From positions 1 to 62,758 of the IMG/VR virus record IMGVR_UViG_3300050033_000335: 62,758 nucleotides of DNA, one strand, 5' to 3'. A model generated the notes under the pieces. It searched no databases, was not told where the DNA came from, and worked only from the letters and a program-made list of their open reading frames with translations. Both the position numbers and the translations under genes were made by a program. The DNA comes from a virus. Positions 1 through 62,758 of the stretch are shown one piece after another. Numbering within the stretch: the stretch's first letter is position 1; the number at the start of each line of letters is the position of its first letter.

Positions 1-16
1 GCTACGATAAATCATC

Positions 17-1405
17 ATGGAAATCAACGACCAATACCATAACGGTTATCATACTGGCATCATGCGTGATGACAATATCCTGATAGGCCCTAGGATAAGG
101 TTTGACCTGCATAATATCAGTGACGATGAATTGCGTTTTTGGTCTACTCAAGAAATTGGGATACCAACACGGCCAATTCAACGTGCTTACAAATTCCGGA
201 TCACTGACGTGACCCCTGAACAAGTCCAGCAGATGTCACAATATTTTGGTAATGAGCGGTTCCTCTGGAACAAACTGGTGGCCGAGCAGAAAGCCCTTCG
301 AGTATCCGGTCAGAAAGCTTTGAGCCACTTCGACATGAACAAACTGATTACCTTACTAAAGGTCGATCATCCATTTTTAAAGGAGTCTCCATCACAGGCA
401 CTGCAGGCCCGTGCCGGCGCCCTTGCAAAAGGGCAAAAAGCTGCCTTAGACAAGAAGAACCCTGCAACATTTCCTGACTTTAAGAAGAAAGGGAAGTGCT
501 CTGAAAGTTTCACTCTGTTGCAAGGATGTACCCTATTACAGCCAGATTGCATCACAGTCCCAAAACTTGGCAATTTGTACTTCATCAATGGTGGCAATAA
601 CCCTGCACGACAAAAGACAATGCGCATCATTAATGGGAACGTCAATTCGGTAACCATCAGTTTTAAGCAGAATGCATATTGGATTTCCATCCAGACAGAA
701 CTTACCGTAGAGCCACTACCACACCCGAGCATCAGCGAGGCGGCCCTAGATCTAGGCGTAGCCAGGTTCTGCACTCTCTCTAACGGCGAGTTTTTCTTGC
801 CATTAAACGCTTTCAAGGCAAAGCAAGATCGATTGGCAATAATGCAAAGGCAACTGTCGCGCCAGGTGAAATTGTCCAACAACTGGCATTTTCTTAAAAA
901 CAAGATTAACAAACTACACTGCAAAATCGCCAACATGCGCAAGGACTTTCTTCATAAAATCTCGACCTATCTCTGCAACAGCCACGCAGTGATCTATGTT
1001 GAGGACCTGAAGGTCAAGAACATGATGGCATCAGCAGCCGGCACTATCGAGAATCCTGGTAAAAACGTGAAGCAGAAATCTGGCCTTAATCGGAGCATCG
1101 CAGACCAAGGATGGGCCATGTTTCTGGGATTCCTGCGCTATAAGCAGGACTGGCGTGGTGGCAGAGTCATAGAAGTGCCACCATATTTCACAAGTCAGCG
1201 GTGTCCGAAATGCGGGTTTACCCATGCGCTTAATCGGGAGGACCAGAGCCATTTCGGTTGCATCAATCCAGAATGTAATTTTACAGCAAATGCAGACTAT
1301 GTAGCGTCATTGAACATCAAAGTGAAAGGGCAGACGGCCCCGGATAGCCTGGTAGTATTGTCGCGCCAGTCAAGGGCGATAAAATCAGGAACTTGCAGTG
1401 CGTGA
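17..1405 (+). CDS. tnpB: TnpB / IS605 OrfB RNA-guided nuclease-like protein
   Basis: TnpB proteins are transposon-encoded RNA-guided DNA nucleases with a RuvC fold. All three expected acidic residues are visible: D245 in a DLGV motif, E329 in VEDL and D427 in NADYVASLNI. A zinc ribbon lies between the last two (CPKCG at about 396-400, second pair near 415-420). TnpB homology starts only near residue 54 (AYKFRI, then TPEQV). The first ~50 residues are not typical and may be a phage gene start captured by insertion, so the true start is uncertain (another ATG lies at 62). No TnpA is visible. Base composition is richer in GC than the neighbours, which suggests transfer. A transposon right-end hairpin follows directly after the stop. 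Confidence 0.9.
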   Translation: MEINDQYHNGYHTGIMRDDNILIGPRIRFDLHNISDDELRFWSTQEIGIPTRPIQRAYKFRITDVTPEQVQQMSQYFGNERFLWNKLVAEQKALRVSGQKALSHFDMNKLITLLKVDHPFLKESPSQALQARAGALAKGQKAALDKKNPATFPDFKKKGKCSESFTLLQGCTLLQPDCITVPKLGNLYFINGGNNPARQKTMRIINGNVNSVTISFKQNAYWISIQTELTVEPLPHPSISEAALDLGVARFCTLSNGEFFLPLNAFKAKQDRLAIMQRQLSRQVKLSNNWHFLKNKINKLHCKIANMRKDFLHKISTYLCNSHAVIYVEDLKVKNMMASAAGTIENPGKNVKQKSGLNRSIADQGWAMFLGFLRYKQDWRGGRVIEVPPYFTSQRCPKCGFTHALNREDQSHFGCINPECNFTANADYVASLNIKVKGQTAPDSLVVLSRQSRAIKSGTCSA

Positions 1406-1467
1406 GCCTGTGAGAATCTCCGTCCTTCAGGGCGGAGAGTACGTCAACTGGGAGATTATTCAATCCC
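1300..1467 (+). ncRNA. Candidate omega RNA (reRNA) with guide
   Basis: In TnpB systems the 3' part of the tnpB gene plus the right end is processed into an omega RNA whose guide is the sequence just outside the element. By analogy the scaffold would cover roughly 1300-1447 and the guide would begin at 1448 (CTGGGAGATTATTCAATCCC). The 5' boundary is a guess. The call rests on the tnpB gene and the end hairpin, not on a recognised RNA fold. Confidence 0.35.
1418..1447 (+). mobile_element. IS200/IS605-type right end with hairpin
   Basis: An 8-bp stem (1418-1425 with 1430-1437, one G-U pair, loop TTCA) lies 12 nt after the tnpB stop and is followed by AGTACGTCAA. This arrangement is typical of IS200/IS605 right ends, where TnpA recognises a sub-terminal hairpin and the element ends a few bases later. 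I place the end at about 1447. I found no matching left end, so the element may be an IS607- or IS605-derived remnant, or its left end may lie before base 1. Confidence 0.65.
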
Positions 1468-1475
1468 TAGCCTGG

Positions 1476-1676
1476 ATGTTCTTAATATATATAATCCTTC
1501 AGGTTATGATCGGATGCTCCTCATTTCCTTATAAAATGACAGGTTTTGATGTTAGCGCGACCGGTGGCCAGCAATTTTGGAATAATGGCCCTGGGCCGTC
1601 TCAGCCGTACTTTACTGAGAGTATTACGGTTAGTGGGCATTTTTCAGATCCGCGGTATCTTAGGGAAAATAAGTGA
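1476..1676 (+). CDS. Small putative lipoprotein
   Basis: 66 residues. The N-terminus (MFLIYIILQVMIGCSS) is a short hydrophobic stretch ending in a lipobox-like VMIGC, so the product could be exported and lipidated at Cys14. The rest is small and polar (Gly, Pro, Asn, Ser). No clear Shine-Dalgarno precedes ATG 1476, and the reading frame is open further upstream into the transposon end. The insertion may have removed the original start. The stop lies inside the first copy of the 50-bp repeat. Function is unknown; an outer-membrane spanin-like role is one guess. Confidence 0.4.
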   Translation: MFLIYIILQVMIGCSSFPYKMTGFDVSATGGQQFWNNGPGPSQPYFTESITVSGHFSDPRYLRENK

Positions 1677-1771
1677 AGGACAAGGTTACACTGCTGGAGG
1701 TATATCTAAAATGATATTCCCAGTGAAGGACAAGGTTACACTGCTGGAGGTATATCTAAAATGATATTCCC
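1672..1771 (+). repeat. Two tandem 50-bp repeats upstream of the terminase
   Basis: Copies 1672-1721 and 1722-1771 are identical. Each contains a GGAGG ribosome-binding sequence, TATATCTAAA and ATGATATTCCC, so the unit carries a start site. A related 50-bp unit forms a four-copy array after the terminase gene (3761-3960). Each unit length is an integral number of helical turns, which would also suit protein-binding iterons. Confidence 0.9.
1711..1764 (+). CDS. 17-residue mini-ORF (MIFPVKDKVTLLEVYLK)
   Basis: This ORF starts at the ATG in the first repeat, 10 nt after GGAGG, and ends with a TGA that overlaps the next ATG (ATGA at 1761-1764). Ribosomes finishing it are positioned to restart on the following ORF. 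It looks like a leader peptide, or a duplicated start region of the next gene. It closely matches the 17-residue ORFs after the terminase, which argues for some constraint on the peptide or on its coupling. Confidence 0.45.
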   Translation: MIFPVKDKVTLLEVYLK

Positions 1772-1922
1772 AGTGAAGCAGTGGCAGCATGGTAAGTACA
1801 TTGCAGTATGTGTATTTAAGCATCATAGTTATACCTGTAGTTTGTTCTTTGACAATTTAATGCTTCGATTCGCTCAGCTCGGGACAGAGAACCGCCGGGC
1901 TATTGTAGTTTGCAGAATATGA
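1761..1922 (+). CDS. Small protein coupled to terminase (MIFPVK... family)
   Basis: 53 residues. It shares the MIFPVK start and GGAGG ribosome-binding site with the repeat-encoded peptides, then diverges into a unique Cys/His/aromatic-rich sequence. Its TGA (1920-1922) overlaps the terminase ATG (1919-1921), so the terminase is probably translated by coupling from this ORF. It occupies the usual place of a small terminase subunit but is far too short and shows no helix-turn-helix. Function is unknown. Confidence 0.5.
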   Translation: MIFPVKQWQHGKYIAVCVFKHHSYTCSLFFDNLMLRFAQLGTENRRAIVVCRI

Positions 1923-3751
1923 GTAGCCCTTACCCCAAAATCCAGTTTCCTTTAATATTGGCCCCACTTTTTGAGCCGCATCTTTATAAAGTTGTATGGG
2001 GTGGCCGTGGAGGACTTAAAACAAGAAACATCGCCCAGGCTTTGGTAATCCTGGGCGCTGCTACATCTATCAGAGTAATTTGTTGCAGAGAGATCCAAAA
2101 GTCTCTTAAAGATTCAGTACATCAGGAACTAGCCGATGCTATAGTTCGTGCTGGGCTTGATGATTATTATCGCATCCTGGATAATGAGATCCGGGGTATA
2201 AATAATGGTACATTCTTCATCTTCACTGGTCTTAAATCCAATAGCTCCTCGATTAAATCCACAGCAGCTTTAAATATAGCTTGGGTAGAAGAAGCCGAAG
2301 GTGTATCTAAATCATCGTGGGAGTTCCTTGAACCTACGATGAGAACACCTTGGCTATTACCCTGCCAGTTCTGGCCCATAGGTACTAAGTTCACGCCGGA
2401 AGAACGAAGATTAAATGGTCGGTGGGTAGATCCTGAGATCTGGTGTTCATTCAATCCAGATGATGAGACTGACGAAACATATGTTAAATTTGTAGGAGGA
2501 GATCCGCCTAGATCAGGATGGAAGCCGCCGCCCGGAGCCTGGATATGTATGACTTCTTGGCGTGATAATCCATGGATGCCAAGTAATCTTATCATGCAGA
2601 AGGACCATCTTGAGGCCACTGATTATGATGCTTATCTTCATGTGTGGGAAGGTAAGCCCAGAAAGATGTCTGCAGCTCAAGTACTTCGAGATAAATATGT
2701 GAAGCAATGGTTCGAACCCGATCCAGACACATGGGATGGCCCATATGATGGAACTGACTGGGGATTCTCTAGTGATCCATCAGCTCATAGCCGATGCTGG
2801 GTATTCCAAAGACGATTATATATAGAATATGGTTATTATGGCTATGGTGTGGAGAATGATGATCTATCTGAATGGTTGAATCAAATGCCCGATGCAGCTA
2901 GGCAAGTAAATAGGGCAGACTGTGCCAGGCCAGAAACTATCAGCCATTGTCGCAGGCATGGTCATCCGTTAATGATACCGTGTGAGAAATGGCCAGGATC
3001 AGTAGAAGATGGAGTTTCATACCTACGTGGTGAATTTGATCAGATTGTAATCCACCCGAGATGTGAATCAGCACTGGAAGAAGCTCGGTTATGGTCCTAT
3101 GAGATAGATAAGAATAGTCAAGAAGTATTGCCTAAACTAAAGAAAGGCCATGATCATATAATGGATTCTATACGTTACGCTATAGGCCCACTCATTCGAG
3201 GCGCTGTTAAGTTGCCTGGTAACTGGTGGCGTAGATGGACTGAGACAGAAGCCACGGAACGAGCCATTTCAATCAAGTACGTCATTGTAACCGTTGATGA
3301 AACAACAGAAGGAGCTGCTGAACTACGGGCCGTATTCCAATTATGGGGTGTTGGTGGCTATAGTAAGATATTCCTGTTAAAAGAGGCAGGCTGTTTTGGC
3401 CTATTACCTGAGATCATGGATGAGATAGCTAAATTCTGGGAGGAATGTGCCCAGTTTGGCAGTTATGTTAAAGCAGCTAGTGAGTTATGGTGTGAGAGTA
3501 AATCAATTGGATCTACATTGATCAAAACTCTACGCGCAAAAGGTATACCTGCAAGGGAATGGGATCAAGAAGATTTGAGCATGAATGATCCATCCTGGAG
3601 GGCAAAGCAAGCTTCAGTTCATCTGCATGACGGTAGGGTATATATTCCAGTTGGCCCATGTATAGCTATGCAAGAAATAGAAGGTCTTGCCACTAATGCG
3701 TTAACTCTAGCATTAATGGTTTGGCAGAAGAGGGGCGGGGGCGTAGGATAA
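1919..3751 (+). CDS. terL: Phage terminase large subunit, with extra C-terminal domain
   Basis: 610 residues from ATG 1919; TTG 1910 is a weaker alternative. The ATPase domain packages DNA into the prohead. Its Walker A is GGRGGLKT (about residues 28-35) and its Walker B-like motif is IAWVEEAEG. The first nuclease domain shows the Terminase_3-type pattern GTDWGFSSDP. After about residue 440 there is a further ~165-residue segment with VTVDETTEG, then CESKSIGSTLIKTLR, then LHDGRVYIP. This resembles the RNase H-like nuclease of another terminase class (Terminase_6C pattern VEDKxxGTSLI). The protein is therefore longer than the usual 420-550 residues and appears to carry two nuclease-like domains. 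No small subunit is recognisable nearby. Confidence 0.92.
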   Translation: MSSPYPKIQFPLILAPLFEPHLYKVVWGGRGGLKTRNIAQALVILGAATSIRVICCREIQKSLKDSVHQELADAIVRAGLDDYYRILDNEIRGINNGTFFIFTGLKSNSSSIKSTAALNIAWVEEAEGVSKSSWEFLEPTMRTPWLLPCQFWPIGTKFTPEERRLNGRWVDPEIWCSFNPDDETDETYVKFVGGDPPRSGWKPPPGAWICMTSWRDNPWMPSNLIMQKDHLEATDYDAYLHVWEGKPRKMSAAQVLRDKYVKQWFEPDPDTWDGPYDGTDWGFSSDPSAHSRCWVFQRRLYIEYGYYGYGVENDDLSEWLNQMPDAARQVNRADCARPETISHCRRHGHPLMIPCEKWPGSVEDGVSYLRGEFDQIVIHPRCESALEEARLWSYEIDKNSQEVLPKLKKGHDHIMDSIRYAIGPLIRGAVKLPGNWWRRWTETEATERAISIKYVIVTVDETTEGAAELRAVFQLWGVGGYSKIFLLKEAGCFGLLPEIMDEIAKFWEECAQFGSYVKAASELWCESKSIGSTLIKTLRAKGIPAREWDQEDLSMNDPSWRAKQASVHLHDGRVYIPVGPCIAMQEIEGLATNALTLALMVWQKRGGGVG

Positions 3752-3760
3752 GGAGAAAAA

Positions 3761-3960
3761 ATGATATTCCCAGTGAATACACTGGAGGTATATCTGGAGG
3801 CATATCTAAAATGATATTTCCAGTGAATACACTGGAGGTATATCTGGAGGCATATCTAAAATGATATTCCCAGTGAATACACTGGAGGTATATCTGGAGG
3901 CATATCTAAAATGATATTCCCAGTGAATACACTGGAGGTATATCTGGAGGCATATCTAAA
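3761..3960 (+). repeat. Four tandem 50-bp repeats downstream of the terminase
   Basis: Units start at 3761, 3811, 3861 and 3911. They are identical except one synonymous base in the second copy (TTC to TTT). Each has two GGAGG sequences, TATATCT and ATGATATTCCCAGTGAA, which are shared with the array at 1672-1771. There are no variable spacers, so this is not a CRISPR array. Confidence 0.95.
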
Positions 3961-3964
3961 ATGA
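3761..3964 (+). other. Chain of four identical 17-codon mini-cistrons
   Basis: Every repeat encodes MIFPVNTLEVYLEAYLK. The stop TGA of each ORF overlaps the ATG of the next through ATGA (3811-3814, 3861-3864, 3911-3914, 3961-3964), and each start is preceded by its own GGAGG 10 nt upstream. The first is led by AGGAG 5 nt before its ATG, just after the terminase stop. If translated, the mRNA would yield the same peptide four times by reinitiation. The peptide has an amphipathic, Leu/Tyr-rich C-terminal half. The alternative is that coding is incidental to a DNA iteron. Confidence 0.45.
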
Positions 3965-4041
3965 TAGATAATTGGGTCTGGCCTTCCCCGCTAGGGGGGA
4001 TAGAGCGGATTCGTCAGGAGTGGACGCCTTTTTTCACATGA
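3961..4041 (+). CDS. 26-residue ORF ending the mini-cistron chain
   Basis: It begins with the ATG that overlaps the stop of the fourth repeat ORF and encodes a Trp/Arg/Pro-containing peptide (MIDNWVWPSPLGGIERIRQE, then six more residues). It is the exit ORF of the array and uses the same GGAGG site. No similarity is recognised. It could be a real microprotein or simply the first open codons after the repeat. Confidence 0.25.
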   Translation: MIDNWVWPSPLGGIERIRQEWTPFFT

Positions 4042-4064
4042 TTAAAGATTAAAATTATCGGCTA

Positions 4065-4113
4065 AAAATTAATATTAAAATTGGTTCGCGATTATAAATT
4101 TGTGGTATATTAT
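4065..4113 (+). promoter_or_regulatory. Candidate promoter with shared upstream element
   Basis: A 20-bp AT-rich element at 4065-4084 (AAAATTAATATTAAAATTGG) recurs exactly at 61074-61093. Here it is followed by -10-like sequences TATATT (4106-4111) and TATTAT. The -35 is poor (TTGGTT with a 19-bp spacer). An AGGATTA leader motif lies further down at 4245-4251. It would serve the 4270-5922 lysin and zinc-ribbon operon. Confidence 0.45.
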
Positions 4114-4117
4114 AAAT

Positions 4118-4252
4118 ATGGGAAGAGCTGCTGGCATGATTGAAGGATTCTCCAGTAAAGGTGCCCAGCTTTTTACCTCCTACCGCAGTAAGATTCTAAT
4201 CTGGGCCACAAACCACAATTTAATTAAGCTAACCCGTCAAAAACAGGATTAA
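4118..4252 (+). CDS. Possible 44-residue ORF
   Basis: ATG 4118 opens a 44-residue reading frame (starts MGRAAGMIEGFSSK, ends KLTRQKQD) directly after the candidate -10, with no Shine-Dalgarno. It would need leaderless translation. Its stop is inside the AGGATTA leader motif that elsewhere is non-coding, which argues that the region is more likely a 5' leader. Kept as a weak call. Confidence 0.2.
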   Translation: MGRAAGMIEGFSSKGAQLFTSYRSKILIWATNHNLIKLTRQKQD

Positions 4253-4269
4253 GAGAAAAGGAGCTACCT

Positions 4270-4452
4270 ATGAAACTCAAAGATTTATTGCCATCAGCAA
4301 TAGACGTGACATTCTGTGCAGATTGTACCTATAAATGGGAATTAGTTGGTAGTCACTGTTTAACTTGTATTGAGGATGAATTCACTCAGAAGGTTATAGG
4401 CCCAGCGGAGACGAATGGCTGGGCGGAGAAGGATAAATATAAGGAGATTTAA
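4270..4452 (+). CDS. Small zinc-ribbon-like protein
   Basis: 60 residues with AAAGGAGC before the ATG. Two Cys pairs (CADCTYKWELVGSHCLTC, CxxC spaced 10 residues apart) suggest one bound zinc ion. It is the first gene of a run of four small Cys-containing proteins before the lysin. Function unknown. Confidence 0.75.
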   Translation: MKLKDLLPSAIDVTFCADCTYKWELVGSHCLTCIEDEFTQKVIGPAETNGWAEKDKYKEI

Positions 4453-4454
4453 TA

Positions 4455-4616
4455 TTGACTGCACAAGAATGTCGGGAAGCTGGCTGTCCAGGGATAGATA
4501 GTGATAGCGGGATTCGGTGCTGGCAAGTTAAGGGTTGCCCAGCTTGGGAGGTTAACCATGGCCAAGTTAATAGAAAAGTGGAAAGAAACGGAATGGAGCA
4601 AGCGGATTTGGGCTGA
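4455..4616 (+). CDS. Small Cys-rich protein (TTG start)
   Basis: 53 residues from TTG 4455, with AAGGAG 8 nt upstream and the previous stop 2 nt away. Four Cys in the first half (ECREAGC and CWQVKGC) form two pairs that could hold zinc. It overlaps the next gene by about 60 nt in another frame, so one of the two may be shorter than drawn. Confidence 0.5.
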   Translation: MTAQECREAGCPGIDSDSGIRCWQVKGCPAWEVNHGQVNRKVERNGMEQADLG

Positions 4617-4761
4617 TGGTCCCTCGAAGTCCCCAAAGGTTCTTTGCCGAGTATGTAATGAGCCAGTAAATCCATTAAATCATTATCAACGCTTTGATGA
4701 GAGTCTTTGTACTTCTTGTTATTGTTGGAGCTTTCAGTATATACGAGGATACGGATTGTAA
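4558..4761 (+). CDS. Small zinc-ribbon protein
   Basis: 67 residues from ATG 4558, preceded by GGGAGG. It contains CRVCNEP and, about 20 residues on, CTSCYCW, a two-pair zinc-ribbon pattern. It sits just upstream of the endolysin gene, with 10 nt between stop and next start. Function unknown. Confidence 0.7.
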   Translation: MAKLIEKWKETEWSKRIWADGPSKSPKVLCRVCNEPVNPLNHYQRFDESLCTSCYCWSFQYIRGYGL

Positions 4762-4771
4762 AGGAGGTATT

Positions 4772-5335
4772 ATGCATCATATAAATCATACCCTGTTTTT
4801 GGATGCTTATGCAAAGTCATTAGTCCTTCCAAAACTTAACTCAGCAACTACAATGGGAGTTAATCAATTACTCTCTTTTATAGAGGCCGATCCTTGTATT
4901 AACGACCTACGATGGGGGGCATACTTGTTGGCTACTGCTCTTTGGGAGACAGGCCATACATACTTTCCTATAGCTGAATATGGTCGGGGTGATGGCCATC
5001 CGTATGGGAAACCTGCGGCTAATGGCCAGATCTATTACGGGCGTGGATATGTCCAGTTGACCTGGGAAGATAATTACAAGCTAATGTCTCAGCTACTTGG
5101 AGTTAATTTGCTGGATGATCCAGATCTGGCCTTAGTTCCAGAACATGCTTATAAGATTATGAGTATAGGCATGCGGTGCGGAGATTTTACTGGGGTTAAC
5201 CTGCATAGGTTCATTGATGATGACTCTTGTGATTATGTTAATGCTCGCAGAATTATTAACGGTAGAGACCAGGCCGAACGAATTGCCGGTTATGCTGTAT
5301 CTATTCATGATGCTTTGTATGGGGCCGTGATATGA
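4772..5335 (+). CDS. Endolysin, GH19 chitinase/lysozyme-like
   Basis: 187 residues. The start at 4772 follows AAAGGAGG at good spacing. GH19 enzymes cut beta-1,4 links in peptidoglycan or chitin, and phage versions lyse the host at the end of infection. The family signature runs from LATALWETGHTYFPI through YYGRGYVQLTWEDNY to the AYKIM region, with probable general acid E59 in WETG. There is no signal peptide, so export would need a holin. It is an unusual place for the lysin, between terminase and portal; a second lysin lies at 40100. The stop overlaps the next ATG. Confidence 0.9.
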   Translation: MHHINHTLFLDAYAKSLVLPKLNSATTMGVNQLLSFIEADPCINDLRWGAYLLATALWETGHTYFPIAEYGRGDGHPYGKPAANGQIYYGRGYVQLTWEDNYKLMSQLLGVNLLDDPDLALVPEHAYKIMSIGMRCGDFTGVNLHRFIDDDSCDYVNARRIINGRDQAERIAGYAVSIHDALYGAVI

Positions 5336-5496
5336 AAGTTTTATGCCCAGACCCAGATTGTGGTGGTGCATTAATATATTGCGCTAATTCAGGGCTAGAA
5401 TCCCTTACATATCATTGTAGTAAATGTAAAGCCAAATGGGTGGCCCATAAGGAAGAAAAGGAGATAATTGATGGAATGCCTGACATTATTGCTTGA
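5332..5496 (+). CDS. Small zinc-ribbon protein
   Basis: 54 residues; its ATG overlaps the endolysin stop (ATGA). CPDPDC and CSKCKAKW form a classic zinc ribbon, possibly nucleic-acid binding. It overlaps the start of the next gene by 26 nt. Function unknown. Confidence 0.65.
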   Translation: MKVLCPDPDCGGALIYCANSGLESLTYHCSKCKAKWVAHKEEKEIIDGMPDIIA

Positions 5497-5725
5497 TTAC
5501 AATGCATGGCTTGATTGGGAAATGGAAGTTTGCGATCTTGATAATGAAGATGAAGACTCTTATGCAAAACGTACTGAACCAAAGAAGTTTCCCTGCTATA
5601 TAGGAACTGAAATAGTGGGCTGGGAGGATGGCCCTAATGGAGAGGAGAATGTCGGTCAGCCATTATTTGCTCCGGTTTTCTTCTATGAAGAAGATCTAAA
5701 GAAGATGTTGGAGGAATTGAAATGA
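5471..5725 (+). CDS. Conserved-looking acidic small protein
   Basis: 84 residues from ATG 5471, with AAGGAG about 8 nt upstream. It is strongly acidic (EVCDLDNEDEDSY near the N-terminus, FFYEEDLKKMLEELK at the C-terminus). No domain recognised. Stop and next start overlap (ATGA). Confidence 0.7.
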   Translation: MECLTLLLDYNAWLDWEMEVCDLDNEDEDSYAKRTEPKKFPCYIGTEIVGWEDGPNGEENVGQPLFAPVFFYEEDLKKMLEELK

Positions 5726-5922
5726 TTATTAAAGACAATATTGAATGTTCAATGAGCACGTGCATACATTGTTATAAGGGTGAATGTTTTCATCTTGATC
5801 CGAACATTGGGTATTCAGAAACTGATAGCCGATGCGGGTCTCTTGATAAAGGAACAGGATCAGCTAAGAGCAAATCCGGGTCTGCGGGAAATAGCCCAAT
5901 GATTATGGTGATAGGAGAGTGA
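5722..5922 (+). CDS. Small Cys-rich protein
   Basis: 66 residues. CSMSTCIHCYKGECFH carries four closely spaced Cys and a later Cys (SRCGS), consistent with zinc binding. It is the last gene before the head-module promoter at 5932. Function unknown. Confidence 0.6.
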   Translation: MIIKDNIECSMSTCIHCYKGECFHLDPNIGYSETDSRCGSLDKGTGSAKSKSGSAGNSPMIMVIGE

Positions 5923-5931
5923 ACTAAAAGG

Positions 5932-5960
5932 TTTACTTTTTAACCAGAATTTGATATAAT
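5932..5960 (+). promoter_or_regulatory. Sigma70-like promoter for the head operon
   Basis: TTTACT (5932-5937), a 17-bp spacer and TATAAT (5955-5960). It is immediately upstream of the conserved hairpin leader and the portal gene, and almost identical in design to the promoter at 12944-12972. Confidence 0.8.
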
Positions 5961-5983
5961 ATTTAAGATTATTTAGAGTGCTA

Positions 5984-6039
5984 AACAGGATTATAGGAAG
6001 CCGAGTCACCCATCTAGGGGTGACTCGACTTTTCTTTTG
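5984..6039 (+). ncRNA. Conserved 56-nt hairpin leader, copy 1
   Basis: This block matches 12991-13046 at all but one base. It holds AGGATTA, then a 10-bp stem (6002-6011 with 6018-6027, loop ATCTAG) followed by a U-rich CTTTTCTTTTG. A terminator-like hairpin 40-60 nt after a promoter start site suggests attenuation, antitermination or a short stable RNA. The portal ribosome-binding site (GAGGAG) lies just after it. Confidence 0.75.
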
Positions 6040-6058
6040 TAGTTTAGAGGAGACGGCT

Positions 6059-7879
6059 TTGATTAAAAGATCTAATCAAAATACCCACGAAAACCTCGGA
6101 TCGGTAGTACGCTCTAAAGCCAAGCTTCAGAGGGTTAAAAATATGAGGATCACTTCAGCAGGAGCTGGAGGACGAGGAGATAGAGCAGCTGCTGCTAGTG
6201 TGCCATTTTATTCAAATAACCCCGAAACTTTTACAAATCCGCTAGAAAGATGGCGCGAGTATGCGTTGATGTACCAGACTTCGTGGGAAATTCGAAAGAT
6301 AGTCAATATCCCAGTAGATGACGCTCTACGTAAACCGCCTACGCTAAAAGGAATTTCAGATGAAGCCGGTACTATCCTAAAGAAAAAATTAGATAAGCTG
6401 CAGTGGATACCGGTTACTAAAAGAGCACTTAAACTGGAACGCTTGTTAGGCGGTTGTCTTCAATTTATGGGGTTGGAAGCTGATAATGATGATTCATCTC
6501 AGCCATACCATCCAACCGAAGGTAAAAAACTGTTATTTATGAATTCTATTCCTATATCTAGAATCTCTAGGATGAATTGGTCAACAGATCCATTGTCTGC
6601 AAGTTATATGAGACCATCTTCATTCTATGTAAATAATATCGAAGTTCATGTCTCAAGATGTCTTATATGGGATGGATCTCCATTATTTGATTGCAACGAT
6701 TTTGCACTGACTAACTATAGAGCTAATCTGGCTGGCTTTGGAAATAGTGTTATTGGTTGTTTGTTTGATGATGTAGTTATGGCATGCGGGACTAGGCAAG
6801 CAGCTTATCAAATGGTGCAGATGACTGGGGCCATTATAGCTACTATCGATATGCTTCAGGAGATAGGTGGAACTGCCCCAGGACAAGCCAAAGTAAAACA
6901 ACTTGAGCAGATGATTAATGATTTATCTGTTTATAGGGCAACCTTTTTAGCTGGAGATAAAGTTAAAGTCGAATCATTTAACCAGCAATTCGGTTCAATA
7001 CCTGAATTACTTCTAATGTATCTTCAAGTTCTTTCTGCGGCGTCGGACATTCCTGCTAGTCGTTTCTTAGGACAAGCTCCAGGCGGTCTCTCTACAGATG
7101 ATAGATCGGGGCTTGAAAACTATTATAACCAAATAGATGCTTATCAATCTGAACGCATTACACCCCAGTTTATACGGCTATGTGATGTAATAGGATACGC
7201 TGAAATACCAAACTGGGAAAATGAGAGAAAAAAATTAGAAATTGAATGGCCACCACTCTGGAATGAGACAGCAAAAGAGGAAGCAGAGCGAGCAGGTTTG
7301 ACTATTGCCAATGTACTTCAATTAGTAGATGCAGCACTCATGGGTGAAGAGGCTGCTATTGGGGAAATTAATGCTAGAGGAATTCTGGCCACTAAGTTGG
7401 AGAAGTCCGACCTGGAATTACTACAGAGCGCTCAAGATGCCCTTAGCAGGCACTTGGATCTTCCTAATAGTGGTAGTAGCCTCGAAGGAAAAACACCTTC
7501 TACAAATGATTCTAGGGACAATCCTTTTAATAAGCAGCGAGATGAAGAGGAAGATCCAGGTAAGCGGTCTTTTCCCGGTGGGACAAGTGGTGATCAGAAG
7601 TCCAGCCTACAACGGCTAAAGAATATGGCCAAAATCCAGAATGATCTTTCCGACTTTATGCTTAAACATCTAGTCAAAGAAATAGATTACGATCCAGATG
7701 CCTTTGATCTAAATGAAATAAAAGCTGGTTATGTAGTTGAACAGGAACATGCAGATATAACTAAAGGTGAGCCGGAGAAAGTAATGCGAATAGTAATGGC
7801 TCACATGACTGAAAAGAAAGATTATTATTCTGAACTAGAAAAGATGGAACATGAATCGGAACCTGTAGAGTCAAAATAA
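6059..7879 (+). CDS. Phage portal protein (DUF1073-like)
   Basis: 606 residues. The portal dodecamer forms the DNA entry vertex and docks the terminase. The start is TTG 6059, 7 nt after GAGGAG; the longer open frame from 5978 would translate the leader hairpin and is rejected. Typical DUF1073 features include the N-terminal WREYALMYQTSWEIRKIVNIPVDD stretch, the ALxxxR-like clip region and GGLSTDDRSGLENYYNQID before the C-terminal wing. A charged, low-complexity tail follows from about residue 500. The stop is adjacent to the next ATG. Confidence 0.88.
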   Translation: MIKRSNQNTHENLGSVVRSKAKLQRVKNMRITSAGAGGRGDRAAAASVPFYSNNPETFTNPLERWREYALMYQTSWEIRKIVNIPVDDALRKPPTLKGISDEAGTILKKKLDKLQWIPVTKRALKLERLLGGCLQFMGLEADNDDSSQPYHPTEGKKLLFMNSIPISRISRMNWSTDPLSASYMRPSSFYVNNIEVHVSRCLIWDGSPLFDCNDFALTNYRANLAGFGNSVIGCLFDDVVMACGTRQAAYQMVQMTGAIIATIDMLQEIGGTAPGQAKVKQLEQMINDLSVYRATFLAGDKVKVESFNQQFGSIPELLLMYLQVLSAASDIPASRFLGQAPGGLSTDDRSGLENYYNQIDAYQSERITPQFIRLCDVIGYAEIPNWENERKKLEIEWPPLWNETAKEEAERAGLTIANVLQLVDAALMGEEAAIGEINARGILATKLEKSDLELLQSAQDALSRHLDLPNSGSSLEGKTPSTNDSRDNPFNKQRDEEEDPGKRSFPGGTSGDQKSSLQRLKNMAKIQNDLSDFMLKHLVKEIDYDPDAFDLNEIKAGYVVEQEHADITKGEPEKVMRIVMAHMTEKKDYYSELEKMEHESEPVESK

Positions 7880-8791
7880 ATGGCTTTCCTGCCCACAGAC
7901 AAAGAACTAGCCAAGCTAGCTAAGCGGCGCCCTCGTAGGAGTAGACCGGTCAAACCTAACCGACTGCAAGAGTCTAAACTTTGCCAAGCTATGTCCTTAT
8001 TGTGGAGAGATATACTTCTGCCAGCTACAGAGAGGATTCAATATTTGGTTAGGTCTGGCGCTAGTATCCAAGCCATCACAGACGAACTGGAACGCGCTCT
8101 GTTACTTACCCGTACCCAATATGCTGGCCTAGCTCCTGGAATAATAGACATGTGGAAAGCAGGAGTTAACAGGGAAGTCCAAAACGCTATTGTCAGATCA
8201 ATGACCTCTAGCCTTGGGATTGATCTATCTGCGGTATTAACTCAGCCTGACGTTTCAGAAGCTATGGCTGCAGCTACATTGCGTTCAGTTCAGACGATTA
8301 CTAGCATTCCGTCAGAGTATCTAGGCCAGATAGCGCGGGCTGTAGCTGACAACTTCTCGGGGGTACCTCTTTCTGAAGGTAGATCTTTACTTGGGGAGAT
8401 TCAACAGTTGGGGTTTACATCATATCGGCGATCTAAAATGATAGCCCGTGATCAAACAAGCCGTCTCACAGCAGCGCTTAATGCTCATAGACAGCAGGCT
8501 GTTGGAATAGAGATGTACGTTTGGAGGTGTGTTCTTGATATGGCTGTGGTAGGCAATCCCAGCGGAGTATCGCCTGTGGGAAATAAAGCCCATGGTGATC
8601 ATTGGGATCTTGAAGGTATGTATTGCAAATGGTCTGATAACTCGGTTTATAGTGATGATAAAGGACAGACATGGAAGAAGAGACCATCAGCTTGGTCTAA
8701 ATTAGCTCCTGGGGGGGAAATACTTTGTAGATGCTGGGCAGATCCGATTGTCGATCCACCTAAAATAGTTCAGAAGCTGATAACATACTAA
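7880..8791 (+). CDS. Minor head protein, Mu gpF / SPP1 gp7-like
   Basis: 303 residues. Proteins of this family sit inside or at the portal vertex and help head assembly or DNA ejection. The diagnostic central motif is SKMIARDQTSRLTAALNAHRQQ, followed by YVWRCVLD and the C-terminal Cys-containing CRCWADPIV, as in the Phage_Mu_F family. It starts immediately after the portal stop, the standard portal-gpF gene order. Confidence 0.85.
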   Translation: MAFLPTDKELAKLAKRRPRRSRPVKPNRLQESKLCQAMSLLWRDILLPATERIQYLVRSGASIQAITDELERALLLTRTQYAGLAPGIIDMWKAGVNREVQNAIVRSMTSSLGIDLSAVLTQPDVSEAMAAATLRSVQTITSIPSEYLGQIARAVADNFSGVPLSEGRSLLGEIQQLGFTSYRRSKMIARDQTSRLTAALNAHRQQAVGIEMYVWRCVLDMAVVGNPSGVSPVGNKAHGDHWDLEGMYCKWSDNSVYSDDKGQTWKKRPSAWSKLAPGGEILCRCWADPIVDPPKIVQKLITY

Positions 8792-8806
8792 TTGGGAGAT
8801 TATAAG

Positions 8807-9142
8807 ATGAAAGAAAAAGTTAAAAATGGATCTTGTTATGCGGCTCGTCCCCAAGTCTGTACTAAATGCGGAAAGATAGGTCATCTTTATCAGTCTTGCC
8901 CTGAAAAGAAGCCAGTGGGCCCTGTTGATAATACGGCCTTTATGAAAGGACAAAATATTGCAAGAGTAGAGATTCTGAATAAGATTCAGAATCTGGCTGG
9001 AATTGATTCTAGGGTATCAACTTCTGAGGTTAGACAGGAGTTAAATAAATACCAATATAATCATTGCCCTACCCATGGAATGTATCCTAGAGCTGTAGGT
9101 AAATGCCCTAGATGTAATTATAATTCCGAATTAGCTGGTTAA
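8807..9142 (+). CDS. Zinc-knuckle protein in the head module
   Basis: 111 residues from ATG 8807 (GGGAGA upstream). CTKCGKIGHLYQSC is a CX2CX4HX4C zinc knuckle, the nucleic-acid-binding motif of retroviral nucleocapsid and many RNA-binding proteins. A second Cys/His cluster near the C-terminus (CPTHGMYPRAVGKCPRC) looks like a zinc ribbon. Such proteins bind single-stranded nucleic acid. Its position between head genes suggests a role in packaging or RNA binding, but this is only inferred. Confidence 0.75.
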   Translation: MKEKVKNGSCYAARPQVCTKCGKIGHLYQSCPEKKPVGPVDNTAFMKGQNIARVEILNKIQNLAGIDSRVSTSEVRQELNKYQYNHCPTHGMYPRAVGKCPRCNYNSELAG

Positions 9143-9181
9143 GTGTATATAATACCTTATCAAAATTCATAGGAGTCCAAA

Positions 9182-9475
9182 ATGAGTAAAAAGCTTGCAG
9201 CTATTAATGGTATAACAGTAGTAGATTTTGTTCCAGACCCAACTCAATCTTTAGTTCCTTCTAGCGCTGCATTAATTACAATACGTACAGTTAACACCGT
9301 CGCAGTAAAGATCTTGGCGCTATCTGATATAACTTATTATTTCAATTCAGATTCTACTAAGACTTTCCTTGTAAAAGCTGGTATTGAGACAATAATAATG
9401 GTGGCTAATCCCGGTATTCTATCACTCAACATTGTGAATACTAGTACAACTGCTGTTTATATGCAGGGGATGTAA
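9182..9475 (+). CDS. Putative small structural protein
   Basis: 97 residues. The sequence is rich in Thr, Val, Ile and Ser and predicted to be nearly all beta (NTVAVKILALSDITYYF and similar). It looks like a decoration or fibre-knob protein, but I do not recognise a family. TAGGAGTCC precedes the ATG. The next ATG is 2 nt after its stop. Confidence 0.65.
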   Translation: MSKKLAAINGITVVDFVPDPTQSLVPSSAALITIRTVNTVAVKILALSDITYYFNSDSTKTFLVKAGIETIIMVANPGILSLNIVNTSTTAVYMQGM

Positions 9476-9477
9476 TT

Positions 9478-9798
9478 ATGAGATCTATCATTCTTAGTAT
9501 AATGATAATATTTTTACCAGGGTTTGCCTGGAGTCTTGGCGATATGGGTACTACTCAAGGTAAAAACATCCCTTTTGCCTCTACCGCCACTCCAGGAAAG
9601 GTCATGGTAGATGGTAGTAGTATTACTATATCCAATGGCACAATCTCCTCCCATGCCGGTAGTGGCGGCGGTATAACAGCAGTTACCGGAGTATCCCCTA
9701 TCGCAGTTTCAAGCGGAGGTACTCCGGCTGTTAGTTTAGGGTCAGTACCGTTCAAGAATATTTCTGCCGCACTTAGAGCACACGGCTTCACATTTTAA
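9478..9798 (+). CDS. Secreted fibre-like protein with signal peptide
   Basis: 106 residues. The first ~20 residues (MRSIILSIMIIFLPGFAWS) form a Sec-type signal peptide with a likely cleavage after AWS. The remainder resembles tail-fibre repeats (TPGKVMVDGSSITISNGTISS) and ends KNISAALRAHGFTF. That ending matches internal motifs of the 1,280-residue fibre (NISAAIRLGGS and KNFSAAYRANFG). It may be a fibre fragment, a fibre cap or an independent surface protein. Confidence 0.7.
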   Translation: MRSIILSIMIIFLPGFAWSLGDMGTTQGKNIPFASTATPGKVMVDGSSITISNGTISSHAGSGGGITAVTGVSPIAVSSGGTPAVSLGSVPFKNISAALRAHGFTF

Positions 9799-9907
9799 TT
9801 AAATATTATATAAATCCAAACTATATTGGAAATTTAGCACGTACTTCTCCAAGCATAGTATTTTTATGAATATTTAGATTTTTATTCGGATTTTAGGAGC
9901 TGAATAA

Positions 9908-11065
9908 ATGGCAACCAGAACAATAAGCGATAGCGGCGGTAATTACTCGGCAACCGGCACATGGGTTGAGGGGGTTGTGCCGACAGCCTCAGACGCTGTA
10001 GTTGCCACTGGCACCTCTGGGAACTTAACAGTTGACACAACTGGTAACGCAGCCGCGTCAGTGGATTTTACCAATTACCCTGTTACTTCTACTATCACTT
10101 TTGCAGCAACAAAGATGTTGACTGTATACGGAGGTTACAAACAAATTGCTGGCATGAATATTACTGGAACAGGGTCGCTGGTAATGGCTCTTGCGTCCAC
10201 AATGACATCAGCAGGAGTAACTTTCCCTGGTTCTTTAATCTTCGCAGTGAATGCTACTTTTACATTGGCCGATAATTGGACTCTAACTGGTTTATTGACC
10301 TACAATGCCAATATAGTTGTTCTTAATGGCAATCAAATTACTTGCAACGGAGGGATAACCAATAATGGGACGCCTAGTGGAACAACTAATATTATTTTAG
10401 CTGGTGGAACATGGTCAGGAAGTGGTACAAATGGGCTTTATAATAATTTAACTATAGCAGGAAATGTAACAGTTTCGGGCGCTGTTTATTATAGGAATGG
10501 AGTACTAACATATTTATCGGGAACAGTGACGTGGTCAAGTGCTGTATTGAGAATAACTGCAAATTGCACGCTAAACACTAGTGGGATAACCTGGCCGAAC
10601 GTAACCACAGCACAGGTTGCGACATGGACACTGCAAAGCGACTTAAATTGCACGATTTTAAATTTAGGCCACGCCATAATAACAGCTGGAAACTTTAATA
10701 TTAATTGCGCCAGCTATTTTGCAATAGCTGCTGGTGCTTCCTTAACTGTAAAAGCAGGACAAACCTTAAATATTTCAACTACGATGTTTTCTGGCACGCC
10801 AAGTTCGGCAGGTACTTACGTAAACTGCCCTCTAAAGTCAGGCACAGCCTCAAGCCCAATGTATCTAAATTATCAAGGACCGCAAGCAAATTTAGCGCTT
10901 ATAGGCTGCGCTATTACGGACGTAGACGCTTCCAGTTCTGCTATTCCGTTATTCCAGTATCAAGGAAGCACTCTACTAAGAACAGTTAATATCACGAACA
11001 TAGTACTTCCCCCGGCAGGCGGCTTAATGGGAAGCAGCAGTTTGTTAGGGGGGCTAGATGGCTAA
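9908..11065 (+). CDS. Beta-helix-type adhesin / tail-associated protein
   Basis: 385 residues, starting with RBS TTTAGGAGC. It is dominated by short Thr/Asn/Gly/Val repeats (ITGTGSLVMA, LTIAGNVTVSG, LTVKAGQTLNIS) typical of right-handed beta-helices seen in phage fibres and adhesins. There is no signal peptide. The C-terminus (PPAGGLMGSSSLLGGLDG) overlaps the next gene by 8 nt. The exact role is unknown; it may be a head fibre, because it lies among head genes. Confidence 0.7.
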   Translation: MATRTISDSGGNYSATGTWVEGVVPTASDAVVATGTSGNLTVDTTGNAAASVDFTNYPVTSTITFAATKMLTVYGGYKQIAGMNITGTGSLVMALASTMTSAGVTFPGSLIFAVNATFTLADNWTLTGLLTYNANIVVLNGNQITCNGGITNNGTPSGTTNIILAGGTWSGSGTNGLYNNLTIAGNVTVSGAVYYRNGVLTYLSGTVTWSSAVLRITANCTLNTSGITWPNVTTAQVATWTLQSDLNCTILNLGHAIITAGNFNINCASYFAIAAGASLTVKAGQTLNISTTMFSGTPSSAGTYVNCPLKSGTASSPMYLNYQGPQANLALIGCAITDVDASSSAIPLFQYQGSTLLRTVNITNIVLPPAGGLMGSSSLLGGLDG

Positions 11066-12938
11066 GTTATCAATACTCGGCGGCGCAACTAGCGTCACAG
11101 ATTACATTTTCGTTCAGGACTCGGCAAGCACTGTCGGCGCTGGTAAAACGGGGCTCGTCTACAATACTTCGGGGTTATCAGCCTACTATGTCAGGCCAGG
11201 AGCAGCGTCGCAAGCCGTGTCGCTGGTGACCCAGACCGTAACCGGGGCGTATTCATCGGGTGGATTCGTGGAAGTGGATGCTGTAAACCTACCGGGCGTT
11301 TATCGTATCGACTACCCCAACGCCATGCTTGCGGCAGGGGTACGGTCGGCGGTAATGATGCTGAAAGGGACCGGGATTGCACCGGTAAAGTTGGAGCTAG
11401 AGCTGACCGGATGGGATAACCAGGTATCTAAAATAGCCTCCACTCTTGCAGCTTCGGATGTGACAGGGAATCTCCCTACCAACGTCATCCAGGTCAACGG
11501 CACCGCTCAGACGGCCCGAGATCTGGGAGCGAGCGTACTGCTTGCAGGTGATTTTTCCGCGACGATGAAAACAAGTCTCAACGCGTCAACGGTAGCAACT
11601 GTGACCAACCTCACCAATGCACCGACGAACGGCGACCTTACAGCCACAATGAAGGCCAGTATAGCAACGTCCGTTAGTGGTGTGACTGCTGCTGTCACTG
11701 CCATTACGACCAATACGGCAAGGGGGCGTACTGTTATCCCAGACCAGATGGAGCTGCCTGCTTCCGGTTCTACATCTTATGAAATCAACCTCAACATTTA
11801 CACGCTGCAGGGGGCAATGGATGCCCCCGACTCGGCACCTACCATTCACGCCAGGACTGTGGGCGGGGCTTCGATGGATGCGTCACTTAGGTCCACCGCC
11901 ATGACGCTTATATCTGCAGGCGTCTACAATGTGACCTATTCTGTAGCATCAACAGATATTCAACAGCAGATCCTTTTCACCTTCGCCTGGGCTGTTGGAG
12001 GGGTGCCATTCACTCTCACGGGCACGACTGATGTTGTCAACGTGTATGCTGTGGCCTTTACATCTATCGACCGAACTGCACTGAACGCTATTCCAACTAC
12101 CCCTCTTTTAACTAGTGATACTCGGTTAAATCATTTGAATGCAGATATTTCGGCTATTCCAATTGCTCCACTTCTGGCAAGCGACACCCGGCTGAACCAC
12201 TTGAACGCCGACATCTCAGCCATTCCAATTGCCCCACTCTTGGCAGTAAACTATACGGCACCGGATAGTGCTAGTATAATAGCAACGGCAGTGTGGGCAG
12301 CAGGAGGACGGACACTGACATCTTTCGGCACACTAGTTGCCGATGCCGCAGCCGCAGTCTGGGGTGCTGTGTCTCGAACACTTACAGCTTTTGCATTCAT
12401 TCCTACTGTTGACAAGACTGGGTATACTTTAGATTCTGCACAACGGGTTAAACTAGATGCTTCACAACCTGATTATGTACCTGCTAAAGAATCTGATGTA
12501 ACAACAATAACAACAGCAATTAGCAATATATCAGATCCATTTTCTGAGGTAATTCCAGAAAGTAATCCGGCTATGACTTATGGACAAGCTTTAGCTAGGT
12601 TAACAGTACCTAGTACACTTCCAGTAATTCCAATATTAGCTCTGCCTACTACTACTTATCAGATTCTATATGGGAATACTAAAGAATTTGCAGCTACGGC
12701 TTGGTCGGTAGGCGATATTGCTACCATGACCATTTCTAGTTCACAGATTATAAATGGTGTTATTATCGAACCTGCAATTAGGACGTGCACTTTAGACTCC
12801 ACCGGATTATTTTCTTTTACCCCAGATATAGGTTTAACTAACGTATTAATAACTATAAGTAATTTTAGAGGTATTTATTTTTCTAAAGCAATTTCTCTAA
12901 TAAATACAAACAGCAGTATGAACATTTCAGATTACTAA
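11058..12938 (+). CDS. Large mosaic structural protein
   Basis: 626 residues. The first ~340 residues are encoded in GC-rich sequence. They begin with a beta domain (TDYIFVQDSASTVGAGKTGLVYN, then SGGFVEVDAVNLPGVYRIDYP) that recurs in structural proteins of uncultured phages. A helical repeat region (TATMKASIATSVSG) and a second beta domain follow. Residues near 350-400 contain two adjacent copies of a 23-residue peptide (SDTRLNHLNADISAIPIAPLL) written with different codons. The last ~170 residues are AT-rich and Ig-like. It looks like a fusion of segments of different origin. Confidence 0.7.
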   Translation: MAKLSILGGATSVTDYIFVQDSASTVGAGKTGLVYNTSGLSAYYVRPGAASQAVSLVTQTVTGAYSSGGFVEVDAVNLPGVYRIDYPNAMLAAGVRSAVMMLKGTGIAPVKLELELTGWDNQVSKIASTLAASDVTGNLPTNVIQVNGTAQTARDLGASVLLAGDFSATMKTSLNASTVATVTNLTNAPTNGDLTATMKASIATSVSGVTAAVTAITTNTARGRTVIPDQMELPASGSTSYEINLNIYTLQGAMDAPDSAPTIHARTVGGASMDASLRSTAMTLISAGVYNVTYSVASTDIQQQILFTFAWAVGGVPFTLTGTTDVVNVYAVAFTSIDRTALNAIPTTPLLTSDTRLNHLNADISAIPIAPLLASDTRLNHLNADISAIPIAPLLAVNYTAPDSASIIATAVWAAGGRTLTSFGTLVADAAAAVWGAVSRTLTAFAFIPTVDKTGYTLDSAQRVKLDASQPDYVPAKESDVTTITTAISNISDPFSEVIPESNPAMTYGQALARLTVPSTLPVIPILALPTTTYQILYGNTKEFAATAWSVGDIATMTISSSQIINGVIIEPAIRTCTLDSTGLFSFTPDIGLTNVLITISNFRGIYFSKAISLINTNSSMNISDY

Positions 12939-12943
12939 AAGTG

Positions 12944-12972
12944 TTTACTTTTTAGTTTGACTTTGGTATAAT
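12944..12972 (+). promoter_or_regulatory. Sigma70-like promoter, second head operon
   Basis: TTTACT (12944-12949), a 17-bp spacer and TATAAT (12967-12972), matching the promoter at 5932-5960 in -35, spacing and -10. It begins 5 bp after the stop of the preceding gene and reads into the second hairpin leader. Confidence 0.82.
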
Positions 12973-12990
12973 ATATAAGTAAACATTTTG

Positions 12991-13046
12991 AACAGGATTA
13001 TAGGAAGCCGAGTCACCCATCTAGGGGTGACTCGGCTTTTCTTTTG
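12991..13046 (+). ncRNA. Conserved 56-nt hairpin leader, copy 2
   Basis: 55 of 56 bases match copy 1 at 5984-6039. The stem is 11 bp here (13008-13018 with 13025-13035, loop ATCTAG); the single difference closes an extra pair. A CTTTTCTTTTG tract follows, giving an intrinsic-terminator look. It precedes the GGAGAG ribosome-binding site of the GTG-started gene at 13081. Confidence 0.78.
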
Positions 13047-13080
13047 ACCTCATCCCAACAAGATTACACAGGAGAGAAAA

Positions 13081-13491
13081 GTGAAAAATTGGATTATCGC
13101 AGCAATAATTGTGTTAGTTGGCGCTTTGCCTTATGGAATATCTCAGGCAGGTACAGCTAGCCAGAGCGCCCCTGCTGTTGGTCGAATTAACGTTCCTCTT
13201 ACTGTGCCTAAAGTCGCTAAGTCCTCCTGCAAAACCATAGTTGCCGGTGCTCATGTAGTTACTACCTTTGATGTGTCTAATACGACCATGGTAAACTGGA
13301 AGGCAACTACTTCCCCCACTAACTCTGCCCTAGTTATTGTCAAGCGTATCCTGAATTCCAATACGGCTTACTATCCTGCATCCGATGAGAAGAACCTCCC
13401 AATTGACGCTTTGGTATCTACGCTAGGGTTTTCTAACTTTTCGGCCGCTAGTCCTCCTGCTACAACTTATGTTTGTGTAGAGCTTAACTAG
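13081..13491 (+). CDS. Secreted protein of unknown function
   Basis: 136 residues from GTG 13081 (GGAGAG upstream). An N-terminal signal peptide (MKNWIIAAIIVLVGALPYGISQAG) has a plausible cut after SQA. The mature part contains two Cys (SSCKTI and YVCVEL) that could form a disulphide in the periplasm. It is the first gene after a strong promoter and sits just before head-maturation genes, an odd position for an exported protein. Confidence 0.7.
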   Translation: MKNWIIAAIIVLVGALPYGISQAGTASQSAPAVGRINVPLTVPKVAKSSCKTIVAGAHVVTTFDVSNTTMVNWKATTSPTNSALVIVKRILNSNTAYYPASDEKNLPIDALVSTLGFSNFSAASPPATTYVCVELN

Positions 13492-13500
13492 GATATAACT

Positions 13501-13851
13501 ATGCCGAAAGCAACTAAGTATAATAATTCTACTGAAAATTGGCAAAAGAAATATGGGATGAATACTTTAGAATATAAAAGTAATCCTATATTCCATAGAA
13601 ATTCCCCTGGAGCCATGAGTCTTGGTGAGTATGCTGCCAAGAAAGATCGTACTATAGAAGATGATCAAGAGGAGGCAAAGAAAGATATGGATGCAGCTAA
13701 AGTTCAGAATTCCAAAGCCTTTCAGAACGGAAAAATGAAAGCATATAATGATCTTGGTGTAACTACTAAACCGTGCCGAAAGTGTGGAACACCTGTTCCG
13801 GATAGTCGGGTACTCTCCCTTTGTGATAATTGTATAGCTAAGAGCAAATGA
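13501..13851 (+). CDS. Zinc-ribbon protein upstream of prohead protease
   Basis: 116 residues. A charged, helical N-terminal part (TIEDDQEEAKKDMDAAKVQN) is followed by a C-terminal zinc ribbon, CRKCGTPVPDSRVLSLCDNC. It overlaps the protease start by 4 nt (ATGA). Function unknown; perhaps a head assembly accessory factor. Confidence 0.75.
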   Translation: MPKATKYNNSTENWQKKYGMNTLEYKSNPIFHRNSPGAMSLGEYAAKKDRTIEDDQEEAKKDMDAAKVQNSKAFQNGKMKAYNDLGVTTKPCRKCGTPVPDSRVLSLCDNCIAKSK

Positions 13852-15083
13852 CCATCAAATTTACTAATAACTTCACACCATCCCAATATGAGGAAACGCC
13901 TGAGGGATTTTTACGTGTTAAAGCTAGAGTTTTAGCTGAACGAGTAATGCCCTATGCTCGTACTGAGATAAGTGATATTCCGCCCGAATTGGACGGGGTA
14001 AATCCGATTATGATGTTAGTAACTACAGAGGATATGGGCGCGGCAGAATCAATAAGGACATTAGAAGGCGCATCAGTAGTTGCCCCAGATCATCAATGGA
14101 TTGAAGCCGATAGTTTAGCATCTAAAAAAGGAAATACTGTAGGTACCCCCAGTATAGATGGACCCTATCTTAATACAGACCTTTTAATTACAGATCCTAA
14201 TACTGTAACTAAGATCAAGAACAAAGAAATTGGAGAGATTAGTGGGGCATATATAGCTACTCCAGTATTTGAAGGAGGAGAACACGACGGAATAAAATAT
14301 CATGCCCGGCAAACCGGGCTTCGCTGGAATCACGTGGCAATAATTCCATTCGGAAGTGGCCGTGCTGGGTTAGATGTAAGAATCATAAACCAAAAACCTG
14401 CATATCGGGAGGAGAAGATGGCCGTAAGAGTTAAGTTGAGAAATACGAACAGATACATCAATGTGGAAGATGAGGAAACTGCTAAGGCTGTCGAGTCTGA
14501 ACAAGATGCAGGTGAGGCCAAGGTTGGAGAGGCTAAAGAAGAGGGCGCAAGCGAAGAGAAAGAATCTTCCGGTTCTAGTCTAGAAGCTCTTATGAAAGAG
14601 ACAACCGAGTTGAAAGTTTCGCAGTCGGATCTTCAGGCTAAACTTGACGAAGCTCTCGGTGAACTAGCTGTCTACAAAGAAGAAATTGACAAGCTCATGT
14701 CGGATGAGTCTATGGAAAGTGAAGTTGAAGCTCAAGCCAAGGATTCCGGTGAAGCCGATGAGATTATCGAGAACATGTGCATGAGTTTCGATCCCAAGAA
14801 GGCTGCAGAAGTTCGTGGATCTTTCCTCCGAATCGGTAATACCAGTATTCATAAACTGCGCGGGACAGCTCTTCATGAAGCAGTCCTTAATGCCGTGGGT
14901 ATGAAGACTGAAAACATGGCGCCTGCCGAACTGAAGGGTGCATTCAAGGCTCGTCTCCATATGGCTAATACTTCCCCTAAGCCAGCCGTAAAGACCGTTG
15001 CAGGGGCCAAGCTGTTTAATCAAGATTCTACATTTGTTGAAGGCCCACAGAGGGTTATCAATAAAATGTGGGGCAAGAAATAA
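13848..15083 (+). CDS. Prohead protease (DUF2213-like) fused to scaffold
   Basis: 411 residues. Residues 1-185 resemble DUF2213 prohead proteases, which cut scaffold and capsid proteins during maturation. The motif RWNHVAIIPFGSGRAGLDVRI contains the likely catalytic His162, and GEISGAY lies upstream. Residues 190-310 are very acidic and coiled-coil-like (LEALMKETTELKVSQSDLQA, then KLDEALGELAVYKEEIDKL), typical of scaffold. An internal in-frame ATG at 14418 behind GGGAGG suggests that the scaffold is also made alone. Position before cement and capsid genes fits. Confidence 0.85.
   Translation: MTIKFTNNFTPSQYEETPEGFLRVKARVLAERVMPYARTEISDIPPELDGVNPIMMLVTTEDMGAAESIRTLEGASVVAPDHQWIEADSLASKKGNTVGTPSIDGPYLNTDLLITDPNTVTKIKNKEIGEISGAYIATPVFEGGEHDGIKYHARQTGLRWNHVAIIPFGSGRAGLDVRIINQKPAYREEKMAVRVKLRNTNRYINVEDEETAKAVESEQDAGEAKVGEAKEEGASEEKESSGSSLEALMKETTELKVSQSDLQAKLDEALGELAVYKEEIDKLMSDESMESEVEAQAKDSGEADEIIENMCMSFDPKKAAEVRGSFLRIGNTSIHKLRGTALHEAVLNAVGMKTENMAPAELKGAFKARLHMANTSPKPAVKTVAGAKLFNQDSTFVEGPQRVINKMWGKK
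14418..15083 (+). CDS. Nested scaffold protein (internal start)
   Basis: 221 residues in the same frame as the protease gene. ATG 14418 lies 5 nt after GGGAGG, a stronger ribosome-binding site than that of the full-length gene. The product MAVRVKLRNTNRYINVEDEE... contains the whole acidic coiled-coil segment and lacks the protease domain. This is the classic lambda C/Nu3 arrangement, where a nested gene gives the scaffold in excess. Confidence 0.7.
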   Translation: MAVRVKLRNTNRYINVEDEETAKAVESEQDAGEAKVGEAKEEGASEEKESSGSSLEALMKETTELKVSQSDLQAKLDEALGELAVYKEEIDKLMSDESMESEVEAQAKDSGEADEIIENMCMSFDPKKAAEVRGSFLRIGNTSIHKLRGTALHEAVLNAVGMKTENMAPAELKGAFKARLHMANTSPKPAVKTVAGAKLFNQDSTFVEGPQRVINKMWGKK

Positions 15084-15104
15084 TAAGGGGGAGGGAATAA
15101 ACTC

Positions 15105-15740
15105 ATGGCAATAAGAACTTATTCAACAATGGCTTCTGGTTTTCGTGGCACCCAGAATGGCTACGTGCAGAACATGATCACGGATCAGCCTGGGTTTGGT
15201 GTTCCTGGAATGCTTCCTTACGCCTCTGACAATACACTGGTTGATAGCTTTATCGTTGGCGCTGATGTTTTTGCTGGGGCAGGTTGCATACTTCTTCCTA
15301 ACAGTGCATTTACTTCGCCTGCACTTATCGGCTCCCCTGTTAACTACCAGACCCCGCCTGAATTAATGGCTCTTCCGAGTGCAGCTCAGTCTCCTTCCGG
15401 CTTGGCTCTTGGTAACTTTGCCGGTGTGGTAGTATTTAACGAGAATATGCAGTCTAACAGTTCTGGTTATCCCGGTTGGGCACAGGGCCGTGTTGGTCAG
15501 TTGCTTCGGCCTAACAGGGCTGGTGGTAGAATCTTTGTAGTTGCTCGTGAGACCATTGTCCCTGGTACTTCCACTGTTAACTGGATTGTGGTTGGCGATA
15601 CTGCGGGTCTCTATGCTGCTGGGGAATTCGCTCCGGAAGCCTATAGTACCAATAGTGCTACATCAGTAGCCATTACTACTGCAAAATGGATTACTCCAGC
15701 AGTTGCTGGTGGAATCGCGATAATCGAATTCGGAATCTAA
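15105..15740 (+). CDS. Capsid decoration / structural cement protein
   Basis: 211 residues between protease and major capsid genes, the usual place of head decoration proteins. It is Gly/Ala/Ser-rich and mostly beta (NTLVDSFIVGADVFAGAGCI, RIFVVARETIVPGTSTVNW), resembling P22-type cement (gp24/DUF2190-like) proteins that bind the outer capsid. The start is ATG 15105, which the GGGGGAGGGAATAAACTC sequence places at somewhat long spacing. Confidence 0.7.
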   Translation: MAIRTYSTMASGFRGTQNGYVQNMITDQPGFGVPGMLPYASDNTLVDSFIVGADVFAGAGCILLPNSAFTSPALIGSPVNYQTPPELMALPSAAQSPSGLALGNFAGVVVFNENMQSNSSGYPGWAQGRVGQLLRPNRAGGRIFVVARETIVPGTSTVNWIVVGDTAGLYAAGEFAPEAYSTNSATSVAITTAKWITPAVAGGIAIIEFGI

Positions 15741-15770
15741 CCAACCGCCAACGGAGGAGGAACTTAAACC

Positions 15771-16733
15771 ATGTCATATCCATTCACTCAGGGCGGAGCA
15801 ACAAACGTAACCGCCACGGAATTGGTCGTTTCCCAGTACGACCAGATACAGGCCGAATTCGAAGATGTAAAGTATCCCGAGGTACTTTATGATACGGAAT
15901 TCGACCAGGCTTCGGTAAAAACCGATATTAATCCCGGCGCAATGAACATAGTTTACCGCGTAAGAGATATTAAAGGAACCGGTAATTTTGTTAATGGTTC
16001 CTCTAGAAACATCCCGCGTGTTGGCCAGGTTATTTCTCAGGTAACTGTGCCTATTCAGGACGGTGCTGTTGGGTTTACTCTCATGGATGCCGAAGCTCGT
16101 AGGTATCAGTTTGCCTATCAGGGCAGTTTGGCCCAGGATATGGGCGGCATTATGAAGAGGGCTGCTGAATATCACTTGGAGCGTGGTTGGTTCTTCGGCG
16201 ATTCGGATGTAAACTTTCTCCCGTATCTCGACTATCCATACTGTGCTAAGATACTTGCTTCCCAGGCATGGGCGTCTGGTACACCAGCTGACTGGGTTGC
16301 ATCGATTAATGATGCTATGACTCAGCTTTGGGTTAACAGCAAAACAGTATACCTCCCGGATGTAGTTGAACTGCCCCTTGCTAAATTCTCCATGCTTACT
16401 GAAGCATATGTAATCGGCGCCGGTCCTGTTGGTGTAGCCGTATCAGCAATGAAGTACCTGATTGAAAACAATATATATACAGCTAATACGGGCAAACCTC
16501 TCACTATTCGTGCTCTTCGTTATCTCACAGGTACAGCTGTTGATGATGGCGGCGGCGATCGTTGCATCATCAAAGACAGCAAAGCAATGAATTACATGCT
16601 GCCTCTCCCAATGCCTTATCAACTTGCCCAGCCTGTGCCCATCGCACTTGGTGTTGAAGGTTTTGCCGAGTACATCTTCGGATCTTTCCACATCAAATTT
16701 CCGCTGGCTATGCTGTATCTCGACGGTATTTAA
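15771..16733 (+). CDS. Major capsid protein (DUF2184-like)
   Basis: 320 residues, HK97 fold by family. DUF2184 features are seen: YDTEFDQASVKTDINPGAMNIVYRV, the central GAVGFTLMDAEARRYQF, and KRAAEYHLERGWFFGDSDVNFLPYLDYP, which corresponds to the capsid E-loop/spine region. The ribosome-binding site GGAGGAGG is strong, as expected for the most abundant virion protein. A stable hairpin follows the gene (16752-16794). Confidence 0.88.
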   Translation: MSYPFTQGGATNVTATELVVSQYDQIQAEFEDVKYPEVLYDTEFDQASVKTDINPGAMNIVYRVRDIKGTGNFVNGSSRNIPRVGQVISQVTVPIQDGAVGFTLMDAEARRYQFAYQGSLAQDMGGIMKRAAEYHLERGWFFGDSDVNFLPYLDYPYCAKILASQAWASGTPADWVASINDAMTQLWVNSKTVYLPDVVELPLAKFSMLTEAYVIGAGPVGVAVSAMKYLIENNIYTANTGKPLTIRALRYLTGTAVDDGGGDRCIIKDSKAMNYMLPLPMPYQLAQPVPIALGVEGFAEYIFGSFHIKFPLAMLYLDGI

Positions 16734-16751
16734 TATTAATTGGCTTGAGAT

Positions 16752-16794
16752 GGAAGGGTATCACTGCAGTCGTGAAGGCTGCAAGAACCCTTCC
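16752..16794 (+). promoter_or_regulatory. Stem-loop after the capsid gene
   Basis: An 8-bp outer stem GGAAGGGT (16752-16759) with ACCCTTCC (16787-16794) encloses an inner TGCAG/CTGCA stem. No U-tract follows, so it is not a simple terminator. The site probably blocks 3' exonucleases or is an RNase processing site that raises capsid mRNA level relative to downstream genes. Confidence 0.6.
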
Positions 16795-16815
16795 TGAATG
16801 AAAGGAGATTGTGAA

Positions 16816-17241
16816 ATGGCCGTTATTAAAACAGTAAAAGATATAGTGATTGCTAATCATCACACTGCAGATATAATTCTTTCCAGGGTCTATCACCCAA
16901 ATATTGAGGGTGATCCAACTAAACGACATCTTCAATCTGAAGCTATTATTATCCATCGTGGAACAGCTCGTAAAGTAAAGGCTGAAGAATGGGAGCTTCG
17001 TAAGGATAGCCGCGTAATTCAGTATTACTTGGATAATAAGATTATCTCGGTAACTCATTGTGAAGGCCCAAGCGAGATAGCGTTTAGTGGTATTATGGCT
17101 TTAGAAGTACCTGATCATCTTAAACCCAATGATGAAGGCGAAGTTTTTGCACCAAGTGCGGTTGATCCTAATATTATGGTAGCAGCCAAACTTAAAAAGG
17201 GCCGCACTTCGAGTATGACTATAACAGGGATAGCTGAATAA
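16816..17241 (+). CDS. Conserved protein of head-connector cluster
   Basis: 141 residues from ATG 16816 (AAAGGAGA 9 nt upstream, better than 16798). It is a beta-rich protein between capsid and connector genes (AVIKTVKDIVIANHHTADIIL at the start, KLKKGRTSSMTITGIAE at the end). I do not recognise the family. Location suggests a head-completion role. Confidence 0.65.
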   Translation: MAVIKTVKDIVIANHHTADIILSRVYHPNIEGDPTKRHLQSEAIIIHRGTARKVKAEEWELRKDSRVIQYYLDNKIISVTHCEGPSEIAFSGIMALEVPDHLKPNDEGEVFAPSAVDPNIMVAAKLKKGRTSSMTITGIAE

Positions 17242-17700
17242 ATGAGCAATATCGCCCCAGCATGGTCAGATGTTACAGCAGTCTATCCTATGTTTATCGG
17301 TATAACCTATCAGACTTCTGGCCCATTACAGCTGGCTGTCTCTACCAGGTTACTGGCACAAGGACCATGGGGAGACTTCTGGAGTGATGCCATAATGCTG
17401 GATTGCGCCCATAACCTCTTGCTTAACACTTTGGCACAGCAGGCTAATGGAATGGGTGCAGTCCAGCTTGCTGCCGGTCCTATCTCTTCAACTAGCGTAG
17501 CTGGTACATCTACATCGTTTAATACTGCAACATCAAACAATAAGAGTAATGTAAGAGACTGGTATTTAAAGACTACATTTGGACAGCAATTTCTCAGACT
17601 TCAGGATGTAGTAATCCCTATTGGTTTTACTTCTGGCGGAGGCTTCTCTCAGGAAGCAGCTGATGTGTCTCCCGATCTTGGTGGGGAAATGATACTGTGA
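17242..17700 (+). CDS. Head-tail adaptor (DUF4054-like)
   Basis: 152 residues. It matches the pattern of DUF4054 connectors: an N-terminal helix with PMF, the WSDAIMLDCAHNLLLN helix, a Gly/Ala/Ser-rich central stretch, and a SNVRDWYLKTTFGQQFLRL helix that corresponds to the SxTxYGxxYLxL segment. These proteins bind below the portal to close the head. Stop overlaps the next ATG. Confidence 0.78.
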   Translation: MSNIAPAWSDVTAVYPMFIGITYQTSGPLQLAVSTRLLAQGPWGDFWSDAIMLDCAHNLLLNTLAQQANGMGAVQLAAGPISSTSVAGTSTSFNTATSNNKSNVRDWYLKTTFGQQFLRLQDVVIPIGFTSGGGFSQEAADVSPDLGGEMIL

Positions 17701-18251
17701 AACCGCAAGTTACAGTATTCAGGAAAAATCCAGGTTGGGCGGCATCTCTTCTGGGCAATTGTACCAAGATTGCCGGTAAAGAGATTGCTGTTGGCTTTCC
17801 AAAGGGGAAGGCACAGCCATACCCAGATGGAGAACCAGTTGCTTCTGTAGCAGCTAAGAACTGTTTCGGAATCGATGTTACTCAGCGTGACTTTATGAGC
17901 TATGCTGAACCGAGTATTATAGATAAAACACGAGAAACAATGCTTAAGATTATTCGGCTGAATAATCTTTTTGGTGATCATACCCCTCAAATCCAAGAAC
18001 TACAAGAAAAAGCTGGATTACTTGCTGCCAACTGCATAAAGACAGCAATTCGAGACGGAGGGTGGGAACCTAACTCAGATAATCCAATGGGTTGGCAGAT
18101 AAGATCTGAAATTAGTGCTAATTGGGGCGTACGTATTCCAGAGGGAATGTCTTATCGCGCTGCTAAACTCCAATTTCATCATAAGGATAAACCGTTAATT
18201 GATACTGCACATTTACTAAACAGTGTTAACTATGTTGTGAGGGATAAATGA
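17697..18251 (+). CDS. Neck/tail-completion protein, HK97 gp10-like
   Basis: 184 residues. The C-terminus has the LQFHHKDKPLIDTAHLLNSVNYVV motif, as in HK97 gp10 or Mu gpG-like neck proteins (LIDTGxLxxSV). An N-terminal helical part and a KTAIRDGGWEPNSDNP loop fit the family. It joins head to tail during assembly. Overlaps by ATGA on both sides support an operon. Confidence 0.75.
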   Translation: MKPQVTVFRKNPGWAASLLGNCTKIAGKEIAVGFPKGKAQPYPDGEPVASVAAKNCFGIDVTQRDFMSYAEPSIIDKTRETMLKIIRLNNLFGDHTPQIQELQEKAGLLAANCIKTAIRDGGWEPNSDNPMGWQIRSEISANWGVRIPEGMSYRAAKLQFHHKDKPLIDTAHLLNSVNYVVRDK

Positions 18252-18667
18252 GCATTTTACCTCTCACAATACATGCAAGTATAGCTATTGGAATGCTTTC
18301 TATTTCTGTTCCTGTTATAGATACTCAGTATGAGACAGTGGGAGGAGTAGATATTCAAGTACCTGTTGGAAATAGAACCATTGAGGCAGCAGTTGATGCT
18401 AGTACTCGCCGGACATTAGAATTAATTTTTGGTGGATCAGTCTCAGATGGTGATATTGGGATCTGGCCTCTTAACTCAAACGATATATTGTATTGGATTG
18501 ATAACTTTGAAGCTCAACCTTTTGTCGATGATGATTTACGCAAACAGTCATTCATAATGTATGGTGGAAATGAGTACCGAGTGACAGGTGCTTCAGACTT
18601 TACACCTCAAGCTGGGCATAAAGTATATCTCGCTAAGAAGCATGTACGACAGGACCAACCTCAGTGA
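18248..18667 (+). CDS. Head-tail connector / neck protein
   Basis: 139 residues, all-beta composition, with a C-terminal YGGNEYRVTGASDFTPQAGHKVYLAKKHVRQ stretch resembling head-closure or stopper proteins. It sits between gp10-like and tail-terminator-like genes. The assignment is positional; the sequence alone does not fix the family. Confidence 0.6.
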   Translation: MSILPLTIHASIAIGMLSISVPVIDTQYETVGGVDIQVPVGNRTIEAAVDASTRRTLELIFGGSVSDGDIGIWPLNSNDILYWIDNFEAQPFVDDDLRKQSFIMYGGNEYRVTGASDFTPQAGHKVYLAKKHVRQDQPQ

Positions 18668-19263
18668 CCATTTGTAAAAAAACTGATTTTAACGAGTTAT
18701 ATGTAGTATTGTGCCATTTAATAACTAAAGTGACTGGCCGTAAATGCTGGCGTAAGATGGGAATGCAAGCAGCTCCACGCGGGCCTTATGCCACAATTTA
18801 TCTAAAAGAAGGACCTAGCGCAGCTCAAGATGTAATAGAAGAATTTCCAGTTCTTAGCCCGGCTACCGGAGGATTTACTATAGTCCAGGCGCCAAAAGGA
18901 CTTACCCATTTAGAATGCCAAGCTGAATTCTTTCGTAATGTAGCTGTTATGTCTGCTTTAGATGCAGCCATTAGATTTAGGCAATCATTACAAGTTGATG
19001 AAAGATTTTTCGATATTTGGAGAATAGCTGGACTTACAGGAGAGATCCAAACTGTAGACTTCTCGGCCATGTTTCGAGTTGATGTGGAAGGCCGAGCTGA
19101 GGTAAGGTTTTCAATGTATGCATGTATTGGCGCAACGCCCCTTACCTCAGATAACCAAATCTATGATATTAATGAACAAGGTATTTTAGTATTTAAAGAT
19201 GTACCAAGTCCTGAAGAAGATGCACTATATAAAGAAATATATCTTGATAACCCAGTAGAATAG
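18664..19263 (+). CDS. Tail terminator / neck protein
   Basis: 199 residues from GTG 18664, overlapping the previous stop (GTGA). The pattern GPYATIYL, then QAEFFRNVAVMSALDAAIRFRQSL, then EIQTVDFSAMFRVDVEGRAEVRFSMYACI is typical of the LIC_12616-type neck proteins that cap the tail tube next to sheath genes. It closes the head-connector operon, 40 nt before the sheath gene. Confidence 0.78.
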   Translation: MTICKKTDFNELYVVLCHLITKVTGRKCWRKMGMQAAPRGPYATIYLKEGPSAAQDVIEEFPVLSPATGGFTIVQAPKGLTHLECQAEFFRNVAVMSALDAAIRFRQSLQVDERFFDIWRIAGLTGEIQTVDFSAMFRVDVEGRAEVRFSMYACIGATPLTSDNQIYDINEQGILVFKDVPSPEEDALYKEIYLDNPVE

Positions 19264-19303
19264 GGAAAGAACCAATCCTGTATTCAGTGGAGGAATTATT
19301 TAA

Positions 19304-20830
19304 ATGAGTGGAACTTATGTAGTAACAAATCAATCACTTCCCCGAAGCCTGGATGTTCAGATCAGCCTTTCCAAACTTCAGGTTGAATCTCGAACTAATC
19401 TAAGCGTACTTTGTGTAGTAGGAAGCAGTTTAGGACTTCTTCCGGATGCAAATCGAATTAGATATTACATGACAGAAGCCGAAGTTGCTCAAGATTTTTC
19501 CTCTGGAGCCAATGTCTACCAAGCAGCTCAGGCTTTTTTCTCTCAAAGCCCTCGCCCTACCCAAATGGCTATTGCTGAGGCATTCTTTACTGCTCAACCG
19601 GCGTTCTTGGCTGGGGGCTTACTTACTACAGCTCAGATTGCAAGTCTCTCTGGTGTTAGTTCTGGGGGCCTTAACGTCGCATATAATCCAGGGCCGGGAG
19701 TTGTTACCCAGGATTTTACGGGTGTAAACCTCACAGGCGTAACAACCCTTTCTCAAATTGCAGCTGCCCTCCAGGACCATGCTGGAACAGGATTATCTGT
19801 AAATGTAATGACTCTAGCCGGAGGTACCCAGTATATTGCTATTTCCACAGTAGCTAATGGAAATGGTGTAACAATTGCTGCCCCTACATCGCCTAGCGGG
19901 GGTACAGATCTTACAACCATGCTTAATATGACTGTTAATACCGGCTTGAATATATATCAAGGATATACCCCCACAGGTATAGCCGGTGAACTGGATAATA
20001 TTGCAGCTGCCGCTAATAGTAATAAAACATTTGTATATGTTTGGGCACTTTCTGCCGAACTAAGGACACCCTCTACTTATCAAGAACCAGCTGCGGCTTG
20101 GGCGGCTGCTCAACCTGCAGCTATTTTGGGCTTAGTAACTAATGATGTGGGGGCCTATAATCCTAGTGACACTTCCGATCTTGCTAGTGCAATAGGGGCT
20201 CTTTCTAACCAGCGAGCATTCTGTCTGTATCACGACCAGGTTTCTCAATACCCCGAAATCTCGATCTTGGCTTATATGCTTTCAGTTAATTATCAACTCC
20301 AGGATTCTACCGTCACAGCTAAGTTTAAACAACTCCCAGGATGCAGTACTGTCCAGCTTACAGCTACTCAATGGGAAGTACTTCAAGGTAAAGGATATAA
20401 TACATATACGGCAGTTGGTAATTCCAGTATGACCTATCGGGAAGGCACCACCGAAAATACTTCATACTTCCTGGATGATATTATTAACCTTGATAACTTT
20501 ATTGAGGATCTTTCGGTTGGAATTTATAACGTCTTTCTTATGAACAAGAAAGTACCTTATACCTTTAAGGGCCAAATGATGTTAGTAGATGCAGCTATTA
20601 ATGTAGGTAATCAGTATATCTACAATGGCACATTTGCAGATCGGCTGATTCAAGACTCATCTGTTAAGAGTGGAGTATCTACTGTTCCTGGTGTTCAGGT
20701 ACTTCCTGCACCAATTCAGAATATGAGTGCAGCTCAAAGATCTACTCGAATTGGGCCGCCTATCAATATTATTGGGCAATTAGCTGGGGCAATACATTCT
20801 GTGGCTATCGCAGTTGAGGTAGTATCCTAA
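19304..20830 (+). CDS. Tail sheath protein (DUF3383-like)
   Basis: 508 residues. Contractile sheath subunit, driving tail-tube penetration. The N-terminal region (SLDVQISLSKLQVESRTNLSVLCVVG, then EVAQDFSSGANVYQAAQAFFSQSPRP) and the C-terminal part (NIYNGTFADRLIQDSS, RSTRIGPPINIIGQLAGAIH) fit DUF3383 sheaths. AGTGGAGGAATTATTTAAATG provides the start. Its TAA overlaps the next ATG (TAATG). Confidence 0.88.
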   Translation: MSGTYVVTNQSLPRSLDVQISLSKLQVESRTNLSVLCVVGSSLGLLPDANRIRYYMTEAEVAQDFSSGANVYQAAQAFFSQSPRPTQMAIAEAFFTAQPAFLAGGLLTTAQIASLSGVSSGGLNVAYNPGPGVVTQDFTGVNLTGVTTLSQIAAALQDHAGTGLSVNVMTLAGGTQYIAISTVANGNGVTIAAPTSPSGGTDLTTMLNMTVNTGLNIYQGYTPTGIAGELDNIAAAANSNKTFVYVWALSAELRTPSTYQEPAAAWAAAQPAAILGLVTNDVGAYNPSDTSDLASAIGALSNQRAFCLYHDQVSQYPEISILAYMLSVNYQLQDSTVTAKFKQLPGCSTVQLTATQWEVLQGKGYNTYTAVGNSSMTYREGTTENTSYFLDDIINLDNFIEDLSVGIYNVFLMNKKVPYTFKGQMMLVDAAINVGNQYIYNGTFADRLIQDSSVKSGVSTVPGVQVLPAPIQNMSAAQRSTRIGPPINIIGQLAGAIHSVAIAVEVVS

Positions 20831-21027
20831 TGTGGAATTGGGGGTGGGGAACAGTGAAAGCCTGTCCGTATGTGCTTAAAGAAGTGTGCGATATACTTCA
20901 TAGAGAATTGGGCTGCCGTATGGATAAGCAGGACAAACTACTTTGGGCCTGTCTTAGCGTTGGCGCATCCTCATTTATAACATTAATTGGATTAATAATA
21001 TTATTAGTTAAGATGGTCATTCAGTAA
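20830..21027 (+). CDS. Small single-span membrane protein
   Basis: 65 residues with one hydrophobic segment near the C-terminus (ASSFITLIGLIILLVKMVI) and a Cys-containing N-terminal part. It lies between sheath and tube genes, overlapping the sheath stop. It could be a holin-like or a superinfection/assembly factor. No family recognised, and no internal signal peptide. Confidence 0.6.
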   Translation: MWNWGWGTVKACPYVLKEVCDILHRELGCRMDKQDKLLWACLSVGASSFITLIGLIILLVKMVIQ

Positions 21028-21039
21028 TAGGAGAAGAAA

Positions 21040-21492
21040 ATGCGCATAAATCTTTATCAGCAGAACCGCCATGTCTTGATTATAGATGGAGTTGCTGTTA
21101 TTGGTTTTAAAGAGGGCGACTGGATGCAGGTGAAGATAGAGGGAAATGCAGCTACTCGTACTAAAGGTGGCGACGGTCCATCCATGAACCTTAGTACACC
21201 ACAGGGCGGCCAGTTAACATTCGGTATTAATCCTACAAGTCCGGCTTTAGGAACGATGTATGCACTTCGAGCACAGCAACCTGCTAACCCCAGATTGTTC
21301 AGTGTCCAGCTTCTTACGGGAGTAAATGAGACAATCTCTGCTGCTGGATGCGGCTGGGGAGAACTTCCCCAATTTGCAACAGGCGGGGAAAAGCAACAGG
21401 GCCGTGACTTTCTGATTGAATGTACTACAATTACTCCTGATTATAGCGCCATTGAAGCACTAGATGGCGGCTTGATCAACGGTCTTATTTAA
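21040..21492 (+). CDS. Tail tube protein (DUF3277-like)
   Basis: 150 residues. The tube lies inside the sheath. DUF3277 features: VLIIDGVAVIGFKEGDWMQVKIEGN near the N-terminus, TRTKGGDGPSMNL and a FLIECTTITPDYSA ending. AGGAGAAGAAA precedes the ATG. Gene order sheath, tube, chaperone, tape measure is standard. Confidence 0.85.
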   Translation: MRINLYQQNRHVLIIDGVAVIGFKEGDWMQVKIEGNAATRTKGGDGPSMNLSTPQGGQLTFGINPTSPALGTMYALRAQQPANPRLFSVQLLTGVNETISAAGCGWGELPQFATGGEKQQGRDFLIECTTITPDYSAIEALDGGLINGLI

Positions 21493-21530
21493 TTTAATTT
21501 GCTACACAATTTAGAAGTAAAGGAGAAGTA

Positions 21531-22016
21531 ATGGAACGACGCGACTATACTATTAATGAACGGATGTATAGCATTCTTCTTCCTCCGCCTACTGAAGCTA
21601 TATTCCTCTGTACGAGGGCTGCGGTTCTTGTAGGCGCTTTTGCTGGACTCTTCGCCGATATGAAAACTCTAGGTGATCCAGATGCGCCTAGATCGGAAAA
21701 AATAGCTAAAGCTCTCGGAAAGTTGACCGAAATTCTAAAGCAAGTAGATCCAGTTGCTTCTAATCAACTTATGACAGATGCAGTCTATGCTGCTCATCTT
21801 ACATTCGGAAACAAACCAATAAGCGAAAAAATAGACTTTGATCGCCACTTCGACCCCAAAGAAATGCGGAAGGATGTATATCCGGTAATGCTTTGGTGTC
21901 TATGGGAGTGCGTAGGTGATTTTTTTCCCGAGCTGGGAGCCTTCACCCAGGGAATCAAAGTGATGGCGGCGGAGGGGTTAAAATCCCAGAAGGATGGGGA
22001 GCAGACTACTGGCTAG
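21531..22016 (+). CDS. Tail assembly chaperone, frame-0 product
   Basis: 161 residues, mostly helical (MKTLGDPDAPRSEKIAKALGKL and similar). It lies between the tube and tape-measure genes, where chaperones coat the tape measure during tail assembly. Near its end the slippery sequence GTTAAAA (21977-21983) allows a -1 shift into an open frame that encodes a conserved extension. AAAGGAGAAGTA precedes the ATG. Confidence 0.78.
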   Translation: MERRDYTINERMYSILLPPPTEAIFLCTRAAVLVGAFAGLFADMKTLGDPDAPRSEKIAKALGKLTEILKQVDPVASNQLMTDAVYAAHLTFGNKPISEKIDFDRHFDPKEMRKDVYPVMLWCLWECVGDFFPELGAFTQGIKVMAAEGLKSQKDGEQTTG

Positions 22017-22147
22017 GGCGGCCTGTATGGGAGAAAATGTGTACATGGCCAGATCTTAAGAAAATGACTATGAATGATTTGATGGATATGCATCGCAGTA
22101 TGAATTTAAAAGTTTATTTATACCCAGGAATATTACCGGATGAGTGA
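21983..22147 (+). CDS. Tail chaperone -1 frame extension (DUF6889-like)
   Basis: The -1 frame after GTTAAAA reads IPEGWGADYWLGRPVWEKMC, then TWPDLKKMTMNDLMDMHRSM and LKVYLYPGILPDE, ending at 22147. It resembles DUF6889 proteins (PEGW...WRPVxxGMC) that lie between tube and tape-measure genes. I see no ATG, GTG or TTG in this frame shortly before the conserved PEGW, so it is best explained as a frameshifted tail of the chaperone. It overlaps the next gene's start by 8 nt. Confidence 0.65.
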   Translation: MPEGWGADYWLGRPVWEKMCTWPDLKKMTMNDLMDMHRSMNLKVYLYPGILPDE

Positions 22148-23843
22148 AAGAGTAATAGACGAACTAACAGTAATGCTGGGGTTTGAGGTAGGCCCTAAAG
22201 GCCATGCTGGAATCATCAAGATTCAGGATTCTATCCGAAATCTTGAGAAATATGCCAGTATAGCTGCATCTGTATTTATAAGTGCTGCTGGTTCATTTGC
22301 TTATTTTGCTGAAAGATCTGCTAAATCTGGAGCAGGAATTGAGCGATTCTCTCGGCTAACCGGAATGTCCACTGAAGCTGTACAAGGATGGGCTTACGCT
22401 TCTCAGATAATTTCAGGGCATAAGGAAACTATGCTTCAGGATGCAGCTATGCTCACTGAGTCAATTCGACCAATGACTAATGGACAATTTAACACAGGTT
22501 TATATGCAGCACTTGGCCCAAATGTGTATGGAATTCAAAATGTTGATCAACTGCTTCACGAACTGAATCATTTTTTATCCAAGATGACTCCCGAACAAGC
22601 TTTTCATTGGGGGGATATTCTTGGTATTAGTCATGAAACTGTTCTTACACTTCAGCAAGATCCTGCAAAGATTGAATCACTTTTGAAACGAGCTAAGGCT
22701 CAGATGTTAACTCCAGCCGAAACTCAGGCATCTTTGAAGTTTGCTCAAATGTGGGATGAATTAATACTAGGAATAGATCGATTTGCCCAACATATAGTAA
22801 TAAATTTAATGCCTTTGATTAGTAGTGTAATTACTAGAATAGAGAATTGGACAAATACCCATAACATAATAAATGGTATAGAACTGGGTATTAATGGAAT
22901 TACAAATGGAGTAAATCAATTCTTTGCTAATTTAAGTGAATTAAAAACTAATTTTCCTTCAATGAAGGCAGCTATTGACAGTATGATGAATCCCAGAATG
23001 CTAACTATCGTTACCTCTACAGCACTTGCCGGGATTTCTCTAATACTAGGAATTTTAGCCGGGAAATATCTTATTTTAGGTGCATTAGTTTTAGGAATAT
23101 TAGCAGCAGGCGAAGATCTTACAGCTTTTTTACTCCAGGAAAATGAAGATACCCTTACTCGTAGAATGTTAGTATGGCTTAAAGACCATGCTCATTTATT
23201 TAAACCGGGTAGAGGGCCAAAAGATCTATCTCAAGTCCAACAAAAATCTTTATTATTAATGGGCAGTAAGGCCGCTAAGGATCAAATTGTTAAAAGTTGG
23301 GGAACTGATCTAGCCAAGGCTTCTACTATACAATCAACTAAGGAATATGATCAAAATGTTGAGATGTATATTCATAATGCCGAAAAGCCAGAAGCAGTAG
23401 CAAAAGAGATTTCAACAAGATTAAAAATTAAACATTCACATTATACTGATCTGCCTAAAGAACGAATTGAAGAACTTATTCAGAAATATTCTAAAAAATA
23501 TGGAGTAAGTGCAAATCTTATTCGTTCTGTAATGAAAGCAGAAAGTGGATTTAAAAGTAACGCCATATCATCTGCAGGTGCTCAAGGTCTTATGCAGTTA
23601 ATGCCAAAAACAGCCAGAGGACTTGGTGTAATAGATTCATTTGATCCTGAACAAAATATTATGGGTGGTACTAGATATTTAGCATGGTTGATTAAACATT
23701 ATCATGGTGATGTAAATAAAGCAATTGCAGCTTACAACTGGGGAGAAGGCAGAGTAGATCGTAATGGTTTATTCAACCTTCCAGCAGAAACTCGGGCCTA
23801 TTTAAAGCATGTCAACCAGTATCGTACGGAGATGGGAGGATAA
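22140..23843 (+). CDS. Tape-measure-like protein with lytic transglycosylase
   Basis: 567 residues. The N-terminal ~210 residues (FISAAGSFAYFAERSAKSGAG, IERFSRLTGMSTEAVQGWAY) are shared with the next gene. Two hydrophobic segments near 290-325 are typical of tape measures that insert in the host membrane. Residues ~440-560 form a soluble lytic transglycosylase (SLT) domain with likely catalytic E468 in MKAESGFKSNAISSAGAQG, and AYNWGEGRVDRNG near the end. It would locally degrade peptidoglycan during DNA entry. At this length it would give a rather short tail. Confidence 0.85.
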   Translation: MSERVIDELTVMLGFEVGPKGHAGIIKIQDSIRNLEKYASIAASVFISAAGSFAYFAERSAKSGAGIERFSRLTGMSTEAVQGWAYASQIISGHKETMLQDAAMLTESIRPMTNGQFNTGLYAALGPNVYGIQNVDQLLHELNHFLSKMTPEQAFHWGDILGISHETVLTLQQDPAKIESLLKRAKAQMLTPAETQASLKFAQMWDELILGIDRFAQHIVINLMPLISSVITRIENWTNTHNIINGIELGINGITNGVNQFFANLSELKTNFPSMKAAIDSMMNPRMLTIVTSTALAGISLILGILAGKYLILGALVLGILAAGEDLTAFLLQENEDTLTRRMLVWLKDHAHLFKPGRGPKDLSQVQQKSLLLMGSKAAKDQIVKSWGTDLAKASTIQSTKEYDQNVEMYIHNAEKPEAVAKEISTRLKIKHSHYTDLPKERIEELIQKYSKKYGVSANLIRSVMKAESGFKSNAISSAGAQGLMQLMPKTARGLGVIDSFDPEQNIMGGTRYLAWLIKHYHGDVNKAIAAYNWGEGRVDRNGLFNLPAETRAYLKHVNQYRTEMGG

Positions 23844-25232
23844 ATGTCCACAGCGATAGTAGATGAACTGGTGACATTGCTTGGATTCAGGGTTGATCCA
23901 ACAGCTCATCCTACTTTAACAAAATTTAATGAAGCTATGGGAAGTATTACTAAGCTAGCTAGTATGGCAGCAGTTAGTGTTACTGCAGCTGCAACTTCAC
24001 TCTTATACTTTGCCGAAAAATCAGCTATGGCTGGGGCAGAGATAGAAAGATTCCATGAATTAACTGGAATGTCAACAGATAGTATTCAACAATGGGGGTA
24101 TGCTGCTCAACAAGTATCTGGAAACAAAGAATCAATTCTTCAAGACATTCAGAAGATGACTATTTCTTTAAACCCAATTCTTCCGTCTCAGTTCAATCAA
24201 GGTCTTTTTCTGTTACTTAGAACTAAGTTGAAAGAGATGAAGAGCGTTAATCAACTCTTTACTGAGTTATCTAAGATATTTTCTCATATGGCCCCGGAAA
24301 AAGCCATGCAGTGGGGAAATATGATCGGGATTAGTCCAGAAACGGTTTTGCTTTTAAGAACCGGCAAACTGGATCAATTGTTTGATCGTGCTAAAAAGTT
24401 TAACCTTAGCCCAGGTGAGGCTAAAGAATCTTTAAAATTTGCTCAAATGTGGAAAGATCTTACTTATGGAATTGAGAGATTCAGCGAAAAGGTAGCTGTT
24501 AAATTATTTCCAGTTCTAGAAAAAGTTATTGGAGAGTTTGAACAATGGTACTTTTTTAATGAAAAATTAATTAGTAGTGATATTCCACGATTCATAGATG
24601 GAATATCTCAGGGTGTAGAAAGATTTATCAAGGGGTTGGACCGGATTAAAGAGATTAGCCCTTTTGTTAAAGGGTTATTTGATTTAATTCTTGACCCTAG
24701 AATAATAGGGGGGGCAGTAGCTACAGCTCTAACTGGAATAGCAATTGCATTGGGTATTATTGCAGCCAAGTATGTCTTGATAGGCGGTGTAATCTTAGCA
24801 GCTATTGGCGCATTAGATGCATTTAATGATCCTGAATCATGGGTAAATAGAAAAAGATGGGAAGAATATTCAAGCCGTCCAGATCTAATAAAAAAGTATA
24901 CACCTAAATGGGCTACGCCTGATCCGCCTCCCCATCCAAATGCGGCTATGCCTCAAGGCCCGCTTGATTCTCTACGGGCCATATTGAATGGTGCTAATAA
25001 CATTAATACTGCTGAACCTACATCTTCACAGCCAATGGCTAGAAGAAGTAGCGCAGAATCTGATACTAGAAGTACGGGTAGTACTTCGGTACAACACAAT
25101 CAGAATGTAACTATTCATATTGATGCTGGTGGTCAAACAACTTATGCAGTATCAGATGAAGCTATCAGAAAATTAGATTCAATCCCTAGAACTGATTTTA
25201 GAACTATGAGTCCAGTAGCTCCGGTGAACTAA
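23844..25232 (+). CDS. Second tape-measure-like protein (paralogue)
   Basis: 462 residues, starting right after the previous stop. It repeats the start of its neighbour (VDELVTLLGF, FAEKSAMAGAEIERFHELTG, PEKAMQWGNMIGISPETV, ESLKFAQMW), so the pair is a tandem duplication. It also keeps a hydrophobic region (TALTGIAIALGIIAAKYVLI). It lacks the SLT domain and instead ends in a Ser/Thr-rich tail with NVTIHIDAGGQ, as in Mu-type tape measures. Which of the two sets tail length is unknown. Confidence 0.82.
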   Translation: MSTAIVDELVTLLGFRVDPTAHPTLTKFNEAMGSITKLASMAAVSVTAAATSLLYFAEKSAMAGAEIERFHELTGMSTDSIQQWGYAAQQVSGNKESILQDIQKMTISLNPILPSQFNQGLFLLLRTKLKEMKSVNQLFTELSKIFSHMAPEKAMQWGNMIGISPETVLLLRTGKLDQLFDRAKKFNLSPGEAKESLKFAQMWKDLTYGIERFSEKVAVKLFPVLEKVIGEFEQWYFFNEKLISSDIPRFIDGISQGVERFIKGLDRIKEISPFVKGLFDLILDPRIIGGAVATALTGIAIALGIIAAKYVLIGGVILAAIGALDAFNDPESWVNRKRWEEYSSRPDLIKKYTPKWATPDPPPHPNAAMPQGPLDSLRAILNGANNINTAEPTSSQPMARRSSAESDTRSTGSTSVQHNQNVTIHIDAGGQTTYAVSDEAIRKLDSIPRTDFRTMSPVAPVN

Positions 25233-26005
25233 TGAGTAATAGTAGTTTAACATTAATACCGAATGATGTAATTGGATCTATCATATCGGCTACTCTTCAG
25301 GCCGGGGCTTATAAACAAGCTACTCAGCCAATGTCTGGAAGCAATGACTATATTCCTACTGTATATTGGCTTAATACCATACCTTTCACTGCTATTACCC
25401 AAGAGATTTACCAGTTAACTGCAGAAGTGACTCAACATGCAGTAGAGTCAGGTGTTATTTTTTCTGATCACATGATCCTTCAGCCGTTAAGAATCGAGAT
25501 GGAATTTGAGGTAAGTAATTGTGATGGGCTAGGGTCTCAGGCTCAACTAGCAAAGACCTCTCTGACGAATGCAATTACACTTGGGATGAACCGGAACATG
25601 TTTACCCTTACTACCACCCATACCCAGTTAAAGAATATGGTGTGCCTTAATGTTAGAGCTATAAATGAAGCACCTAACTGGGGAAAAATAGGTTTTCGCG
25701 CTACCTTTCAACAGGTAAATTTGGTAACATTGTCAACTACAACATCATATCCTACTGGACAGATAAAGGGAGCAATAGGGGCGAATACAGCACCCATGGC
25801 AAGTAGTAATCCAGGCGGTCCTGTAACTCCTTATTCTGCTATGGATTCGGCTCAATCTGTACAAAATTCTCCCCAGCCGGTAACTTCTACAGCTCCGGTC
25901 TTTGCTCCTCAGCCAAATTCTCCGTCTTCTTCTGCGCCCCAAGTTAATCATTTGGGTACAGGTTCGTGGTTTGGTGTTGTTAATACTACAGGGGCAAGCC
26001 GATGA
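25232..26005 (+). CDS. Baseplate/tail-hub associated protein
   Basis: 257 residues. The first ~170 residues are a compact domain (FTAITQEIYQLTAEVTQHAVE, then SDHMILQPLRIEMEFEVSNC) typical of proteins between tape measure and baseplate plug in DUF3383-sheath phages. The rest is a Pro/Ser/Ala linker. It is probably a tail-tip or hub adaptor. Overlaps on both sides (ATGA). Confidence 0.65.
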   Translation: MSNSSLTLIPNDVIGSIISATLQAGAYKQATQPMSGSNDYIPTVYWLNTIPFTAITQEIYQLTAEVTQHAVESGVIFSDHMILQPLRIEMEFEVSNCDGLGSQAQLAKTSLTNAITLGMNRNMFTLTTTHTQLKNMVCLNVRAINEAPNWGKIGFRATFQQVNLVTLSTTTSYPTGQIKGAIGANTAPMASSNPGGPVTPYSAMDSAQSVQNSPQPVTSTAPVFAPQPNSPSSSAPQVNHLGTGSWFGVVNTTGASR

Positions 26006-26334
26006 ATTATTTTATTCTTCCACTTGTTCCTTCTGGAGAGGGCCATTTTAAGTTTGATTTAGGCAATACCTCAGTTGAGTTAGTAATTCGGTTTAACTAT
26101 ACAATTAAAGCATGGAGTCTTGATATTTTAGACTCTAACAGTAATCTTTTAATTGCAGGTTTACTTATGTTTCCGGGTTTTGACCTTTTAACATGGTACT
26201 CAGATATGCAAGTATTAGTTGGAGGTTTACTAGTGGTAGAACAAACCCCCGGAAACTATCAGTTGCCAGAGCAATTGGGATCTACTGTTCAGTTATTGTG
26301 GTTCCCAGTTGGGACTCCGGTAGTATTCCCATGA
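26002..26334 (+). CDS. Baseplate plug protein (DUF6983-like)
   Basis: 110 residues with the pattern NTSVELVIRFNYTIKAWSLDILDSNSNLLIAG, then PGFDLLTWYSD, seen in baseplate plug proteins (DUF6983). These cap the tail tube at the baseplate. It lies directly before the hub gene and overlaps it by ATGA. Confidence 0.8.
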   Translation: MNYFILPLVPSGEGHFKFDLGNTSVELVIRFNYTIKAWSLDILDSNSNLLIAGLLMFPGFDLLTWYSDMQVLVGGLLVVEQTPGNYQLPEQLGSTVQLLWFPVGTPVVFP

Positions 26335-27257
26335 CTCAGCCTTGGATTAGAAATATTGAAGTAACAGTTGATCCGGTTCCTGAATGGAGATCTTCGATTA
26401 ACAATGCAGGGCCATCTCTTCCTAAAGTAATAGTATTCACAGGAGATGGATCTAATAGTCAATTACGTATTCGATTTAAAATTAACAAACATGCAGGAGG
26501 GATTCAAACTCCAGGATCTATTGAGATTTTTAATTTAAACCCGAGCTTACGATCAGCTCTTCAAAGTCAGGGAATTTCAATAATAGTAAAAGCTGGATGG
26601 GGCAATATTCCTCTTGCCAAAATTTTTAGTGGCGAGGTAATGGCAGCATGGAGTAGACGGGAAAATGCAAATATTATTACTACATTAGTGTGTCTTAGTG
26701 GATTAGGTACCGCGCAACAGACTATTGCTGCTAATCTTTCAATTGCTCCTAATGGACCTTTAGCCGCAGGTATAATTGCAGCTGCTAATCAATTTGAAGG
26801 AATTACTGTAGACCCTAAAAATGTAACAGTAACCGGAAATGTTGGGAGTCGAGGATATAAATTTTCTGGATTAGTATCTGATTGTTTATTTGATCTTGCT
26901 AGAATTTACGGATTTCATTGGACAATAATCGATGGCTCATTTAAAGCTGTCCCGGATCGAACACCATTATTAGGAAATACCATAGATATAAATTCAGCAG
27001 ATGGCTTCTTATTAAGAGCAGAGCCTATGCTTTTCTCAGAATTTCAAATACAAAGTGGAATTGTTATTCATACTTTACTTAATCCATATATTCAGTGTGA
27101 TGGCGTAATAAATCTTACAACAGCCATAAACCCGGCATTAAATGGGTCATATTTAATATGGAGTTTAACCCATACAGGTGATACTCATTCTTCCCAATGG
27201 GAAACTATTACAGAGACAACTTTAGTTAATAACAGCCAAGGTGCAGGGTTCGCTTAA
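26331..27257 (+). CDS. Baseplate hub protein (gp44/gpD-like)
   Basis: 308 residues from ATG 26331, overlapping the plug stop; the longer open frame back to 26193 is rejected. Its beta-rich domains (QLRIRFKINKHAGGIQTPGSIEIFNLN, LARIYGFHWTIIDGSFKAVPDR) fit the hub family that forms the trimeric ring above the spike. Next gene is the spike, in standard order. Confidence 0.8.
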   Translation: MTQPWIRNIEVTVDPVPEWRSSINNAGPSLPKVIVFTGDGSNSQLRIRFKINKHAGGIQTPGSIEIFNLNPSLRSALQSQGISIIVKAGWGNIPLAKIFSGEVMAAWSRRENANIITTLVCLSGLGTAQQTIAANLSIAPNGPLAAGIIAAANQFEGITVDPKNVTVTGNVGSRGYKFSGLVSDCLFDLARIYGFHWTIIDGSFKAVPDRTPLLGNTIDINSADGFLLRAEPMLFSEFQIQSGIVIHTLLNPYIQCDGVINLTTAINPALNGSYLIWSLTHTGDTHSSQWETITETTLVNNSQGAGFA

Positions 27258-27919
27258 TGGATACTAGTTGTGGAAATTCAATAATGCAGAATTATGAACT
27301 ATTTGATCGGATGATGAAACGGGTAAACACCTGCATTCCAGGTCAAATAGTCTCATTTAATCCTGGACCGCCCGCCACGTGCTCAGTTATTCCTGCAATT
27401 AAGATGAGAACCTTTGTGGGCGGAGTATCTCAAGATGTTCAACTCCCTACCTTAGATTTGGTTCCAGTAATGTTTATGTATTCCGTGGGCGCAGGATTGG
27501 CTATGACATTTCCTGTCAATACTGGCGATCCGTGCATGATTTACTTTAGTCAGCGAAGTATTGATAATTGGTGGACTAATGGCGGTATTCAATCCCCAGA
27601 TACGGGGGGCATTGGAGCCAGACACCACGATATTAATGATGCTTTTGTTCAGATGATGTTATCTCCGGCGCCAGCTGGATTACAAGGTTGGAATAACTCA
27701 GCCTTCGAGATCCGTAACCTAGATAGAACAGTACGGATAACTCTTACCGTAGAAGGAACTGAAATAAACGGGCCTGTTAATTTTCTCTCACCTGTTACAT
27801 TTCAAGCCCCTGTCACATTAAACTCAACTTTTACCGATTCAAACGGGATAGAACATACTGAACATATTCATGGAGGGGTTAAGGCAGGTAGTGATAACAC
27901 TGGAGCACCTGAGTTATGA
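27257..27919 (+). CDS. Gp138-like membrane-puncturing spike
   Basis: 220 residues. The central tip of the contractile tail pierces the host outer membrane. N-terminal OB-like part: CIPGQIVSFNPGPPATCSVIPAI, then PTLDLVPVMFM. Then beta repeats (INGPVNFLSPVTFQAPVTLNS) build the trimeric beta-helix. The end, HTEHIHGGVKAGSDNTGAPE, matches the H-x-H iron-binding tip of Gp138/gpV spikes. Clear identification. Confidence 0.88.
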   Translation: MDTSCGNSIMQNYELFDRMMKRVNTCIPGQIVSFNPGPPATCSVIPAIKMRTFVGGVSQDVQLPTLDLVPVMFMYSVGAGLAMTFPVNTGDPCMIYFSQRSIDNWWTNGGIQSPDTGGIGARHHDINDAFVQMMLSPAPAGLQGWNNSAFEIRNLDRTVRITLTVEGTEINGPVNFLSPVTFQAPVTLNSTFTDSNGIEHTEHIHGGVKAGSDNTGAPEL

Positions 27920-28386
27920 CAATGACTTTAGCTTTAGATCCTACAACTAATGATGTAAGTATAAATTCTAATAGCTCTATTAATTACATAAATGGGTCAG
28001 GAGAAGTTGGCCAGCGTATACTAGTTACCCTTAATCATTTTTATGGAGAGTATTTTTTGGCCCTTTTAGATGGAGTACCTTGGTATGAATTGATTTTGGG
28101 AGGGAAGGACATTAAACTAACAGAATCTATTCTTCGACAGGCTGTACTTAATGTGCCTGGAGTTCTAGGAGTTTTAAAGTTTAGTACAGGTTTTGCTAAA
28201 AGAAATTTAAGCATAGCTATGTTGGTTAGTGTAGAAGGAACATCAGAACCAATTCCAGTATTTTATGGTAGTCAATTTACTATTCTTGATGCTGGCCCAA
28301 TGGATGGACCACTTCTTTCAACAACAGTAGATGGCGGATTACTTTCAAATAATTCTTCGCAGAGGGGCGATGGAGGAACATTCTAA
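27916..28386 (+). CDS. Baseplate wedge protein, gp25/gpW-like
   Basis: 156 residues. QRILVTLNHFYGEYFLALLDGVPWYELILG followed by ESILRQAVLNVPGVLGV matches the GPW/gp25 or DUF2634 baseplate family, which connects the wedge to the sheath. The gene lies between spike and baseplate J and overlaps both. Confidence 0.8.
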   Translation: MTMTLALDPTTNDVSINSNSSINYINGSGEVGQRILVTLNHFYGEYFLALLDGVPWYELILGGKDIKLTESILRQAVLNVPGVLGVLKFSTGFAKRNLSIAMLVSVEGTSEPIPVFYGSQFTILDAGPMDGPLLSTTVDGGLLSNNSSQRGDGGTF

Positions 28387-29321
28387 TGAGTGGTAGTTTT
28401 GGAATAAGCCCACAAGGATTTGTTTTAAAACGTCTTAATGATATTCTTTCAGATATGAAAGCAGCTATGTCTCTAGTTCAAGATCCAGTCACTTTAGAAA
28501 CTTTAAATATCCAAGATGAAAATGATCCGCTCATACAACTTATGAATGCTACAGCAGATCAACTTTCAGTTGCATGGGAACAATTGCAATATTGTTATAA
28601 TTCTTTTATTCCATCTCAGGCTAGCGGTAATGCTCTTTCGGGACTAGTCCAATTGAATGGTCTCTTACGCGGGTTAGGTGAAGTTGATACAGCCCTTCAA
28701 TTAAGGCAACAACTCCAGACAATGGAGACAGCTGCTGTACAAATAGGCGCAATTCAGGCTTCAGTTGCTGCTATTGAGGGAGTTCAATTCTGCCGAGCCT
28801 ATCAAAATTCAACAATATCTAATCCAGATAACCGAAGTATTCCAGCGAAGACTTTGGCTATAGTAGTGGTGGGGGGAGATGATCTTGCTATTGCCAATGC
28901 CATCTTCTTAAAGGCCGGTTGCGATGTAGGTTATATGGGGAATGTATCAAAGACTTGTACTGATAACCAGGGGATTCCCTATATTATTTCTTTTATCCGG
29001 CCAACTCAAGTTCCTATCTCAATTGTAGTTAATATTACAGTAACAGATACTAGTCAATGGCCATCAACAGGGGTAACAGATATTGAAAATGCTATAGTTA
29101 ATTTTGCCCAGTATACAGAACAAGCTAATATTGGATTACCTCCTGGAACTTCTGTAGTTCCTAGTAGATTGTATAGTCCAATAAATACAGTGGGCGGGCA
29201 TGAAATATTATCAGTACAAGCGTCAAGAGATCAAGCTGCTTTTTCTCCGTATATTACTCCAATAGCGTGGAATGAAGTGGCTCAAATTACTACCGGGAAT
29301 ATCACGGTAAATCTTCAATGA
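28386..29321 (+). CDS. Baseplate J-like protein
   Basis: 311 residues. Typical baseplate J pattern: DENDPLIQLMNATADQLSVAWEQLQYCYNSF, then ASGNALSGLVQLNGLLR, IPAKTLAIVVVGGDD and a C-terminal SVVPSRLYSPINTVGGHEIL. J proteins form the wedge dimers at the baseplate rim. A GTGAG overlap with the previous gene. Overlaps the next start by 4 nt. Confidence 0.85.
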   Translation: MSGSFGISPQGFVLKRLNDILSDMKAAMSLVQDPVTLETLNIQDENDPLIQLMNATADQLSVAWEQLQYCYNSFIPSQASGNALSGLVQLNGLLRGLGEVDTALQLRQQLQTMETAAVQIGAIQASVAAIEGVQFCRAYQNSTISNPDNRSIPAKTLAIVVVGGDDLAIANAIFLKAGCDVGYMGNVSKTCTDNQGIPYIISFIRPTQVPISIVVNITVTDTSQWPSTGVTDIENAIVNFAQYTEQANIGLPPGTSVVPSRLYSPINTVGGHEILSVQASRDQAAFSPYITPIAWNEVAQITTGNITVNLQ

Positions 29322-30049
29322 TTTCAGTTCCTAATACATATAAAGTAGATTTCAGTTCGGATCGGCAGGATCTTCAATATCGAGCTTTTACTCGCATGTT
29401 GAATGAATTTCATAGTAGTCCTGTTTTACTTCAAATTCTACAGGCATTAGTTTCGGAGGTACAGGCTCTTTCAAATGCAATAATAGATGTGATTGAATAT
29501 CGTACACTTTATGAAGCACAAGGTGTTACATTAGATACATTAGGACAAATTGTAGGGCAAAATGGTGCTGGGTATACAGCTGTAGTAAGTGGTTCTATTA
29601 TAGAAGAGGATGGAACTACACCTATTTATGATGAAGATGGGACTGATGTAATAACAGCTCTTTTCCAGCAATATGCTAGGTTGGGTGATCTAGACCATGC
29701 CACATTAATTTTACTAAAAATCATGTGTAATTTTACACAGCATGGTTCAGTGCCTGAAATAGCTGATGCAATATATCAGACAACCGGTTATAAATTACAG
29801 ATAATAAGGTCTGGTCCTGCTCAAATTGATCTTATTGTACCACCTAATATGGATCCTACTCTAGTTGCTATGCTAGGACAAAGAATAAGTACACCTCAAG
29901 CTGATAATGTATACCTCTTCCCATTCCCAGCCACATGCATGGTTTCAGCTGGATTTAATGAAGGAATTATAGCAGAAGATGGTGTTACTCCATTAATTGA
30001 TCAAGGACAGCTTAATGTTTTCTATTCGGAATTTATACCAGAAGATTAA
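29318..30049 (+). CDS. Baseplate/tail protein (DUF2612-like)
   Basis: 243 residues. LQYRAFTRMLNEFHSSPVLLQILQALVSEVQALSNAIIDV and TLDTLGQIVGQNG match DUF2612 proteins next to baseplate J, which link fibres to the wedge. Two Gly/Asp repeats (IIEEDGTTPIYDEDGT and IIAEDGVTPLIDQ) occur in the C-terminal part. Confidence 0.82.
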   Translation: MISVPNTYKVDFSSDRQDLQYRAFTRMLNEFHSSPVLLQILQALVSEVQALSNAIIDVIEYRTLYEAQGVTLDTLGQIVGQNGAGYTAVVSGSIIEEDGTTPIYDEDGTDVITALFQQYARLGDLDHATLILLKIMCNFTQHGSVPEIADAIYQTTGYKLQIIRSGPAQIDLIVPPNMDPTLVAMLGQRISTPQADNVYLFPFPATCMVSAGFNEGIIAEDGVTPLIDQGQLNVFYSEFIPED

Positions 30050-30061
30050 AGGGGTTATACT

Positions 30062-30610
30062 ATGAGTGGAACAATAATGATTTCTCAAATGCCCACTGAA
30101 GTTACTATCGATGGAACTGAAATTATTCCAACACTTCAGGGCGGTATTAATAAAACTATGAATATGGCTCAACTGTTAGCATATATCACATCGGCTCTTG
30201 CCAGTGAGTTTGCCCCAGTTGCCACTAATCCGCTATTAGCTACGTTAGAGGCAGTATATCCTGTTGGATCTGTATACTTAAATGCTAACCAAGCTACTAA
30301 TCCTGCAACCTTATTTGGTTTTGGAAGTTGGGCACTCCAAGCTGATAAATTTATTATCGGTGCGGGTGGATCTTATTCAGTAGGAGCTACAGGCGGTGAG
30401 TCTACTCATACCTTAACTACTGCGGAAATGCCAGCCCATAATCATAATTATGAAGAGCCAGCAGCCATAGGGGAACAAGCAACAGGCCCGACTGGCAATT
30501 ATTCAACAGCAGGTTTAAGTAATCAGGTTACTGCGTCTACAGGGGGAGGATCAGCTCACAATAATATGCCCCCATATATTGCATATTATATCTGGGTAAG
30601 AGAGGCGTGA
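30062..30610 (+). CDS. Tail collar / short fibre protein
   Basis: 182 residues. The C-terminal half is the T4 gp10/gp12-like collar domain: AVYPVGSVYLNANQATNPATLFGFGSWAL, then EMPAHNHNY, then GGSAHNNMPPYIAYYIWVRE. The AHNH and AHNN His residues bind metal in such trimers. The N-terminal part attaches to the baseplate. RBS AAAGGGG. Confidence 0.85.
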   Translation: MSGTIMISQMPTEVTIDGTEIIPTLQGGINKTMNMAQLLAYITSALASEFAPVATNPLLATLEAVYPVGSVYLNANQATNPATLFGFGSWALQADKFIIGAGGSYSVGATGGESTHTLTTAEMPAHNHNYEEPAAIGEQATGPTGNYSTAGLSNQVTASTGGGSAHNNMPPYIAYYIWVREA

Positions 30611-30611
30611 C

Positions 30612-32663
30612 ATGAAAAATTCATTAAAATATTTATTCTTAATTCCATTAATTTGTTTAATGGCCTCTTTCAGCTCTGCTGACTTCCGGCTTTTTGATGC
30701 TATTCAAGTCAGAAGGGGGCCACAAAGTCAACTACCTGCCGCTGGAAGAATGGGTGAACCTCTTTTTACTACTGATACTCATCGATTTTTTATAGGATAT
30801 AGTACAGGAAAGATTGAGATTGCCAATACGGGATTCTCAGGATATTCATCTGCTGCAGCTTCTGCTGCTAGATCTGCCGGGGAATCTGCTTTACTAGCTG
30901 CTCAGAATGGGGCATTATCTGTTAGTTCTGCTAATACTGCTGCTCAGAATGCAGCTGCTGCCGCCGCTAATTCTGCTATTGCTGCGACTAATAGTAATAA
31001 TGCTGCATCTGCTGCAGTAGCTGCAGCAACTTCAGAGAGTAATGCAATAGCAGCAGAAGCTGCAGCTATACTTGCCCAGAATGCAACTACAGGTATTTAT
31101 AATAGTACAGTAGTATTAAAAAATGGTGCAACATCCTCTGCTGCCGCCGCCGGAAATAGTGCAACAGCTGCTAATAATTCTGCTAGTATTGCGCAAACTG
31201 CATCACAACTTTCAAATACTGCATTTGGCCAATCTAGTGCTGCTGCTTATGCAGCTAATGTGTCAGCAACTACAGCGTCTGTTCAGTCAGCTAATGCTGC
31301 CTCCAGTGCTTCAGCTGCTGCTAATAGTGCCACTACAGCTTATACTTATGAGACAGCAACACAAGCTGCAGCTACAGTAGTACAAAGTTCCAATATTGTA
31401 GCTAATGCCGTAGCTGCTCAAAATTGGGCATTTTCTTCTTACACCGCTGCTCAATTAGCATCAGCTAGTGCTTCTGCTGCTGGGGGTTATGCTTCTAGTG
31501 CTAGTACCAGTGCTACCAATGCTGCCACATCTGCCGGAAATGCTTATAATTATATGTCTCAAGCTGCTTCTTCCAGTACAACTGCACAATCTGCGGCCAC
31601 TTCTGCAAATAGTTTTGCTGGTACTGGAAGTGCATACGCTACTACAGCTGTAAATTCTTCCGTTACTGCCACTAATGCTTCATCTAGCGCAGGAGCTTCC
31701 GCTGTAGCAGCAGCAGCTTCCGCTACTGCGGCTAGTACATCCGCTGGAAATGCTTATACTTATTCTACACAAGCAGCTGCATCTAATAGTACAGCTCAAT
31801 CTGCAGCGTCTGCTGCAGGCACCTACGCTACAAATGCAGGTGCTTCTGCCGGTACTGCACAAACTGCCTCAAGTCTTGCTAATTCAGCTTTTGGCCAGGC
31901 TAGTGCTTCTGCTTATGCAGCGTCTGCTTCCGCTACTGCGGCTAGTACATCCGCTGGAAATGCTTATAATTACATGTCCGCTGCAGCTGTCTCTGATAGC
32001 CATGCATCTTCTGCTTCTACATCCTCCCAAAATTTTGCCGGGACAGCCGCAGGTTATGCCACTACTGCTGTAAATGCTTCTGCTTCTGCTTCTGCTTCTG
32101 CTAATACATTTAATGCTCAATACACTATTAAGGTTGACTCTAATGGAAAAGTAGCCGGGATAGGTCTTTATAGTGATCAAACTCTTGGAAGCCAGATAAA
32201 TTTCACAGCTGATGCTATTAATATAAATTCAGGTAAGGATACCGCAGCAGATACTACTTCAGGGTATTTCTTGGGAACAGAATCAGGCATACCTAAATTT
32301 TCTATAGGTAATGCTACTAATTGGCTAAAATGGGATGGTACTACTCTTAACTATACAGGCGCTGTACAGGGGCAAAGATTTGCGCGGGGCGTAGTAAACA
32401 GTGATGGAAGTATAGTTTCTGGAACAGGGTTTACTGTAGCTTCTCATATTATTAGCGGATATGGTTATTATACTATAACTTTTACGACTCCTTTTTCAAC
32501 TCCTCCTACTGTGGTAGCTACAGCCCATGCTGCAGCATATGTTATAATTACAGGGCCTGGACAAACCGGAGAAGCTACAACTACATCTTTTGAGGTTCGT
32601 ATGTGGAACGGATCTAATTATCCAGCCGAACCTTTCTCATTCATAGCAATGGGGGATAATTAA
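30612..32663 (+). CDS. Alanine-rich tail fibre, J-like C-terminus
   Basis: 683 residues. It starts with a signal-peptide-like segment (MKNSLKYLFLIPLICLMASF), then a fibre N-terminal domain (IQVRRGPQSQLPAAGRMGEPLFTTDTHRFFIG). Residues ~75-490 are Ala/Ser/Thr repeats with exact DNA repeats, likely a trimeric helical stalk. After QYTIKVDSNGKVAGIGLYSDQ (lambda J-type DUF1983) comes a beta-rich tip with a Gly/Thr-rich C-terminus. The RBS is GAGGCGTGAC. It is a likely receptor-binding fibre. Confidence 0.78.
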   Translation: MKNSLKYLFLIPLICLMASFSSADFRLFDAIQVRRGPQSQLPAAGRMGEPLFTTDTHRFFIGYSTGKIEIANTGFSGYSSAAASAARSAGESALLAAQNGALSVSSANTAAQNAAAAAANSAIAATNSNNAASAAVAAATSESNAIAAEAAAILAQNATTGIYNSTVVLKNGATSSAAAAGNSATAANNSASIAQTASQLSNTAFGQSSAAAYAANVSATTASVQSANAASSASAAANSATTAYTYETATQAAATVVQSSNIVANAVAAQNWAFSSYTAAQLASASASAAGGYASSASTSATNAATSAGNAYNYMSQAASSSTTAQSAATSANSFAGTGSAYATTAVNSSVTATNASSSAGASAVAAAASATAASTSAGNAYTYSTQAAASNSTAQSAASAAGTYATNAGASAGTAQTASSLANSAFGQASASAYAASASATAASTSAGNAYNYMSAAAVSDSHASSASTSSQNFAGTAAGYATTAVNASASASASANTFNAQYTIKVDSNGKVAGIGLYSDQTLGSQINFTADAININSGKDTAADTTSGYFLGTESGIPKFSIGNATNWLKWDGTTLNYTGAVQGQRFARGVVNSDGSIVSGTGFTVASHIISGYGYYTITFTTPFSTPPTVVATAHAAAYVIITGPGQTGEATTTSFEVRMWNGSNYPAEPFSFIAMGDN

Positions 32664-32664
32664 G

Positions 32665-32991
32665 ATGGTTACACCTCTTTCAGAATTTACAGATATTATC
32701 CAGGTAGGAACAACCTTAATACGTTCTTATAATACAGGAACGTTAGATACTTCCAGTATGACACCCCGTTTTAAGCTCTTTAGAAGATTTGATGGGGCTG
32801 ATATGGGAACAGTACAATCATCAAAAACAGATGCTTTTAACTGGGCATTTGTAATAGCGTATGCTGTGACTAATTTACTTAGTCCTAATTTTGTTTACGA
32901 ATTATCAATAAGTTTTGATGATGGTAATGGCAATTGTATTCCGCATGGAATAATTCATTACATCGTATCTCCTGGGGAACTACATTTATGA
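32665..32991 (+). CDS. Small fibre-associated protein
   Basis: 108 residues with a compact beta-rich sequence (PRFKLFRRFDGADMGTVQSSK, NFVYELSISFDDGNGNC). It starts 1 nt after the fibre gene and overlaps the next by ATGA. It may be a fibre adaptor or chaperone. No family recognised. Confidence 0.6.
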   Translation: MVTPLSEFTDIIQVGTTLIRSYNTGTLDTSSMTPRFKLFRRFDGADMGTVQSSKTDAFNWAFVIAYAVTNLLSPNFVYELSISFDDGNGNCIPHGIIHYIVSPGELHL

Positions 32992-33191
32992 GTTCTTATA
33001 GTTTAATAAATTACGAATCAAATTCTGTTAGCCAGCCTTCTATAAATGGAACGCTATCCGCTAAATTTTACGGTGGATATTTAGATAATCTTTCTTTAGA
33101 TCAAATTATAATAGCAGAAGGCCAAGTTTTTGATAAAGTCACAGGACTCCCTTTGTTTGATGAAATTACCGGACTTCCGATAGTAATATAA
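32988..33191 (+). CDS. Small fibre-associated protein
   Basis: 67 residues; ATG 32988 overlaps the previous stop. It ends with repeated motifs VTGLPLFDEITGLPIVI that recall the DGTTPIYDEDGT repeats in the DUF2612 protein. Probably a fibre-attachment or stalk peptide. Low information content. Confidence 0.5.
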   Translation: MSSYSLINYESNSVSQPSINGTLSAKFYGGYLDNLSLDQIIIAEGQVFDKVTGLPLFDEITGLPIVI

Positions 33192-33206
33192 GGAGAAAAA
33201 TAAATT

Positions 33207-36200
33207 ATGAGAAAATTTCCATCAATCGTTACTTTTATCCTCCTAATGCTTATTGGCAGTTGGGTAAGCGGTACTGTCAATCCGACTAAAGTATATCTTC
33301 AAGATCTCCTTTCCGGGAGTTCTAAAGATATGACACCTGGGGCTACAACCAAAGTACCAGTTACTGAAAGTGGTACTATTATGTATATCGCCTACACTTC
33401 ATTTCATGGGTCTCCAGGTATTCAAGGTACTCCTGGAATACCAGGAGCATCTATTAACTGGAAAGGAATATGGTCCAGTTCTACAACATATCATCCTTTA
33501 GACGGAGTTTTTAGACTAGGCTCATCTTATCGCGCACTCTTCACTAACTCTGTTGTTGATCCTGCAACAGATACCTATGGAGCTTATTGGTCTCCTATAG
33601 CTATTGGTGGAAGTAGTATTATTGCAAGTTCACTGTCATATTCTAATATATCTGCTGCAATTAGATTAGGCGGATCTTTAGTATTAGGAAAGTCTTTCCC
33701 TGAGGCTAATGACTATTTTACATTTTGGGATTACAGTACTGGAGGACAAGTTAAAATTCCCTGGAGTTTTATCAAAACTAACCTGCTAAATGCAATGGCA
33801 TCTACTTACGTACCCAATACAATCGCCATTAATGGGCAGGCTCTTAGTAATAATGTTGTTATTACTACTATTACAGGTAATGCAGGAACTGCTACTGCTT
33901 TAGCTACAACACCATCAGATTGCGCATCTGGGCAAGTACCTTCTGGAATTTTAGCTAATGGTAATGCTACAGGGTGCTTTACTCCCTCCGGCAATTATAG
34001 TTTACCTACAGCTACTTCTGGTACGCTTGGTGGTGTAAAACCAGATGGAAGTAGCGTTATAAATGTAGCCGGTGCAATTTCTGTTACTCCTGCTTCAATT
34101 GGGCTTCCTGCCAATTTAGTTACTATGAGCAATTTAAGTTCGGCCACTGTGAGATCAGCTCGAAATGCAACAATGCTTTCTGCACCGTCTCTTATTCCTA
34201 ATGGAAGTACTGTTGTAACACAATCTACCGGAGACAATACTACTAAACCTGCAAGTAATGCTTTTGTAAATAACAGTATTACTGCAGCATCCTCTAATTA
34301 TGCCACAGCATCTCAAGGAGCTTTAGCTGCTAGTGCGTTACAACCATTTCCAACTGAAGCTCAGGGCAATGTATATGCAGGCCCGGTAACAGGTAGTGGA
34401 TCTCCATTATTTAGAACATTAACTTCTACTGATATATCTTTTGCAGCTACTACTTCCATGCTTTCCAACTACCTCACCACGGCTAATGCTGCATCCGGGT
34501 ATGAGTCATTAGGATCATTCCATAACTATTCTACCGGGAAGGCATCCCAGTTATCTGTGATAATAGGTTCTATATCTGGAAAACAAGCTGCACTGTCTAA
34601 TTATAGCTGTGCAGGATCAAGTCTATTTAAGAAATTTGTAGGGAATGGTTGGGTATGTTCAATCCCTTCCCCGTCTTCTGGGGGTACTACTATGTCAGTT
34701 ACCGGGTTTAGACCTATTTCCAGTTCGCAAGGGACTAATCCTGTAATCTCTATCATACCTGCTACAGACAGTTTGCCAGGTAGTATGAGTGCATCAGATA
34801 AGATTAAGGTGGACGCCTATCCTAACTATGCAGGGCCTTATGTTCCTCAAGCAACTACTGTGAATACACATGCATTATCTGGGAATATAGTAGTATCTGC
34901 TTCGGATCTTACAGTAGGAACTTTGCCCCATGCCCAACTTCCAAATTTAGTTAGTGGAGATATTCCCGATAATGCAGCTAACACTAGCGGATCGGCAAGA
35001 TCGCTTTCGGCCTCTCTTATATTTAAAAACTTCTCCGCAGCTTATCGAGCTAACTTTGGAGAGATAACACCCAGCACAATAGGGGCAGCAACCTCGGCTC
35101 AAGGTGCTTTAGCAGCTAGCGCCCTACAACCTTATGGGAGCCAGTTAGCAAACTATGTTTTAGCATCCCCCAATGGCTCTTCCGGGGCTTTATCTCCTCG
35201 GGCCTTAGTGACAGCTGATGTTCCTAATTTACCTTGGGGTAAGATAACGTCAGGTGTTCCATCATACCTTTTGACTAATCAGAGTATCACCCTGTCAGGA
35301 GATGCTACGGGTAGTGGAACAACTTCAATTCCTGTTACTTTAGTTAATTCGGGAGTGACTTTTGGTTCTTATAGCTATGCTCATATTGTGGTTAATACCA
35401 AGGGTATTATAACCCATGCAGATAGAGCTACATCTCCTTCTATAACCGTAGGATCTACAACAACAGGAGTTGCAGGAAGTAATGCAGCAATCACTAATTC
35501 GGGATCATCTCTTAAGCCTGTTCTTAATTTTGCCATACCCCGAGGCTTTGCCGGGTATTCTGGAGCACAAGGAGCAGCAGGTGCCGGTATCTCGGTAGGG
35601 TCTGATGGCCAATACGGATGGTTAACTAGTGCAAACACCAGTAATTATAGTATGTGCGGAACAGGGCTTTATGGTTTTAACTGGATCTCTGGAAATCTAT
35701 ATGAATGCCTAAATGGTAGCAATATTCTATTTAATGGTGGGTATACTCTTCCTATAGCTAGTTCTTCAGTATTAGGTGGTGTAAAACCTGATGGAACTAG
35801 TATTTTAAATACAAGCGGAGCTATCTCAGCCACTGCGGCTTCAGTAGGTGCTATCCCGGCAGGATCATTAGGAAGTGCATCAACTTTAGCTGCAACCAAT
35901 CTAACTAATGGTCTATTTTGTACATACAGTTCTGCTGGATCTGGAAAAATTAAATGCAATAAAACCCCAGCTGCTGGTGGATCAATGGTGTATCCATCTG
36001 GGTCTGGCATCCCAGTGGTGACAAGTGGGACCTCATGGAATACTACTGTAGCGGCGCCTGCAGGAACTATTGTTGGAACAACCGATATCCAGGTTCTTAC
36101 AAATAAGATTATTGATGAACCAATTACAATACTCGGGCCAAGTCTTAGCTCATCTGCTGGCTCCGGATTAAATATTGGGGGCAATTCGGGTCTAACGGCG

Positions 36201-37049
36201 GGATCTGTTTATGATACAGCCATGGCCTTAGCTAAAGCTAATGCTACAACAACAATGCCAGCTATGTGTCTTGCTACTAGTTCTTCAAACTGTATGTTTT
36301 CTGGGGTTTATAAATTCTCAGGAAGCCAGGGTTGGACTGCTGGTCAATTGCTTTATCCCAGTTCTGCTACTGCAGGTGCTCTAGTTACTACCGCACCCGG
36401 AAATTTAGTTCAAATTTTTGGCACAGCTTTAGCTTCTGACACTATGCTAATTATGCCCACTCTAACAATGACTGGCTCAGGTAGTCCAAGTCCATTCGTT
36501 TCAGATACTTTGGCAGATACCAACGGGACACTACTTACAACTCATTCTCCACAAACAGGAGGCCCTTGGTATGCAGAGTCCGGTAACTTTACTATTTATG
36601 GAAATCAGGCCTATAATAGTGGCAGTTATGCTTATCTCTATGCCAATGCTACTCCACCAACCGCCAATTACACAGTAGAATCTGATTTTTATGTGGCTAG
36701 CATGGCATCTGAAATACTTATAACTGGAAGGATGAATACATCCGCTCAAACTTTCTATGCCTTTGGTTATTATGCTCCAGGTACAGAATGGATTCTTTAT
36801 AAAGTAGTTGCAAATGCATGGACTACATTGGGAATATATAGTCAAACCCTTACTCCTGGAAATACGTATCACGGGCTATTAACCATAAATGGATCAAGTA
36901 TATCCGCCTCAGTTGGAGGGACCCAGGTGATTGCTCCGGTAACTGATACTGGAATTTCAGCTACAGGAAAAGCTGGTGTATATGGTGATGTTTCTACTAC
37001 TTCCTCGACTGGTATTCATCTTCTCAACTTTAAAGCGACAGGACTGTAA
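33207..37049 (+). CDS. Giant modular tail fibre with signal peptide
   Basis: 1,280 residues. A Sec-type signal peptide (MRKFPSIVTFILLMLIGSWVSG) precedes a collagen-like GSPGIQGTPGIPG, then a carbohydrate-binding-like WKGIWSSSTTYHPLDGVF module. The body contains duplicated fibre modules: LGGVKPDGSSVINVAGAIS at about residue 270 and LGGVKPDGTSILNTSGAIS at about 855, and ALAASALQP twice. A second collagen-like GFAGYSGAQGAAG follows IPRG. The C-terminal ~180 residues look like a jelly-roll (LamG-like) lectin. It is a likely receptor-binding fibre. Confidence 0.8.
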   Translation: MRKFPSIVTFILLMLIGSWVSGTVNPTKVYLQDLLSGSSKDMTPGATTKVPVTESGTIMYIAYTSFHGSPGIQGTPGIPGASINWKGIWSSSTTYHPLDGVFRLGSSYRALFTNSVVDPATDTYGAYWSPIAIGGSSIIASSLSYSNISAAIRLGGSLVLGKSFPEANDYFTFWDYSTGGQVKIPWSFIKTNLLNAMASTYVPNTIAINGQALSNNVVITTITGNAGTATALATTPSDCASGQVPSGILANGNATGCFTPSGNYSLPTATSGTLGGVKPDGSSVINVAGAISVTPASIGLPANLVTMSNLSSATVRSARNATMLSAPSLIPNGSTVVTQSTGDNTTKPASNAFVNNSITAASSNYATASQGALAASALQPFPTEAQGNVYAGPVTGSGSPLFRTLTSTDISFAATTSMLSNYLTTANAASGYESLGSFHNYSTGKASQLSVIIGSISGKQAALSNYSCAGSSLFKKFVGNGWVCSIPSPSSGGTTMSVTGFRPISSSQGTNPVISIIPATDSLPGSMSASDKIKVDAYPNYAGPYVPQATTVNTHALSGNIVVSASDLTVGTLPHAQLPNLVSGDIPDNAANTSGSARSLSASLIFKNFSAAYRANFGEITPSTIGAATSAQGALAASALQPYGSQLANYVLASPNGSSGALSPRALVTADVPNLPWGKITSGVPSYLLTNQSITLSGDATGSGTTSIPVTLVNSGVTFGSYSYAHIVVNTKGIITHADRATSPSITVGSTTTGVAGSNAAITNSGSSLKPVLNFAIPRGFAGYSGAQGAAGAGISVGSDGQYGWLTSANTSNYSMCGTGLYGFNWISGNLYECLNGSNILFNGGYTLPIASSSVLGGVKPDGTSILNTSGAISATAASVGAIPAGSLGSASTLAATNLTNGLFCTYSSAGSGKIKCNKTPAAGGSMVYPSGSGIPVVTSGTSWNTTVAAPAGTIVGTTDIQVLTNKIIDEPITILGPSLSSSAGSGLNIGGNSGLTAGSVYDTAMALAKANATTTMPAMCLATSSSNCMFSGVYKFSGSQGWTAGQLLYPSSATAGALVTTAPGNLVQIFGTALASDTMLIMPTLTMTGSGSPSPFVSDTLADTNGTLLTTHSPQTGGPWYAESGNFTIYGNQAYNSGSYAYLYANATPPTANYTVESDFYVASMASEILITGRMNTSAQTFYAFGYYAPGTEWILYKVVANAWTTLGIYSQTLTPGNTYHGLLTINGSSISASVGGTQVIAPVTDTGISATGKAGVYGDVSTTSSTGIHLLNFKATGL

Positions 37050-37051
37050 TT

Positions 37052-40000
37052 ATGCTGAATAGACTATTAATTATTTTATTCATTTTGCTTTTTGCTCGGC
37101 TAGGATTCGCTGCTCCTGTTGTTTCTTCATCGAGCGGTACGTTTAATAACGGGGCTACAGTGACCGTGAGTGGGGCCGGATTTGGTATAAAAAGCCCGGC
37201 TACTCCGGTATTGTGGTCTGATTTTGCTACAAGCATAAGCCCTAGTAATTTAGGCCAGAAAACCTCATGGGATGGAAATGACAATATGGTTTACTCTACT
37301 AGCCTACCATCTGGCACAGGTACTACCAATGGAGTTGTTGGGGCATGGGGTACTCAAACCGGGACTGCTGCTTTTGATCTGCAAGTTAATCAATCCAATT
37401 ATTCTAAAGTTTATAACTTTACAAAAATGTATTTAACTAATACATCATCTTCGAATATGAAGTTTTGGAGATTATGGCCAACTACATTATATAATGATTT
37501 TGTAGCATCTACCAGCCAAGGTGGAATCTGCCTAAATGAAGTAGATACTACCAATCCAAGTCGCTACCAAGCTGTTAGCTTTTCTCCTAACACCTGGTAT
37601 ACTCAGGAGTTTATGTGGCAGTACTCTGGTGGTACTGGTATACCTAGTAATGGCGGGAATACTGGTATATGGGATTATAAACAAAATGGTCTAACTATGC
37701 AGCATATGGAAAATGTTAATAATAACGGAGGTTATGGTAACACACAGAATAACTTAGTTGATGGGGTTTTTACTGATTCTGATGATCTCCTGCCTAACGG
37801 AAGCAAGGTATACATGACATCTTTTTATGTAGATAATACCTATGCTCGTATAATGATAGGGAATGCTTCTACATTAGCTGCATCTACCCAAAGAGAAATA
37901 CAAATACCGCAAGCATGGTCTGCCACTCAGGCAACTGTAGTTGTCAACCAAGGAAGTTTTGCGAATAATTCTAATGCTTATTTGTATGTAGTCGATTCTA
38001 CCGGGGCTGCTAGTAACGCTCTTGCTATTACTTTCGGTAGTGGTAGTGGAGGAGGTGGGCCGGTGGTCACCAGTTTTACTCTTCCATCTACCTCTGCTTC
38101 TCTAACTGTACCTATCAGTTCTTTTACAGCTACAGATCCAAATGGTGTTACAGGATATTGTGTAACTACTACTAATTCTTCTTCAGGATGCTCTTGGAAT
38201 TCATCCCCCAATACTTCCATTACTTTTGGATCAAGTGGAAGTCAAACTGCATACGCTTGGGCTAAAGATGCAGCAGCAACTATAAGTTCTTCAGTTTCGG
38301 CTAGTACCACCATTAATCTTTCTTCAGGGGTAACTACAGCCGATACCAACGCTAATGCCCGAACGGTGGCTACTCTTTCATATCTTAAAAATTTATCTAA
38401 TCAATATGTTGGTGGACAAATGACGCAAATTGGTTGGGATAATATGATCCCAACAATCAAGTCCAATTTTGGAAATTATCCAGGTGTTATAGGATTTGAT
38501 GCTCATTATGATTATTCTTCTTCAGAGCTTAGTCAATTAGCTTCTTGGTCTAATGGCCAAGGAAGTAATAGCAATAGTCTTATAACTCTAGTTGAACATT
38601 TGAATAATCCTGTGACTCAATCTAGCATTCATTCTCCTGGAAGTGGAAGTGGAAGTGGAACAGCCTGGGATACTACAAGCGTTGACTTTTCTGCTCTCAC
38701 AACTAATTCTAACTTTCTTGCAGATCTAAGTGATGTAGCTAATACCATAGCAACTCTTCAAACAGCTGGTGTTACTGTTCTTTATCGGCCCTTCCATGAG
38801 ATGAATGGTAATTGGTTCTGGTGGGGAAATAAACCAGCCGCACAATTTATAAGTGTTTGGCAATTTATCTTTAACTATTTAACAGTGACTAAGGGACTCC
38901 ATAATATTCTCTTTGTCTATTCTATCAACGGTAATACAGGAAATGACACAACTTACTATCCTGGAACAAATTATGTTGATATAGTAGGTTACGATATATA
39001 TAATGGTGTAAACCCGGTTATATCTAGCGATTATTCTGCCTTAACTGCTCTAGGCAAACCTTTTGCTATTACAGAATATGGGCCTTGCACTGCCAGCGGA
39101 TGTTCTTCCAATACTAATTGGTCTGCATTTATTTCTGATGTAAAGAGCAGTATGCCTAAGACAACTTACTGGATGAACTGGAGTGATAACGGATCTCCTG
39201 CTACATCTGGCAATAGTTGGGTTTATAACTCTTCTGGCACTACCGGAATTTTAGCTGATTCATCAGTTATAACCGGAAATGAAATCTCGCTAGGATCTTC
39301 ACCTTATAGTATTACAACCAGTGTAAGTGGTGGAAATGGTAGTCTTAGTTGCTCGCCAACTACGGTTTCTAGTGGAGGAAGTAGCACTTGCACTTTATCC
39401 CCAAACACCGGATATTCAATATCTAGTTTAACTGATAATAGTAGCAGTGTAATGTCCTCTCTTTCTGGAAAAACATATACTATTTCCAATGTAACCGGTA
39501 ATCATAGTATAATTGCTGGATTTATAATCAACTCTTACACTGTTACAGCTACACCAGGTAGTAATGGTACTTTAGATGGTAGCACTACTTCCCCTAAAAC
39601 TGTTAATTATGGAGGAACAACTGATTTTCTATTTGATGCCAACACTGGATACTATGTTAAATCCATTAGCGGATGTAATCAAACTGCATTCAACAATAGT
39701 CTTAACACCGTAAACTCCCAATCCTATACTACTGGTACTATCACCGGAGCATGCACTGTTACTGGAAATTTCAGTATCCAGGTTTGGCCCATGGCCTTTT
39801 TGGCTGGACCCAATGGGTCTATAAGTGGAACCAGCCCTCAAAATATCAATTATGGGTCTAATTGCACATCAGTTACCGCAGTACCTAATGCTGGATATAA
39901 TTTTGTTAATTGGACTGGAACAAATGGTTTTTCGCTTACTACTGCTAACCCATTAACTGTAACAGGGGTGACTACATCTCAAACCATTACTGCTAATTTT

Positions 40001-40087
40001 ACAGCCACAGTGGGGTCTATAGGGTTGGGAAATGTTATATTTGGTCGGCATGGAAAAATAACTGGAACAATAATCTCTCATCCTTAA
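37052..40087 (+). CDS. GH26 beta-mannanase-like multidomain protein
   Basis: 1,011 residues. Signal peptide 1-20 (LLFARLGFAA). An IPT-like and a jelly-roll-like region (25-320) and an Ig-like region (~335-430) precede a GH26 glycoside hydrolase domain (~435-745). Catalytic motifs: YRPFHEMNGNWFWWG with acid/base E583, and ITEYGP with nucleophile E675. The ~92-residue spacing fits GH26. Three InlB B-repeat-like domains finish the protein (SYTVTATPGSNGTLDGSTTS type). It probably degrades mannan- or related surface polysaccharide. Adjacent fibre genes suggest a virion depolymerase, but a secreted enzyme is equally possible. Confidence 0.85.
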   Translation: MLNRLLIILFILLFARLGFAAPVVSSSSGTFNNGATVTVSGAGFGIKSPATPVLWSDFATSISPSNLGQKTSWDGNDNMVYSTSLPSGTGTTNGVVGAWGTQTGTAAFDLQVNQSNYSKVYNFTKMYLTNTSSSNMKFWRLWPTTLYNDFVASTSQGGICLNEVDTTNPSRYQAVSFSPNTWYTQEFMWQYSGGTGIPSNGGNTGIWDYKQNGLTMQHMENVNNNGGYGNTQNNLVDGVFTDSDDLLPNGSKVYMTSFYVDNTYARIMIGNASTLAASTQREIQIPQAWSATQATVVVNQGSFANNSNAYLYVVDSTGAASNALAITFGSGSGGGGPVVTSFTLPSTSASLTVPISSFTATDPNGVTGYCVTTTNSSSGCSWNSSPNTSITFGSSGSQTAYAWAKDAAATISSSVSASTTINLSSGVTTADTNANARTVATLSYLKNLSNQYVGGQMTQIGWDNMIPTIKSNFGNYPGVIGFDAHYDYSSSELSQLASWSNGQGSNSNSLITLVEHLNNPVTQSSIHSPGSGSGSGTAWDTTSVDFSALTTNSNFLADLSDVANTIATLQTAGVTVLYRPFHEMNGNWFWWGNKPAAQFISVWQFIFNYLTVTKGLHNILFVYSINGNTGNDTTYYPGTNYVDIVGYDIYNGVNPVISSDYSALTALGKPFAITEYGPCTASGCSSNTNWSAFISDVKSSMPKTTYWMNWSDNGSPATSGNSWVYNSSGTTGILADSSVITGNEISLGSSPYSITTSVSGGNGSLSCSPTTVSSGGSSTCTLSPNTGYSISSLTDNSSSVMSSLSGKTYTISNVTGNHSIIAGFIINSYTVTATPGSNGTLDGSTTSPKTVNYGGTTDFLFDANTGYYVKSISGCNQTAFNNSLNTVNSQSYTTGTITGACTVTGNFSIQVWPMAFLAGPNGSISGTSPQNINYGSNCTSVTAVPNAGYNFVNWTGTNGFSLTTANPLTVTGVTTSQTITANFTATVGSIGLGNVIFGRHGKITGTIISHP

Positions 40088-40099
40088 GGAAATAAACCA

Positions 40100-40546
40100 A
40101 TGATAACTACGGAGCAAGCATGTGCAAAAATGCATGATGCTGCAATTAAAGAATTAGGTATTCATGAGTCCGGAACAGCTACTTCTACAGCTAGAATTAT
40201 AGAATACGATCAGCATACAGCACTAAAAGCAACATCAGATCATGTTGCATGGTGCTCATCTTTTATTAATTTTATTTCAGATGAATGCAGTTTCCCCGGA
40301 ACTAATTCAGCAGCTGCCATTAATTGGCTGACATGGGGAAAGAAACTGAAAGAACCTATTCTGGGATGTATAGTGGTCTTGAAAAGGGATGATTCTCAGA
40401 ATCCTAATGCTGCTCATGTCACATTATGTGATCACCCCAATATTGCAAATGGGATGATAAGGTGTTTGGGAGGAAACCAGAGTGGCGGAGTAAAAGTCTC
40501 CAGATACCCAACTAAAAATGTGCTAGGGTATAGATCTCCAATATAG
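40100..40546 (+). CDS. Second lysin: CHAP/NlpC-like peptidase (TIGR02594-like)
   Basis: 148 residues. The order DHVAWCSSFINFI (Cys52), AHVTLCDHP (His106) and CLGGNQSGGVKVSRYPTK is the TIGR02594 pattern, an NlpC/P60-CHAP-type Cys-His peptidase that cuts peptide cross-links. It has no signal peptide. The next gene is a possible holin, so this is a lysis cassette distinct from the GH19 lysin at 4772. The N-terminal helix (ELGIHESGTATSTARIIEYD) also fits. Confidence 0.82.
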   Translation: MITTEQACAKMHDAAIKELGIHESGTATSTARIIEYDQHTALKATSDHVAWCSSFINFISDECSFPGTNSAAAINWLTWGKKLKEPILGCIVVLKRDDSQNPNAAHVTLCDHPNIANGMIRCLGGNQSGGVKVSRYPTKNVLGYRSPI

Positions 40547-40630
40547 TTTGAACAAGCAAGGTGGTACCAGAAAGGGCCGAACGTAGTTAAACCTTTATCT
40601 TCCTACTACCTAAAATAAAAGAGGTGTTAA

Positions 40631-40795
40631 ATGGACTATTTGAAGAGGTTTGATCCGATAGAAATAATATTTGCATTTGCAATATGCGCCGCGGGGGTGT
40701 GTGCGACAATAAATGGGGATCAGAGTACAATCAGTTTTTGCTTAGGAGCGGCGGCCACCTATATTAAAGGCAAAACAACCTCTGTCCCAAATTAA
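40631..40795 (+). CDS. Putative small holin
   Basis: 54 residues with AGAGGTG upstream of the ATG. Two hydrophobic segments (PIEIIFAFAICAAGVCATI and ISFCLGAAATYI) and a short basic tail, which would fit a small holin that lets the lysin reach the cell wall. The assignment rests on topology and on position right after the lysin. Confidence 0.6.
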   Translation: MDYLKRFDPIEIIFAFAICAAGVCATINGDQSTISFCLGAAATYIKGKTTSVPN

Positions 40796-40798
40796 CCG

Positions 40799-40817
40799 GC
40801 CCTTCGAAGGGGCCTAC
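40799..40817 (+). terminator. GC-rich hairpin between holin and next gene
   Basis: A palindrome GGCCCTTCGAAGGGGCC lies just after the holin stop. It has no U-tract, so it is at best a partial terminator or an mRNA-stabilising structure before the ribosome-binding site AAGGAGAAA. Confidence 0.4.
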
Positions 40818-40830
40818 AAGGAGAAACAAC

Positions 40831-41286
40831 ATGTTTGATTTATTCGCAAAGATTGAAACGGACCTCAACAATTTGAAGACATTCAACAGTAACATCGCTG
40901 CAAAATTAGAGACAGCCTTAACGTCTCATAATAATTTTGTTACCGACATGGAAGCTCTTACCCAGCAGCTTCAGGGGACTGGGCTTCCTGTGCCAATGGT
41001 AGTTAGTACAGCTATAGCTCAATTGGCTAATGCACAGCCCATGTTGGCAGCTTTCGGGCCAAAGATAGCTGGCATTACAGCTGCAATGAATCAGGTTCTT
41101 AGCGATATGGCAGCTCCCTTAGCTCCTGCAGTTGCTCCGGTACTTACTCCGGCAGAACTTGTAGCCGCAGCACCTGCAAGTGCTCTTGGCCCAGCAGCAG
41201 GTGTTCCTGTTGGTGCTTCAGCGACTCCAAGTTCTGCAACTGCTGCAGTTGAAGCAATCTTGATGGGAGCATCAGCGGTAAAGTAG
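40831..41286 (+). CDS. Coiled-coil and Ala/Pro-rich protein
   Basis: 151 residues. Residues 1-50 look like a coiled coil (KIETDLNNLKTFNSNIAAKLETAL). Residues 90-140 are an Ala/Pro/Val linker (PLAPAVAPVLTPAELVAAAPAS) typical of flexible tethers. It ends the lysis/late operon before a strong terminator. It could be a Rz-like or a fibre accessory protein, but no family is recognised. Confidence 0.65.
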   Translation: MFDLFAKIETDLNNLKTFNSNIAAKLETALTSHNNFVTDMEALTQQLQGTGLPVPMVVSTAIAQLANAQPMLAAFGPKIAGITAAMNQVLSDMAAPLAPAVAPVLTPAELVAAAPASALGPAAGVPVGASATPSSATAAVEAILMGASAVK

Positions 41287-41361
41287 CAACGGGGCCTCCA
41301 ATTATTGAAGCGGATGCCCCTATTCCGGCTAGATAATTTCATTTTTATTGTTATTGTTATT

Positions 41362-41404
41362 GCCCCAGGTGTTTTTCTCCTTTTACGCCTGGGGTATTTT
41401 TACC
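41362..41404 (+). terminator. Intrinsic terminator, end of late region
   Basis: A 9-bp stem with one G-U pair (41363-41371 with 41386-41394) encloses a 14-nt loop (TTTTTCTCCTTTTA) and is followed by TATTTTTACCTTTTT. It closes transcription of the structural/lysis block. Confidence 0.85.
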
Positions 41405-41679
41405 TTTTTAACAGAAACTAAAATACCCTATATAGCAGCCAAATTAAATTAATTACCAAAAACTTTTTGGTAATTATTTATTTTAGAGATATTCTTGTAT
41501 TCTTGTATTCTGGAGGTTAAGAATTAAGCTAAATTCCTTAATAAATAAGGTATTTAGCTATCCCAGTTGCCAAAATACACTAAAGGTAAAGAAATATTTT
41601 GGTATTTATTTAATTCCAGCTCTATATACAGGCATTTTAGAAGGCCGCTTTAGGTTAAATTAAAATAATATCTGAGGGC
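41405..41679 (+). other. AT-rich dyad-rich intergenic region, possible origin
   Basis: There is no convincing gene in 41405-41737. It contains a near-perfect palindrome (41451-41462 with 41464-41475, one-base centre C; AATTACCAAAAA and its complement), a second dyad CCAAAATA/TATTTTGG (41570-41577 with 41595-41602), a CCTTA/TAAGG hairpin, and an 8-bp repeat ATTCTTGT. AT content and inverted repeats between the late and replication halves suggest an origin or a control region for the replication operon. Confidence 0.4.
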
Positions 41680-41707
41680 TTTACTTTTTTCTAAAGGTGT
41701 TTATAAT
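41680..41707 (+). promoter_or_regulatory. Promoter for the replication operon
   Basis: TTTACT (41680-41685), a 16-bp spacer and TATAAT (41702-41707), then AGGATTA (41715-41721) and the ribosome-binding site GGGAGGA. It belongs to the TTTACT/TATAAT family seen at 5932 and 12944. Confidence 0.78.
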
Positions 41708-41737
41708 TGGCTTTAGGATTAAAGGGAGGATTTAAAA

Positions 41738-41902
41738 ATGCTTACCGATATGATTTGGCGTTGGCTGTTTACTCCTAAACCATGTGGTTGTACATTTTGG
41801 TTAGCATGTGATGCCCACAGCCGAATACTCTCAGAAATTGATGAAGATTTAAGGAAAGAAGAGAATAAAAAAGCAGATATCCATGTAAAACTACAATGGT
41901 GA
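41738..41902 (+). CDS. Small Cys/His protein upstream of helicase
   Basis: 54 residues with GGGAGGA upstream. MLTDMIWRWLFTPKPCGCTFWLACDAHS contains three Cys plus His, then an acidic helix (SEIDEDLRKEE). It overlaps the helicase start by 7 nt. Function unknown. Confidence 0.6.
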   Translation: MLTDMIWRWLFTPKPCGCTFWLACDAHSRILSEIDEDLRKEENKKADIHVKLQW

Positions 41903-43539
41903 GTATTACAGATTATAAGCCCAAGACTGCATTCCTTGAGCATCAGGCTGAAGACTTCCTTCTGGCTCGGGATTGGAAGGTCTGTGCAATTACTAGTGAG
42001 ATGGGTACAGGAAAGAGTAAGCAGATCATCGATAATGCAGCCTGGCTCTTTCTCCGGGGTAATATTACCTCACTTCTAATAATCGCCCCTAATGGCCCTC
42101 ACCGCGCATGGTGTGAAGATCAGATTCCAGAACATATGCCCGAATATATCCCAGTAAGGGTAGCTTATTGGGCCGCCTCTCCAAATAAAGTGGAGAAAAA
42201 AGCATTAGACACTACAGAAAAAATAGTATTCTCTGGTCTGGATATTCTAAGCATGAACATACAGGCTATAGCTACTAAGAGAGGATTTGAGTTTGCTCAG
42301 AAGTTCCTTAGAAACAGTGGCGCTTGTATGATGGTAGTGGACGAATCCTCCGGAATTAAGAACCCATCGGCTATTTGTACTAAAAATATCTTAAAGTTAG
42401 TGCCCCTTACAAAATATAGACGTATTCTTAATGGCACACCTGTTAGCAATGGCGGTCCTAATGATCTATGGGCACAGTATGGATTTTTGGATTTTAATAT
42501 CATAGGCCACTCTAGTTTTATTACTTTTAAGGCTAGATATACTCAATTAATTGATGTAGCTTTAGTACTTGCTATGGGTAAATTTTCCCCTTCCCATGAA
42601 ATTAGGCAGGCTCAACAAATTCAAAGAATTATTCATAAGACGCCTAGAGCTGCATTTGCTCAGTTTGAATTAAAGGATGAAAATGGGCGTCCTCAGTATC
42701 AACGACTAGAGGAGTTAAGGAGTAAGGTTGTCCCTTATACTATTCGCCGTACTAAGGCTGAGTGCCTAGACCTTCCGGAAAAGCTCTATGTGAAACGATA
42801 TGTAGAGTTGAGTACAAAACAGAGAAGGATCTATGATCAGCTTAAAAAAGGCATATTGGTTGAATGTGATGGGCATGTAATGTCAGCGCCTATGGCTGTA
42901 ACTAAGTTAATTCGATTACAGCAGGTTACTGGAGGATTTTTTGTACCGGATCTTATGTCGGTTAATGATTCATGGTCTGAACCAGGATTGTTTCATGATG
43001 ATGATTTTACTCCGGTTACTGGTTATTCCTGTATAGATCGATTACCTCAACCTATAGATGAAATAAACCCCAGGATTGAATGTCTTATGGATCTACTAGA
43101 AGAAACTTCTGGAAAGGTAATTATTTGGGCTAGGTTCAGAGCTGAAATAGCCCAGATTGTAAAGAGAATAAAAGATGTATACGGTGAGGAGTCGGTTGTT
43201 GAGTATCATGGTGGGGTGGACAACACCGAAAGGCAGAATTCAGTTAAGGCTTTCCAAACTAATTCTACCGTCAAATATTTTGTGGGACACGTACAGGCTG
43301 GCCGTTTTTTTCTTACTTTAACTGCTGCACAAACTGTGGTATATTTTAGTAACAACTTTTCACTCCTCGACCGAAATCAGTCTGAAGATCGGGCGCATAG
43401 GATCGGGCAAAGGAATCCTGTAACCTATGTGGATTTAGTAGCACTTAATACATTAGATGTAAAGATTATCGGGATGCTTAGGGGTATGCAGGATGTAGCT
43501 AGTATGATTACGGGGGAAAATATTAGGGAGTGGATTTAA
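41896..43539 (+). CDS. SNF2/RAD54-type helicase
   Basis: 547 residues, superfamily 2 (SNF2) ATPase that translocates on duplex DNA. Walker A is SEMGTGKS (about 34-41, K40). The DEAH-box position reads VVDESSGIKN (D149). Later motifs include LNGTPVSNG, IIWARFRAE and DRAHRIGQRNPVTYVDLV (motif VI). It probably serves DNA replication or repair, as similar SNF2 proteins are common beside phage primases. An alternative start is GTG 41899. Confidence 0.88.
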   Translation: MVSITDYKPKTAFLEHQAEDFLLARDWKVCAITSEMGTGKSKQIIDNAAWLFLRGNITSLLIIAPNGPHRAWCEDQIPEHMPEYIPVRVAYWAASPNKVEKKALDTTEKIVFSGLDILSMNIQAIATKRGFEFAQKFLRNSGACMMVVDESSGIKNPSAICTKNILKLVPLTKYRRILNGTPVSNGGPNDLWAQYGFLDFNIIGHSSFITFKARYTQLIDVALVLAMGKFSPSHEIRQAQQIQRIIHKTPRAAFAQFELKDENGRPQYQRLEELRSKVVPYTIRRTKAECLDLPEKLYVKRYVELSTKQRRIYDQLKKGILVECDGHVMSAPMAVTKLIRLQQVTGGFFVPDLMSVNDSWSEPGLFHDDDFTPVTGYSCIDRLPQPIDEINPRIECLMDLLEETSGKVIIWARFRAEIAQIVKRIKDVYGEESVVEYHGGVDNTERQNSVKAFQTNSTVKYFVGHVQAGRFFLTLTAAQTVVYFSNNFSLLDRNQSEDRAHRIGQRNPVTYVDLVALNTLDVKIIGMLRGMQDVASMITGENIREWI

Positions 43540-43676
43540 TGAATATAGTGAAACGACCGAGATGTTTTAGATCTAAACCGAATTATATAGAACAGACTGA
43601 AAATGATTGTTACGAATGTATATACGGGGAAGAATGTCTAGGAATAGGAGATTTGTTGACTCCTAAAGAAAAATAA
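43539..43676 (+). CDS. Small Cys-rich protein
   Basis: 45 residues whose ATG overlaps the helicase TAA (TAATG). It contains CFRSKP and CYECIYGEEC (four Cys), which could bind zinc. It ends just before the promoter at 43680. Function unknown. Confidence 0.5.
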   Translation: MNIVKRPRCFRSKPNYIEQTENDCYECIYGEECLGIGDLLTPKEK

Positions 43677-43679
43677 CTA

Positions 43680-43707
43680 TATACTTTTTATTTTTAGTGT
43701 ATATAAT
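43680..43707 (+). promoter_or_regulatory. Promoter with AGGATTA leader motif
   Basis: TATACT (43680-43685), a 16-bp spacer and TATAAT (43702-43707), then AGGATTA at 43719-43725. It drives the operon starting at 43743. Confidence 0.7.
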
Positions 43708-43742
43708 GAAATAGCTAAAGGATTACAGGGAGAATATAAAAT

Positions 43743-44114
43743 ATGGGTGAAAAGAAGAGTGGCCGAGTTTTTATTCCTCAAGAACCAATGCGGAAAATAG
43801 ATGGCCGCATGGTCTCTATTATGAATTTTAATAATGCTAGAAAATTTGGTGAGCCAATAATTCTTTGCCAGACAGGGCCAGCTGCATTAAATACCATGCC
43901 AACTACCTGGGGGCTAAAGGATGCACTAAGAGATTTTTGTGACGAAGATTATTTAATTTGTGTAGGCGATCCTACTTTAATTGGAATGTCATCTGCAGTA
44001 GCTAGTAATGCCAATAGGGGAAAGATAAATTATTTGAAGTGGGATAATGAATTGCGGATGTACATAGTTGTTAATTTTGACCTGTTCCAGAAGTTAAACC
44101 AATTGGAGGGTTAA
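43743..44114 (+). CDS. Conserved phage protein, unknown function
   Basis: 123 residues. The pattern DGRMVSIMNFNNARKFGEPIIL, then DALRDFCDEDYLICVGDPTLIGMSSAVASNANRGKINYLKW, belongs to a protein commonly found next to phage replication genes. The role is not known to me. AGGGAGAATATAAAAT precedes the ATG. Confidence 0.7.
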   Translation: MGEKKSGRVFIPQEPMRKIDGRMVSIMNFNNARKFGEPIILCQTGPAALNTMPTTWGLKDALRDFCDEDYLICVGDPTLIGMSSAVASNANRGKINYLKWDNELRMYIVVNFDLFQKLNQLEG

Positions 44115-44117
44115 AGC

Positions 44118-44837
44118 ATGTCTAAAAAGGATTTACTATTAGATGAGATTATGGGAACAATTGAGGAAGAAAATGTTGAACCAAGTAATCTAAAGAATGA
44201 GGGACTTCAGCAGGTGGCAGAACTTGCAAAAAGACAACTTAACCTACTGGGAACTACTTTCGAGGGTGAGCAAATTACTAAAGTTCCCAGTCAATCTGCT
44301 ATTGGCGATTTAATGAAATGGGCTAAAGAACAGGGAGTTGGCTCAATAGATCCTGAACTGTTTAATAAGGACTTGTCTATTTCAGACTTAGCTGGAATGA
44401 TCTTATACCGAATCCAGGAATTACGGACTCTTTCTGAAGTAACTATTCCGGAATTAATGGCCTCGCTTGGTGGTATGTCTGAATTTAAACTCGCTTCTGG
44501 ATTTGTAGTCAAGGTACAGCCTGATCTTACTGCGGCAATCAAGAAGGGTAGTGAGGATGACGCAGCAGATTGGCTTTCATCTAAAGGCTTCGGTGATATT
44601 GTTAAGGATGAATTAAGTATAACGCTGGGAAAAGAGGATAAGAAGATGGCTATAGAATTTAAGAATTTAGCCACTATACTTGGTATCCCTATTTCAGAGA
44701 AGATAGGCGTACACTGGGCTACTCTTAAAGCATTAGTAAAGGAACAACAGGGCCGAGGGGTTGAATTTCCGGAAGAGTGCTTTCAGATTTACAATTATAA
44801 TAAAACAGAGATTAAACCTGCGGGGAAAAAGAAATGA
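44118..44837 (+). CDS. Conserved phage replication-region protein
   Basis: 239 residues. It has an acidic N-terminal helical region and a central YRIQELRTLSEVTIPELMASLG. The middle part resembles phage proteins encoded beside primase/helicase genes. No enzyme motif is seen; DNA recombination or clamp accessory are only guesses. Its stop overlaps the next ATG (ATGA). Confidence 0.65.
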   Translation: MSKKDLLLDEIMGTIEEENVEPSNLKNEGLQQVAELAKRQLNLLGTTFEGEQITKVPSQSAIGDLMKWAKEQGVGSIDPELFNKDLSISDLAGMILYRIQELRTLSEVTIPELMASLGGMSEFKLASGFVVKVQPDLTAAIKKGSEDDAADWLSSKGFGDIVKDELSITLGKEDKKMAIEFKNLATILGIPISEKIGVHWATLKALVKEQQGRGVEFPEECFQIYNYNKTEIKPAGKKK

Positions 44838-45001
44838 CTAAATATTTTTGTGATAGATGCCAGAAGGAAGTTAACAGTAAAAAATTGCTTTTAATACCGG
44901 ATTCTGACTTTTCATATCCAAGTGGAAGTAATAAAGTTGCATGGGAGCTATGTAAAGAATGCTTAGAAAGTTTTGAAGTATGGGTAAAGATGAATAACTA
45001 A
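44834..45001 (+). CDS. Small zinc-ribbon protein
   Basis: 55 residues: CDRCQKE at the N-terminus and CKECLESF later, a two-pair zinc ribbon. ATG overlaps the previous stop. Not recognised further. Confidence 0.65.
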   Translation: MTKYFCDRCQKEVNSKKLLLIPDSDFSYPSGSNKVAWELCKECLESFEVWVKMNN

Positions 45002-45015
45002 AGGGAGGTGATTCA

Positions 45016-45147
45016 GTGGCAAAGGGTTTTATATTTATCAACTATTATGATACACTTGGGCAATATGTATTTCAAATGGTAATGGAATCCACCTTTTTTC
45101 CGTCGCGGAGGGACGGTCAGTCAATATACCTGCAATTTAGCGCCTAA
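45016..45147 (+). CDS. Small ORF with strong ribosome-binding site
   Basis: 43 residues from GTG 45016, preceded by AAGGGAGGTGATT, the strongest Shine-Dalgarno in the region. The product is aromatic-rich (GFIFINYYDTLGQYVFQM). Ends 14 nt before the next ATG. Unknown. Confidence 0.45.
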   Translation: MAKGFIFINYYDTLGQYVFQMVMESTFFPSRRDGQSIYLQFSA

Positions 45148-45161
45148 CTAAGGAGATAGAA

Positions 45162-45971
45162 ATGGGAAAAGTTGTTAAGGAAGAATCCAAAGCAGTAGCG
45201 ATTAAAGAAGCTGCCTCAGTACCAATGGAAAGCCAGTTGGCAGCTATGATGGAAGAAGATTCCGGAGTAGGTTTCGAGAATGGTACGGCAGCCGATTATG
45301 CTATCCCCTTCCTGCGGGTTATTCAGAAGGGCAGTCCTGAGTGCGATGAGGCAAGTCCAGAATACGATGAGACAATGCGTCCTGGTATGTTCCAGAATAG
45401 CGTTACAGGCAAGCGATATGACGGCAAGAAGGGTGTGCTTTTTGTCCCGGCTATGTATCTCCGGGTGGGAACCAAATGGGCTTCAAATAAGGCTGATGGT
45501 ACCGGATTTAGGGGGCAGATATCTGCAGCGGATCTGGATCGGGTGCTACTTACCTGTGAGCGTGACGAGAAAGGCCACGATATTCTTCCAGATGGGCTTA
45601 TGCTAGTAGATAATCGGCAATGGTTCGGCCTTACTCTTGACGACGAAGAAGTATCCCCTGTATTATTTTCTCTTAAAGCCACCCAGATTAAGAAGTCAAA
45701 GAAATGGTATGCTTTTGCCAACGGACTTCGGCACAATGGCAAACCTACACCACTATATTCCCAAGTCTACCGTATTACTACTGTCCCGGAAAAGAATGAC
45801 CAAGGCGGCTGGATGGGTGTTACAATTACCCATGAAGGTACTGTGCCAAATGTGGAAGTAGCTCTTGAAGCTAAGAACTTCCGGGGGATGATCCTCAGCG
45901 GCGCGGTCAAGCCTGTCGAGCCTGATATTGAAGAATCTACCGGTGCCGAACCCTTTAACAATCAATTTTAG
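45162..45971 (+). CDS. Putative ssDNA-binding-like protein
   Basis: 269 residues. Patterns YAIPFLRVIQKGSPECDEASP and PGMFQNSVTGKRYDGKKGVLFVPAMYLR occur in a phage family found beside primases and polymerases. The acidic C-terminus (EPDIEESTGAEPFNNQF) resembles SSB tails that recruit other replication proteins. Coding sequence is GC-richer than its neighbours. The ssDNA-binding role is a guess based on position and tail. Confidence 0.5.
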   Translation: MGKVVKEESKAVAIKEAASVPMESQLAAMMEEDSGVGFENGTAADYAIPFLRVIQKGSPECDEASPEYDETMRPGMFQNSVTGKRYDGKKGVLFVPAMYLRVGTKWASNKADGTGFRGQISAADLDRVLLTCERDEKGHDILPDGLMLVDNRQWFGLTLDDEEVSPVLFSLKATQIKKSKKWYAFANGLRHNGKPTPLYSQVYRITTVPEKNDQGGWMGVTITHEGTVPNVEVALEAKNFRGMILSGAVKPVEPDIEESTGAEPFNNQF

Positions 45972-45974
45972 TAG

Positions 45975-46040
45975 GGTCGATTTCAATGCCCTAGCTCCGA
46001 AGCGAATCGACCTTCGACAACTAGGGGCTAGGGCTTTTTT
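45975..46040 (+). terminator. Terminator with interlaced alternative stem
   Basis: Stem B, an 11-bp pair (45988-45998 with 46024-46034), ends in TTTTTT and is an intrinsic terminator; a small inner stem CGAAG/CTTCG fits in its loop. A second perfect 8-bp stem A (45975-45982 with 46005-46012) crosses it, so A and B would either exclude each other or form a pseudoknot. This suggests regulated termination after the ssDNA-binding-like gene. Confidence 0.75.
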
Positions 46041-46052
46041 GAGGAGATTATA

Positions 46053-46322
46053 ATGCGTAAAATTCAAGATGTCTCCACTGAGGTACTTCAGGACCAGCTT
46101 CAAGCATTAAATAGTGAAGATCTTGATCTAAATATATGTAGTGTAGATACTGTAGATACTACTTCTTGCAATGGTCCTGGAGAGCAGCTGCAATTTTGTT
46201 ATAATTGCTCGTATGTCTGGTTTGAAGGAGATGTATGTCGATTAGATATAACAGAAGAACAGCGGCTGAAGTGGATTGACGGAATAACTGAGGAATTGGC
46301 GACTAGACGCATTGTTTCATGA
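46053..46322 (+). CDS. Small Cys-containing protein
   Basis: 89 residues after GAGGAGATTATA. An acidic, coiled N-terminus (LQDQLQALNSEDLDLNI) precedes CYNCSYVWFEGDVC and an LDITEEQRLKWID helix. It overlaps the primase ATG by 4 nt. Function unknown. Confidence 0.65.
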   Translation: MRKIQDVSTEVLQDQLQALNSEDLDLNICSVDTVDTTSCNGPGEQLQFCYNCSYVWFEGDVCRLDITEEQRLKWIDGITEELATRRIVS

Positions 46323-47920
46323 GTCTCGGCGAAAGATTTCATACATTATTCATGGGGCTTGAAAAGTCTCATGGAACCTATAAAGTCGATGACTCAAAGA
46401 AGCCAGCTGGCGATAAGGTAAAAGGGAAAGCTCTTACTGTTCATGCATCAGTTACAAATGCGTTATGGGATAGGCATCTGGCTGGAGAGATTGGTATTGG
46501 GATTATTCCCATTCGAGAGGATGGGACTTGTCTTTGGGGAGCTATAGATGTAGATGATTATACTACTGATCATATAGAATTAGGGCAAAGAATTAAAAAT
46601 ATTGGGGCGCCGCTATTAGTATGCCGAACTAAAAGCGGTGGCGCTCATATGTATATGTTTTTCTCTGAGCCTATTCCCGGAACCTTACTTAGGGATAAAT
46701 TAAGAGAATGTTCAGTAGCTCTTGGGGTATGGAAAAAAGAACTAGAGATTTTTCCTAAACAAAAAGCATTAGAAACGGATGCTACTGGTAATTGGATTAA
46801 TATGCCTTACCAGCATGCAGATTTTACTACAAGGTATTGCATTCATAATGAAAAACCTCTTGCAGCTGAAGAATTCTTAACTCTGGCTGAATCTTATAAA
46901 GTTAACCTTCAATTTATTCAATCTTTTATACCTAAACTTGCTAAGAATGATGATAATCTTGATGATGAATGGAGTGAGGCACCGCCTTGTCTGGAATACT
47001 TAGTTAAAAACGGCTTCCCGGAAGGGTCTAAAAACAATGCTCTTTTATCCTTAGCTGTGTATGCCCGAAAACGATATGAAGATTGGAAGACTAAAGTTTC
47101 AGAATATAATACGGCATGGATGAGAGGTAGTTTTGAAGAAGTAGCAGGTATTATTAAAAGTATCGGGAAAAAAGAATATAGATATAAATGCGGGGATGTA
47201 CCGCTTTGGGAACATTGTAATAAAGAGCAATGTAAACGGCGTAGATTTGGAATTGGAGAAACAAGAGGAGTAGGCCGACCATCTGCAAGTGCAGCTGATA
47301 AAGACGCAATACTCTGTGTATTAGAGGAAGTGGATCGGCCGATAAGAGTATATCGTCCGCCTGATGGCAGTAGCGATGAGCCTCAATGGATTTTTCCCAT
47401 GTCCAATGGGCATCAACTGGATGTAACTCTGGATATGATATTAGATCAAGGGCGATTTTTACGAGAATATACCAAGCGATTTGAGCGAGTACGGCTCCCA
47501 GTTCCGGCACCTAAATGGCAGATCCTAGCGAATGAGCTTATGGCTGAAGCTGAGGTAATGGAATTACCAGCGGATGCTGGTCCGGAAGGGCAATTAATGT
47601 TACATTTAGAAGCATTCTGCCTAGGGAAAGTTACCGGCCTGGATAAAGATGAGATTACACTTGGTCATCCATGGACAGATCCAGATGGAATAACTTGGTT
47701 TAGGAGCAAAGACTTTCTTAAATACCTTAATCAAGAGCGATTTAAAGCATTTAAATTAAATGAATTATATGCAATCTTTAGGAAGCATGGGGGTAAGAAT
47801 GACAAATTTATGATTAAAAAGAAATGCTGGGGTGTATGGGGATTCCCTGAGTTTCAACATCAGACTGAGGATTTTGCTTCAATAGTAATTCCCTTAAAGG
47901 ATGAAGAAGAGAGGTTTTAA
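46319..47920 (+). CDS. Archaeo-eukaryotic-type primase (TOTE/PrimPol-like)
   Basis: 533 residues. Synthesises primers for replication. AEP catalytic motifs are visible: CLWGAIDVDDY with D77/D79, SGGAHMYMFF with H110, and later EIFPKQKAL. The segment from about 75-170 matches the primase of TOTE-type systems and many phage replicons. The C-terminal half has a Cys cluster (CGDVPLWEHCNKEQCKRRRFG) and a regulatory-type domain. It starts by ATGA overlap and is followed by the UvrD-like helicase. Confidence 0.82.
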   Translation: MSLGERFHTLFMGLEKSHGTYKVDDSKKPAGDKVKGKALTVHASVTNALWDRHLAGEIGIGIIPIREDGTCLWGAIDVDDYTTDHIELGQRIKNIGAPLLVCRTKSGGAHMYMFFSEPIPGTLLRDKLRECSVALGVWKKELEIFPKQKALETDATGNWINMPYQHADFTTRYCIHNEKPLAAEEFLTLAESYKVNLQFIQSFIPKLAKNDDNLDDEWSEAPPCLEYLVKNGFPEGSKNNALLSLAVYARKRYEDWKTKVSEYNTAWMRGSFEEVAGIIKSIGKKEYRYKCGDVPLWEHCNKEQCKRRRFGIGETRGVGRPSASAADKDAILCVLEEVDRPIRVYRPPDGSSDEPQWIFPMSNGHQLDVTLDMILDQGRFLREYTKRFERVRLPVPAPKWQILANELMAEAEVMELPADAGPEGQLMLHLEAFCLGKVTGLDKDEITLGHPWTDPDGITWFRSKDFLKYLNQERFKAFKLNELYAIFRKHGGKNDKFMIKKKCWGVWGFPEFQHQTEDFASIVIPLKDEEERF

Positions 47921-47924
47921 GAAA

Positions 47925-48023
47925 TTGAGATATTTAGTGGTTTATCCATCACATAATAAATATTTTAAGGAGCACGCACGCATTAGGCGCGAGTGTAAAA
48001 TTCGGGGGGCTGAGTATGAATAA
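47925..48023 (+). CDS. Possible 32-residue ORF before helicase
   Basis: TTG 47925 opens a basic 32-residue frame (starts LRYLVVYPSHNKYF, ends IRGAEYE) whose stop overlaps the ATG at 48016 (ATGAATAA). It resembles a coupled leader ORF. No conserved features; low confidence. Confidence 0.25.
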   Translation: MRYLVVYPSHNKYFKEHARIRRECKIRGAEYE

Positions 48024-48054
48024 TCAGACGGTCATACTTGGCCCCCCCGGTTGA
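48016..48054 (+). pseudogene. Separated N-terminus of UvrD-like helicase
   Basis: ATG 48016 encodes MNNQTVILGPPG and then stops (TGA 48052). ILGPPG is the first half of a Walker A motif, while the second half (STGKS) is in the next frame at 48051. This is the true start of the following helicase, interrupted by a frameshift of unknown origin. Confidence 0.65.
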
Positions 48055-49445
48055 GTACTGGTAAATCCTTCGAATTGCTTAAGATAATAGATATGGAATT
48101 AATTAATGGGATAGATCCTAGTAGAATAGCAGTCTTGACTTTTACTAAAAAGGCCAACGAAGTTATTTTAACTAGAGCTATTGAGAAATTTGGGTTTAAT
48201 GAGAAAGATGCACCATACTGGGTGACTCTTCACGCACTAGCATATCGTAGACTAGGGCTACGACGTAATGAAGTAATGGGACCAAAGAATTATACTGAGA
48301 TAGGAAATGCTCTTGGCCTTACATTTGGAGGGAGTGTTGCTGCAATTGAGGAAGGATTTTATGGAGGTAGAAATAAAGGAGATAGATACCAATTTTTAGA
48401 TGGCTTTGCTCGTAACAGAATGATCACCACTGAAGAAGCATTTAGACTATGCGCAGGAGATGGTGATGAAGAATTAAATAAATTTGAGATGAGAAGATTT
48501 AGCAATACACTCCTATCCTATAAAAAGGATAGAGGCATCTTGGATTTTACAGATATGTTGGAAATTCCTCAAGGGTCAATAGATGTTGATGTGGTAATAG
48601 TAGATGAGGCCCAGGATCTTTCAACCTTGCAATGGGATTATTTACGGCGGGTAGTAATTCCTAATGCGCAAAGAGTATATATTGCAGGAGATGACGATCA
48701 AGCTATTTACCAATGGAGTGGAGCGGATGTGGTGCAGTTTCAAACTCTTCCTGGACGTAGAGTAATCTTGGATCAAAGTCATAGAATCCCACGAGCTATT
48801 CACCAATTAGCTGAAAAGATTTCTTTTACAATTAAGACTAGATGTGCTAAGATGTATAAACCAATGGATAAAGAAGGTTTAATTCGATATTATAGTGATC
48901 CTGAAGATGTGGATTTATCGGTATCTGGTACATGGTATCTTTTAGCCCGTAACTCATATTTGCTTTCTCAATTAATTACAATAGTTCGTGATCAAGGATA
49001 TACTTATTCAATTCGAGGAGAAAGTGCAATTATTAGTAAACACGTAGATGCAATCTTAGCTTATGAAAAATGGCGTAAAGGTATAGAACCATCTACAGCA
49101 GATAAGAACCTGGTGGAAAAATTGTCTACTCACCCTTGGCCCGGTACTATCTGGCATGAGGCTTTAGATAAGATACCTAGGAACGAGCGAGATTGGTATA
49201 TAAGCGTACTTCGACGTGGGGGTAGTCTAACTAAAGCTCCTAGAATTAATATAGGCACAATTCACTCTGTTAAGGGCGGAGAAAGTGATCATGTATTACT
49301 TATGACAGATATGAGTATGGCAACATGGCATGCAGCTGAAATGAATCCTGATGCAGAAAAGAGATGTTGGTATGTGGGCGCTACACGAGCACGGGAATCA
49401 CTTCATATTATCCGTGCACAAAGGGATACAGCATGGGATCTGTAA
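48051..49445 (+). CDS. UvrD/PcrA-like superfamily 1 helicase, 5' frameshifted
   Basis: 464 residues in this frame. SF1 motifs are clear: VVIVDEAQDLS (II), GDDDQAIYQWSGAD (III), LDQSHRIPRAIHQLA (IV), IGTIHSVKGGESDHVLLM (V) and WYVGATRARESLHI (VI). The expected Walker A is split: ILGPPG is in another frame (48016-48051), and TGKS is here. Deleting TTGAG (or TGAGT) would give GPPGTGKS in one frame. TTG 48051 has no Shine-Dalgarno. The gene may be broken, rely on a frameshift in the C7 run, or contain an assembly error. Confidence 0.82.
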   Translation: MSTGKSFELLKIIDMELINGIDPSRIAVLTFTKKANEVILTRAIEKFGFNEKDAPYWVTLHALAYRRLGLRRNEVMGPKNYTEIGNALGLTFGGSVAAIEEGFYGGRNKGDRYQFLDGFARNRMITTEEAFRLCAGDGDEELNKFEMRRFSNTLLSYKKDRGILDFTDMLEIPQGSIDVDVVIVDEAQDLSTLQWDYLRRVVIPNAQRVYIAGDDDQAIYQWSGADVVQFQTLPGRRVILDQSHRIPRAIHQLAEKISFTIKTRCAKMYKPMDKEGLIRYYSDPEDVDLSVSGTWYLLARNSYLLSQLITIVRDQGYTYSIRGESAIISKHVDAILAYEKWRKGIEPSTADKNLVEKLSTHPWPGTIWHEALDKIPRNERDWYISVLRRGGSLTKAPRINIGTIHSVKGGESDHVLLMTDMSMATWHAAEMNPDAEKRCWYVGATRARESLHIIRAQRDTAWDL

Positions 49446-49723
49446 GTGGGAAAGCTAAGAAATTATTTTCAAACTGTTATATGTTAGATGGAACCCCAGT
49501 TAGATGCCCCTATTGTGGCGGATATAGAATCAGAACTAAAGTTAGGGATAGCTCAGATGGAATAAATTCGCTAGAGGAAGAATATTATTGCGGTGAATGT
49601 GGTATTATCCTGGCCTTTTGGTCTTATGGCCATTTTGACACAGAATTACGGGAAGATCCTCCGAATATAACTAAGGCTGAATTAACTACGCAAAATACAG
49701 CCGGTCTTTTGGAGGATGAATGA
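49433..49723 (+). CDS. Zinc-ribbon protein
   Basis: 96 residues from ATG 49433, which overlaps the helicase end. CPYCGGYRIRTKVRD and YYCGECGIILAFWSYG form a two-pair zinc ribbon similar to transcription-factor-like ribbons. Acidic tail. Overlaps the next ATG by 4 nt. Confidence 0.7.
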   Translation: MGSVSGKAKKLFSNCYMLDGTPVRCPYCGGYRIRTKVRDSSDGINSLEEEYYCGECGIILAFWSYGHFDTELREDPPNITKAELTTQNTAGLLEDE

Positions 49724-49868
49724 TTTGGAAAAATTCATGTAAAAATTGCGGAATAATAATTAAATGGAAAGCTGATAGTTTTTTGATGCGGCTGATAAAC
49801 ATCCAAAAGGCTGGGTATATGACCCTGTTTTAAAAGGTATTGTCTGTCCAAAATGTAAGATAGTTTGA
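49720..49868 (+). pseudogene. Zinc-ribbon gene split by a T6 frameshift
   Basis: Frame 0 from ATG 49720 gives MIWKNSCKNCGIIIKWKADS and would run out at 49833. Reading one base back after the T6 run at 49779-49784 (heptamer T TTT TTG) continues as FFDAADKHPKGWVYDPVLK, then GIVCPKCKIV, ending at 49868. Together they give two Cys pairs, a complete zinc ribbon. Either a programmed -1 frameshift, a recent deletion of one T, or a sequencing error. Confidence 0.5.
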
Positions 49869-49879
49869 GGGAGTATAAA

Positions 49880-50194
49880 ATGCGTAATACAGACAAAAGA
49901 TTACTTAATGATAAGGAATTCTCTAATGCTGACAAGGAATTCTCTAATGCTGACAAGGTATTTCCTACACTAGAGGAAGTTGAAGAATACCTCAAGCAAG
50001 ATGAAGATAAGATCCGACTGTTACTAGGAATTATAGACGGTAAGATAAAACTAAACTTTGGGGATCGGCCTGTGAAGTGGATAGCATTTACTCCGGATCA
50101 GGCTGCTCGGATAGCTTATGATATACTGGTACTGGTGAAGAAATTAACTGTTCCGGAAGAGGAACAAGGAGAAAAAAGGAGTATTATAATATGA
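49880..50194 (+). CDS. Unknown protein with small internal repeat
   Basis: 104 residues from ATG 49880 (GAGGGAG upstream). It contains a 7-residue duplication KEFSNADKEFSNADK encoded by two identical 21-nt repeats, then an acidic helix (EEVEEYLKQDEDK) and a domain ending in VPEEEQGEKRSIII. No function recognised. ATGA overlap with the next ORF. Confidence 0.6.
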   Translation: MRNTDKRLLNDKEFSNADKEFSNADKVFPTLEEVEEYLKQDEDKIRLLLGIIDGKIKLNFGDRPVKWIAFTPDQAARIAYDILVLVKKLTVPEEEQGEKRSIII

Positions 50195-50346
50195 AATATT
50201 GTAAGTTCAAAGTAACGGAATTAAAAGAGATACTCAATGTAATATATAAACATGTGGGGCTATATCCTACTGACGATCTGATTATTGAATTAAAAATTGA
50301 GAGAAGAATAAAAAGTGAAATATTAGCAAGAGGATTGTCAGTATGA
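50191..50346 (+). CDS. Small conserved-looking protein
   Basis: 51 residues with AAAAAAGGAG before the ATG. A Lys-rich helical protein (VTELKEILNVIYKHVGLYPT). Overlaps both neighbours. Unknown function. Confidence 0.55.
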   Translation: MKYCKFKVTELKEILNVIYKHVGLYPTDDLIIELKIERRIKSEILARGLSV

Positions 50347-50693
50347 CTGTCTCTAAACGGCCAGCTAAAGTGCCGAGTTTTACTCTTCAGAAAGAGACTC
50401 ATTGCGGCCCAATGTATATAATTGTAGGTCATATTAATGGAAAGATAATAGAGGTATTCGCTATACTAGGGAAGGCTGGCGGTTGCGGGTCCGCAGTGGT
50501 TGACGGTATGGCTAGGATGATCTCATATGGACTTCGTAGCGGAATGGAACCAGATAGAGTAATCAAAGGTATGAGCGGTATTCAATGCCACCAGGGGCCA
50601 GATACCTGTTGTAACGCTATTGCTTTAGCAGTTAAGGAAGTAATGAATGAATTGGAGGAAATGGAAATATGTGAGGAGGGCTATGACCGATAA
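50343..50693 (+). CDS. TSCPD domain protein
   Basis: 116 residues. The segment THCGPMYIIVGHINGKIIEVF, then AILGKAGGCGSAVVDGMARMISYGLRSGME and IKGMSGIQC, is the TSCPD domain otherwise found at the C-terminus of vitamin B12-dependent ribonucleotide reductases (NrdJ). No reductase catalytic part is present. It may bind or sense nucleotides, or be a free-standing accessory. Two Cys (QCHQGPDTCC) near the end are notable. Confidence 0.8.
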   Translation: MTVSKRPAKVPSFTLQKETHCGPMYIIVGHINGKIIEVFAILGKAGGCGSAVVDGMARMISYGLRSGMEPDRVIKGMSGIQCHQGPDTCCNAIALAVKEVMNELEEMEICEEGYDR

Positions 50694-51375
50694 CATCTGG
50701 GAACAAATAGTTACTAGCAAATTATCTATCTCAACAGAAATTGCTCAACCCAAAACTAATAAATCAGTTATACCAGATGAATGTTTATCAGCTTTTGCTC
50801 CCATGTTCCTAGATACAGAAACATCGGGCATGATCCTTAGACGTATGCCCATGAATCATGTTTGCCAACCTGATATTATCCAGATAGCAATGATATTGGA
50901 TCATGCTGATGGGTATTTTAGCCGCTCTATGATTGTAAATCCTAGTGATATTAATTCAGACTGGGAATTAGATCCGCAGGCTGAAGCTGTACATGGTATC
51001 TCGAAAGAGCAAATTCTGGATGAAGGTATTCCCAGTAGAGCAATGCTGGAAGAGGTAAAGTATATATTGTCACGATCTTCAGTAATGGCCTGTCATAACT
51101 GGGGGTTTGATTCGCAAATGTTAGCCATAGCATTTAATCGAGCAGGTGATACTAAGAGCGCAATGAAGATCTTGAATGGAAAAAGATATTGTACAATGAT
51201 AGCAAGCACAAATCTCTGTAGGCTTCCAGGTAAGTTCGGAAATTATAAGTGGCCTAAACTAGAGGAACTTCACCAATTTTTATTTATGGAATCAGTACAA
51301 GGAGCACATGATGCTCTAAATGACACAATAGCAATTCGAAGATGCTATCATGAGATGAGGAGAATGGGAATATGA
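50683..51375 (+). CDS. DEDDh 3'-5' exonuclease (DnaQ-like)
   Basis: 230 residues from ATG 50683, with GAGGAGG upstream, overlapping the previous gene. DnaQ-family motifs: FLDTETSGM (ExoI, D and E), ACHNWGFDSQML (ExoII), and GAHDALNDTIAIRR (ExoIII, His and Asp). It likely proofreads or trims DNA in replication or recombination. Start chosen for the RBS and family length. Confidence 0.85.
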   Translation: MTDNIWEQIVTSKLSISTEIAQPKTNKSVIPDECLSAFAPMFLDTETSGMILRRMPMNHVCQPDIIQIAMILDHADGYFSRSMIVNPSDINSDWELDPQAEAVHGISKEQILDEGIPSRAMLEEVKYILSRSSVMACHNWGFDSQMLAIAFNRAGDTKSAMKILNGKRYCTMIASTNLCRLPGKFGNYKWPKLEELHQFLFMESVQGAHDALNDTIAIRRCYHEMRRMGI

Positions 51376-51551
51376 GCAAAGTCTCTGTAAAATTTAGGTG
51401 TAGAGCATGCGAGAATGGACCATGCACAGTTAAAACTCACACAATAAGTGTTCCTCAGGTATGTATACATGAACATGGAAGATATGATGTAAATTGGTTT
51501 TTCTACTCTCAAGAATTGGAAGATATGTCAAAGAAGGAGAAAAAGGCATGA
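51372..51551 (+). CDS. Small Cys-rich protein
   Basis: 59 residues overlapping its neighbours by ATGA. CRACENGPCTVKTH and CIHEHGRYDVNWFF suggest zinc binding. Unknown function. Confidence 0.6.
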   Translation: MSKVSVKFRCRACENGPCTVKTHTISVPQVCIHEHGRYDVNWFFYSQELEDMSKKEKKA

Positions 51552-51796
51552 AAGTACGAACAGTTGAAGAGAATAGAGTTTGTAGGTTGGCATGGTGCGG
51601 AAAGGTATTAGTAAGAAATGAAAATGAGAGTGCTGCCGGTTTTAGGAAAAGACAGACATGTGGCCGAGCACACGGAGCGGAACTTTCTTTTATGCATAAA
51701 AAGATGCCACGACCGACAATTATTAATCAGATCGGATTGCTAACTAACCCGGACGACAAGGGCCGACCATACGCGCCAAAGGGGCGAGGATGGTAG
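51548..51796 (+). CDS. Small Cys/Arg-rich protein
   Basis: 82 residues from ATG 51548 (AGAAGGAG upstream). Cys and basic residues (CRLAWCGKVLVRNE, KRQTCGRAHG) plus a C-terminal NPDDKGRPYAPKGRG resemble small nucleic-acid-binding proteins. Overlaps the next ORF. Confidence 0.6.
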   Translation: MKVRTVEENRVCRLAWCGKVLVRNENESAAGFRKRQTCGRAHGAELSFMHKKMPRPTIINQIGLLTNPDDKGRPYAPKGRGW

Positions 51797-51957
51797 ATAC
51801 CGAGGTGGAGATATTACTAGGCAGGCTATGCGTCCGAGTACTTAAGAAACGAACTAATTTAAAGGGAGCTGCACAGCATATGGAGGAGGACGGAGGTTAT
51901 CGAGTAACCGGCTTTTGGCACGATAAAAAATTTTGTATCGAGATAAGAAAAATGTGA
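51790..51957 (+). CDS. Small unknown protein
   Basis: 55 residues; ATG 51790 overlaps the previous stop. MVDTEVEILLGRLCVRVLKKRTN then GGYRVTGFWHDKKFCIEIRK looks like a compact beta/helix domain. It ends 9 nt before the promoter at 51966. Confidence 0.5.
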   Translation: MVDTEVEILLGRLCVRVLKKRTNLKGAAQHMEEDGGYRVTGFWHDKKFCIEIRKM

Positions 51958-51965
51958 AGAACCGC

Positions 51966-51994
51966 TTTACAACCCAATATCATAGTGATATGAT
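51966..51994 (+). promoter_or_regulatory. Promoter with AGGATTA leader motif
   Basis: TTTACA (51966-51971), a 17-bp spacer, TATGAT (51989-51994). AGGATTA at 52016-52022 follows, then AAAGGAGAG and the ATG of the next gene. Confidence 0.75.
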
Positions 51995-52035
51995 TATTCT
52001 AGAGTTACAGATTAAAGGATTAAAGGAGAGAAATT

Positions 52036-52236
52036 ATGAATAAAATTAAGGATATTCCGGAAGGCTCTAAGGTAATTATTTTGGGCTTTGGGGCGGGAGA
52101 CAGCCGAAAAGGGGTGGAAACTTCATATGTTGGACGGCTTGCTATTGGGGAGCTAGTTAATCTTCCAAAAGAAATAAGTATAGATGGCCACATTTTTAAT
52201 TTACAGGTTAAGGTTTTGGTGATTAATGAAGATTAA
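52036..52236 (+). CDS. Small beta-rich protein
   Basis: 66 residues with AAAGGAG upstream. GSKVIILGFGAGDSRKGVETSYVGRLAI suggests a beta domain. Overlaps the next gene by 11 nt in another frame. Function unknown. Confidence 0.6.
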   Translation: MNKIKDIPEGSKVIILGFGAGDSRKGVETSYVGRLAIGELVNLPKEISIDGHIFNLQVKVLVINED

Positions 52237-52501
52237 AAGTTGTATACCGACTCGGCCTTGCCCCGTATGCAGAAGTGTGGCTACAGGGGTGTATCATTCT
52301 CAAGGTTGTAGCTGTACAAATGTAAGGTGGGTAAAGGAAAGGTATTATTTAGCTCATTACCATTATGTTTGTAAAATTTGTAACCTGGAGTGGGTAATTC
52401 CCTATGTTACAATTGAGCTTAAAGTTTGTGACGATGGTAGCCTTGTTTATCGGGCCCGTTTTTGTACTACTGGCCTTGGCTATACCAACCCCAAAAAGTA
52501 A
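52226..52501 (+). CDS. Zinc-ribbon-type protein
   Basis: 91 residues. CPVCRSVATGVYHSQGCSC and CKICNLEWVIPYV give three Cys pairs. Starts within the end of the previous gene. Similar ribbons are common in phage transcription- or translation-related factors. Not further recognised. Confidence 0.65.
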   Translation: MKIKSCIPTRPCPVCRSVATGVYHSQGCSCTNVRWVKERYYLAHYHYVCKICNLEWVIPYVTIELKVCDDGSLVYRARFCTTGLGYTNPKK

Positions 52502-52540
52502 GTAGTAGATTAATTTAGGATTATAGGAAGGAGCCTTGCC

Positions 52541-52882
52541 ATGCTTAAAGCCTATCGAATAGAAAGCGAAGGTATGGGAATATGTTCTAAATCAGCTTCA
52601 GCTGGTATCCTTATGAGTTGCGCCGGATTGTTTAAACCTCCTTTAGATTATTCGGCGGGGGCATATCAGCATTGGTTCACTCGGAAGGGATACCGAAAGA
52701 TGGGGGAAATGATAATTGCTTTAAGTAAAGCTGGGAAACATCAAATCCATATCAGAACCGCTCTTATTCCTAGTAGCCTTATCCAATATTTCGATGAATT
52801 CCAGGTAGTAATCCTACGGGAAGAACAAGTTAAAATAATTCCCTGGAAATTAACAAAAAAAGTGGACCGTCGGCTTTCTTGA
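52541..52882 (+). CDS. Unknown protein
   Basis: 113 residues, GAAGGAGCC upstream, preceded by AGGATTA (52517-52523). It starts MLKAYRIESEGMGICSKSAS and ends with the basic VKIIPWKLTKKVDRRLS. No family recognised. Confidence 0.55.
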   Translation: MLKAYRIESEGMGICSKSASAGILMSCAGLFKPPLDYSAGAYQHWFTRKGYRKMGEMIIALSKAGKHQIHIRTALIPSSLIQYFDEFQVVILREEQVKIIPWKLTKKVDRRLS

Positions 52883-52933
52883 TGATATATTTGTCTTGTA
52901 GGTAAGAATTATAGGATTAAAGGAGGTAAGACA

Positions 52934-53173
52934 ATGAGACTTAATTCTGAGCATGTCGAGAAGCATAAATTATCAGTTGCCGAGGTAAGAAAGTACGAGA
53001 CCGAATTGCGGGCAAAAGAGGCTCGGTTAGAATTCCTTCAAGAGATGTTTGTGCATAGCTCATTAGGGGCTAAGGATGATTTTTCCGAGGTTAATAGATT
53101 AACAACTCGGATTAAATTTCTCGAACAAGTTATTGATCGTGGGTTTGAGTACAAAAAGTTGAAGGAACTATAA
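52934..53173 (+). CDS. Small coiled-coil protein
   Basis: 79 residues, AAAGGAGGTAAG upstream and AGGATTA (52913-52919) just before. Heptad-like LSVAEVRKYETELRAKEARLEFLQEM suggests a coiled coil. Adjacent to the next gene (stop overlaps its ATG). Unknown. Confidence 0.6.
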   Translation: MRLNSEHVEKHKLSVAEVRKYETELRAKEARLEFLQEMFVHSSLGAKDDFSEVNRLTTRIKFLEQVIDRGFEYKKLKEL

Positions 53174-54150
53174 TGCGGAAGAAAGTATCAGAAATAGAAA
53201 TTCGTGCTTTCTTTCTTGAGAACCCTATAGCTCTACAAGTCTGTAGGGACTCATATGCTCATGTGTACTTGCACTTAGCCCATGCTAGTGGCCGAGTAGT
53301 ATTGCTAGGGATGATTCAGGATAAGGAATCCTCTACTGGGGTAACGGATGAGTCTCTTCGAGATATTCTTAAATTTACAGTAGAGGATTATAAGCGTTAT
53401 TTTAAACCACTGGGAACAAGTCCAGATCAGCTTGCACATATCTGGTTAACTTCCCCCATTCCGCTCACTGAGCGAGCAAAGGAGATTCTAATGGTAATTA
53501 ACATTGATCGTCGAACTGCGGGTGAAGTAAAGTATCTTGGTAAGTACAATGATCTGGAGGAAGGAGTCAAGTCAGCTGAGGTGGGAACAGAAGTGGCAAA
53601 GGTACCGGAAGAGTTGAATCAATTTAGCACACCTATTCTTACTCAGATATATAATGCGATAGTCGGGCCGGAGAAGAAGGTCAAAGGCTTTAGCAATAAG
53701 ACCTTGGCTATGGATCGGGTAACTAAAGCTATATTTGATCTTCCTGTATCTGAAACTCTTGTATCCAACAAGGTACCTACTGAAATTCCTGCGCCCCAGA
53801 TATTAGCTGAATCCAAAATCCCTGCGGAACCCAAGGCAGTAAAGGTGCCTACTAAAGAACTTGTTAAACCCCTTAAACTGAATAAAATTGTCAGTATCCC
53901 TCTTTCTACAAAAATTCATATTTTGGCGCCTAAGAATCCACACCGGGAAGGAACCGGTCTCTATGTTCGGTGGGATCTTTATAGTGACGGTATGACTATC
54001 GGCGAGGCGCTTAAAGCTGGTATTACTAGGGCGGATCTACCTTGGATGGCTGAGCATAAATATATTGAGTTTGAGGTAATCGCGGCAATAGCCGAACAGT
54101 CCGAGCAAGAAATTAATAATGTAGAGGGTGTAGAGACTATAGCCGAGTAA
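53173..54150 (+). CDS. Unknown 325-residue protein
   Basis: 325 residues. N-terminal half is globular (YAHVYLHLAHASGRVVLLGMIQDK), middle is a Pro/Ala/Glu/Lys linker (EIPAPQILAESKIPAEPKAVKVPT), C-terminal ~80 residues form a second domain (EGTGLYVRWDLYSDGMTIGEALKAGITRADLPWM). No motif gives a function. It precedes a terminator at 54178. Confidence 0.65.
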   Translation: MRKKVSEIEIRAFFLENPIALQVCRDSYAHVYLHLAHASGRVVLLGMIQDKESSTGVTDESLRDILKFTVEDYKRYFKPLGTSPDQLAHIWLTSPIPLTERAKEILMVINIDRRTAGEVKYLGKYNDLEEGVKSAEVGTEVAKVPEELNQFSTPILTQIYNAIVGPEKKVKGFSNKTLAMDRVTKAIFDLPVSETLVSNKVPTEIPAPQILAESKIPAEPKAVKVPTKELVKPLKLNKIVSIPLSTKIHILAPKNPHREGTGLYVRWDLYSDGMTIGEALKAGITRADLPWMAEHKYIEFEVIAAIAEQSEQEINNVEGVETIAE

Positions 54151-54177
54151 TTATATACGGTGAGGTTATTGCATACG

Positions 54178-54208
54178 GGGCCGGTCTTTTAAACGGCCCT
54201 TTTATTTA
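54178..54208 (+). terminator. Intrinsic terminator
   Basis: GGGCCG (54178-54183) pairs with CGGCCC (54194-54199), loop GTCTTTTAAA, and is followed by TTTTATTTA. It separates the 52036-54150 operon from the clamp operon. Confidence 0.75.
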
Positions 54209-54220
54209 GGGAGCTTAAAT

Positions 54221-55159
54221 ATGATCAATGAACTAAATTTACTGGATAAGTTTGTACCTAAATCGGAGTTTAAGTCGGCTACTTGGGAATGTTTTAATGT
54301 AGCAGATGGCCAGGTTACAGCTACAGATTTTGCCATAACCATGTCAATGTATATTCCGGAACTAGCAGGCTTTAATTTTAATGTACCTGCTCATAAGTTT
54401 ACTGCAGCCATAAGTGTTTGCAAGAATCCTCAATTGAGTCAGAATGATGATGTCTTGACGATCCGGGACGGATCTTTTAAGATCGATATTCAACTAATAA
54501 TGAATGCCTTTGGGGATATTTTTATGCCCGAAGGAGAAGGACTAAAGTTTGGACCTATTCTTCCTGTTCTTAAGGTGCTTCAAGGCTTTATGGGGTCTCC
54601 CAAGCGGCCTAACCTCCAGGGAATATTCTTTAATGATAATTTTGCCTATGCCAGTGATGGTAGTGTAGCCGCTAAAATTCCATGCATGGCTGAAGGCATT
54701 TCCGCAGTTATTCCAGCCAAAGCTATATCGGAGCTTCTTAATAATGGGAATGAGCCGGTTAAAACAGTTTTAAACAAGAACCAGGTGGCTTTTTTTTATA
54801 CCGATAAGGACTGGCTTCAAGCTAATGTTCTTGATACCAAATTCCCCGATATTAATAAGATCCTAAATAAGGTTGTATTTATCGATAATAAGGTAGATCC
54901 GGCTTTACTTATAGGAATCAATCAAATTCTTCAATTTACCGAGGGCGAGTTTACTCAAATTACATTTGATGAGAAGGGGATCAAGGGTGGTTCAGCAGAG
55001 TTTTATATTAGCAGCCTGTATCCTTCATGCTGGAATGGCAAGACCCTTAGAGGGGTGCTGGAGCTTGCTGAAACTATAAATTTCGAGGCATGGCCTAATC
55101 CAGCAGGTTGGAGAGGGGCAAACGGGCTTGAAGGTGTACTCTGCGGATTGATTAAATAA
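54221..55159 (+). CDS. Sliding-clamp candidate (DnaN-like)
   Basis: 312 residues. Repeated beta/alpha units of sliding-clamp type: VTATDFAITMSMYIPELAGFNFNVPAHKFTAAIS, LQGIFFNDNFAYASDGSVAA and GISAVIPAKAISELL. The clamp would tether the polymerase encoded at 58188. Length is shorter than bacterial DnaN (~370). Start preceded by GGGAGC. Fold-level call, moderate confidence. Confidence 0.65.
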   Translation: MINELNLLDKFVPKSEFKSATWECFNVADGQVTATDFAITMSMYIPELAGFNFNVPAHKFTAAISVCKNPQLSQNDDVLTIRDGSFKIDIQLIMNAFGDIFMPEGEGLKFGPILPVLKVLQGFMGSPKRPNLQGIFFNDNFAYASDGSVAAKIPCMAEGISAVIPAKAISELLNNGNEPVKTVLNKNQVAFFYTDKDWLQANVLDTKFPDINKILNKVVFIDNKVDPALLIGINQILQFTEGEFTQITFDEKGIKGGSAEFYISSLYPSCWNGKTLRGVLELAETINFEAWPNPAGWRGANGLEGVLCGLIK

Positions 55160-55219
55160 GGCTTTTACTTGGCTCCCAGATATATTTGTAGTAACTAATT
55201 CCAGCAGGAGAAGGATAAT

Positions 55220-55555
55220 ATGAGACCAAAGAATGAAAAGAAGCAATATGAGGAGGAGAAAGAAGCGGTTCGGACCTTGTCTATTTTTGATGAAGATGAT
55301 GAAGCTGAAGATAAGAATACTTGGAGTAAAGAATGGAATGATATGCCTGAGTTTATTCAAGAGAATGACCCACCCTTTGAATATATTAAGGTATGCTTTA
55401 GAAGTATAGATGATCGAAAAGCCTTCGCTAAATTAACTAACTTAACTGTTACGGAAAAGACCAAGACAATCTGGTTTCCTGCATTAATAGAGCGAAGAGG
55501 TATGGATAAGAATGTAGAATATATAGATGAGATAGAAGAGGAGGAAAGGTTTTGA
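55220..55555 (+). CDS. Acidic conserved protein linked to the modification genes
   Basis: 111 residues. Highly acidic N-terminus, then PPFEYIKVCFRSIDDRKAFAKLTNLTVTEKTKTIWFPALIERR, a pattern often found beside phage TAGT-type or ParB-like genes. AGGAGAAGG precedes the ATG. It sits 31 nt before the glycosyltransferase-like gene. Function unknown, possibly a partner of it. Confidence 0.6.
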   Translation: MRPKNEKKQYEEEKEAVRTLSIFDEDDEAEDKNTWSKEWNDMPEFIQENDPPFEYIKVCFRSIDDRKAFAKLTNLTVTEKTKTIWFPALIERRGMDKNVEYIDEIEEEERF

Positions 55556-55586
55556 ATGAATTAGTCTCAATTAAGGGTAATTTATA

Positions 55587-56414
55587 ATGCAACCAAAATA
55601 TCCAGTATATATTATCTCGAAGGGCCGGTGGGAGAGCAGATTAACAGCAAAATGTCTGGAGAAGATAAATGTACCTTACCATATCGTAGTCGAACCCCAA
55701 GAATATGACCAATATGCAAAGGTAATTGATCCTTCTAAAATCTTTGTATTACCTTTCTCCAATTTAGGATTAGGATCTATTCCTGCTAGAAACTGGGTAT
55801 GGGAACATGCCATATCTATCGGAGCAGAACGACATTGGATCATGGATGATAATATCTATAACTTTTATCGTCTGAACCAAAATTTTAAAGGTCGGGTAAC
55901 ATCAGGAACTGTCCTAAAGCTAGCTGAGGATTTTGTAGATAGGTACGAGAATGTAGCCCTATCTGGTTTTCAATATGCACTATTAACAGCTGCCCCCAAA
56001 AAAAAACCTGCTTTCTGTCTTAACACTAGAATCTATTCTTGTATTTTAATTAAGAATGATCTTCCTTACAGGTGGAGAGGAAAGTATAATGAGGATACCG
56101 ATCTAAGTTTAAGAGTGTTGAAAGATGGATGGTGTACGATTCTGTTTTATGCCTTTTTAGCCAATAAAATGACAACATTGGTAATGAAAGGTGGGAATAT
56201 GACGGAGTTATATAAAGATGATGGTCGTTTGAAGATGGCTGAGTCGCTAAGAGATCAGCATCCAGGCGTATGTTGTATTACTTGGAAATGGAATCGCTGG
56301 CAACATCATATTAATTATAAACCTTTTAAAAAGAATAAACTCATCATGAAGGAAGGTTTAGTCATTCCCAAAGGAAATAATGAGCATGGAATGAAATTAG
56401 TAAGACTGAAATAA
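55587..56414 (+). CDS. TET/JBP-associated-type glycosyltransferase
   Basis: 275 residues. PVYIISKGRWESRLTAKCLEKINVPYHIVVEPQEYDQYA and IPARNWVWEHAISIGAERHWIMDDNI, with DDN as the likely nucleotide-sugar/metal site, fit the TAGT family defined in phages. Family members are thought to glycosylate hydroxymethylated DNA bases. Later DTDLSLRVLKDGWCT is typical of GT-A folds. Followed at 11 nt by a radical SAM gene. No TET/JBP or known base hydroxylase is visible here. Confidence 0.75.
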   Translation: MQPKYPVYIISKGRWESRLTAKCLEKINVPYHIVVEPQEYDQYAKVIDPSKIFVLPFSNLGLGSIPARNWVWEHAISIGAERHWIMDDNIYNFYRLNQNFKGRVTSGTVLKLAEDFVDRYENVALSGFQYALLTAAPKKKPAFCLNTRIYSCILIKNDLPYRWRGKYNEDTDLSLRVLKDGWCTILFYAFLANKMTTLVMKGGNMTELYKDDGRLKMAESLRDQHPGVCCITWKWNRWQHHINYKPFKKNKLIMKEGLVIPKGNNEHGMKLVRLK

Positions 56415-56425
56415 AGGAGTTGTTT

Positions 56426-57400
56426 ATGTGGAAAAAGATGAAACAGATAAAGCGAATAAAGCCACTAGGGTCTACTTCACCTCGGGTCTGGGTAATAGAA
56501 CCTTCATTTGGATGTAATCTAAAATGTGGTCATTGTTGTTCTGATTTAATACAGTATGAAGATAAATTACTCATGTCTAAAGAAGTATGGACAGCCACCT
56601 GGAATATTCTGGGCCAAGTATCTCCAACTGTTAGGGTCGATATTTGCGGAGTAGTAGGGGAACCTACCCTAAATCCGGATTTAACAGAGTGGCTGCCAAT
56701 AGGCAGACAATTAGCTCCTCTTTCCCAGATCCAAATCACTACTAATGGTACTAAATTGATAAGTGGTGCTGTTACATTTAAGAGGTTATTAGATGCCGGA
56801 GCTAATATTATTTATGTAGATCAATATGGGCCCCCAGAAATATTTGAAAAACTGGCTGAAGAATCAGGTTATCCTTGGTATAAATATTATGACGCTCCCG
56901 AGGATGCCCCTAGTCCCTGGAAATATTATGGTCCACATCCCAAATTTATTGTATTAATGGATCATCCTGGGCTTTGGCCAAAATCACGATTTAGGGCAGG
57001 GTTACTCGGTAACTGGTATGGGAATCTTAACTGGGAAAAGGCAAAAGAATTTGGAATGAAGCCATTAGAGCAACCTTTAACTCGCCGCTGTAATCAGCCG
57101 TTTCTCTATGTCAATGTTGGAGCTGATGGCAACTATTTGCTATGCTGTCAAGATGGATTACATATAACTTCTGGGAAGTTTGGAAGTGTATTAGAAGGGC
57201 AGTATGGATTTAATTCATTTTGGTATGGAAAGGAAATGCAGATAGTACGTCAGCGATTAAGAAATAAAGATCGAGCAGGTACGCTTTATGCTTGTGCCAA
57301 ATGTAATATTACATTTTCCCGATGTGATTTTAGACACTATAGTAAAGAAGAATTATCAAAATATTTGGAAAATGGCGAATGGGTTAAATTTAAGGATTAA
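56426..57400 (+). CDS. Radical SAM enzyme
   Basis: 324 residues from ATG 56426 (AAAGGAG upstream). The canonical CX3CX2C cluster is FGCNLKCGHC (C30, C34, C37). The pattern GEPTLNP and QITTNGT are conserved radical SAM features. A C-terminal Cys-rich part (CNQPF, LLCCQDGLH, CAKCNITFSRCDFRHY) suggests an additional SPASM-type Fe-S site. It likely modifies a nucleobase or a protein; because of the neighbouring glycosyltransferase a DNA-base hypermodification role is proposed. Confidence 0.85.
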   Translation: MWKKMKQIKRIKPLGSTSPRVWVIEPSFGCNLKCGHCCSDLIQYEDKLLMSKEVWTATWNILGQVSPTVRVDICGVVGEPTLNPDLTEWLPIGRQLAPLSQIQITTNGTKLISGAVTFKRLLDAGANIIYVDQYGPPEIFEKLAEESGYPWYKYYDAPEDAPSPWKYYGPHPKFIVLMDHPGLWPKSRFRAGLLGNWYGNLNWEKAKEFGMKPLEQPLTRRCNQPFLYVNVGADGNYLLCCQDGLHITSGKFGSVLEGQYGFNSFWYGKEMQIVRQRLRNKDRAGTLYACAKCNITFSRCDFRHYSKEELSKYLENGEWVKFKD

Positions 57401-57406
57401 GCTATT

Positions 57407-57607
57407 ATGCATAAAAGAAAGATATTAGGTGTAGAAATTTGGGTATGTGAAAAAGCCGAAGCTAATGCTCTTGACAAACAAAATAAGGAAGAGAGTTGGC
57501 GAATATGGATACAAGAGGAAGTAGACAAATATCTTTTAGCTTCTCCTGAGGAACTACAAGCAATTATTGATAAGAAAAGATTGCGACCAGGCTCATATTT
57601 AAAATAG
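57407..57607 (+). CDS. Small unknown protein
   Basis: 66 residues, mostly helical and charged (KQNKEESWRIWIQEEVDKYLLASPEELQAIIDKK). It starts 6 nt after the radical SAM gene with no clear RBS. Function unknown. Confidence 0.5.
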   Translation: MHKRKILGVEIWVCEKAEANALDKQNKEESWRIWIQEEVDKYLLASPEELQAIIDKKRLRPGSYLK

Positions 57608-57617
57608 GAGTATAAAC

Positions 57618-57797
57618 ATGGCTAGTAACATAGTAGAATTCAAATTAAGAAATGAACAATATTGTAAAACAACTGAAATCAAAGCTATCCAAAAACTTCG
57701 AACTAATATGTTTAAGATATGCAGGAAAGATAAACTCCAATTAATTGAAGTAGATGAAACTCATCTTCCTTTTGATGTTTATAAATGGGAAAAGTGA
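57618..57797 (+). CDS. Small basic protein
   Basis: 59 residues, ATG 57618 behind ATAGGAG. Basic and Lys/Ile-rich (LRNEQYCKTTEIKAIQKLRTNMFKICRKDK). Function unknown. It overlaps no neighbour and ends 1 nt before the next ATG. Confidence 0.55.
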   Translation: MASNIVEFKLRNEQYCKTTEIKAIQKLRTNMFKICRKDKLQLIEVDETHLPFDVYKWEK

Positions 57798-57798
57798 T

Positions 57799-57999
57799 AT
57801 GCTACGAACCGATCATCCATATATCCATCCTTTGGTAATAAATAATGCTGAGGAAATGCTTGAACTACTCCGCAGTATCTGGAATAGAATAGATGGAATT
57901 AATCGGGGGCAATTATCTATAGCGCATCAGGAAGCTATTGAGAGATTAGTCTTTAAGATGAGGACGGTTAAGGTGTGTGGAAAAGATGGCCCAGACTAA
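57799..57999 (+). CDS. Small helical protein
   Basis: 66 residues from ATG 57799 (MLRTDHPYIHPLVINNAEEM, then LLRSIWNRIDGIN). The RBS is poor, so translation probably depends on coupling to the previous ORF. Unknown. Confidence 0.5.
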   Translation: MLRTDHPYIHPLVINNAEEMLELLRSIWNRIDGINRGQLSIAHQEAIERLVFKMRTVKVCGKDGPD

Positions 58000-58201
58000 A
58001 ACCTACAGTCTATTGGAGAGCTGTACTAATATTATAGTTGGCTGCGGGGTAACTCTTTTAAGTCAGATTATTATCTTTCCGTTGTTTGGAATACATATTC
58101 TGCTTAGAGATAATTTAATGATGACAGCATGGTTTTCTGTATTGTCAATTACAAGAGGCTACCTTATAAGGAGGTTCTTTACTTTATATGTCAAGCGATA
58201 A
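57986..58201 (+). CDS. Small membrane protein (DUF7220-like)
   Basis: 71 residues from ATG 57986, or 74 from GTG 57977. Two hydrophobic segments (TNIIVGCGVTLLSQIIIFPLFG and AWFSVLSITRGYLIRRFF), with RRFF near the C-terminus, fit the DUF7220 family of small phage/bacterial membrane proteins. Overlaps the DNA polymerase start by 14 nt. Unknown role. Confidence 0.65.
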   Translation: MAQTKTYSLLESCTNIIVGCGVTLLSQIIIFPLFGIHILLRDNLMMTAWFSVLSITRGYLIRRFFTLYVKR

Positions 58202-60032
58202 ACCTCAAGCTGTATGGGATACTGAGTGTGGGCCTAATTACTGGCTGATTAAATTTATGAGATTGTCTGATAATGTAATGGCGGAGTTTGAGCAGCTAGA
58301 AGATAAGCCGTTAGACTATAAAAAAATTCGAGAAATAATCAATAAATATGAGTTAATTGATTTTAATGGTATTAAATATGATGTTCCAATGCTACAGTTT
58401 GCTTTAGCTGGTGCCACCAACACCCGGTTAAAGGAAATTTCTGATAAATTAATAGTAGAACATACCCCAGCATGGAAGCTAAAAGGAGAATACAAAACTG
58501 TTCCATTAAACATTGATCATATTGATCTAATAGATTTGCCTCGGGGTAAAGACTCACTTAAAACTTATGCCGGTCGATTACATGTAGAGGAGTTGCAAGA
58601 TCTACCTGAAGAAATGTTCAATAGAGTATTGACTAGAGACGAAATGAATGCAGTTGCTACTTATTGCGGGAAGGATCTAAAGGCAACAGCACTACTTTAT
58701 AATCATATATTGCCTCAGATAGATCTTCGTCGAACTATGTCTAAGCGATATAATACGGATCTGAGATCAAAGTCGGATGCTCAGATAGCAGAAATAATAC
58801 TTACTTTAAATTTGACTAAAGAGTTGGGGTATAAGCCTTGTAAAGCACTTACCGTAGAGAAAGAATTTAAGTATGACATTCCAGAGTTTATAACACTAGA
58901 TCATGAAGTACTTGATATAATTTCTGGGTGTAACTTTACCTTAGATAAGCTTGGGCATATAGTTATGCCTCCAGAACTTGATAATTATGAGATCAAGATC
59001 GGCAAGTCTATTTATCGGCTAGGAATAGGTGGACTTCATTCTTCCGAGAGTTCGGTCTGGTATAAGGCTGAAGATGGCTGGGGTCTAGCTGATCATGATG
59101 TTACTGGGTATTACCCTGCCACTATACTACGTTGTGGAATAAGTCCTAAGCACATTGGGCCTGCTTTTTTAAAAGTATTTAAGACCAGTGTGGATGAGCG
59201 TACTGTAGCAAAGTCAACAAATGATACAGAAGTTGCTGATACTTTAAAGATTGTAAATAATGGATCTTTTGGGAAGCTATCATCTAAATACTCTATTTTA
59301 TATGAACCAAAGTTAATGCTCCAGGTAACACTAACTGGGCAGCTATTGCTATTAATGCAGATAAATTCCTTAGAAGAGCATGGGCTTCAAGTAGTTAGTG
59401 CCAATACTGACGGTATAGTGGTGCGCTATCCACTTAGTTTAGAGACTGTGCTAACTCGTTGTATTAAGGAATGGGAACAAATAACCCGGTTATCGATGGA
59501 AAGAAGCGAGTATTCAGCTCTTTATTCCAGAGATGTAAATAACTATTTTGCTATTAAGAAGAATGGTAAGATTAAAACCAAAGGATGTTTTGGACCTCCG
59601 GCTGTTAGTAACCTAGAAGCAAAGAACCCCCAAGACGAAATTTGTAACGATGCTCTTTTTGCCTACGTTCAACATGGTACTCCATTTGAGCAAACAATCA
59701 GAGAATGTAAAGATATTCGTAAATTTCTGACATTAAGGAAAGTGGAGGGCGGGGCAGTAAAGGATGGAGTCTACTTGGGAAAAATAATCAGATGGTATTA
59801 TGGAAAAAACGCTAACGGGGCTATTAAGTACCAAAGCAACGGCAATAATGTAGCCTTAACCGATGGTGCGCAGCCGCTAATGGCTCTTCCTGTAGATTTT
59901 CCTAAAGATATTGATTACAACCGGTATTTGGGCAAATGTGAAAGTTTATTATACGATGTAGGCCTTAAACACAGCTTTAATCCTCAGTGCAAATTCGGTA
60001 ATACTTCATCCAAACTAATCAAATTATTTTAA
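58188..60032 (+). CDS. Compact family-B-type DNA polymerase
   Basis: 614 residues, smaller than most family-B enzymes. Replicates the phage genome. Exonuclease motifs: AVWDTECG (D11/E13), DFNGIKYDVPML and YCGKDLKAT. Polymerase motifs: LADHDVTGYYPATIL (D304), KIVNNGSFGK (K354 to K363) and SANTDGIVV (NTDG in place of DTDS, D408). A C-terminal part (GPPAVSNLEAKNPQ) completes it. No terminal-protein gene is visible, so priming is likely by the AEP primase. Confidence 0.85.
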   Translation: MSSDKPQAVWDTECGPNYWLIKFMRLSDNVMAEFEQLEDKPLDYKKIREIINKYELIDFNGIKYDVPMLQFALAGATNTRLKEISDKLIVEHTPAWKLKGEYKTVPLNIDHIDLIDLPRGKDSLKTYAGRLHVEELQDLPEEMFNRVLTRDEMNAVATYCGKDLKATALLYNHILPQIDLRRTMSKRYNTDLRSKSDAQIAEIILTLNLTKELGYKPCKALTVEKEFKYDIPEFITLDHEVLDIISGCNFTLDKLGHIVMPPELDNYEIKIGKSIYRLGIGGLHSSESSVWYKAEDGWGLADHDVTGYYPATILRCGISPKHIGPAFLKVFKTSVDERTVAKSTNDTEVADTLKIVNNGSFGKLSSKYSILYEPKLMLQVTLTGQLLLLMQINSLEEHGLQVVSANTDGIVVRYPLSLETVLTRCIKEWEQITRLSMERSEYSALYSRDVNNYFAIKKNGKIKTKGCFGPPAVSNLEAKNPQDEICNDALFAYVQHGTPFEQTIRECKDIRKFLTLRKVEGGAVKDGVYLGKIIRWYYGKNANGAIKYQSNGNNVALTDGAQPLMALPVDFPKDIDYNRYLGKCESLLYDVGLKHSFNPQCKFGNTSSKLIKLF

Positions 60033-60131
60033 AAATTTAATAATTTTTCCTATTCTATTCTGCTCAAGTTGCGCTATATTAAAAATATAGATAAGGATTA
60101 TAGAAATTAAAAGGGTCAGAGGAGACATAAA

Positions 60132-60350
60132 GTGGAAAACATTATTAGAAGAAATCGGCTAATGACTGTATTCGCATATGCCATAGAATCTCTTCGGAAG
60201 AATGAAAGTCATGGCGGAAATATTTCAGTATTTCATAAAAAATTATTGGTCGAACTAGAAGAGCATCTGAATCAAGCCGCTAATGGTGTATCTCTTAAGA
60301 TAGGTACTTCAGAAAAGAAGATTGTGCCATATGACTGTGGGGAGGATTAG
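60132..60350 (+). CDS. Small helical protein
   Basis: 72 residues, GTG 60132 behind GAGGAGACATAAA. A candidate -10 (TATATT 60075-60080) and AGGATTA (60094-60100) lie upstream. RRNRLMTVFAYAIESLRKNE suggests a helical, basic protein. Unknown. Confidence 0.6.
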   Translation: MENIIRRNRLMTVFAYAIESLRKNESHGGNISVFHKKLLVELEEHLNQAANGVSLKIGTSEKKIVPYDCGED

Positions 60351-60352
60351 CT

Positions 60353-60778
60353 ATGAGAGAATCGGGATTATGGCATACAATACGTACCAATCTTCCTGAT
60401 GTCTCAGGAGCCTTTCACATGGAAAGGTTTGAAAATCCTATTGGGCTGGGAACCCCAGATATTAATCTATGCTATAAAGGAATCGAAGCATGGGTGGAAA
60501 TTAAATATCTAGAGAAGTTCCCTGTTAAGCCCACTACTTCTGTTAAGATTCCCCATTTTTCTAATGATCAAAGAAATTGGTTGAAGAGGCGGGGAGAGTG
60601 TAGTGGATTAGCATGGCTTTTTGTTCAGACCGGAACAGAGTATTTTTTATTTGACTGGAAAAATGCTCAGTATATAGGAGAACTAGTTACTTTAGACTGG
60701 GAGCACTTTGCAAAAGGATATTGGAATAAGCGGTGCAATTGGCAAGAATGGCTAAGGATAGTTACTAAAATAGATTAG
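60353..60778 (+). CDS. PD-(D/E)XK nuclease / Holliday-junction-resolvase-like
   Basis: 141 residues. GLGTPDINLCYKGIEAWVEIKYLEK shows the catalytic GxPD...ExK pattern of VRR-NUC/resolvase-like nucleases, and FSNDQRNWLKRRGECSGLAWLFVQ is a typical C-terminal segment. It probably resolves recombination or packaging intermediates before DNA packaging. Starts 2 nt after the previous stop. Confidence 0.8.
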   Translation: MRESGLWHTIRTNLPDVSGAFHMERFENPIGLGTPDINLCYKGIEAWVEIKYLEKFPVKPTTSVKIPHFSNDQRNWLKRRGECSGLAWLFVQTGTEYFLFDWKNAQYIGELVTLDWEHFAKGYWNKRCNWQEWLRIVTKID

Positions 60779-60790
60779 ATGGAGGTAAAA

Positions 60791-60931
60791 ATGAATTGCC
60801 CCAGGTGCCAAGGTAAGCTAGAAAATAGGGAATTTCCTAATCAGAAAGAATATGTCTGTGAGAATTGCGGAGATACATACACAGCCGAAGATTTAGAGAT
60901 CTGGAAGAAGATGGAAGGAAACGCGCTATGA
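60791..60931 (+). CDS. Tiny zinc-ribbon protein A
   Basis: 46 residues; GGAGGTAAAA upstream. CPRCQGKLENRE and CENCGDTYTAED give a two-pair ribbon. The next ORF is a similar ribbon and its ATG overlaps this stop. Confidence 0.65.
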   Translation: MNCPRCQGKLENREFPNQKEYVCENCGDTYTAEDLEIWKKMEGNAL

Positions 60932-61047
60932 ACTGCCCAGACTGTGGAGCTGAGATGAATTATGATATGTGGGAAAATGAATATGAATGTTGGGACTGCG
61001 GGCGTATTGTAAATAGGTATAAAGATAATCCGAAGGAATGGGATTAA
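60928..61047 (+). CDS. Tiny zinc-ribbon protein B
   Basis: 39 residues from ATG 60928, overlapping the previous stop (ATGA). CPDCGAEMNYD and CWDCGRIVNRYK form a compact zinc ribbon. Pair A/B looks like a tandem duplication of ribbon genes. Confidence 0.65.
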   Translation: MNCPDCGAEMNYDMWENEYECWDCGRIVNRYKDNPKEWD

Positions 61048-61073
61048 ACAGCAAATAGAAATAGTTTCTATGT

Positions 61074-61121
61074 AAAATTAATATTAAAATTGGCCTTTAC
61101 TGTAGATTTTTGTGATATGAT
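61074..61121 (+). promoter_or_regulatory. Candidate promoter sharing an upstream element with 4065
   Basis: The 20-bp element at 4065-4084 recurs exactly at 61074-61093. It is followed by TTTACT (61096-61101) and, 14 bp on, TATGAT (61116-61121), or 17 bp on, GATTAT. AGGATTA follows at 61135-61141. Confidence 0.5.
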
Positions 61122-61164
61122 TATCTTGTAGTTGAGGATTAAAGAATTGATAAGGAGGGTGCCC

Positions 61165-61443
61165 GTGAAAAATAGGACTTGCAGGGAGCATCAGAAGCAT
61201 CTCCAGACTTTATTGCTGCTGGCTTACAATATAGACAGGGTCTACGATAGCCAAGGTAAGGATCTTACTGAAGTATTTTTTCGTGTTCTAGCTACCTTGC
61301 GGGGAACTACACCAAGGCTGGAATCAGAAGATCATGTATGGGATAGCAAAAGGGAAGAATGTACCTGCGGCTATAGTCCATATCATGATGCTATGTTTAA
61401 TTGTCCAAACCATAAAGAATTTAAGCCAGGGATAGGATTCTAA
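61165..61443 (+). CDS. Small Cys-rich protein
   Basis: 92 residues from GTG 61165 (AAGGAGGG 7 nt upstream), not the TTG 61132. C-terminal CTCGYSPYHDAMFNCPNHKEFKP resembles a zinc site. Unknown function. Confidence 0.6.
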   Translation: MKNRTCREHQKHLQTLLLLAYNIDRVYDSQGKDLTEVFFRVLATLRGTTPRLESEDHVWDSKREECTCGYSPYHDAMFNCPNHKEFKPGIGF

Positions 61444-61472
61444 TCAGGAAGAAAAAGGAGAAATACCATGCC

Positions 61473-61604
61473 ATGTTAAGTATATTAACAGTCATATTCT
61501 GCTTATTCGCTTTGATAGTTGTTGTTAGTCAGCTTTCACTTCCAGTAATGATGTTAATGGGAATGGTTAAGGGATTATTTTCTAAGAGAACAGGAAGGAG
61601 TTAA
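61473..61604 (+). CDS. Tiny membrane protein
   Basis: 43 residues from ATG 61473; GGAGAAATACC lies upstream. Strongly hydrophobic (MLSILTVIFCLFALIVVV, PVMMLMGMV) with a basic C-terminal tail. Could be a small membrane effector or holin-like peptide. Unknown. Confidence 0.45.
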   Translation: MLSILTVIFCLFALIVVVSQLSLPVMMLMGMVKGLFSKRTGRS

Positions 61605-61606
61605 AC

Positions 61607-61774
61607 ATGTATAAGGAATTTCAGGAACAGTGGAGTGAAGAATGGACTAATACTCCTGAAGAATGGAGTAATACTCCTCAATTTCATAGTTCTTATTGTC
61701 TATTCTGTGATAATACTTATCTAAATCTAATTCGGTGGGAAAATATCGAATGGGATAAGTTAATGGAGGATTAA
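61607..61774 (+). CDS. Tiny acidic protein with repeat
   Basis: 55 residues, GGAAGGAG upstream. Internal repeat EEWTNTPEEWSNTPQ, then CLFCDNTY. Acidic and aromatic. Starts 2 nt after the previous stop. Confidence 0.5.
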   Translation: MYKEFQEQWSEEWTNTPEEWSNTPQFHSSYCLFCDNTYLNLIRWENIEWDKLMED

Positions 61775-61775
61775 T

Positions 61776-61964
61776 ATGATTACTAATATTAATAAGGCAT
61801 GCCGATACTTTACACTAGATCCAAAACTATTCTATTTTTCCTTAGGGTGTCTTTATGGGCTAAAATCATCATTGCCAAAAGAAAAGGCTGAGGACCAGAT
61901 TATTACAATGCTCATGCGAATAATACAGAAACATAGTTCAATAGAAGGAGGAGAAGAATGGTAA
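61776..61964 (+). CDS. Small unknown protein
   Basis: 62 residues, GGAGGATTAAT upstream. Helical (NINKACRYFTLDPKLFYFSLGC, KEKAEDQIITMLMRIIQKH). Overlaps the next start by 7 nt. Unknown function. Confidence 0.55.
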   Translation: MITNINKACRYFTLDPKLFYFSLGCLYGLKSSLPKEKAEDQIITMLMRIIQKHSSIEGGEEW

Positions 61965-62233
61965 AGCTGGTTGGTTGGGTAACAGGAGTATGGGCAAGAT
62001 ATTGGACTGGGGTGTGGGGAAAGTATTTTCTCGGATGGTTTACACCTGTGGTAAAATGCGAAGGTTGTGGAGCAATATATGAGGATATTACCTCACAACC
62101 TTTTGGGTCTCAATGGTGTCCAAATCATTTGATGGTAAGATCTGATGGCAAACGGGCCTGCTATTATGTTCGATATAATTCCGGATTACAAGTTGAGATG
62201 GTCTATGCCAAATTAAAAGGGGAAATAAAATGA
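61958..62233 (+). CDS. Cys-containing small protein
   Basis: 91 residues from ATG 61958 (GGAGGAGAAG upstream). CEGCGAIYEDITSQ and WCPNHL suggest one zinc site. Trp-rich N-terminus (GWVTGVWARYWTGVWGKYFLGWF). Overlaps the next ATG (ATGA). Confidence 0.6.
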   Translation: MVKLVGWVTGVWARYWTGVWGKYFLGWFTPVVKCEGCGAIYEDITSQPFGSQWCPNHLMVRSDGKRACYYVRYNSGLQVEMVYAKLKGEIK

Positions 62234-62758
62234 GCCAAGACTTAATAGAAGGGCCAATAGACGGTTATAAGTTAACAGATGAAAATATGGTTTGTTGCCC
62301 AGGCGGTATACCTTACCAGTATGAACTTGGTAAACGACATCAATTGGTAGAAGAAAACAGGCCTTTAGATTTGTGCGAGTATGGTTTCCACTTCTGCTTA
62401 TATCCTTCAGGTGTTTATGTATATAAAAATATAGGTAGAGTTTTTAAAGTAAGAGCCTACGGAGTTTTGAAATTGGATAAAACTCCGGGAGCAGATTTAA
62501 AGATGGTTTGTAAGGAGATAGAATTTGTTGAAGAAATAACGCCTACAGGTAACCAGAATACAGGCCACCGGAATACAGGCGACCAGAATACAGGCCACCG
62601 GAATACAGGCTGCCAGAATACAGGCCACCGGAATACAGGCCACCGGAATACAGGCTGCCAGAATACAGGCGACTGGAATACAGGCGACCAGAATACAGGC
62701 CACCGGAATACAGGTAACTGGAATACAGGCGAACGGAATATAGGCCACCTGAATACAG
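62230..62758 (+). CDS. DUF7666 protein with NTG pentapeptide repeats, partial
   Basis: Starts at ATG 62230 and runs off the window edge. N-terminal DUF7666-like domain (~residues 1-100): GYKLTDENMVCCPGGIPYQYELGK, PLDLCEYGFHFCLYPSGVYVY. From about residue 105 it is made of NTGxx repeats (NTGHR, NTGDQ, NTGCQ, NTGNW and so on), about 14 copies to the end of the window. NTGxx pentapeptide repeats form right-handed beta-helices in other families. The role is unknown; similar proteins are common in phages near small-gene clusters. Confidence 0.8.
   Translation, partial: MSQDLIEGPIDGYKLTDENMVCCPGGIPYQYELGKRHQLVEENRPLDLCEYGFHFCLYPSGVYVYKNIGRVFKVRAYGVLKLDKTPGADLKMVCKEIEFVEEITPTGNQNTGHRNTGDQNTGHRNTGCQNTGHRNTGHRNTGCQNTGDWNTGDQNTGHRNTGNWNTGERNIGHLNT
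62548..62758 (+). repeat. 15-bp tandem repeat array (NTGxx codons)
   Basis: The DNA is a tandem of 15-bp units based on AATACAGGC plus six variable bases. Asn, Thr and Gly codons are nearly always AAT ACA GGC, so the repeats were spread recently or are being homogenised. Two positions per unit vary in a non-random way (H/D/C/N/E with R/Q/W/L). The array continues beyond the window. Confidence 0.9.

Follow-up and report, generated by a model that had tools for sequence, protein, structure and literature searches.

A duplicated promoter, leader motif and terminator-like hairpin at the head of late genes in a contractile-tailed phage: a candidate conditional attenuator

Late gene control by a terminator lying behind the late promoter is known in detail mainly from lambdoid phages, as represented by the PR'-tR' pair of phage 21 and the 26-kb late region of lambda in the available sections of PMC6606751 and PMC7171158. 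A promoter-proximal structured RNA of ~70 nt, present in two similar copies in one phage, is described for put of HK022 in excerpts of PMC9378689, and for p7 of Xp10 the accessible part of PMC4513864 describes a long late operon with intrinsic terminators that the host polymerase must read through. Here we describe an element of comparable layout from a phage group unrelated to the lambdoid phages. A search of open-licence papers found none that describes such an element, and an isolate phage collection gave no DNA match over positions 5700-13500.

The window, as we call the whole stretch of DNA analysed, is a 62,758-base IMG/VR record of a phage that has a contractile tail and Pam3-like structural proteins, and it carries the element twice, both copies and the genes and hairpins around them lying on the + strand. 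In copy 1 a promoter recognised from its sequence (5932-5960; -35 TTTACT at 5932-5937, 17-nt spacer, extended -10 TG.TATAAT ending at 5960) is followed by the leader motif AGGATTATAGGA (5987-5998), a hairpin (5998-6031, -20.4 kcal/mol, with one C.A mismatch at base 6028) and a U-rich tract (6030-6038), and 20 nt after this tract the portal gene begins (6059-7879, TTG start, SD GAGGAG). The same parts make up copy 2, with the promoter at 12944-12972 (TTTACT at 12944-12949, 17-nt spacer, TG.TATAAT ending at 12972), AGGATTATAGGA at 12994-13005, the hairpin at 13005-13038 (-27.6 kcal/mol), the U-rich tract at 13037-13045 and a start codon 35 nt after it, an SD lying in between in both cases. Both have a GC-rich hairpin after the leader and then a CUUUUCUUUUG tract, and with the U-rich tract TTTTCTTTT immediately after the GC-rich stem-loop each shows the anatomy of an intrinsic terminator. 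An earlier note on this DNA had placed a promoter, AGGATTA, a hairpin and a U-rich tail at 5932-6058 and a recurrence of a 56-nt block at 12991, and all of these were found there: the blocks at 5984-6039 and 12991-13046 are identical at 55 of 56 positions, the sole difference being base 6028, an A in copy 1 and a G in copy 2. The hairpin of 10 bp given in that note turned out to be longer, with 14 consecutive pairs in copy 2 and with ten pairs, the C.A mismatch and the three pairs AAG/CTT in copy 1. The element is indeed promoter-proximal, but its position of ~40 nt into the transcript has to be revised, as, for an assumed transcription start 7 nt after the -10, the RNA reaches the stem after ~31 nt and the U tract after ~63 nt. 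The initially transcribed region is AT-rich.

Folding from the leader motif onward gave one main extended hairpin. Fold z-scores were -3.3 for copy 1 and -4.6 for copy 2, and for neither copy did any of 200 shuffles fold as well. The two promoters are 79% identical over 42 nt and have TTTACTTTTTA and the extended -10 region in common, while 8 nt in the middle of the spacer differ; a pattern combining the promoter parts, with as many as 3 mismatches allowed, matched only these two places in the window (0.00 in shuffles). Since promoter-like and terminator-like sites taken singly occur in near chance numbers in the window, only their combination and its conservation carry weight. No Rfam family matched the window at gathering score. 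A leader peptide was considered and rejected: the open frame that extends across both hairpins is, by eye, not preceded by any start codon with a usable SD, and in the related record L098 a stop was seen by eye just upstream.

Copy 1 precedes the portal gene and copy 2 heads the protease-capsid-tail region; the proposal of a duplicated, promoter-proximal terminator-like element serving both head operons is confirmed. The first gene after copy 2, gp13081 (13081-13491, GTG start), encodes a small protein with a signal-peptide-like start that matched no Pfam or PHROG family and whose predicted structure has a mean pLDDT of 61; it is a conserved small protein located within the head operon. The remaining late genes, coding for protease, cement, capsid, sheath and tail proteins (13501-41286), follow with no further strong terminator-like hairpin and, outside coding sequence, no other strong promoter nearby, and the region is closed by a strong terminator-like hairpin at 41361-41404 (-20.7 kcal/mol). 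Shortly after it, at 41680-41726, a third TTTACTTTTTT promoter with the leader AGGATTAAAGGGAGG stands without a hairpin. In the terminator-like scan the + strand gave 14 matches, four of them at -20 kcal/mol or below, namely copy 2 (-27.6, the strongest in the window), the hairpin at 45988 (-23.9), the one at 41361 (-20.7) and copy 1 (-20.4, ranking fourth); the other strand also gave 14, the best at -17.6, and three shuffles gave 6, 6 and 11, and the weak matches are therefore regarded as noise. The hairpin at 45988-46040, with TTTTTT, lies so close before gene 46053 that a promoter would not fit between them. On the + strand no terminator-like hairpin below -10.0 kcal/mol is found from 13.05 to 41.36 kb. 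The L098 record shows the same layout, its element (-22.4) being followed after ~21 kb by a strong hairpin at 23068, and these two are the strongest on its coding strand. Thus, going beyond the earlier note, copy 2 heads a late region of roughly 28 kb.

To follow the element in relatives we used alignment-based searches, which yielded distant relatives by way of the portal and the closer L097, L098 and L099 by way of the capsid, where 3 of 170 stretches but none of 283 stretches of genome contigs encoded a relative. An orthologue of gp13081 is present in seven records (the window, L097, L098, L099, L023, L024 and L119), and in the first four of these the full element lies 5' of it. The element is not universal: it is missing before the orthologues of L023 and L119, and the hairpin with CTTTTCTTTTA that precedes the orthologue of L024 comes without the motif and with a promoter ~150 nt upstream. 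L107 carries the element at the matching place after a head-morphogenesis gene, the following gene being cut by the contig end, and L027 has a variant 1.8 kb before the portal, ahead of a small cysteine-rich ORF. With L098 and L099 being close relatives, the independent lineages with the element number about five. The order promoter, motif, hairpin is kept in all seven elements used, and in every case a gene begins ~20-45 nt after the element. The U-rich tract CTTTTCTTTT is kept in both window copies, L097 and L107, with variants in L098/L099 and L027.

The letters of stem and loop drift freely between relatives, yet the pairing is retained. At stem positions 1-5, counted over six elements with manually entered arms and with L099 excluded because it nearly duplicates L098, pairs form in register in 26 of 27 cells, against 9/27, 7/25, 6/21 and 4/21 when one arm is slid, and every position from 1 to 6, counted from the foot, shows a double change. 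Covariation was weaker in an automatic alignment, with a double change in 3 of 10 pairs, because MAFFT misplaced L097. The sole break in pairing is base 6028 of copy 1, and the copy of the same phage in a metagenome-assembled genome (MAG) has a G there, which completes the copy-1 stem. This conservation marks the terminator-like element as a real functional element. The position of copy 2 is conserved in relatives and that of copy 1 is not, a distinction the earlier note had not made: the portal genes of L097 and L107 have no such hairpin, and at 21 portal loci inspected by eye no counterpart was seen within 360 nt upstream. Copy 1 is therefore likely to be a duplication in the lineage of the window phage and, judging from L097 and L107, is not needed in general.

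Pattern scans found the element at 4 of 15 loci in one scan of viral contigs, at 3 of 8 in another and at 1 of 13 in genome contigs, the last being the window phage itself; matches without the element were mostly coding or unrelated, and such scans can miss cases, as L099 carries the scanned pattern and is absent from the matches. Apart from its own members and the near-identical viral contig L001, a covariance model run on 65 sources picked up no convincing copies. A match with an E value of 0.2 on another contig of the MAG, named Desulfosporosinus, that contains the phage was read as an ordinary terminator. In a Fibrobacter MAG (L131, 3624-3668), AGGATTACAGAAAG, a hairpin and CTTTTCTTT scored 31.9 bits with the model.

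The phage itself was found again on a 38,864-base contig of the MAG Desulfosporosinus sp. palsa_1189, with 99-100% identity over nearly all shared parts, and a Bacillota host is plausible from this binning but unproven. The two assemblies differ around the terminase large subunit gene, upstream of which an IS605-type TnpB gene lies in the window (1-1447) and in L001 (1834-3468), the MAG copy having the empty site (L146, position 10209). In view of this insertion an IS200/IS605 end or another mobile hairpin was considered for our element and rejected, since the element stays in front of a gene and its changes are compensatory. The terminase large subunit gene is flanked by 50-nt tandem repeats with the common AAAATGATATTCCCAGTGAA (1672-1807 and 3708-4007), whose copy number seems to vary between records. 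An array of 15-nt tandem repeats, located where the window ends (62514-62753), probably caused the assembly break, and the MAG contig continues past it into 5.4 kb absent from the window. At 55587-57400 a TET-associated glycosyltransferase adjoins a radical SAM/SPASM protein, which suggests modified phage DNA.

A further result beyond the earlier note is the link of the leader motif AGGATTA.AGGA to promoters, which holds across the window phage and one relative. AGGATTA alone is not strongly strand-biased, occurring 16 times on the + strand and 11 times on the other, and 11 of the 16 lie outside the ORF list used, an area that makes up 12.8% of the window. Among 68 gene starts examined 11 have AGGATTA within 90 nt, and a promoter score of at least 11, the score being tuned to TTTACT/TTTACA, was reached by 5 of these 11 genes versus none of the 57 others. 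The longer AGGATTANAGGA without mismatch occurs on the coding versus the other strand 5 to 0 times in the window and 7 to 0 times in the L098 record. The motif is limited to part of the phage group, as the 60-kb record of a larger relative, L019, has no AGGATTA strand bias. It resembles tandem Shine-Dalgarno sequences and runs into the SD in most genes and into the stem in the elements, where its AAG is the foot of the stem and, in several relatives, it pairs further with the U tract. A generic ribosome-binding motif was rejected, as AGGATTA goes with strong promoters and so is not merely an RBS; being SD-like, it may serve translation or mRNA stability. We consider it rather doubtful that AGGAUUANAGGA, found near the 5' end of the strongly promoted transcripts in this phage group, is the recognition signal of a leader-RNA-dependent system acting by antitermination or translation control, with the terminators behind it making late passage depend on that system. 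The logic would then resemble that of nut or put, but with another motif and another factor.

Our leading reading, which we hold tentatively and somewhat short of an even chance, is that each copy is a late promoter with its own intrinsic terminator, a conditional attenuator that is read through late in infection and would, as the best reading by analogy, work like lambda pR'-tR'. By default the polymerase would start at TTTACT/TATAAT, make the AGGAUUAUAGGA leader and stop at the hairpin and U tract, releasing an RNA of ~65-75 nt; late in infection read-through would allow expression of the portal gene behind copy 1 and of the ~28 kb of protease, capsid and tail genes behind copy 2. Relief is probably set by something acting in the leader, be it a factor of phage or host origin or a ribosome, which either binds the AGGAUUANAGGAAG motif, whose last bases make up the stem's 5' foot, or modifies the polymerase at these promoters. 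From the sequence we infer termination, its conditionality and such an agent, and read-through is expected because it would otherwise make little sense for 28 kb of head and tail genes to lie behind the strongest terminator predicted in the window. The earlier note had offered either regulation by attenuation or antitermination or the release of a small RNA, and the anatomy is compatible with both. Searches for an antiterminator, in a window where most small ORFs match no family, gave no match to the Q families PF06530 and PF03589 (controls live, ~5.4 kb of the phage lying outside the window), to the NusG family (control live) or to PF06323, whose control was silent too. The ~110-nt element offers a compact test piece for finding the factor.

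The short RNA could instead be the product itself, since promoter, short RNA and terminator form a complete small RNA gene, perhaps for a decoy that takes up a factor binding the AGGAUUANAGGA leaders of other phage mRNAs; the leader motif of the elements is identical to that of gene 52517, and early termination of a phage late transcript giving a regulatory sRNA, reportedly described by Sy et al. in 2020 (cited in PMC12197685), was also counted for it. This is quite unlikely, as each of the seven elements is followed by a gene at ~20-45 nt, no other strong promoter lies nearby outside coding sequence for the late genes behind copy 2, and stem and loop drift freely. Just as improbable in our view is an unregulated leaky terminator or insulator that stops incoming upstream transcripts and passes a fixed fraction of the local ones, setting their expression level: pre-gene terminators do seem tolerated, as before gene 46053 with no promoter after the hairpin, but the expected place of an insulator is upstream of the promoter, and the order in all seven elements is the reverse.

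A 5' stabiliser of mRNA is unlikely as well, but becomes a serious rival if the host belongs to the Bacillota, as an SD without start codon together with a hairpin stabilises long mRNAs there. The SD-like AGGAUUAUAGGAAG, after which no start codon follows at usable distance in the window copies, would bind ribosomes and, with the hairpin, shield the long late mRNAs from 5' attack, while the U tract would terminate inefficiently. According to sections of PMC3997798, long downstream RNA is stabilised in Bacilli by a hairpin near the 5' end or by a strong SD there, even one without a start codon, and with the aprE leader and STAB-SD described there our element shares the SD-like leader without start codon and the nearby hairpin. 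That a MAG named Desulfosporosinus contains this phage favours this explanation, although host assignment by binning is weak, and the GC-rich stem with a kept U tract directly after it is the anatomy of an intrinsic terminator, which would counteract a stabiliser.

Returning to the conditional attenuator, among its closest counterparts is the lambdoid pR'/tR'/Q arrangement, with which it shares a promoter heading a very long late operon and, here judged from sequence features, an intrinsic terminator early in the transcript. It differs in that no Q-family member was found in the window (the PF06323 control being silent) and in that conservation is lacking in the promoter spacer, the place of Q binding, which may argue against a DNA site of the Q type in that spot; the conserved unit is instead the leader motif joined to the hairpin, with two copies in this one genome. 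The Bacillus stabilisers are not known to carry a U tract of terminator type behind the stem. According to the excerpts on Xp10, that phage shares with ours a long late operon that needs terminator read-through by the host polymerase. The Xp10 protein p7 is a general factor and is not known to use a leader motif. HK022 put resembles the window element, within the passages on it that we cite, as a promoter-proximal structured RNA of ~70 nt in two copies, but put consists of two stem-loops and prevents termination, whereas the window element is one stem-loop with a U tract and has terminator anatomy. A structure-conserved element in an unrelated phage group, linked to a genome-wide leader motif and lacking any antiterminator that could be recognised, would suggest that late control by a terminator behind the late promoter was solved independently.

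Follow-up and report, generated by a model that had tools for sequence, protein, structure and literature searches.

How can a single viral gene hold two adjoining copies of one peptide in codons that look as if they came from two different genomes? The question is raised by gene B of the window, as we call the whole stretch of 62,758 nucleotides analysed here, in which two adjoining SDTRLNHLNADISAIPIAPLLA units encode the same 22-residue peptide with a period of 22 residues or 66 nt (Table 1). A sequence-only reading of the locus had already pointed to two adjacent identical-peptide copies in unlike codons, and this was confirmed, albeit for a unit of 22 instead of 23 residues and for copies that occupy 12114-12245 instead of 12115-12246. 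As many as 15 of the 21 codons of SDTRLNHLNADISAIPIAPLL are unlike between the copies, and all 15 changes are synonymous. Going from copy 1 to copy 2, 16 bases change; T becomes C in 12 cases, and 14 of the changes are directed towards G/C. The sole amino-acid difference nearby is the residue that precedes each copy (T for copy 1, A for copy 2), and a degenerate third linker, NAIPTTPLL, lies directly ahead of copy 1. At the DNA level, over a length of 93 nt, the identity between the copies is 74% and the longest exact run 11 nt, and it is because of this divergence that the pair is absent from the output of Tandem Repeats Finder (minimum score 30). A literature search returned nothing relevant on codon-diverged identical repeats. 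A diversity-generating retroelement target was considered and rejected, since adenine-directed and mostly amino-acid-changing variation would be expected in that case, whereas the copies differ synonymously only and mainly from T to C.

Table 1. Features of gene B, its repeat pair and its surroundings, in window coordinates.
Feature	Position	Strand	Description
Gene A	9908-11065	+	385 aa; moves together with gene B
Shared segment	9908-12192	+	98.5% nucleotide identity to IMGVR_UViG_3300050132_000197 (G001)
Gene B	11058-12938	+	626 aa; open frame; holds the repeat pair
GC-dialect segment of gene B	11058-12044	+	two-state codon-usage HMM
AT-dialect segment with copy 1	12045-12173	+	HMM; left edge poorly resolved
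Repeat copy 1	12114-12179	+	22-residue unit SDTRLNHLNADISAIPIAPLLA; AT dialect; GC3 0.18
GC-dialect segment with copy 2	12174-12263	+	HMM
Repeat copy 2	12180-12245	+	22-residue unit SDTRLNHLNADISAIPIAPLLA; GC dialect; GC3 0.73
AT-dialect 3' part of gene B	12264-12935	+	HMM
Promoter-like and terminator element	12934-13046	+	directly after gene B; second copy at 5923-6039

The two copies differ at an ordinary number of codons, but in a direction, towards GC, that is not ordinary. When codons were permuted within gene B, 14.4 ± 2.0 unlike codons were expected against the 15 observed (P = 0.50), and random draws from the codon usage of the window phage (41% GC) or of the 55%-GC phage described below gave 13.1 ± 2.1 and 14.1 ± 2.1, respectively. 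The copies are synonymously saturated, yet they have not been pushed apart. As their differences match random synonymous choice, selection for different DNA is not needed to account for them. The GC3 gap between the copies is 12 codons, with P = 2e-4 by within-gene permutation and P of ~5e-5 to 1.5e-4 with a single usage table as the source of the two copies, values that are somewhat optimistic, like the other P values for the pair, as the tested repeat was chosen by eye. With copy 1 drawn from the usage of the 41%-GC phage and copy 2 from that of the 55%-GC phage, the same gap is no longer remarkable (P = 0.10). The log-likelihood ratio of 41%-GC over 55%-GC phage codon usage is +9.8 for copy 1, exceeding every 21-codon block of the 55%-GC phage, and -10.6 for copy 2, which is under 99.9% of the 21-codon blocks of the 41%-GC phage.

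The contrast extends beyond the pair. As judged by the HMM, gene B follows the order GC-AT-GC-AT, with at least three dialect changes within 1.2 kb, and a composition test places both GC-dialect segments of Table 1 in the GC dialect inside the 41%-GC phage. The switch from AT to GC between the copies is sharp (~12168-12180) and coincides with the copy border. To its left, the AT segment around copy 1 comprises only ~43 codons and the posterior at its left edge declines gradually over ~12045-12090; to its right, the GC segment with copy 2 ends in a diffuse edge (12240-12270). The earlier view that copy 1 resembles the phage and copy 2 the GC-rich upstream part is therefore borne out by the log-likelihood ratios and the HMM, while the single GC-to-AT order that went with it is not. 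The HMM also marks GC-dialect stretches in the major head gene of the 41%-GC phage, perhaps as a result of codon adaptation.

Gene B has no PHROG or Pfam family match, no relatives were found in a search with its C-terminal part (12405-12935), and its AlphaFold model has a pLDDT of 28.5. Its N-terminal domain is 43-44% identical to hypothetical proteins of two phage genomes, one of which adjoins portal and minor capsid genes. In the window, gene B is adjoined by portal/head morphogenesis genes on one side and by head protease/major head genes on the other. This place among head genes, together with relatives in structural modules, suggests that it probably encodes a virion appendage or fibre protein, as a part of the surface.

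Gene B and its partner gene A are also present in an unrelated phage. The shared segment corresponds to positions 47452-49733 of IMGVR_UViG_3300050132_000197, a 49.7-kb viral contig of 55% GC, 14 GC points above the window contig. Its left edge is exactly the ATG of gene A and its right edge is the end of the 55%-GC contig, which stops inside copy 2; what lies on the right of the exchange can be seen only in the window contig. As the segment runs through the whole of copy 1 and on for 13 nt of copy 2, it covers the copy border, and the AT-to-GC switch is therefore present in both phages. Outside genes A and B, no nucleotide or protein match was found between the two contigs. The window derives from a myophage (sheath, portal phrog_146, terminase phrog_3717/phrog_2, and proteins like Pam3 gp33/gp34), and the 55%-GC contig has phrog_38 as best terminase family, phrog_1216 as portal family and one 4017-aa open frame. 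A collection of annotated phages contained no nucleotide relative of the cassette and distant protein relatives only. The gene A protein, possibly a beta-solenoid virion protein, is 96% identical between the two contigs, and its gene is in the AT dialect according to the HMM, except for the first ~90 nt. Being AT-like, gene A is foreign to the 55%-GC phage, and the 5' part of gene B, being GC-like, is foreign to the 41%-GC phage. Since each part is foreign to one of the phages, the composite cassette either predates the exchange or arose during it. As judged from the two contigs, the gene A/gene B cassette has been horizontally exchanged between 41%-GC and 55%-GC phages.

The exchange seems to be still under way. 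Where the two cassette versions differ, they do so in clusters, with stretches of 538 and 664 nt free of any difference (P = 6e-4 for the longer one), and 8 of the 11 changed codons in gene B are synonymous. Another contig, L029 (3300050021), is 12 kb long, and its phage is almost identical to that of the window. Upstream of gene A, only 2 differences separate it from the window over ~5.8 kb (4101-9907). By comparison, the initial 105 nt of gene A contain 4, all of the 55%-GC phage type, although they may include an end artefact as L029 stops at window position 10012; at site 9940 of gene A, L029 agrees with the window. At its other end, L029 reaches ~2 kb past the left end of the window and starts (1-100) in a tandem repeat, TGACGGGTTAGAGTTATTCTTTACTCCGGAACTAGGGAATCAGG.

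The gene B unit belongs to a DTRL-type repeat family with a consensus near AIPTNPLLTTDTRLNNLDAAVSSRLATSGYTAP (PLLTTDTRLNNLDAxISSRLA-like), whose members are found in the window, L003, L017 (Pseudanabaena phage PA-SR01) and L023-L028. Gene B displays the family motif, [PT]LLxxDxRLxxLxAxIS after an AIPTx linker, repeated in one protein, and the units of L003, L017, L025 and L026 are similar to the window pair in motif, linker and strong peptide conservation. In the L003 homologue, which has five units, 124 of 180 identical-residue comparisons involve unlike codons against 121.7 expected (P = 0.41), and in L025 and L026 the units have fewer codon differences than random. The strong GC contrast of the window pair is not seen in the L003 units, where the largest GC3 gap is 2 (P = 0.99). 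Two contigs, of 47% and 53% GC, agree in a whole 20-residue peptide yet spell 16 of the 20 residues with unlike codons, which makes the existence of the required AT and GC parents plausible. In this family, therefore, lineages of different GC normally have the same peptide in unlike codons, and the pair in the window is just what a crossover between two of them would produce. When 15 units were compared, nearly all positions had a codon mismatch close to random and no DNA-level recombination signal was found, which places the constraint at the level of the peptide rather than the DNA. The same near-random codon choice led us to reject a special seam of conserved DNA in the AIPTxPLL linker.

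We consider it likely that the two-dialect pair is the scar of homeologous recombination between peptide-conserved repeats of AT-rich and GC-rich lineages. The copies would be homologous repeats with unlike recent histories, one derived from an AT-rich and the other from a GC-rich phage lineage. At the origin, unrelated phages retain almost the same family peptide despite saturated synonymous sites, as seen for the related units, so that AT and GC phages carry it in unlike codons, and phages of different GC swap the gene A/gene B cassette, as shown by 2.3 kb at 98.5% identity between the 41%-GC and the 55%-GC contig. Crossovers at or near the repeat borders would then generate the GC-AT-GC-AT gene: AT and GC versions of gene B would recombine in register one unit off, leaving one copy of each side by side, and further crossovers would bring back AT sequence downstream of copy 2. 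The reading frame would be kept through the exchange of whole 66-nt units. While the two dialects, the horizontal exchange of the cassette and the saturation of the family are observed, the crossovers, their order and the recombining enzyme are what we infer. No Rad52/RecT-like recombinase was found among the subset of window proteins that was scanned.

Recombination of an AT-rich with a GC-rich homologue had been put forward by the sequence-only reading, and it gains from the significant difference in dialect and from the 2.3 kb shared with the 55%-GC phage; the single junction then envisaged has to give way to at least three changes, with a copy switch common to both phages. Single-repeat relatives of each type had also been called for, and none of either type was found by degenerate-pattern and protein searches of viral_contigs and genome_contigs, which returned only the same-cassette contig and distant relatives. 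These missing parents weigh against the model, as do the need for three or more changes in 1.2 kb and the small size of the AT segment with copy 1. Relaxed recombination by Rad52-like proteins of phages is a documented parallel (PMC3945230): its mosaic joints have short exact runs, 11 bp in the nin example against 11 nt in the window, and with phi80, PCR-confirmed recombinants were obtained at the expected locus with 67% identity and a longest run of 11 bp, at a frequency <1e-8. Unlike these joints, that of the window is deduced from sequence alone.

Could the pair have arisen within one lineage? An ancient tandem duplication, after which purifying selection kept the peptide unchanged while drift saturated the synonymous sites, would account for codon differences equal to random choice, as observed in the window pair and among the identical residues of the five L003 units. 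In this respect, the amount of divergence in L003 agrees with the ancient, independently diverged repeats that had been set against a junction in the earlier reading. The direction of change in the window does not, since copies of one gene under the same composition pressure are not expected to show 14 of 16 one-way changes and a GC3 gap of 12, and in L003, the gap never exceeds 2. Moreover, horizontal exchange of gene B is established independently, and we regard a duplication of this kind as unlikely. The same random level of codon difference weighs on the earlier suggestion that selection maintains the same protein but unlike DNA, guarding the repeat from deletion by recombination. Although an 11-nt longest run at 74% identity would make deletion rare, and perfect DNA repeats may simply be lost, neither the window (P = 0.50) nor L003 (P = 0.41) shows an excess over random choice, the L025 and L026 units are even less different than random, and such selection predicts no GC-ward direction. 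We therefore hold this suggestion to be very improbable.

Artificial or local causes fare no better. Two other contigs stop inside the cassette (G001 at 12192 and L029 at 10012), as would be expected if several phages of a sample shared sequence, and reads of a GC-rich phage might have been joined into the contig of an AT-rich one during assembly. However, the AT-to-GC switch at the copy border is found in both the window and the 55%-GC contig, and the left border at the gene A ATG in both the window and L029. In addition, the cassette versions differ by 1.5%, so that the reads are not the same, and the frame of gene B continues to its stop, beyond which lies the element of which the same phage has a further copy at 5923-6039, all of which makes a chimera a highly doubtful explanation. 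Local codon adaptation or chance, acting without exchange, may be invoked in view of the GC-dialect stretches of the major head gene, but it would have to hit one copy and spare its identical neighbour (P ~2e-4), which leaves it barely credible.

Several other elements of the window deserve mention. The promoter-like and terminator element and its second copy flank the portal-to-gene-B block, are ~115 nt long and share 82.5% identity. In both, a TTTACT-N17-TATAAT promoter-like sequence is followed ~35-40 nt on by the same GCCGAGTCACCC hairpin, perfect or near-perfect, with a T-rich tail. The element has no Rfam match, and its arrangement as a promoter with an immediate terminator points to either an attenuator or a short RNA with a regulatory role. 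Related 50-nt tandem repeats (AGTGAAGGACAAGGTTACACTGCTGGAGGTATATC...) are located at 1672-1778 and 3758-3966, on either side of the gene for the terminase large subunit, upstream of which a 462-aa transposase-like gene (17-1405, phrog_506), largely in the GC dialect, occupies the contig start. A 1011-aa protein (37052-40087) with a glycosyl hydrolase family 26 domain and an InlB-type B-repeat domain is possibly a polysaccharide-degrading part of the virion. At 55587-57400, a TET-associated glycosyltransferase adjoins a radical SAM/SPASM protein, a gene pair that suggests hypermodified DNA bases. Finally, a 15-nt tandem repeat, TACAGGCCACCGGAA, runs in ~14 copies up to the contig end (62544-62758).

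The finding belongs to the known patchwork evolution of phages and does not constitute a new mechanism; virion-module exchange between unrelated phages (PMC10579305) and relaxed recombination (PMC3945230) are both already known. Host-recognition/fibre modules are horizontally exchanged among the Alteromonas phages A5, V22 and P24 (PMC10579305), and fibre genes of P2, lambda and T4 testify to exchange among tailed phages (as cited in PMC3945230). In these cases as in the window, a small module of virion genes is common to otherwise unrelated genomes. What is new is an unusually readable example, in which two phages 14 GC points apart have a putative virion cassette in common at 98.5% identity and the history of recombination is legible in the codon dialect within one gene. 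Mosaicism in phages usually shows up in blocks the size of a gene or a domain. In gene B, individual codons, through their dialect, allocate parts of the same gene to different lineages, and the identical adjoining peptides take away the protein-level differences that normally blur this signal. A near-identical virion cassette in genomes 14 GC points apart implies that the two phages recently shared hosts, or were connected by a chain of intermediates.

More speculatively, and with rather low confidence, the structural proteins of phages might have general coupling joints in the DTRL-type repeats, at the units of which genes of very different GC can be spliced. If so, a crossover within or between units would yield a functional protein, since the peptide is near constant in every phage, and adjoining copies in unlike dialects would be splice scars. 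Should such scars prove frequent in the family, the repeats would mark the sites at which phage structural genes are cut and joined.
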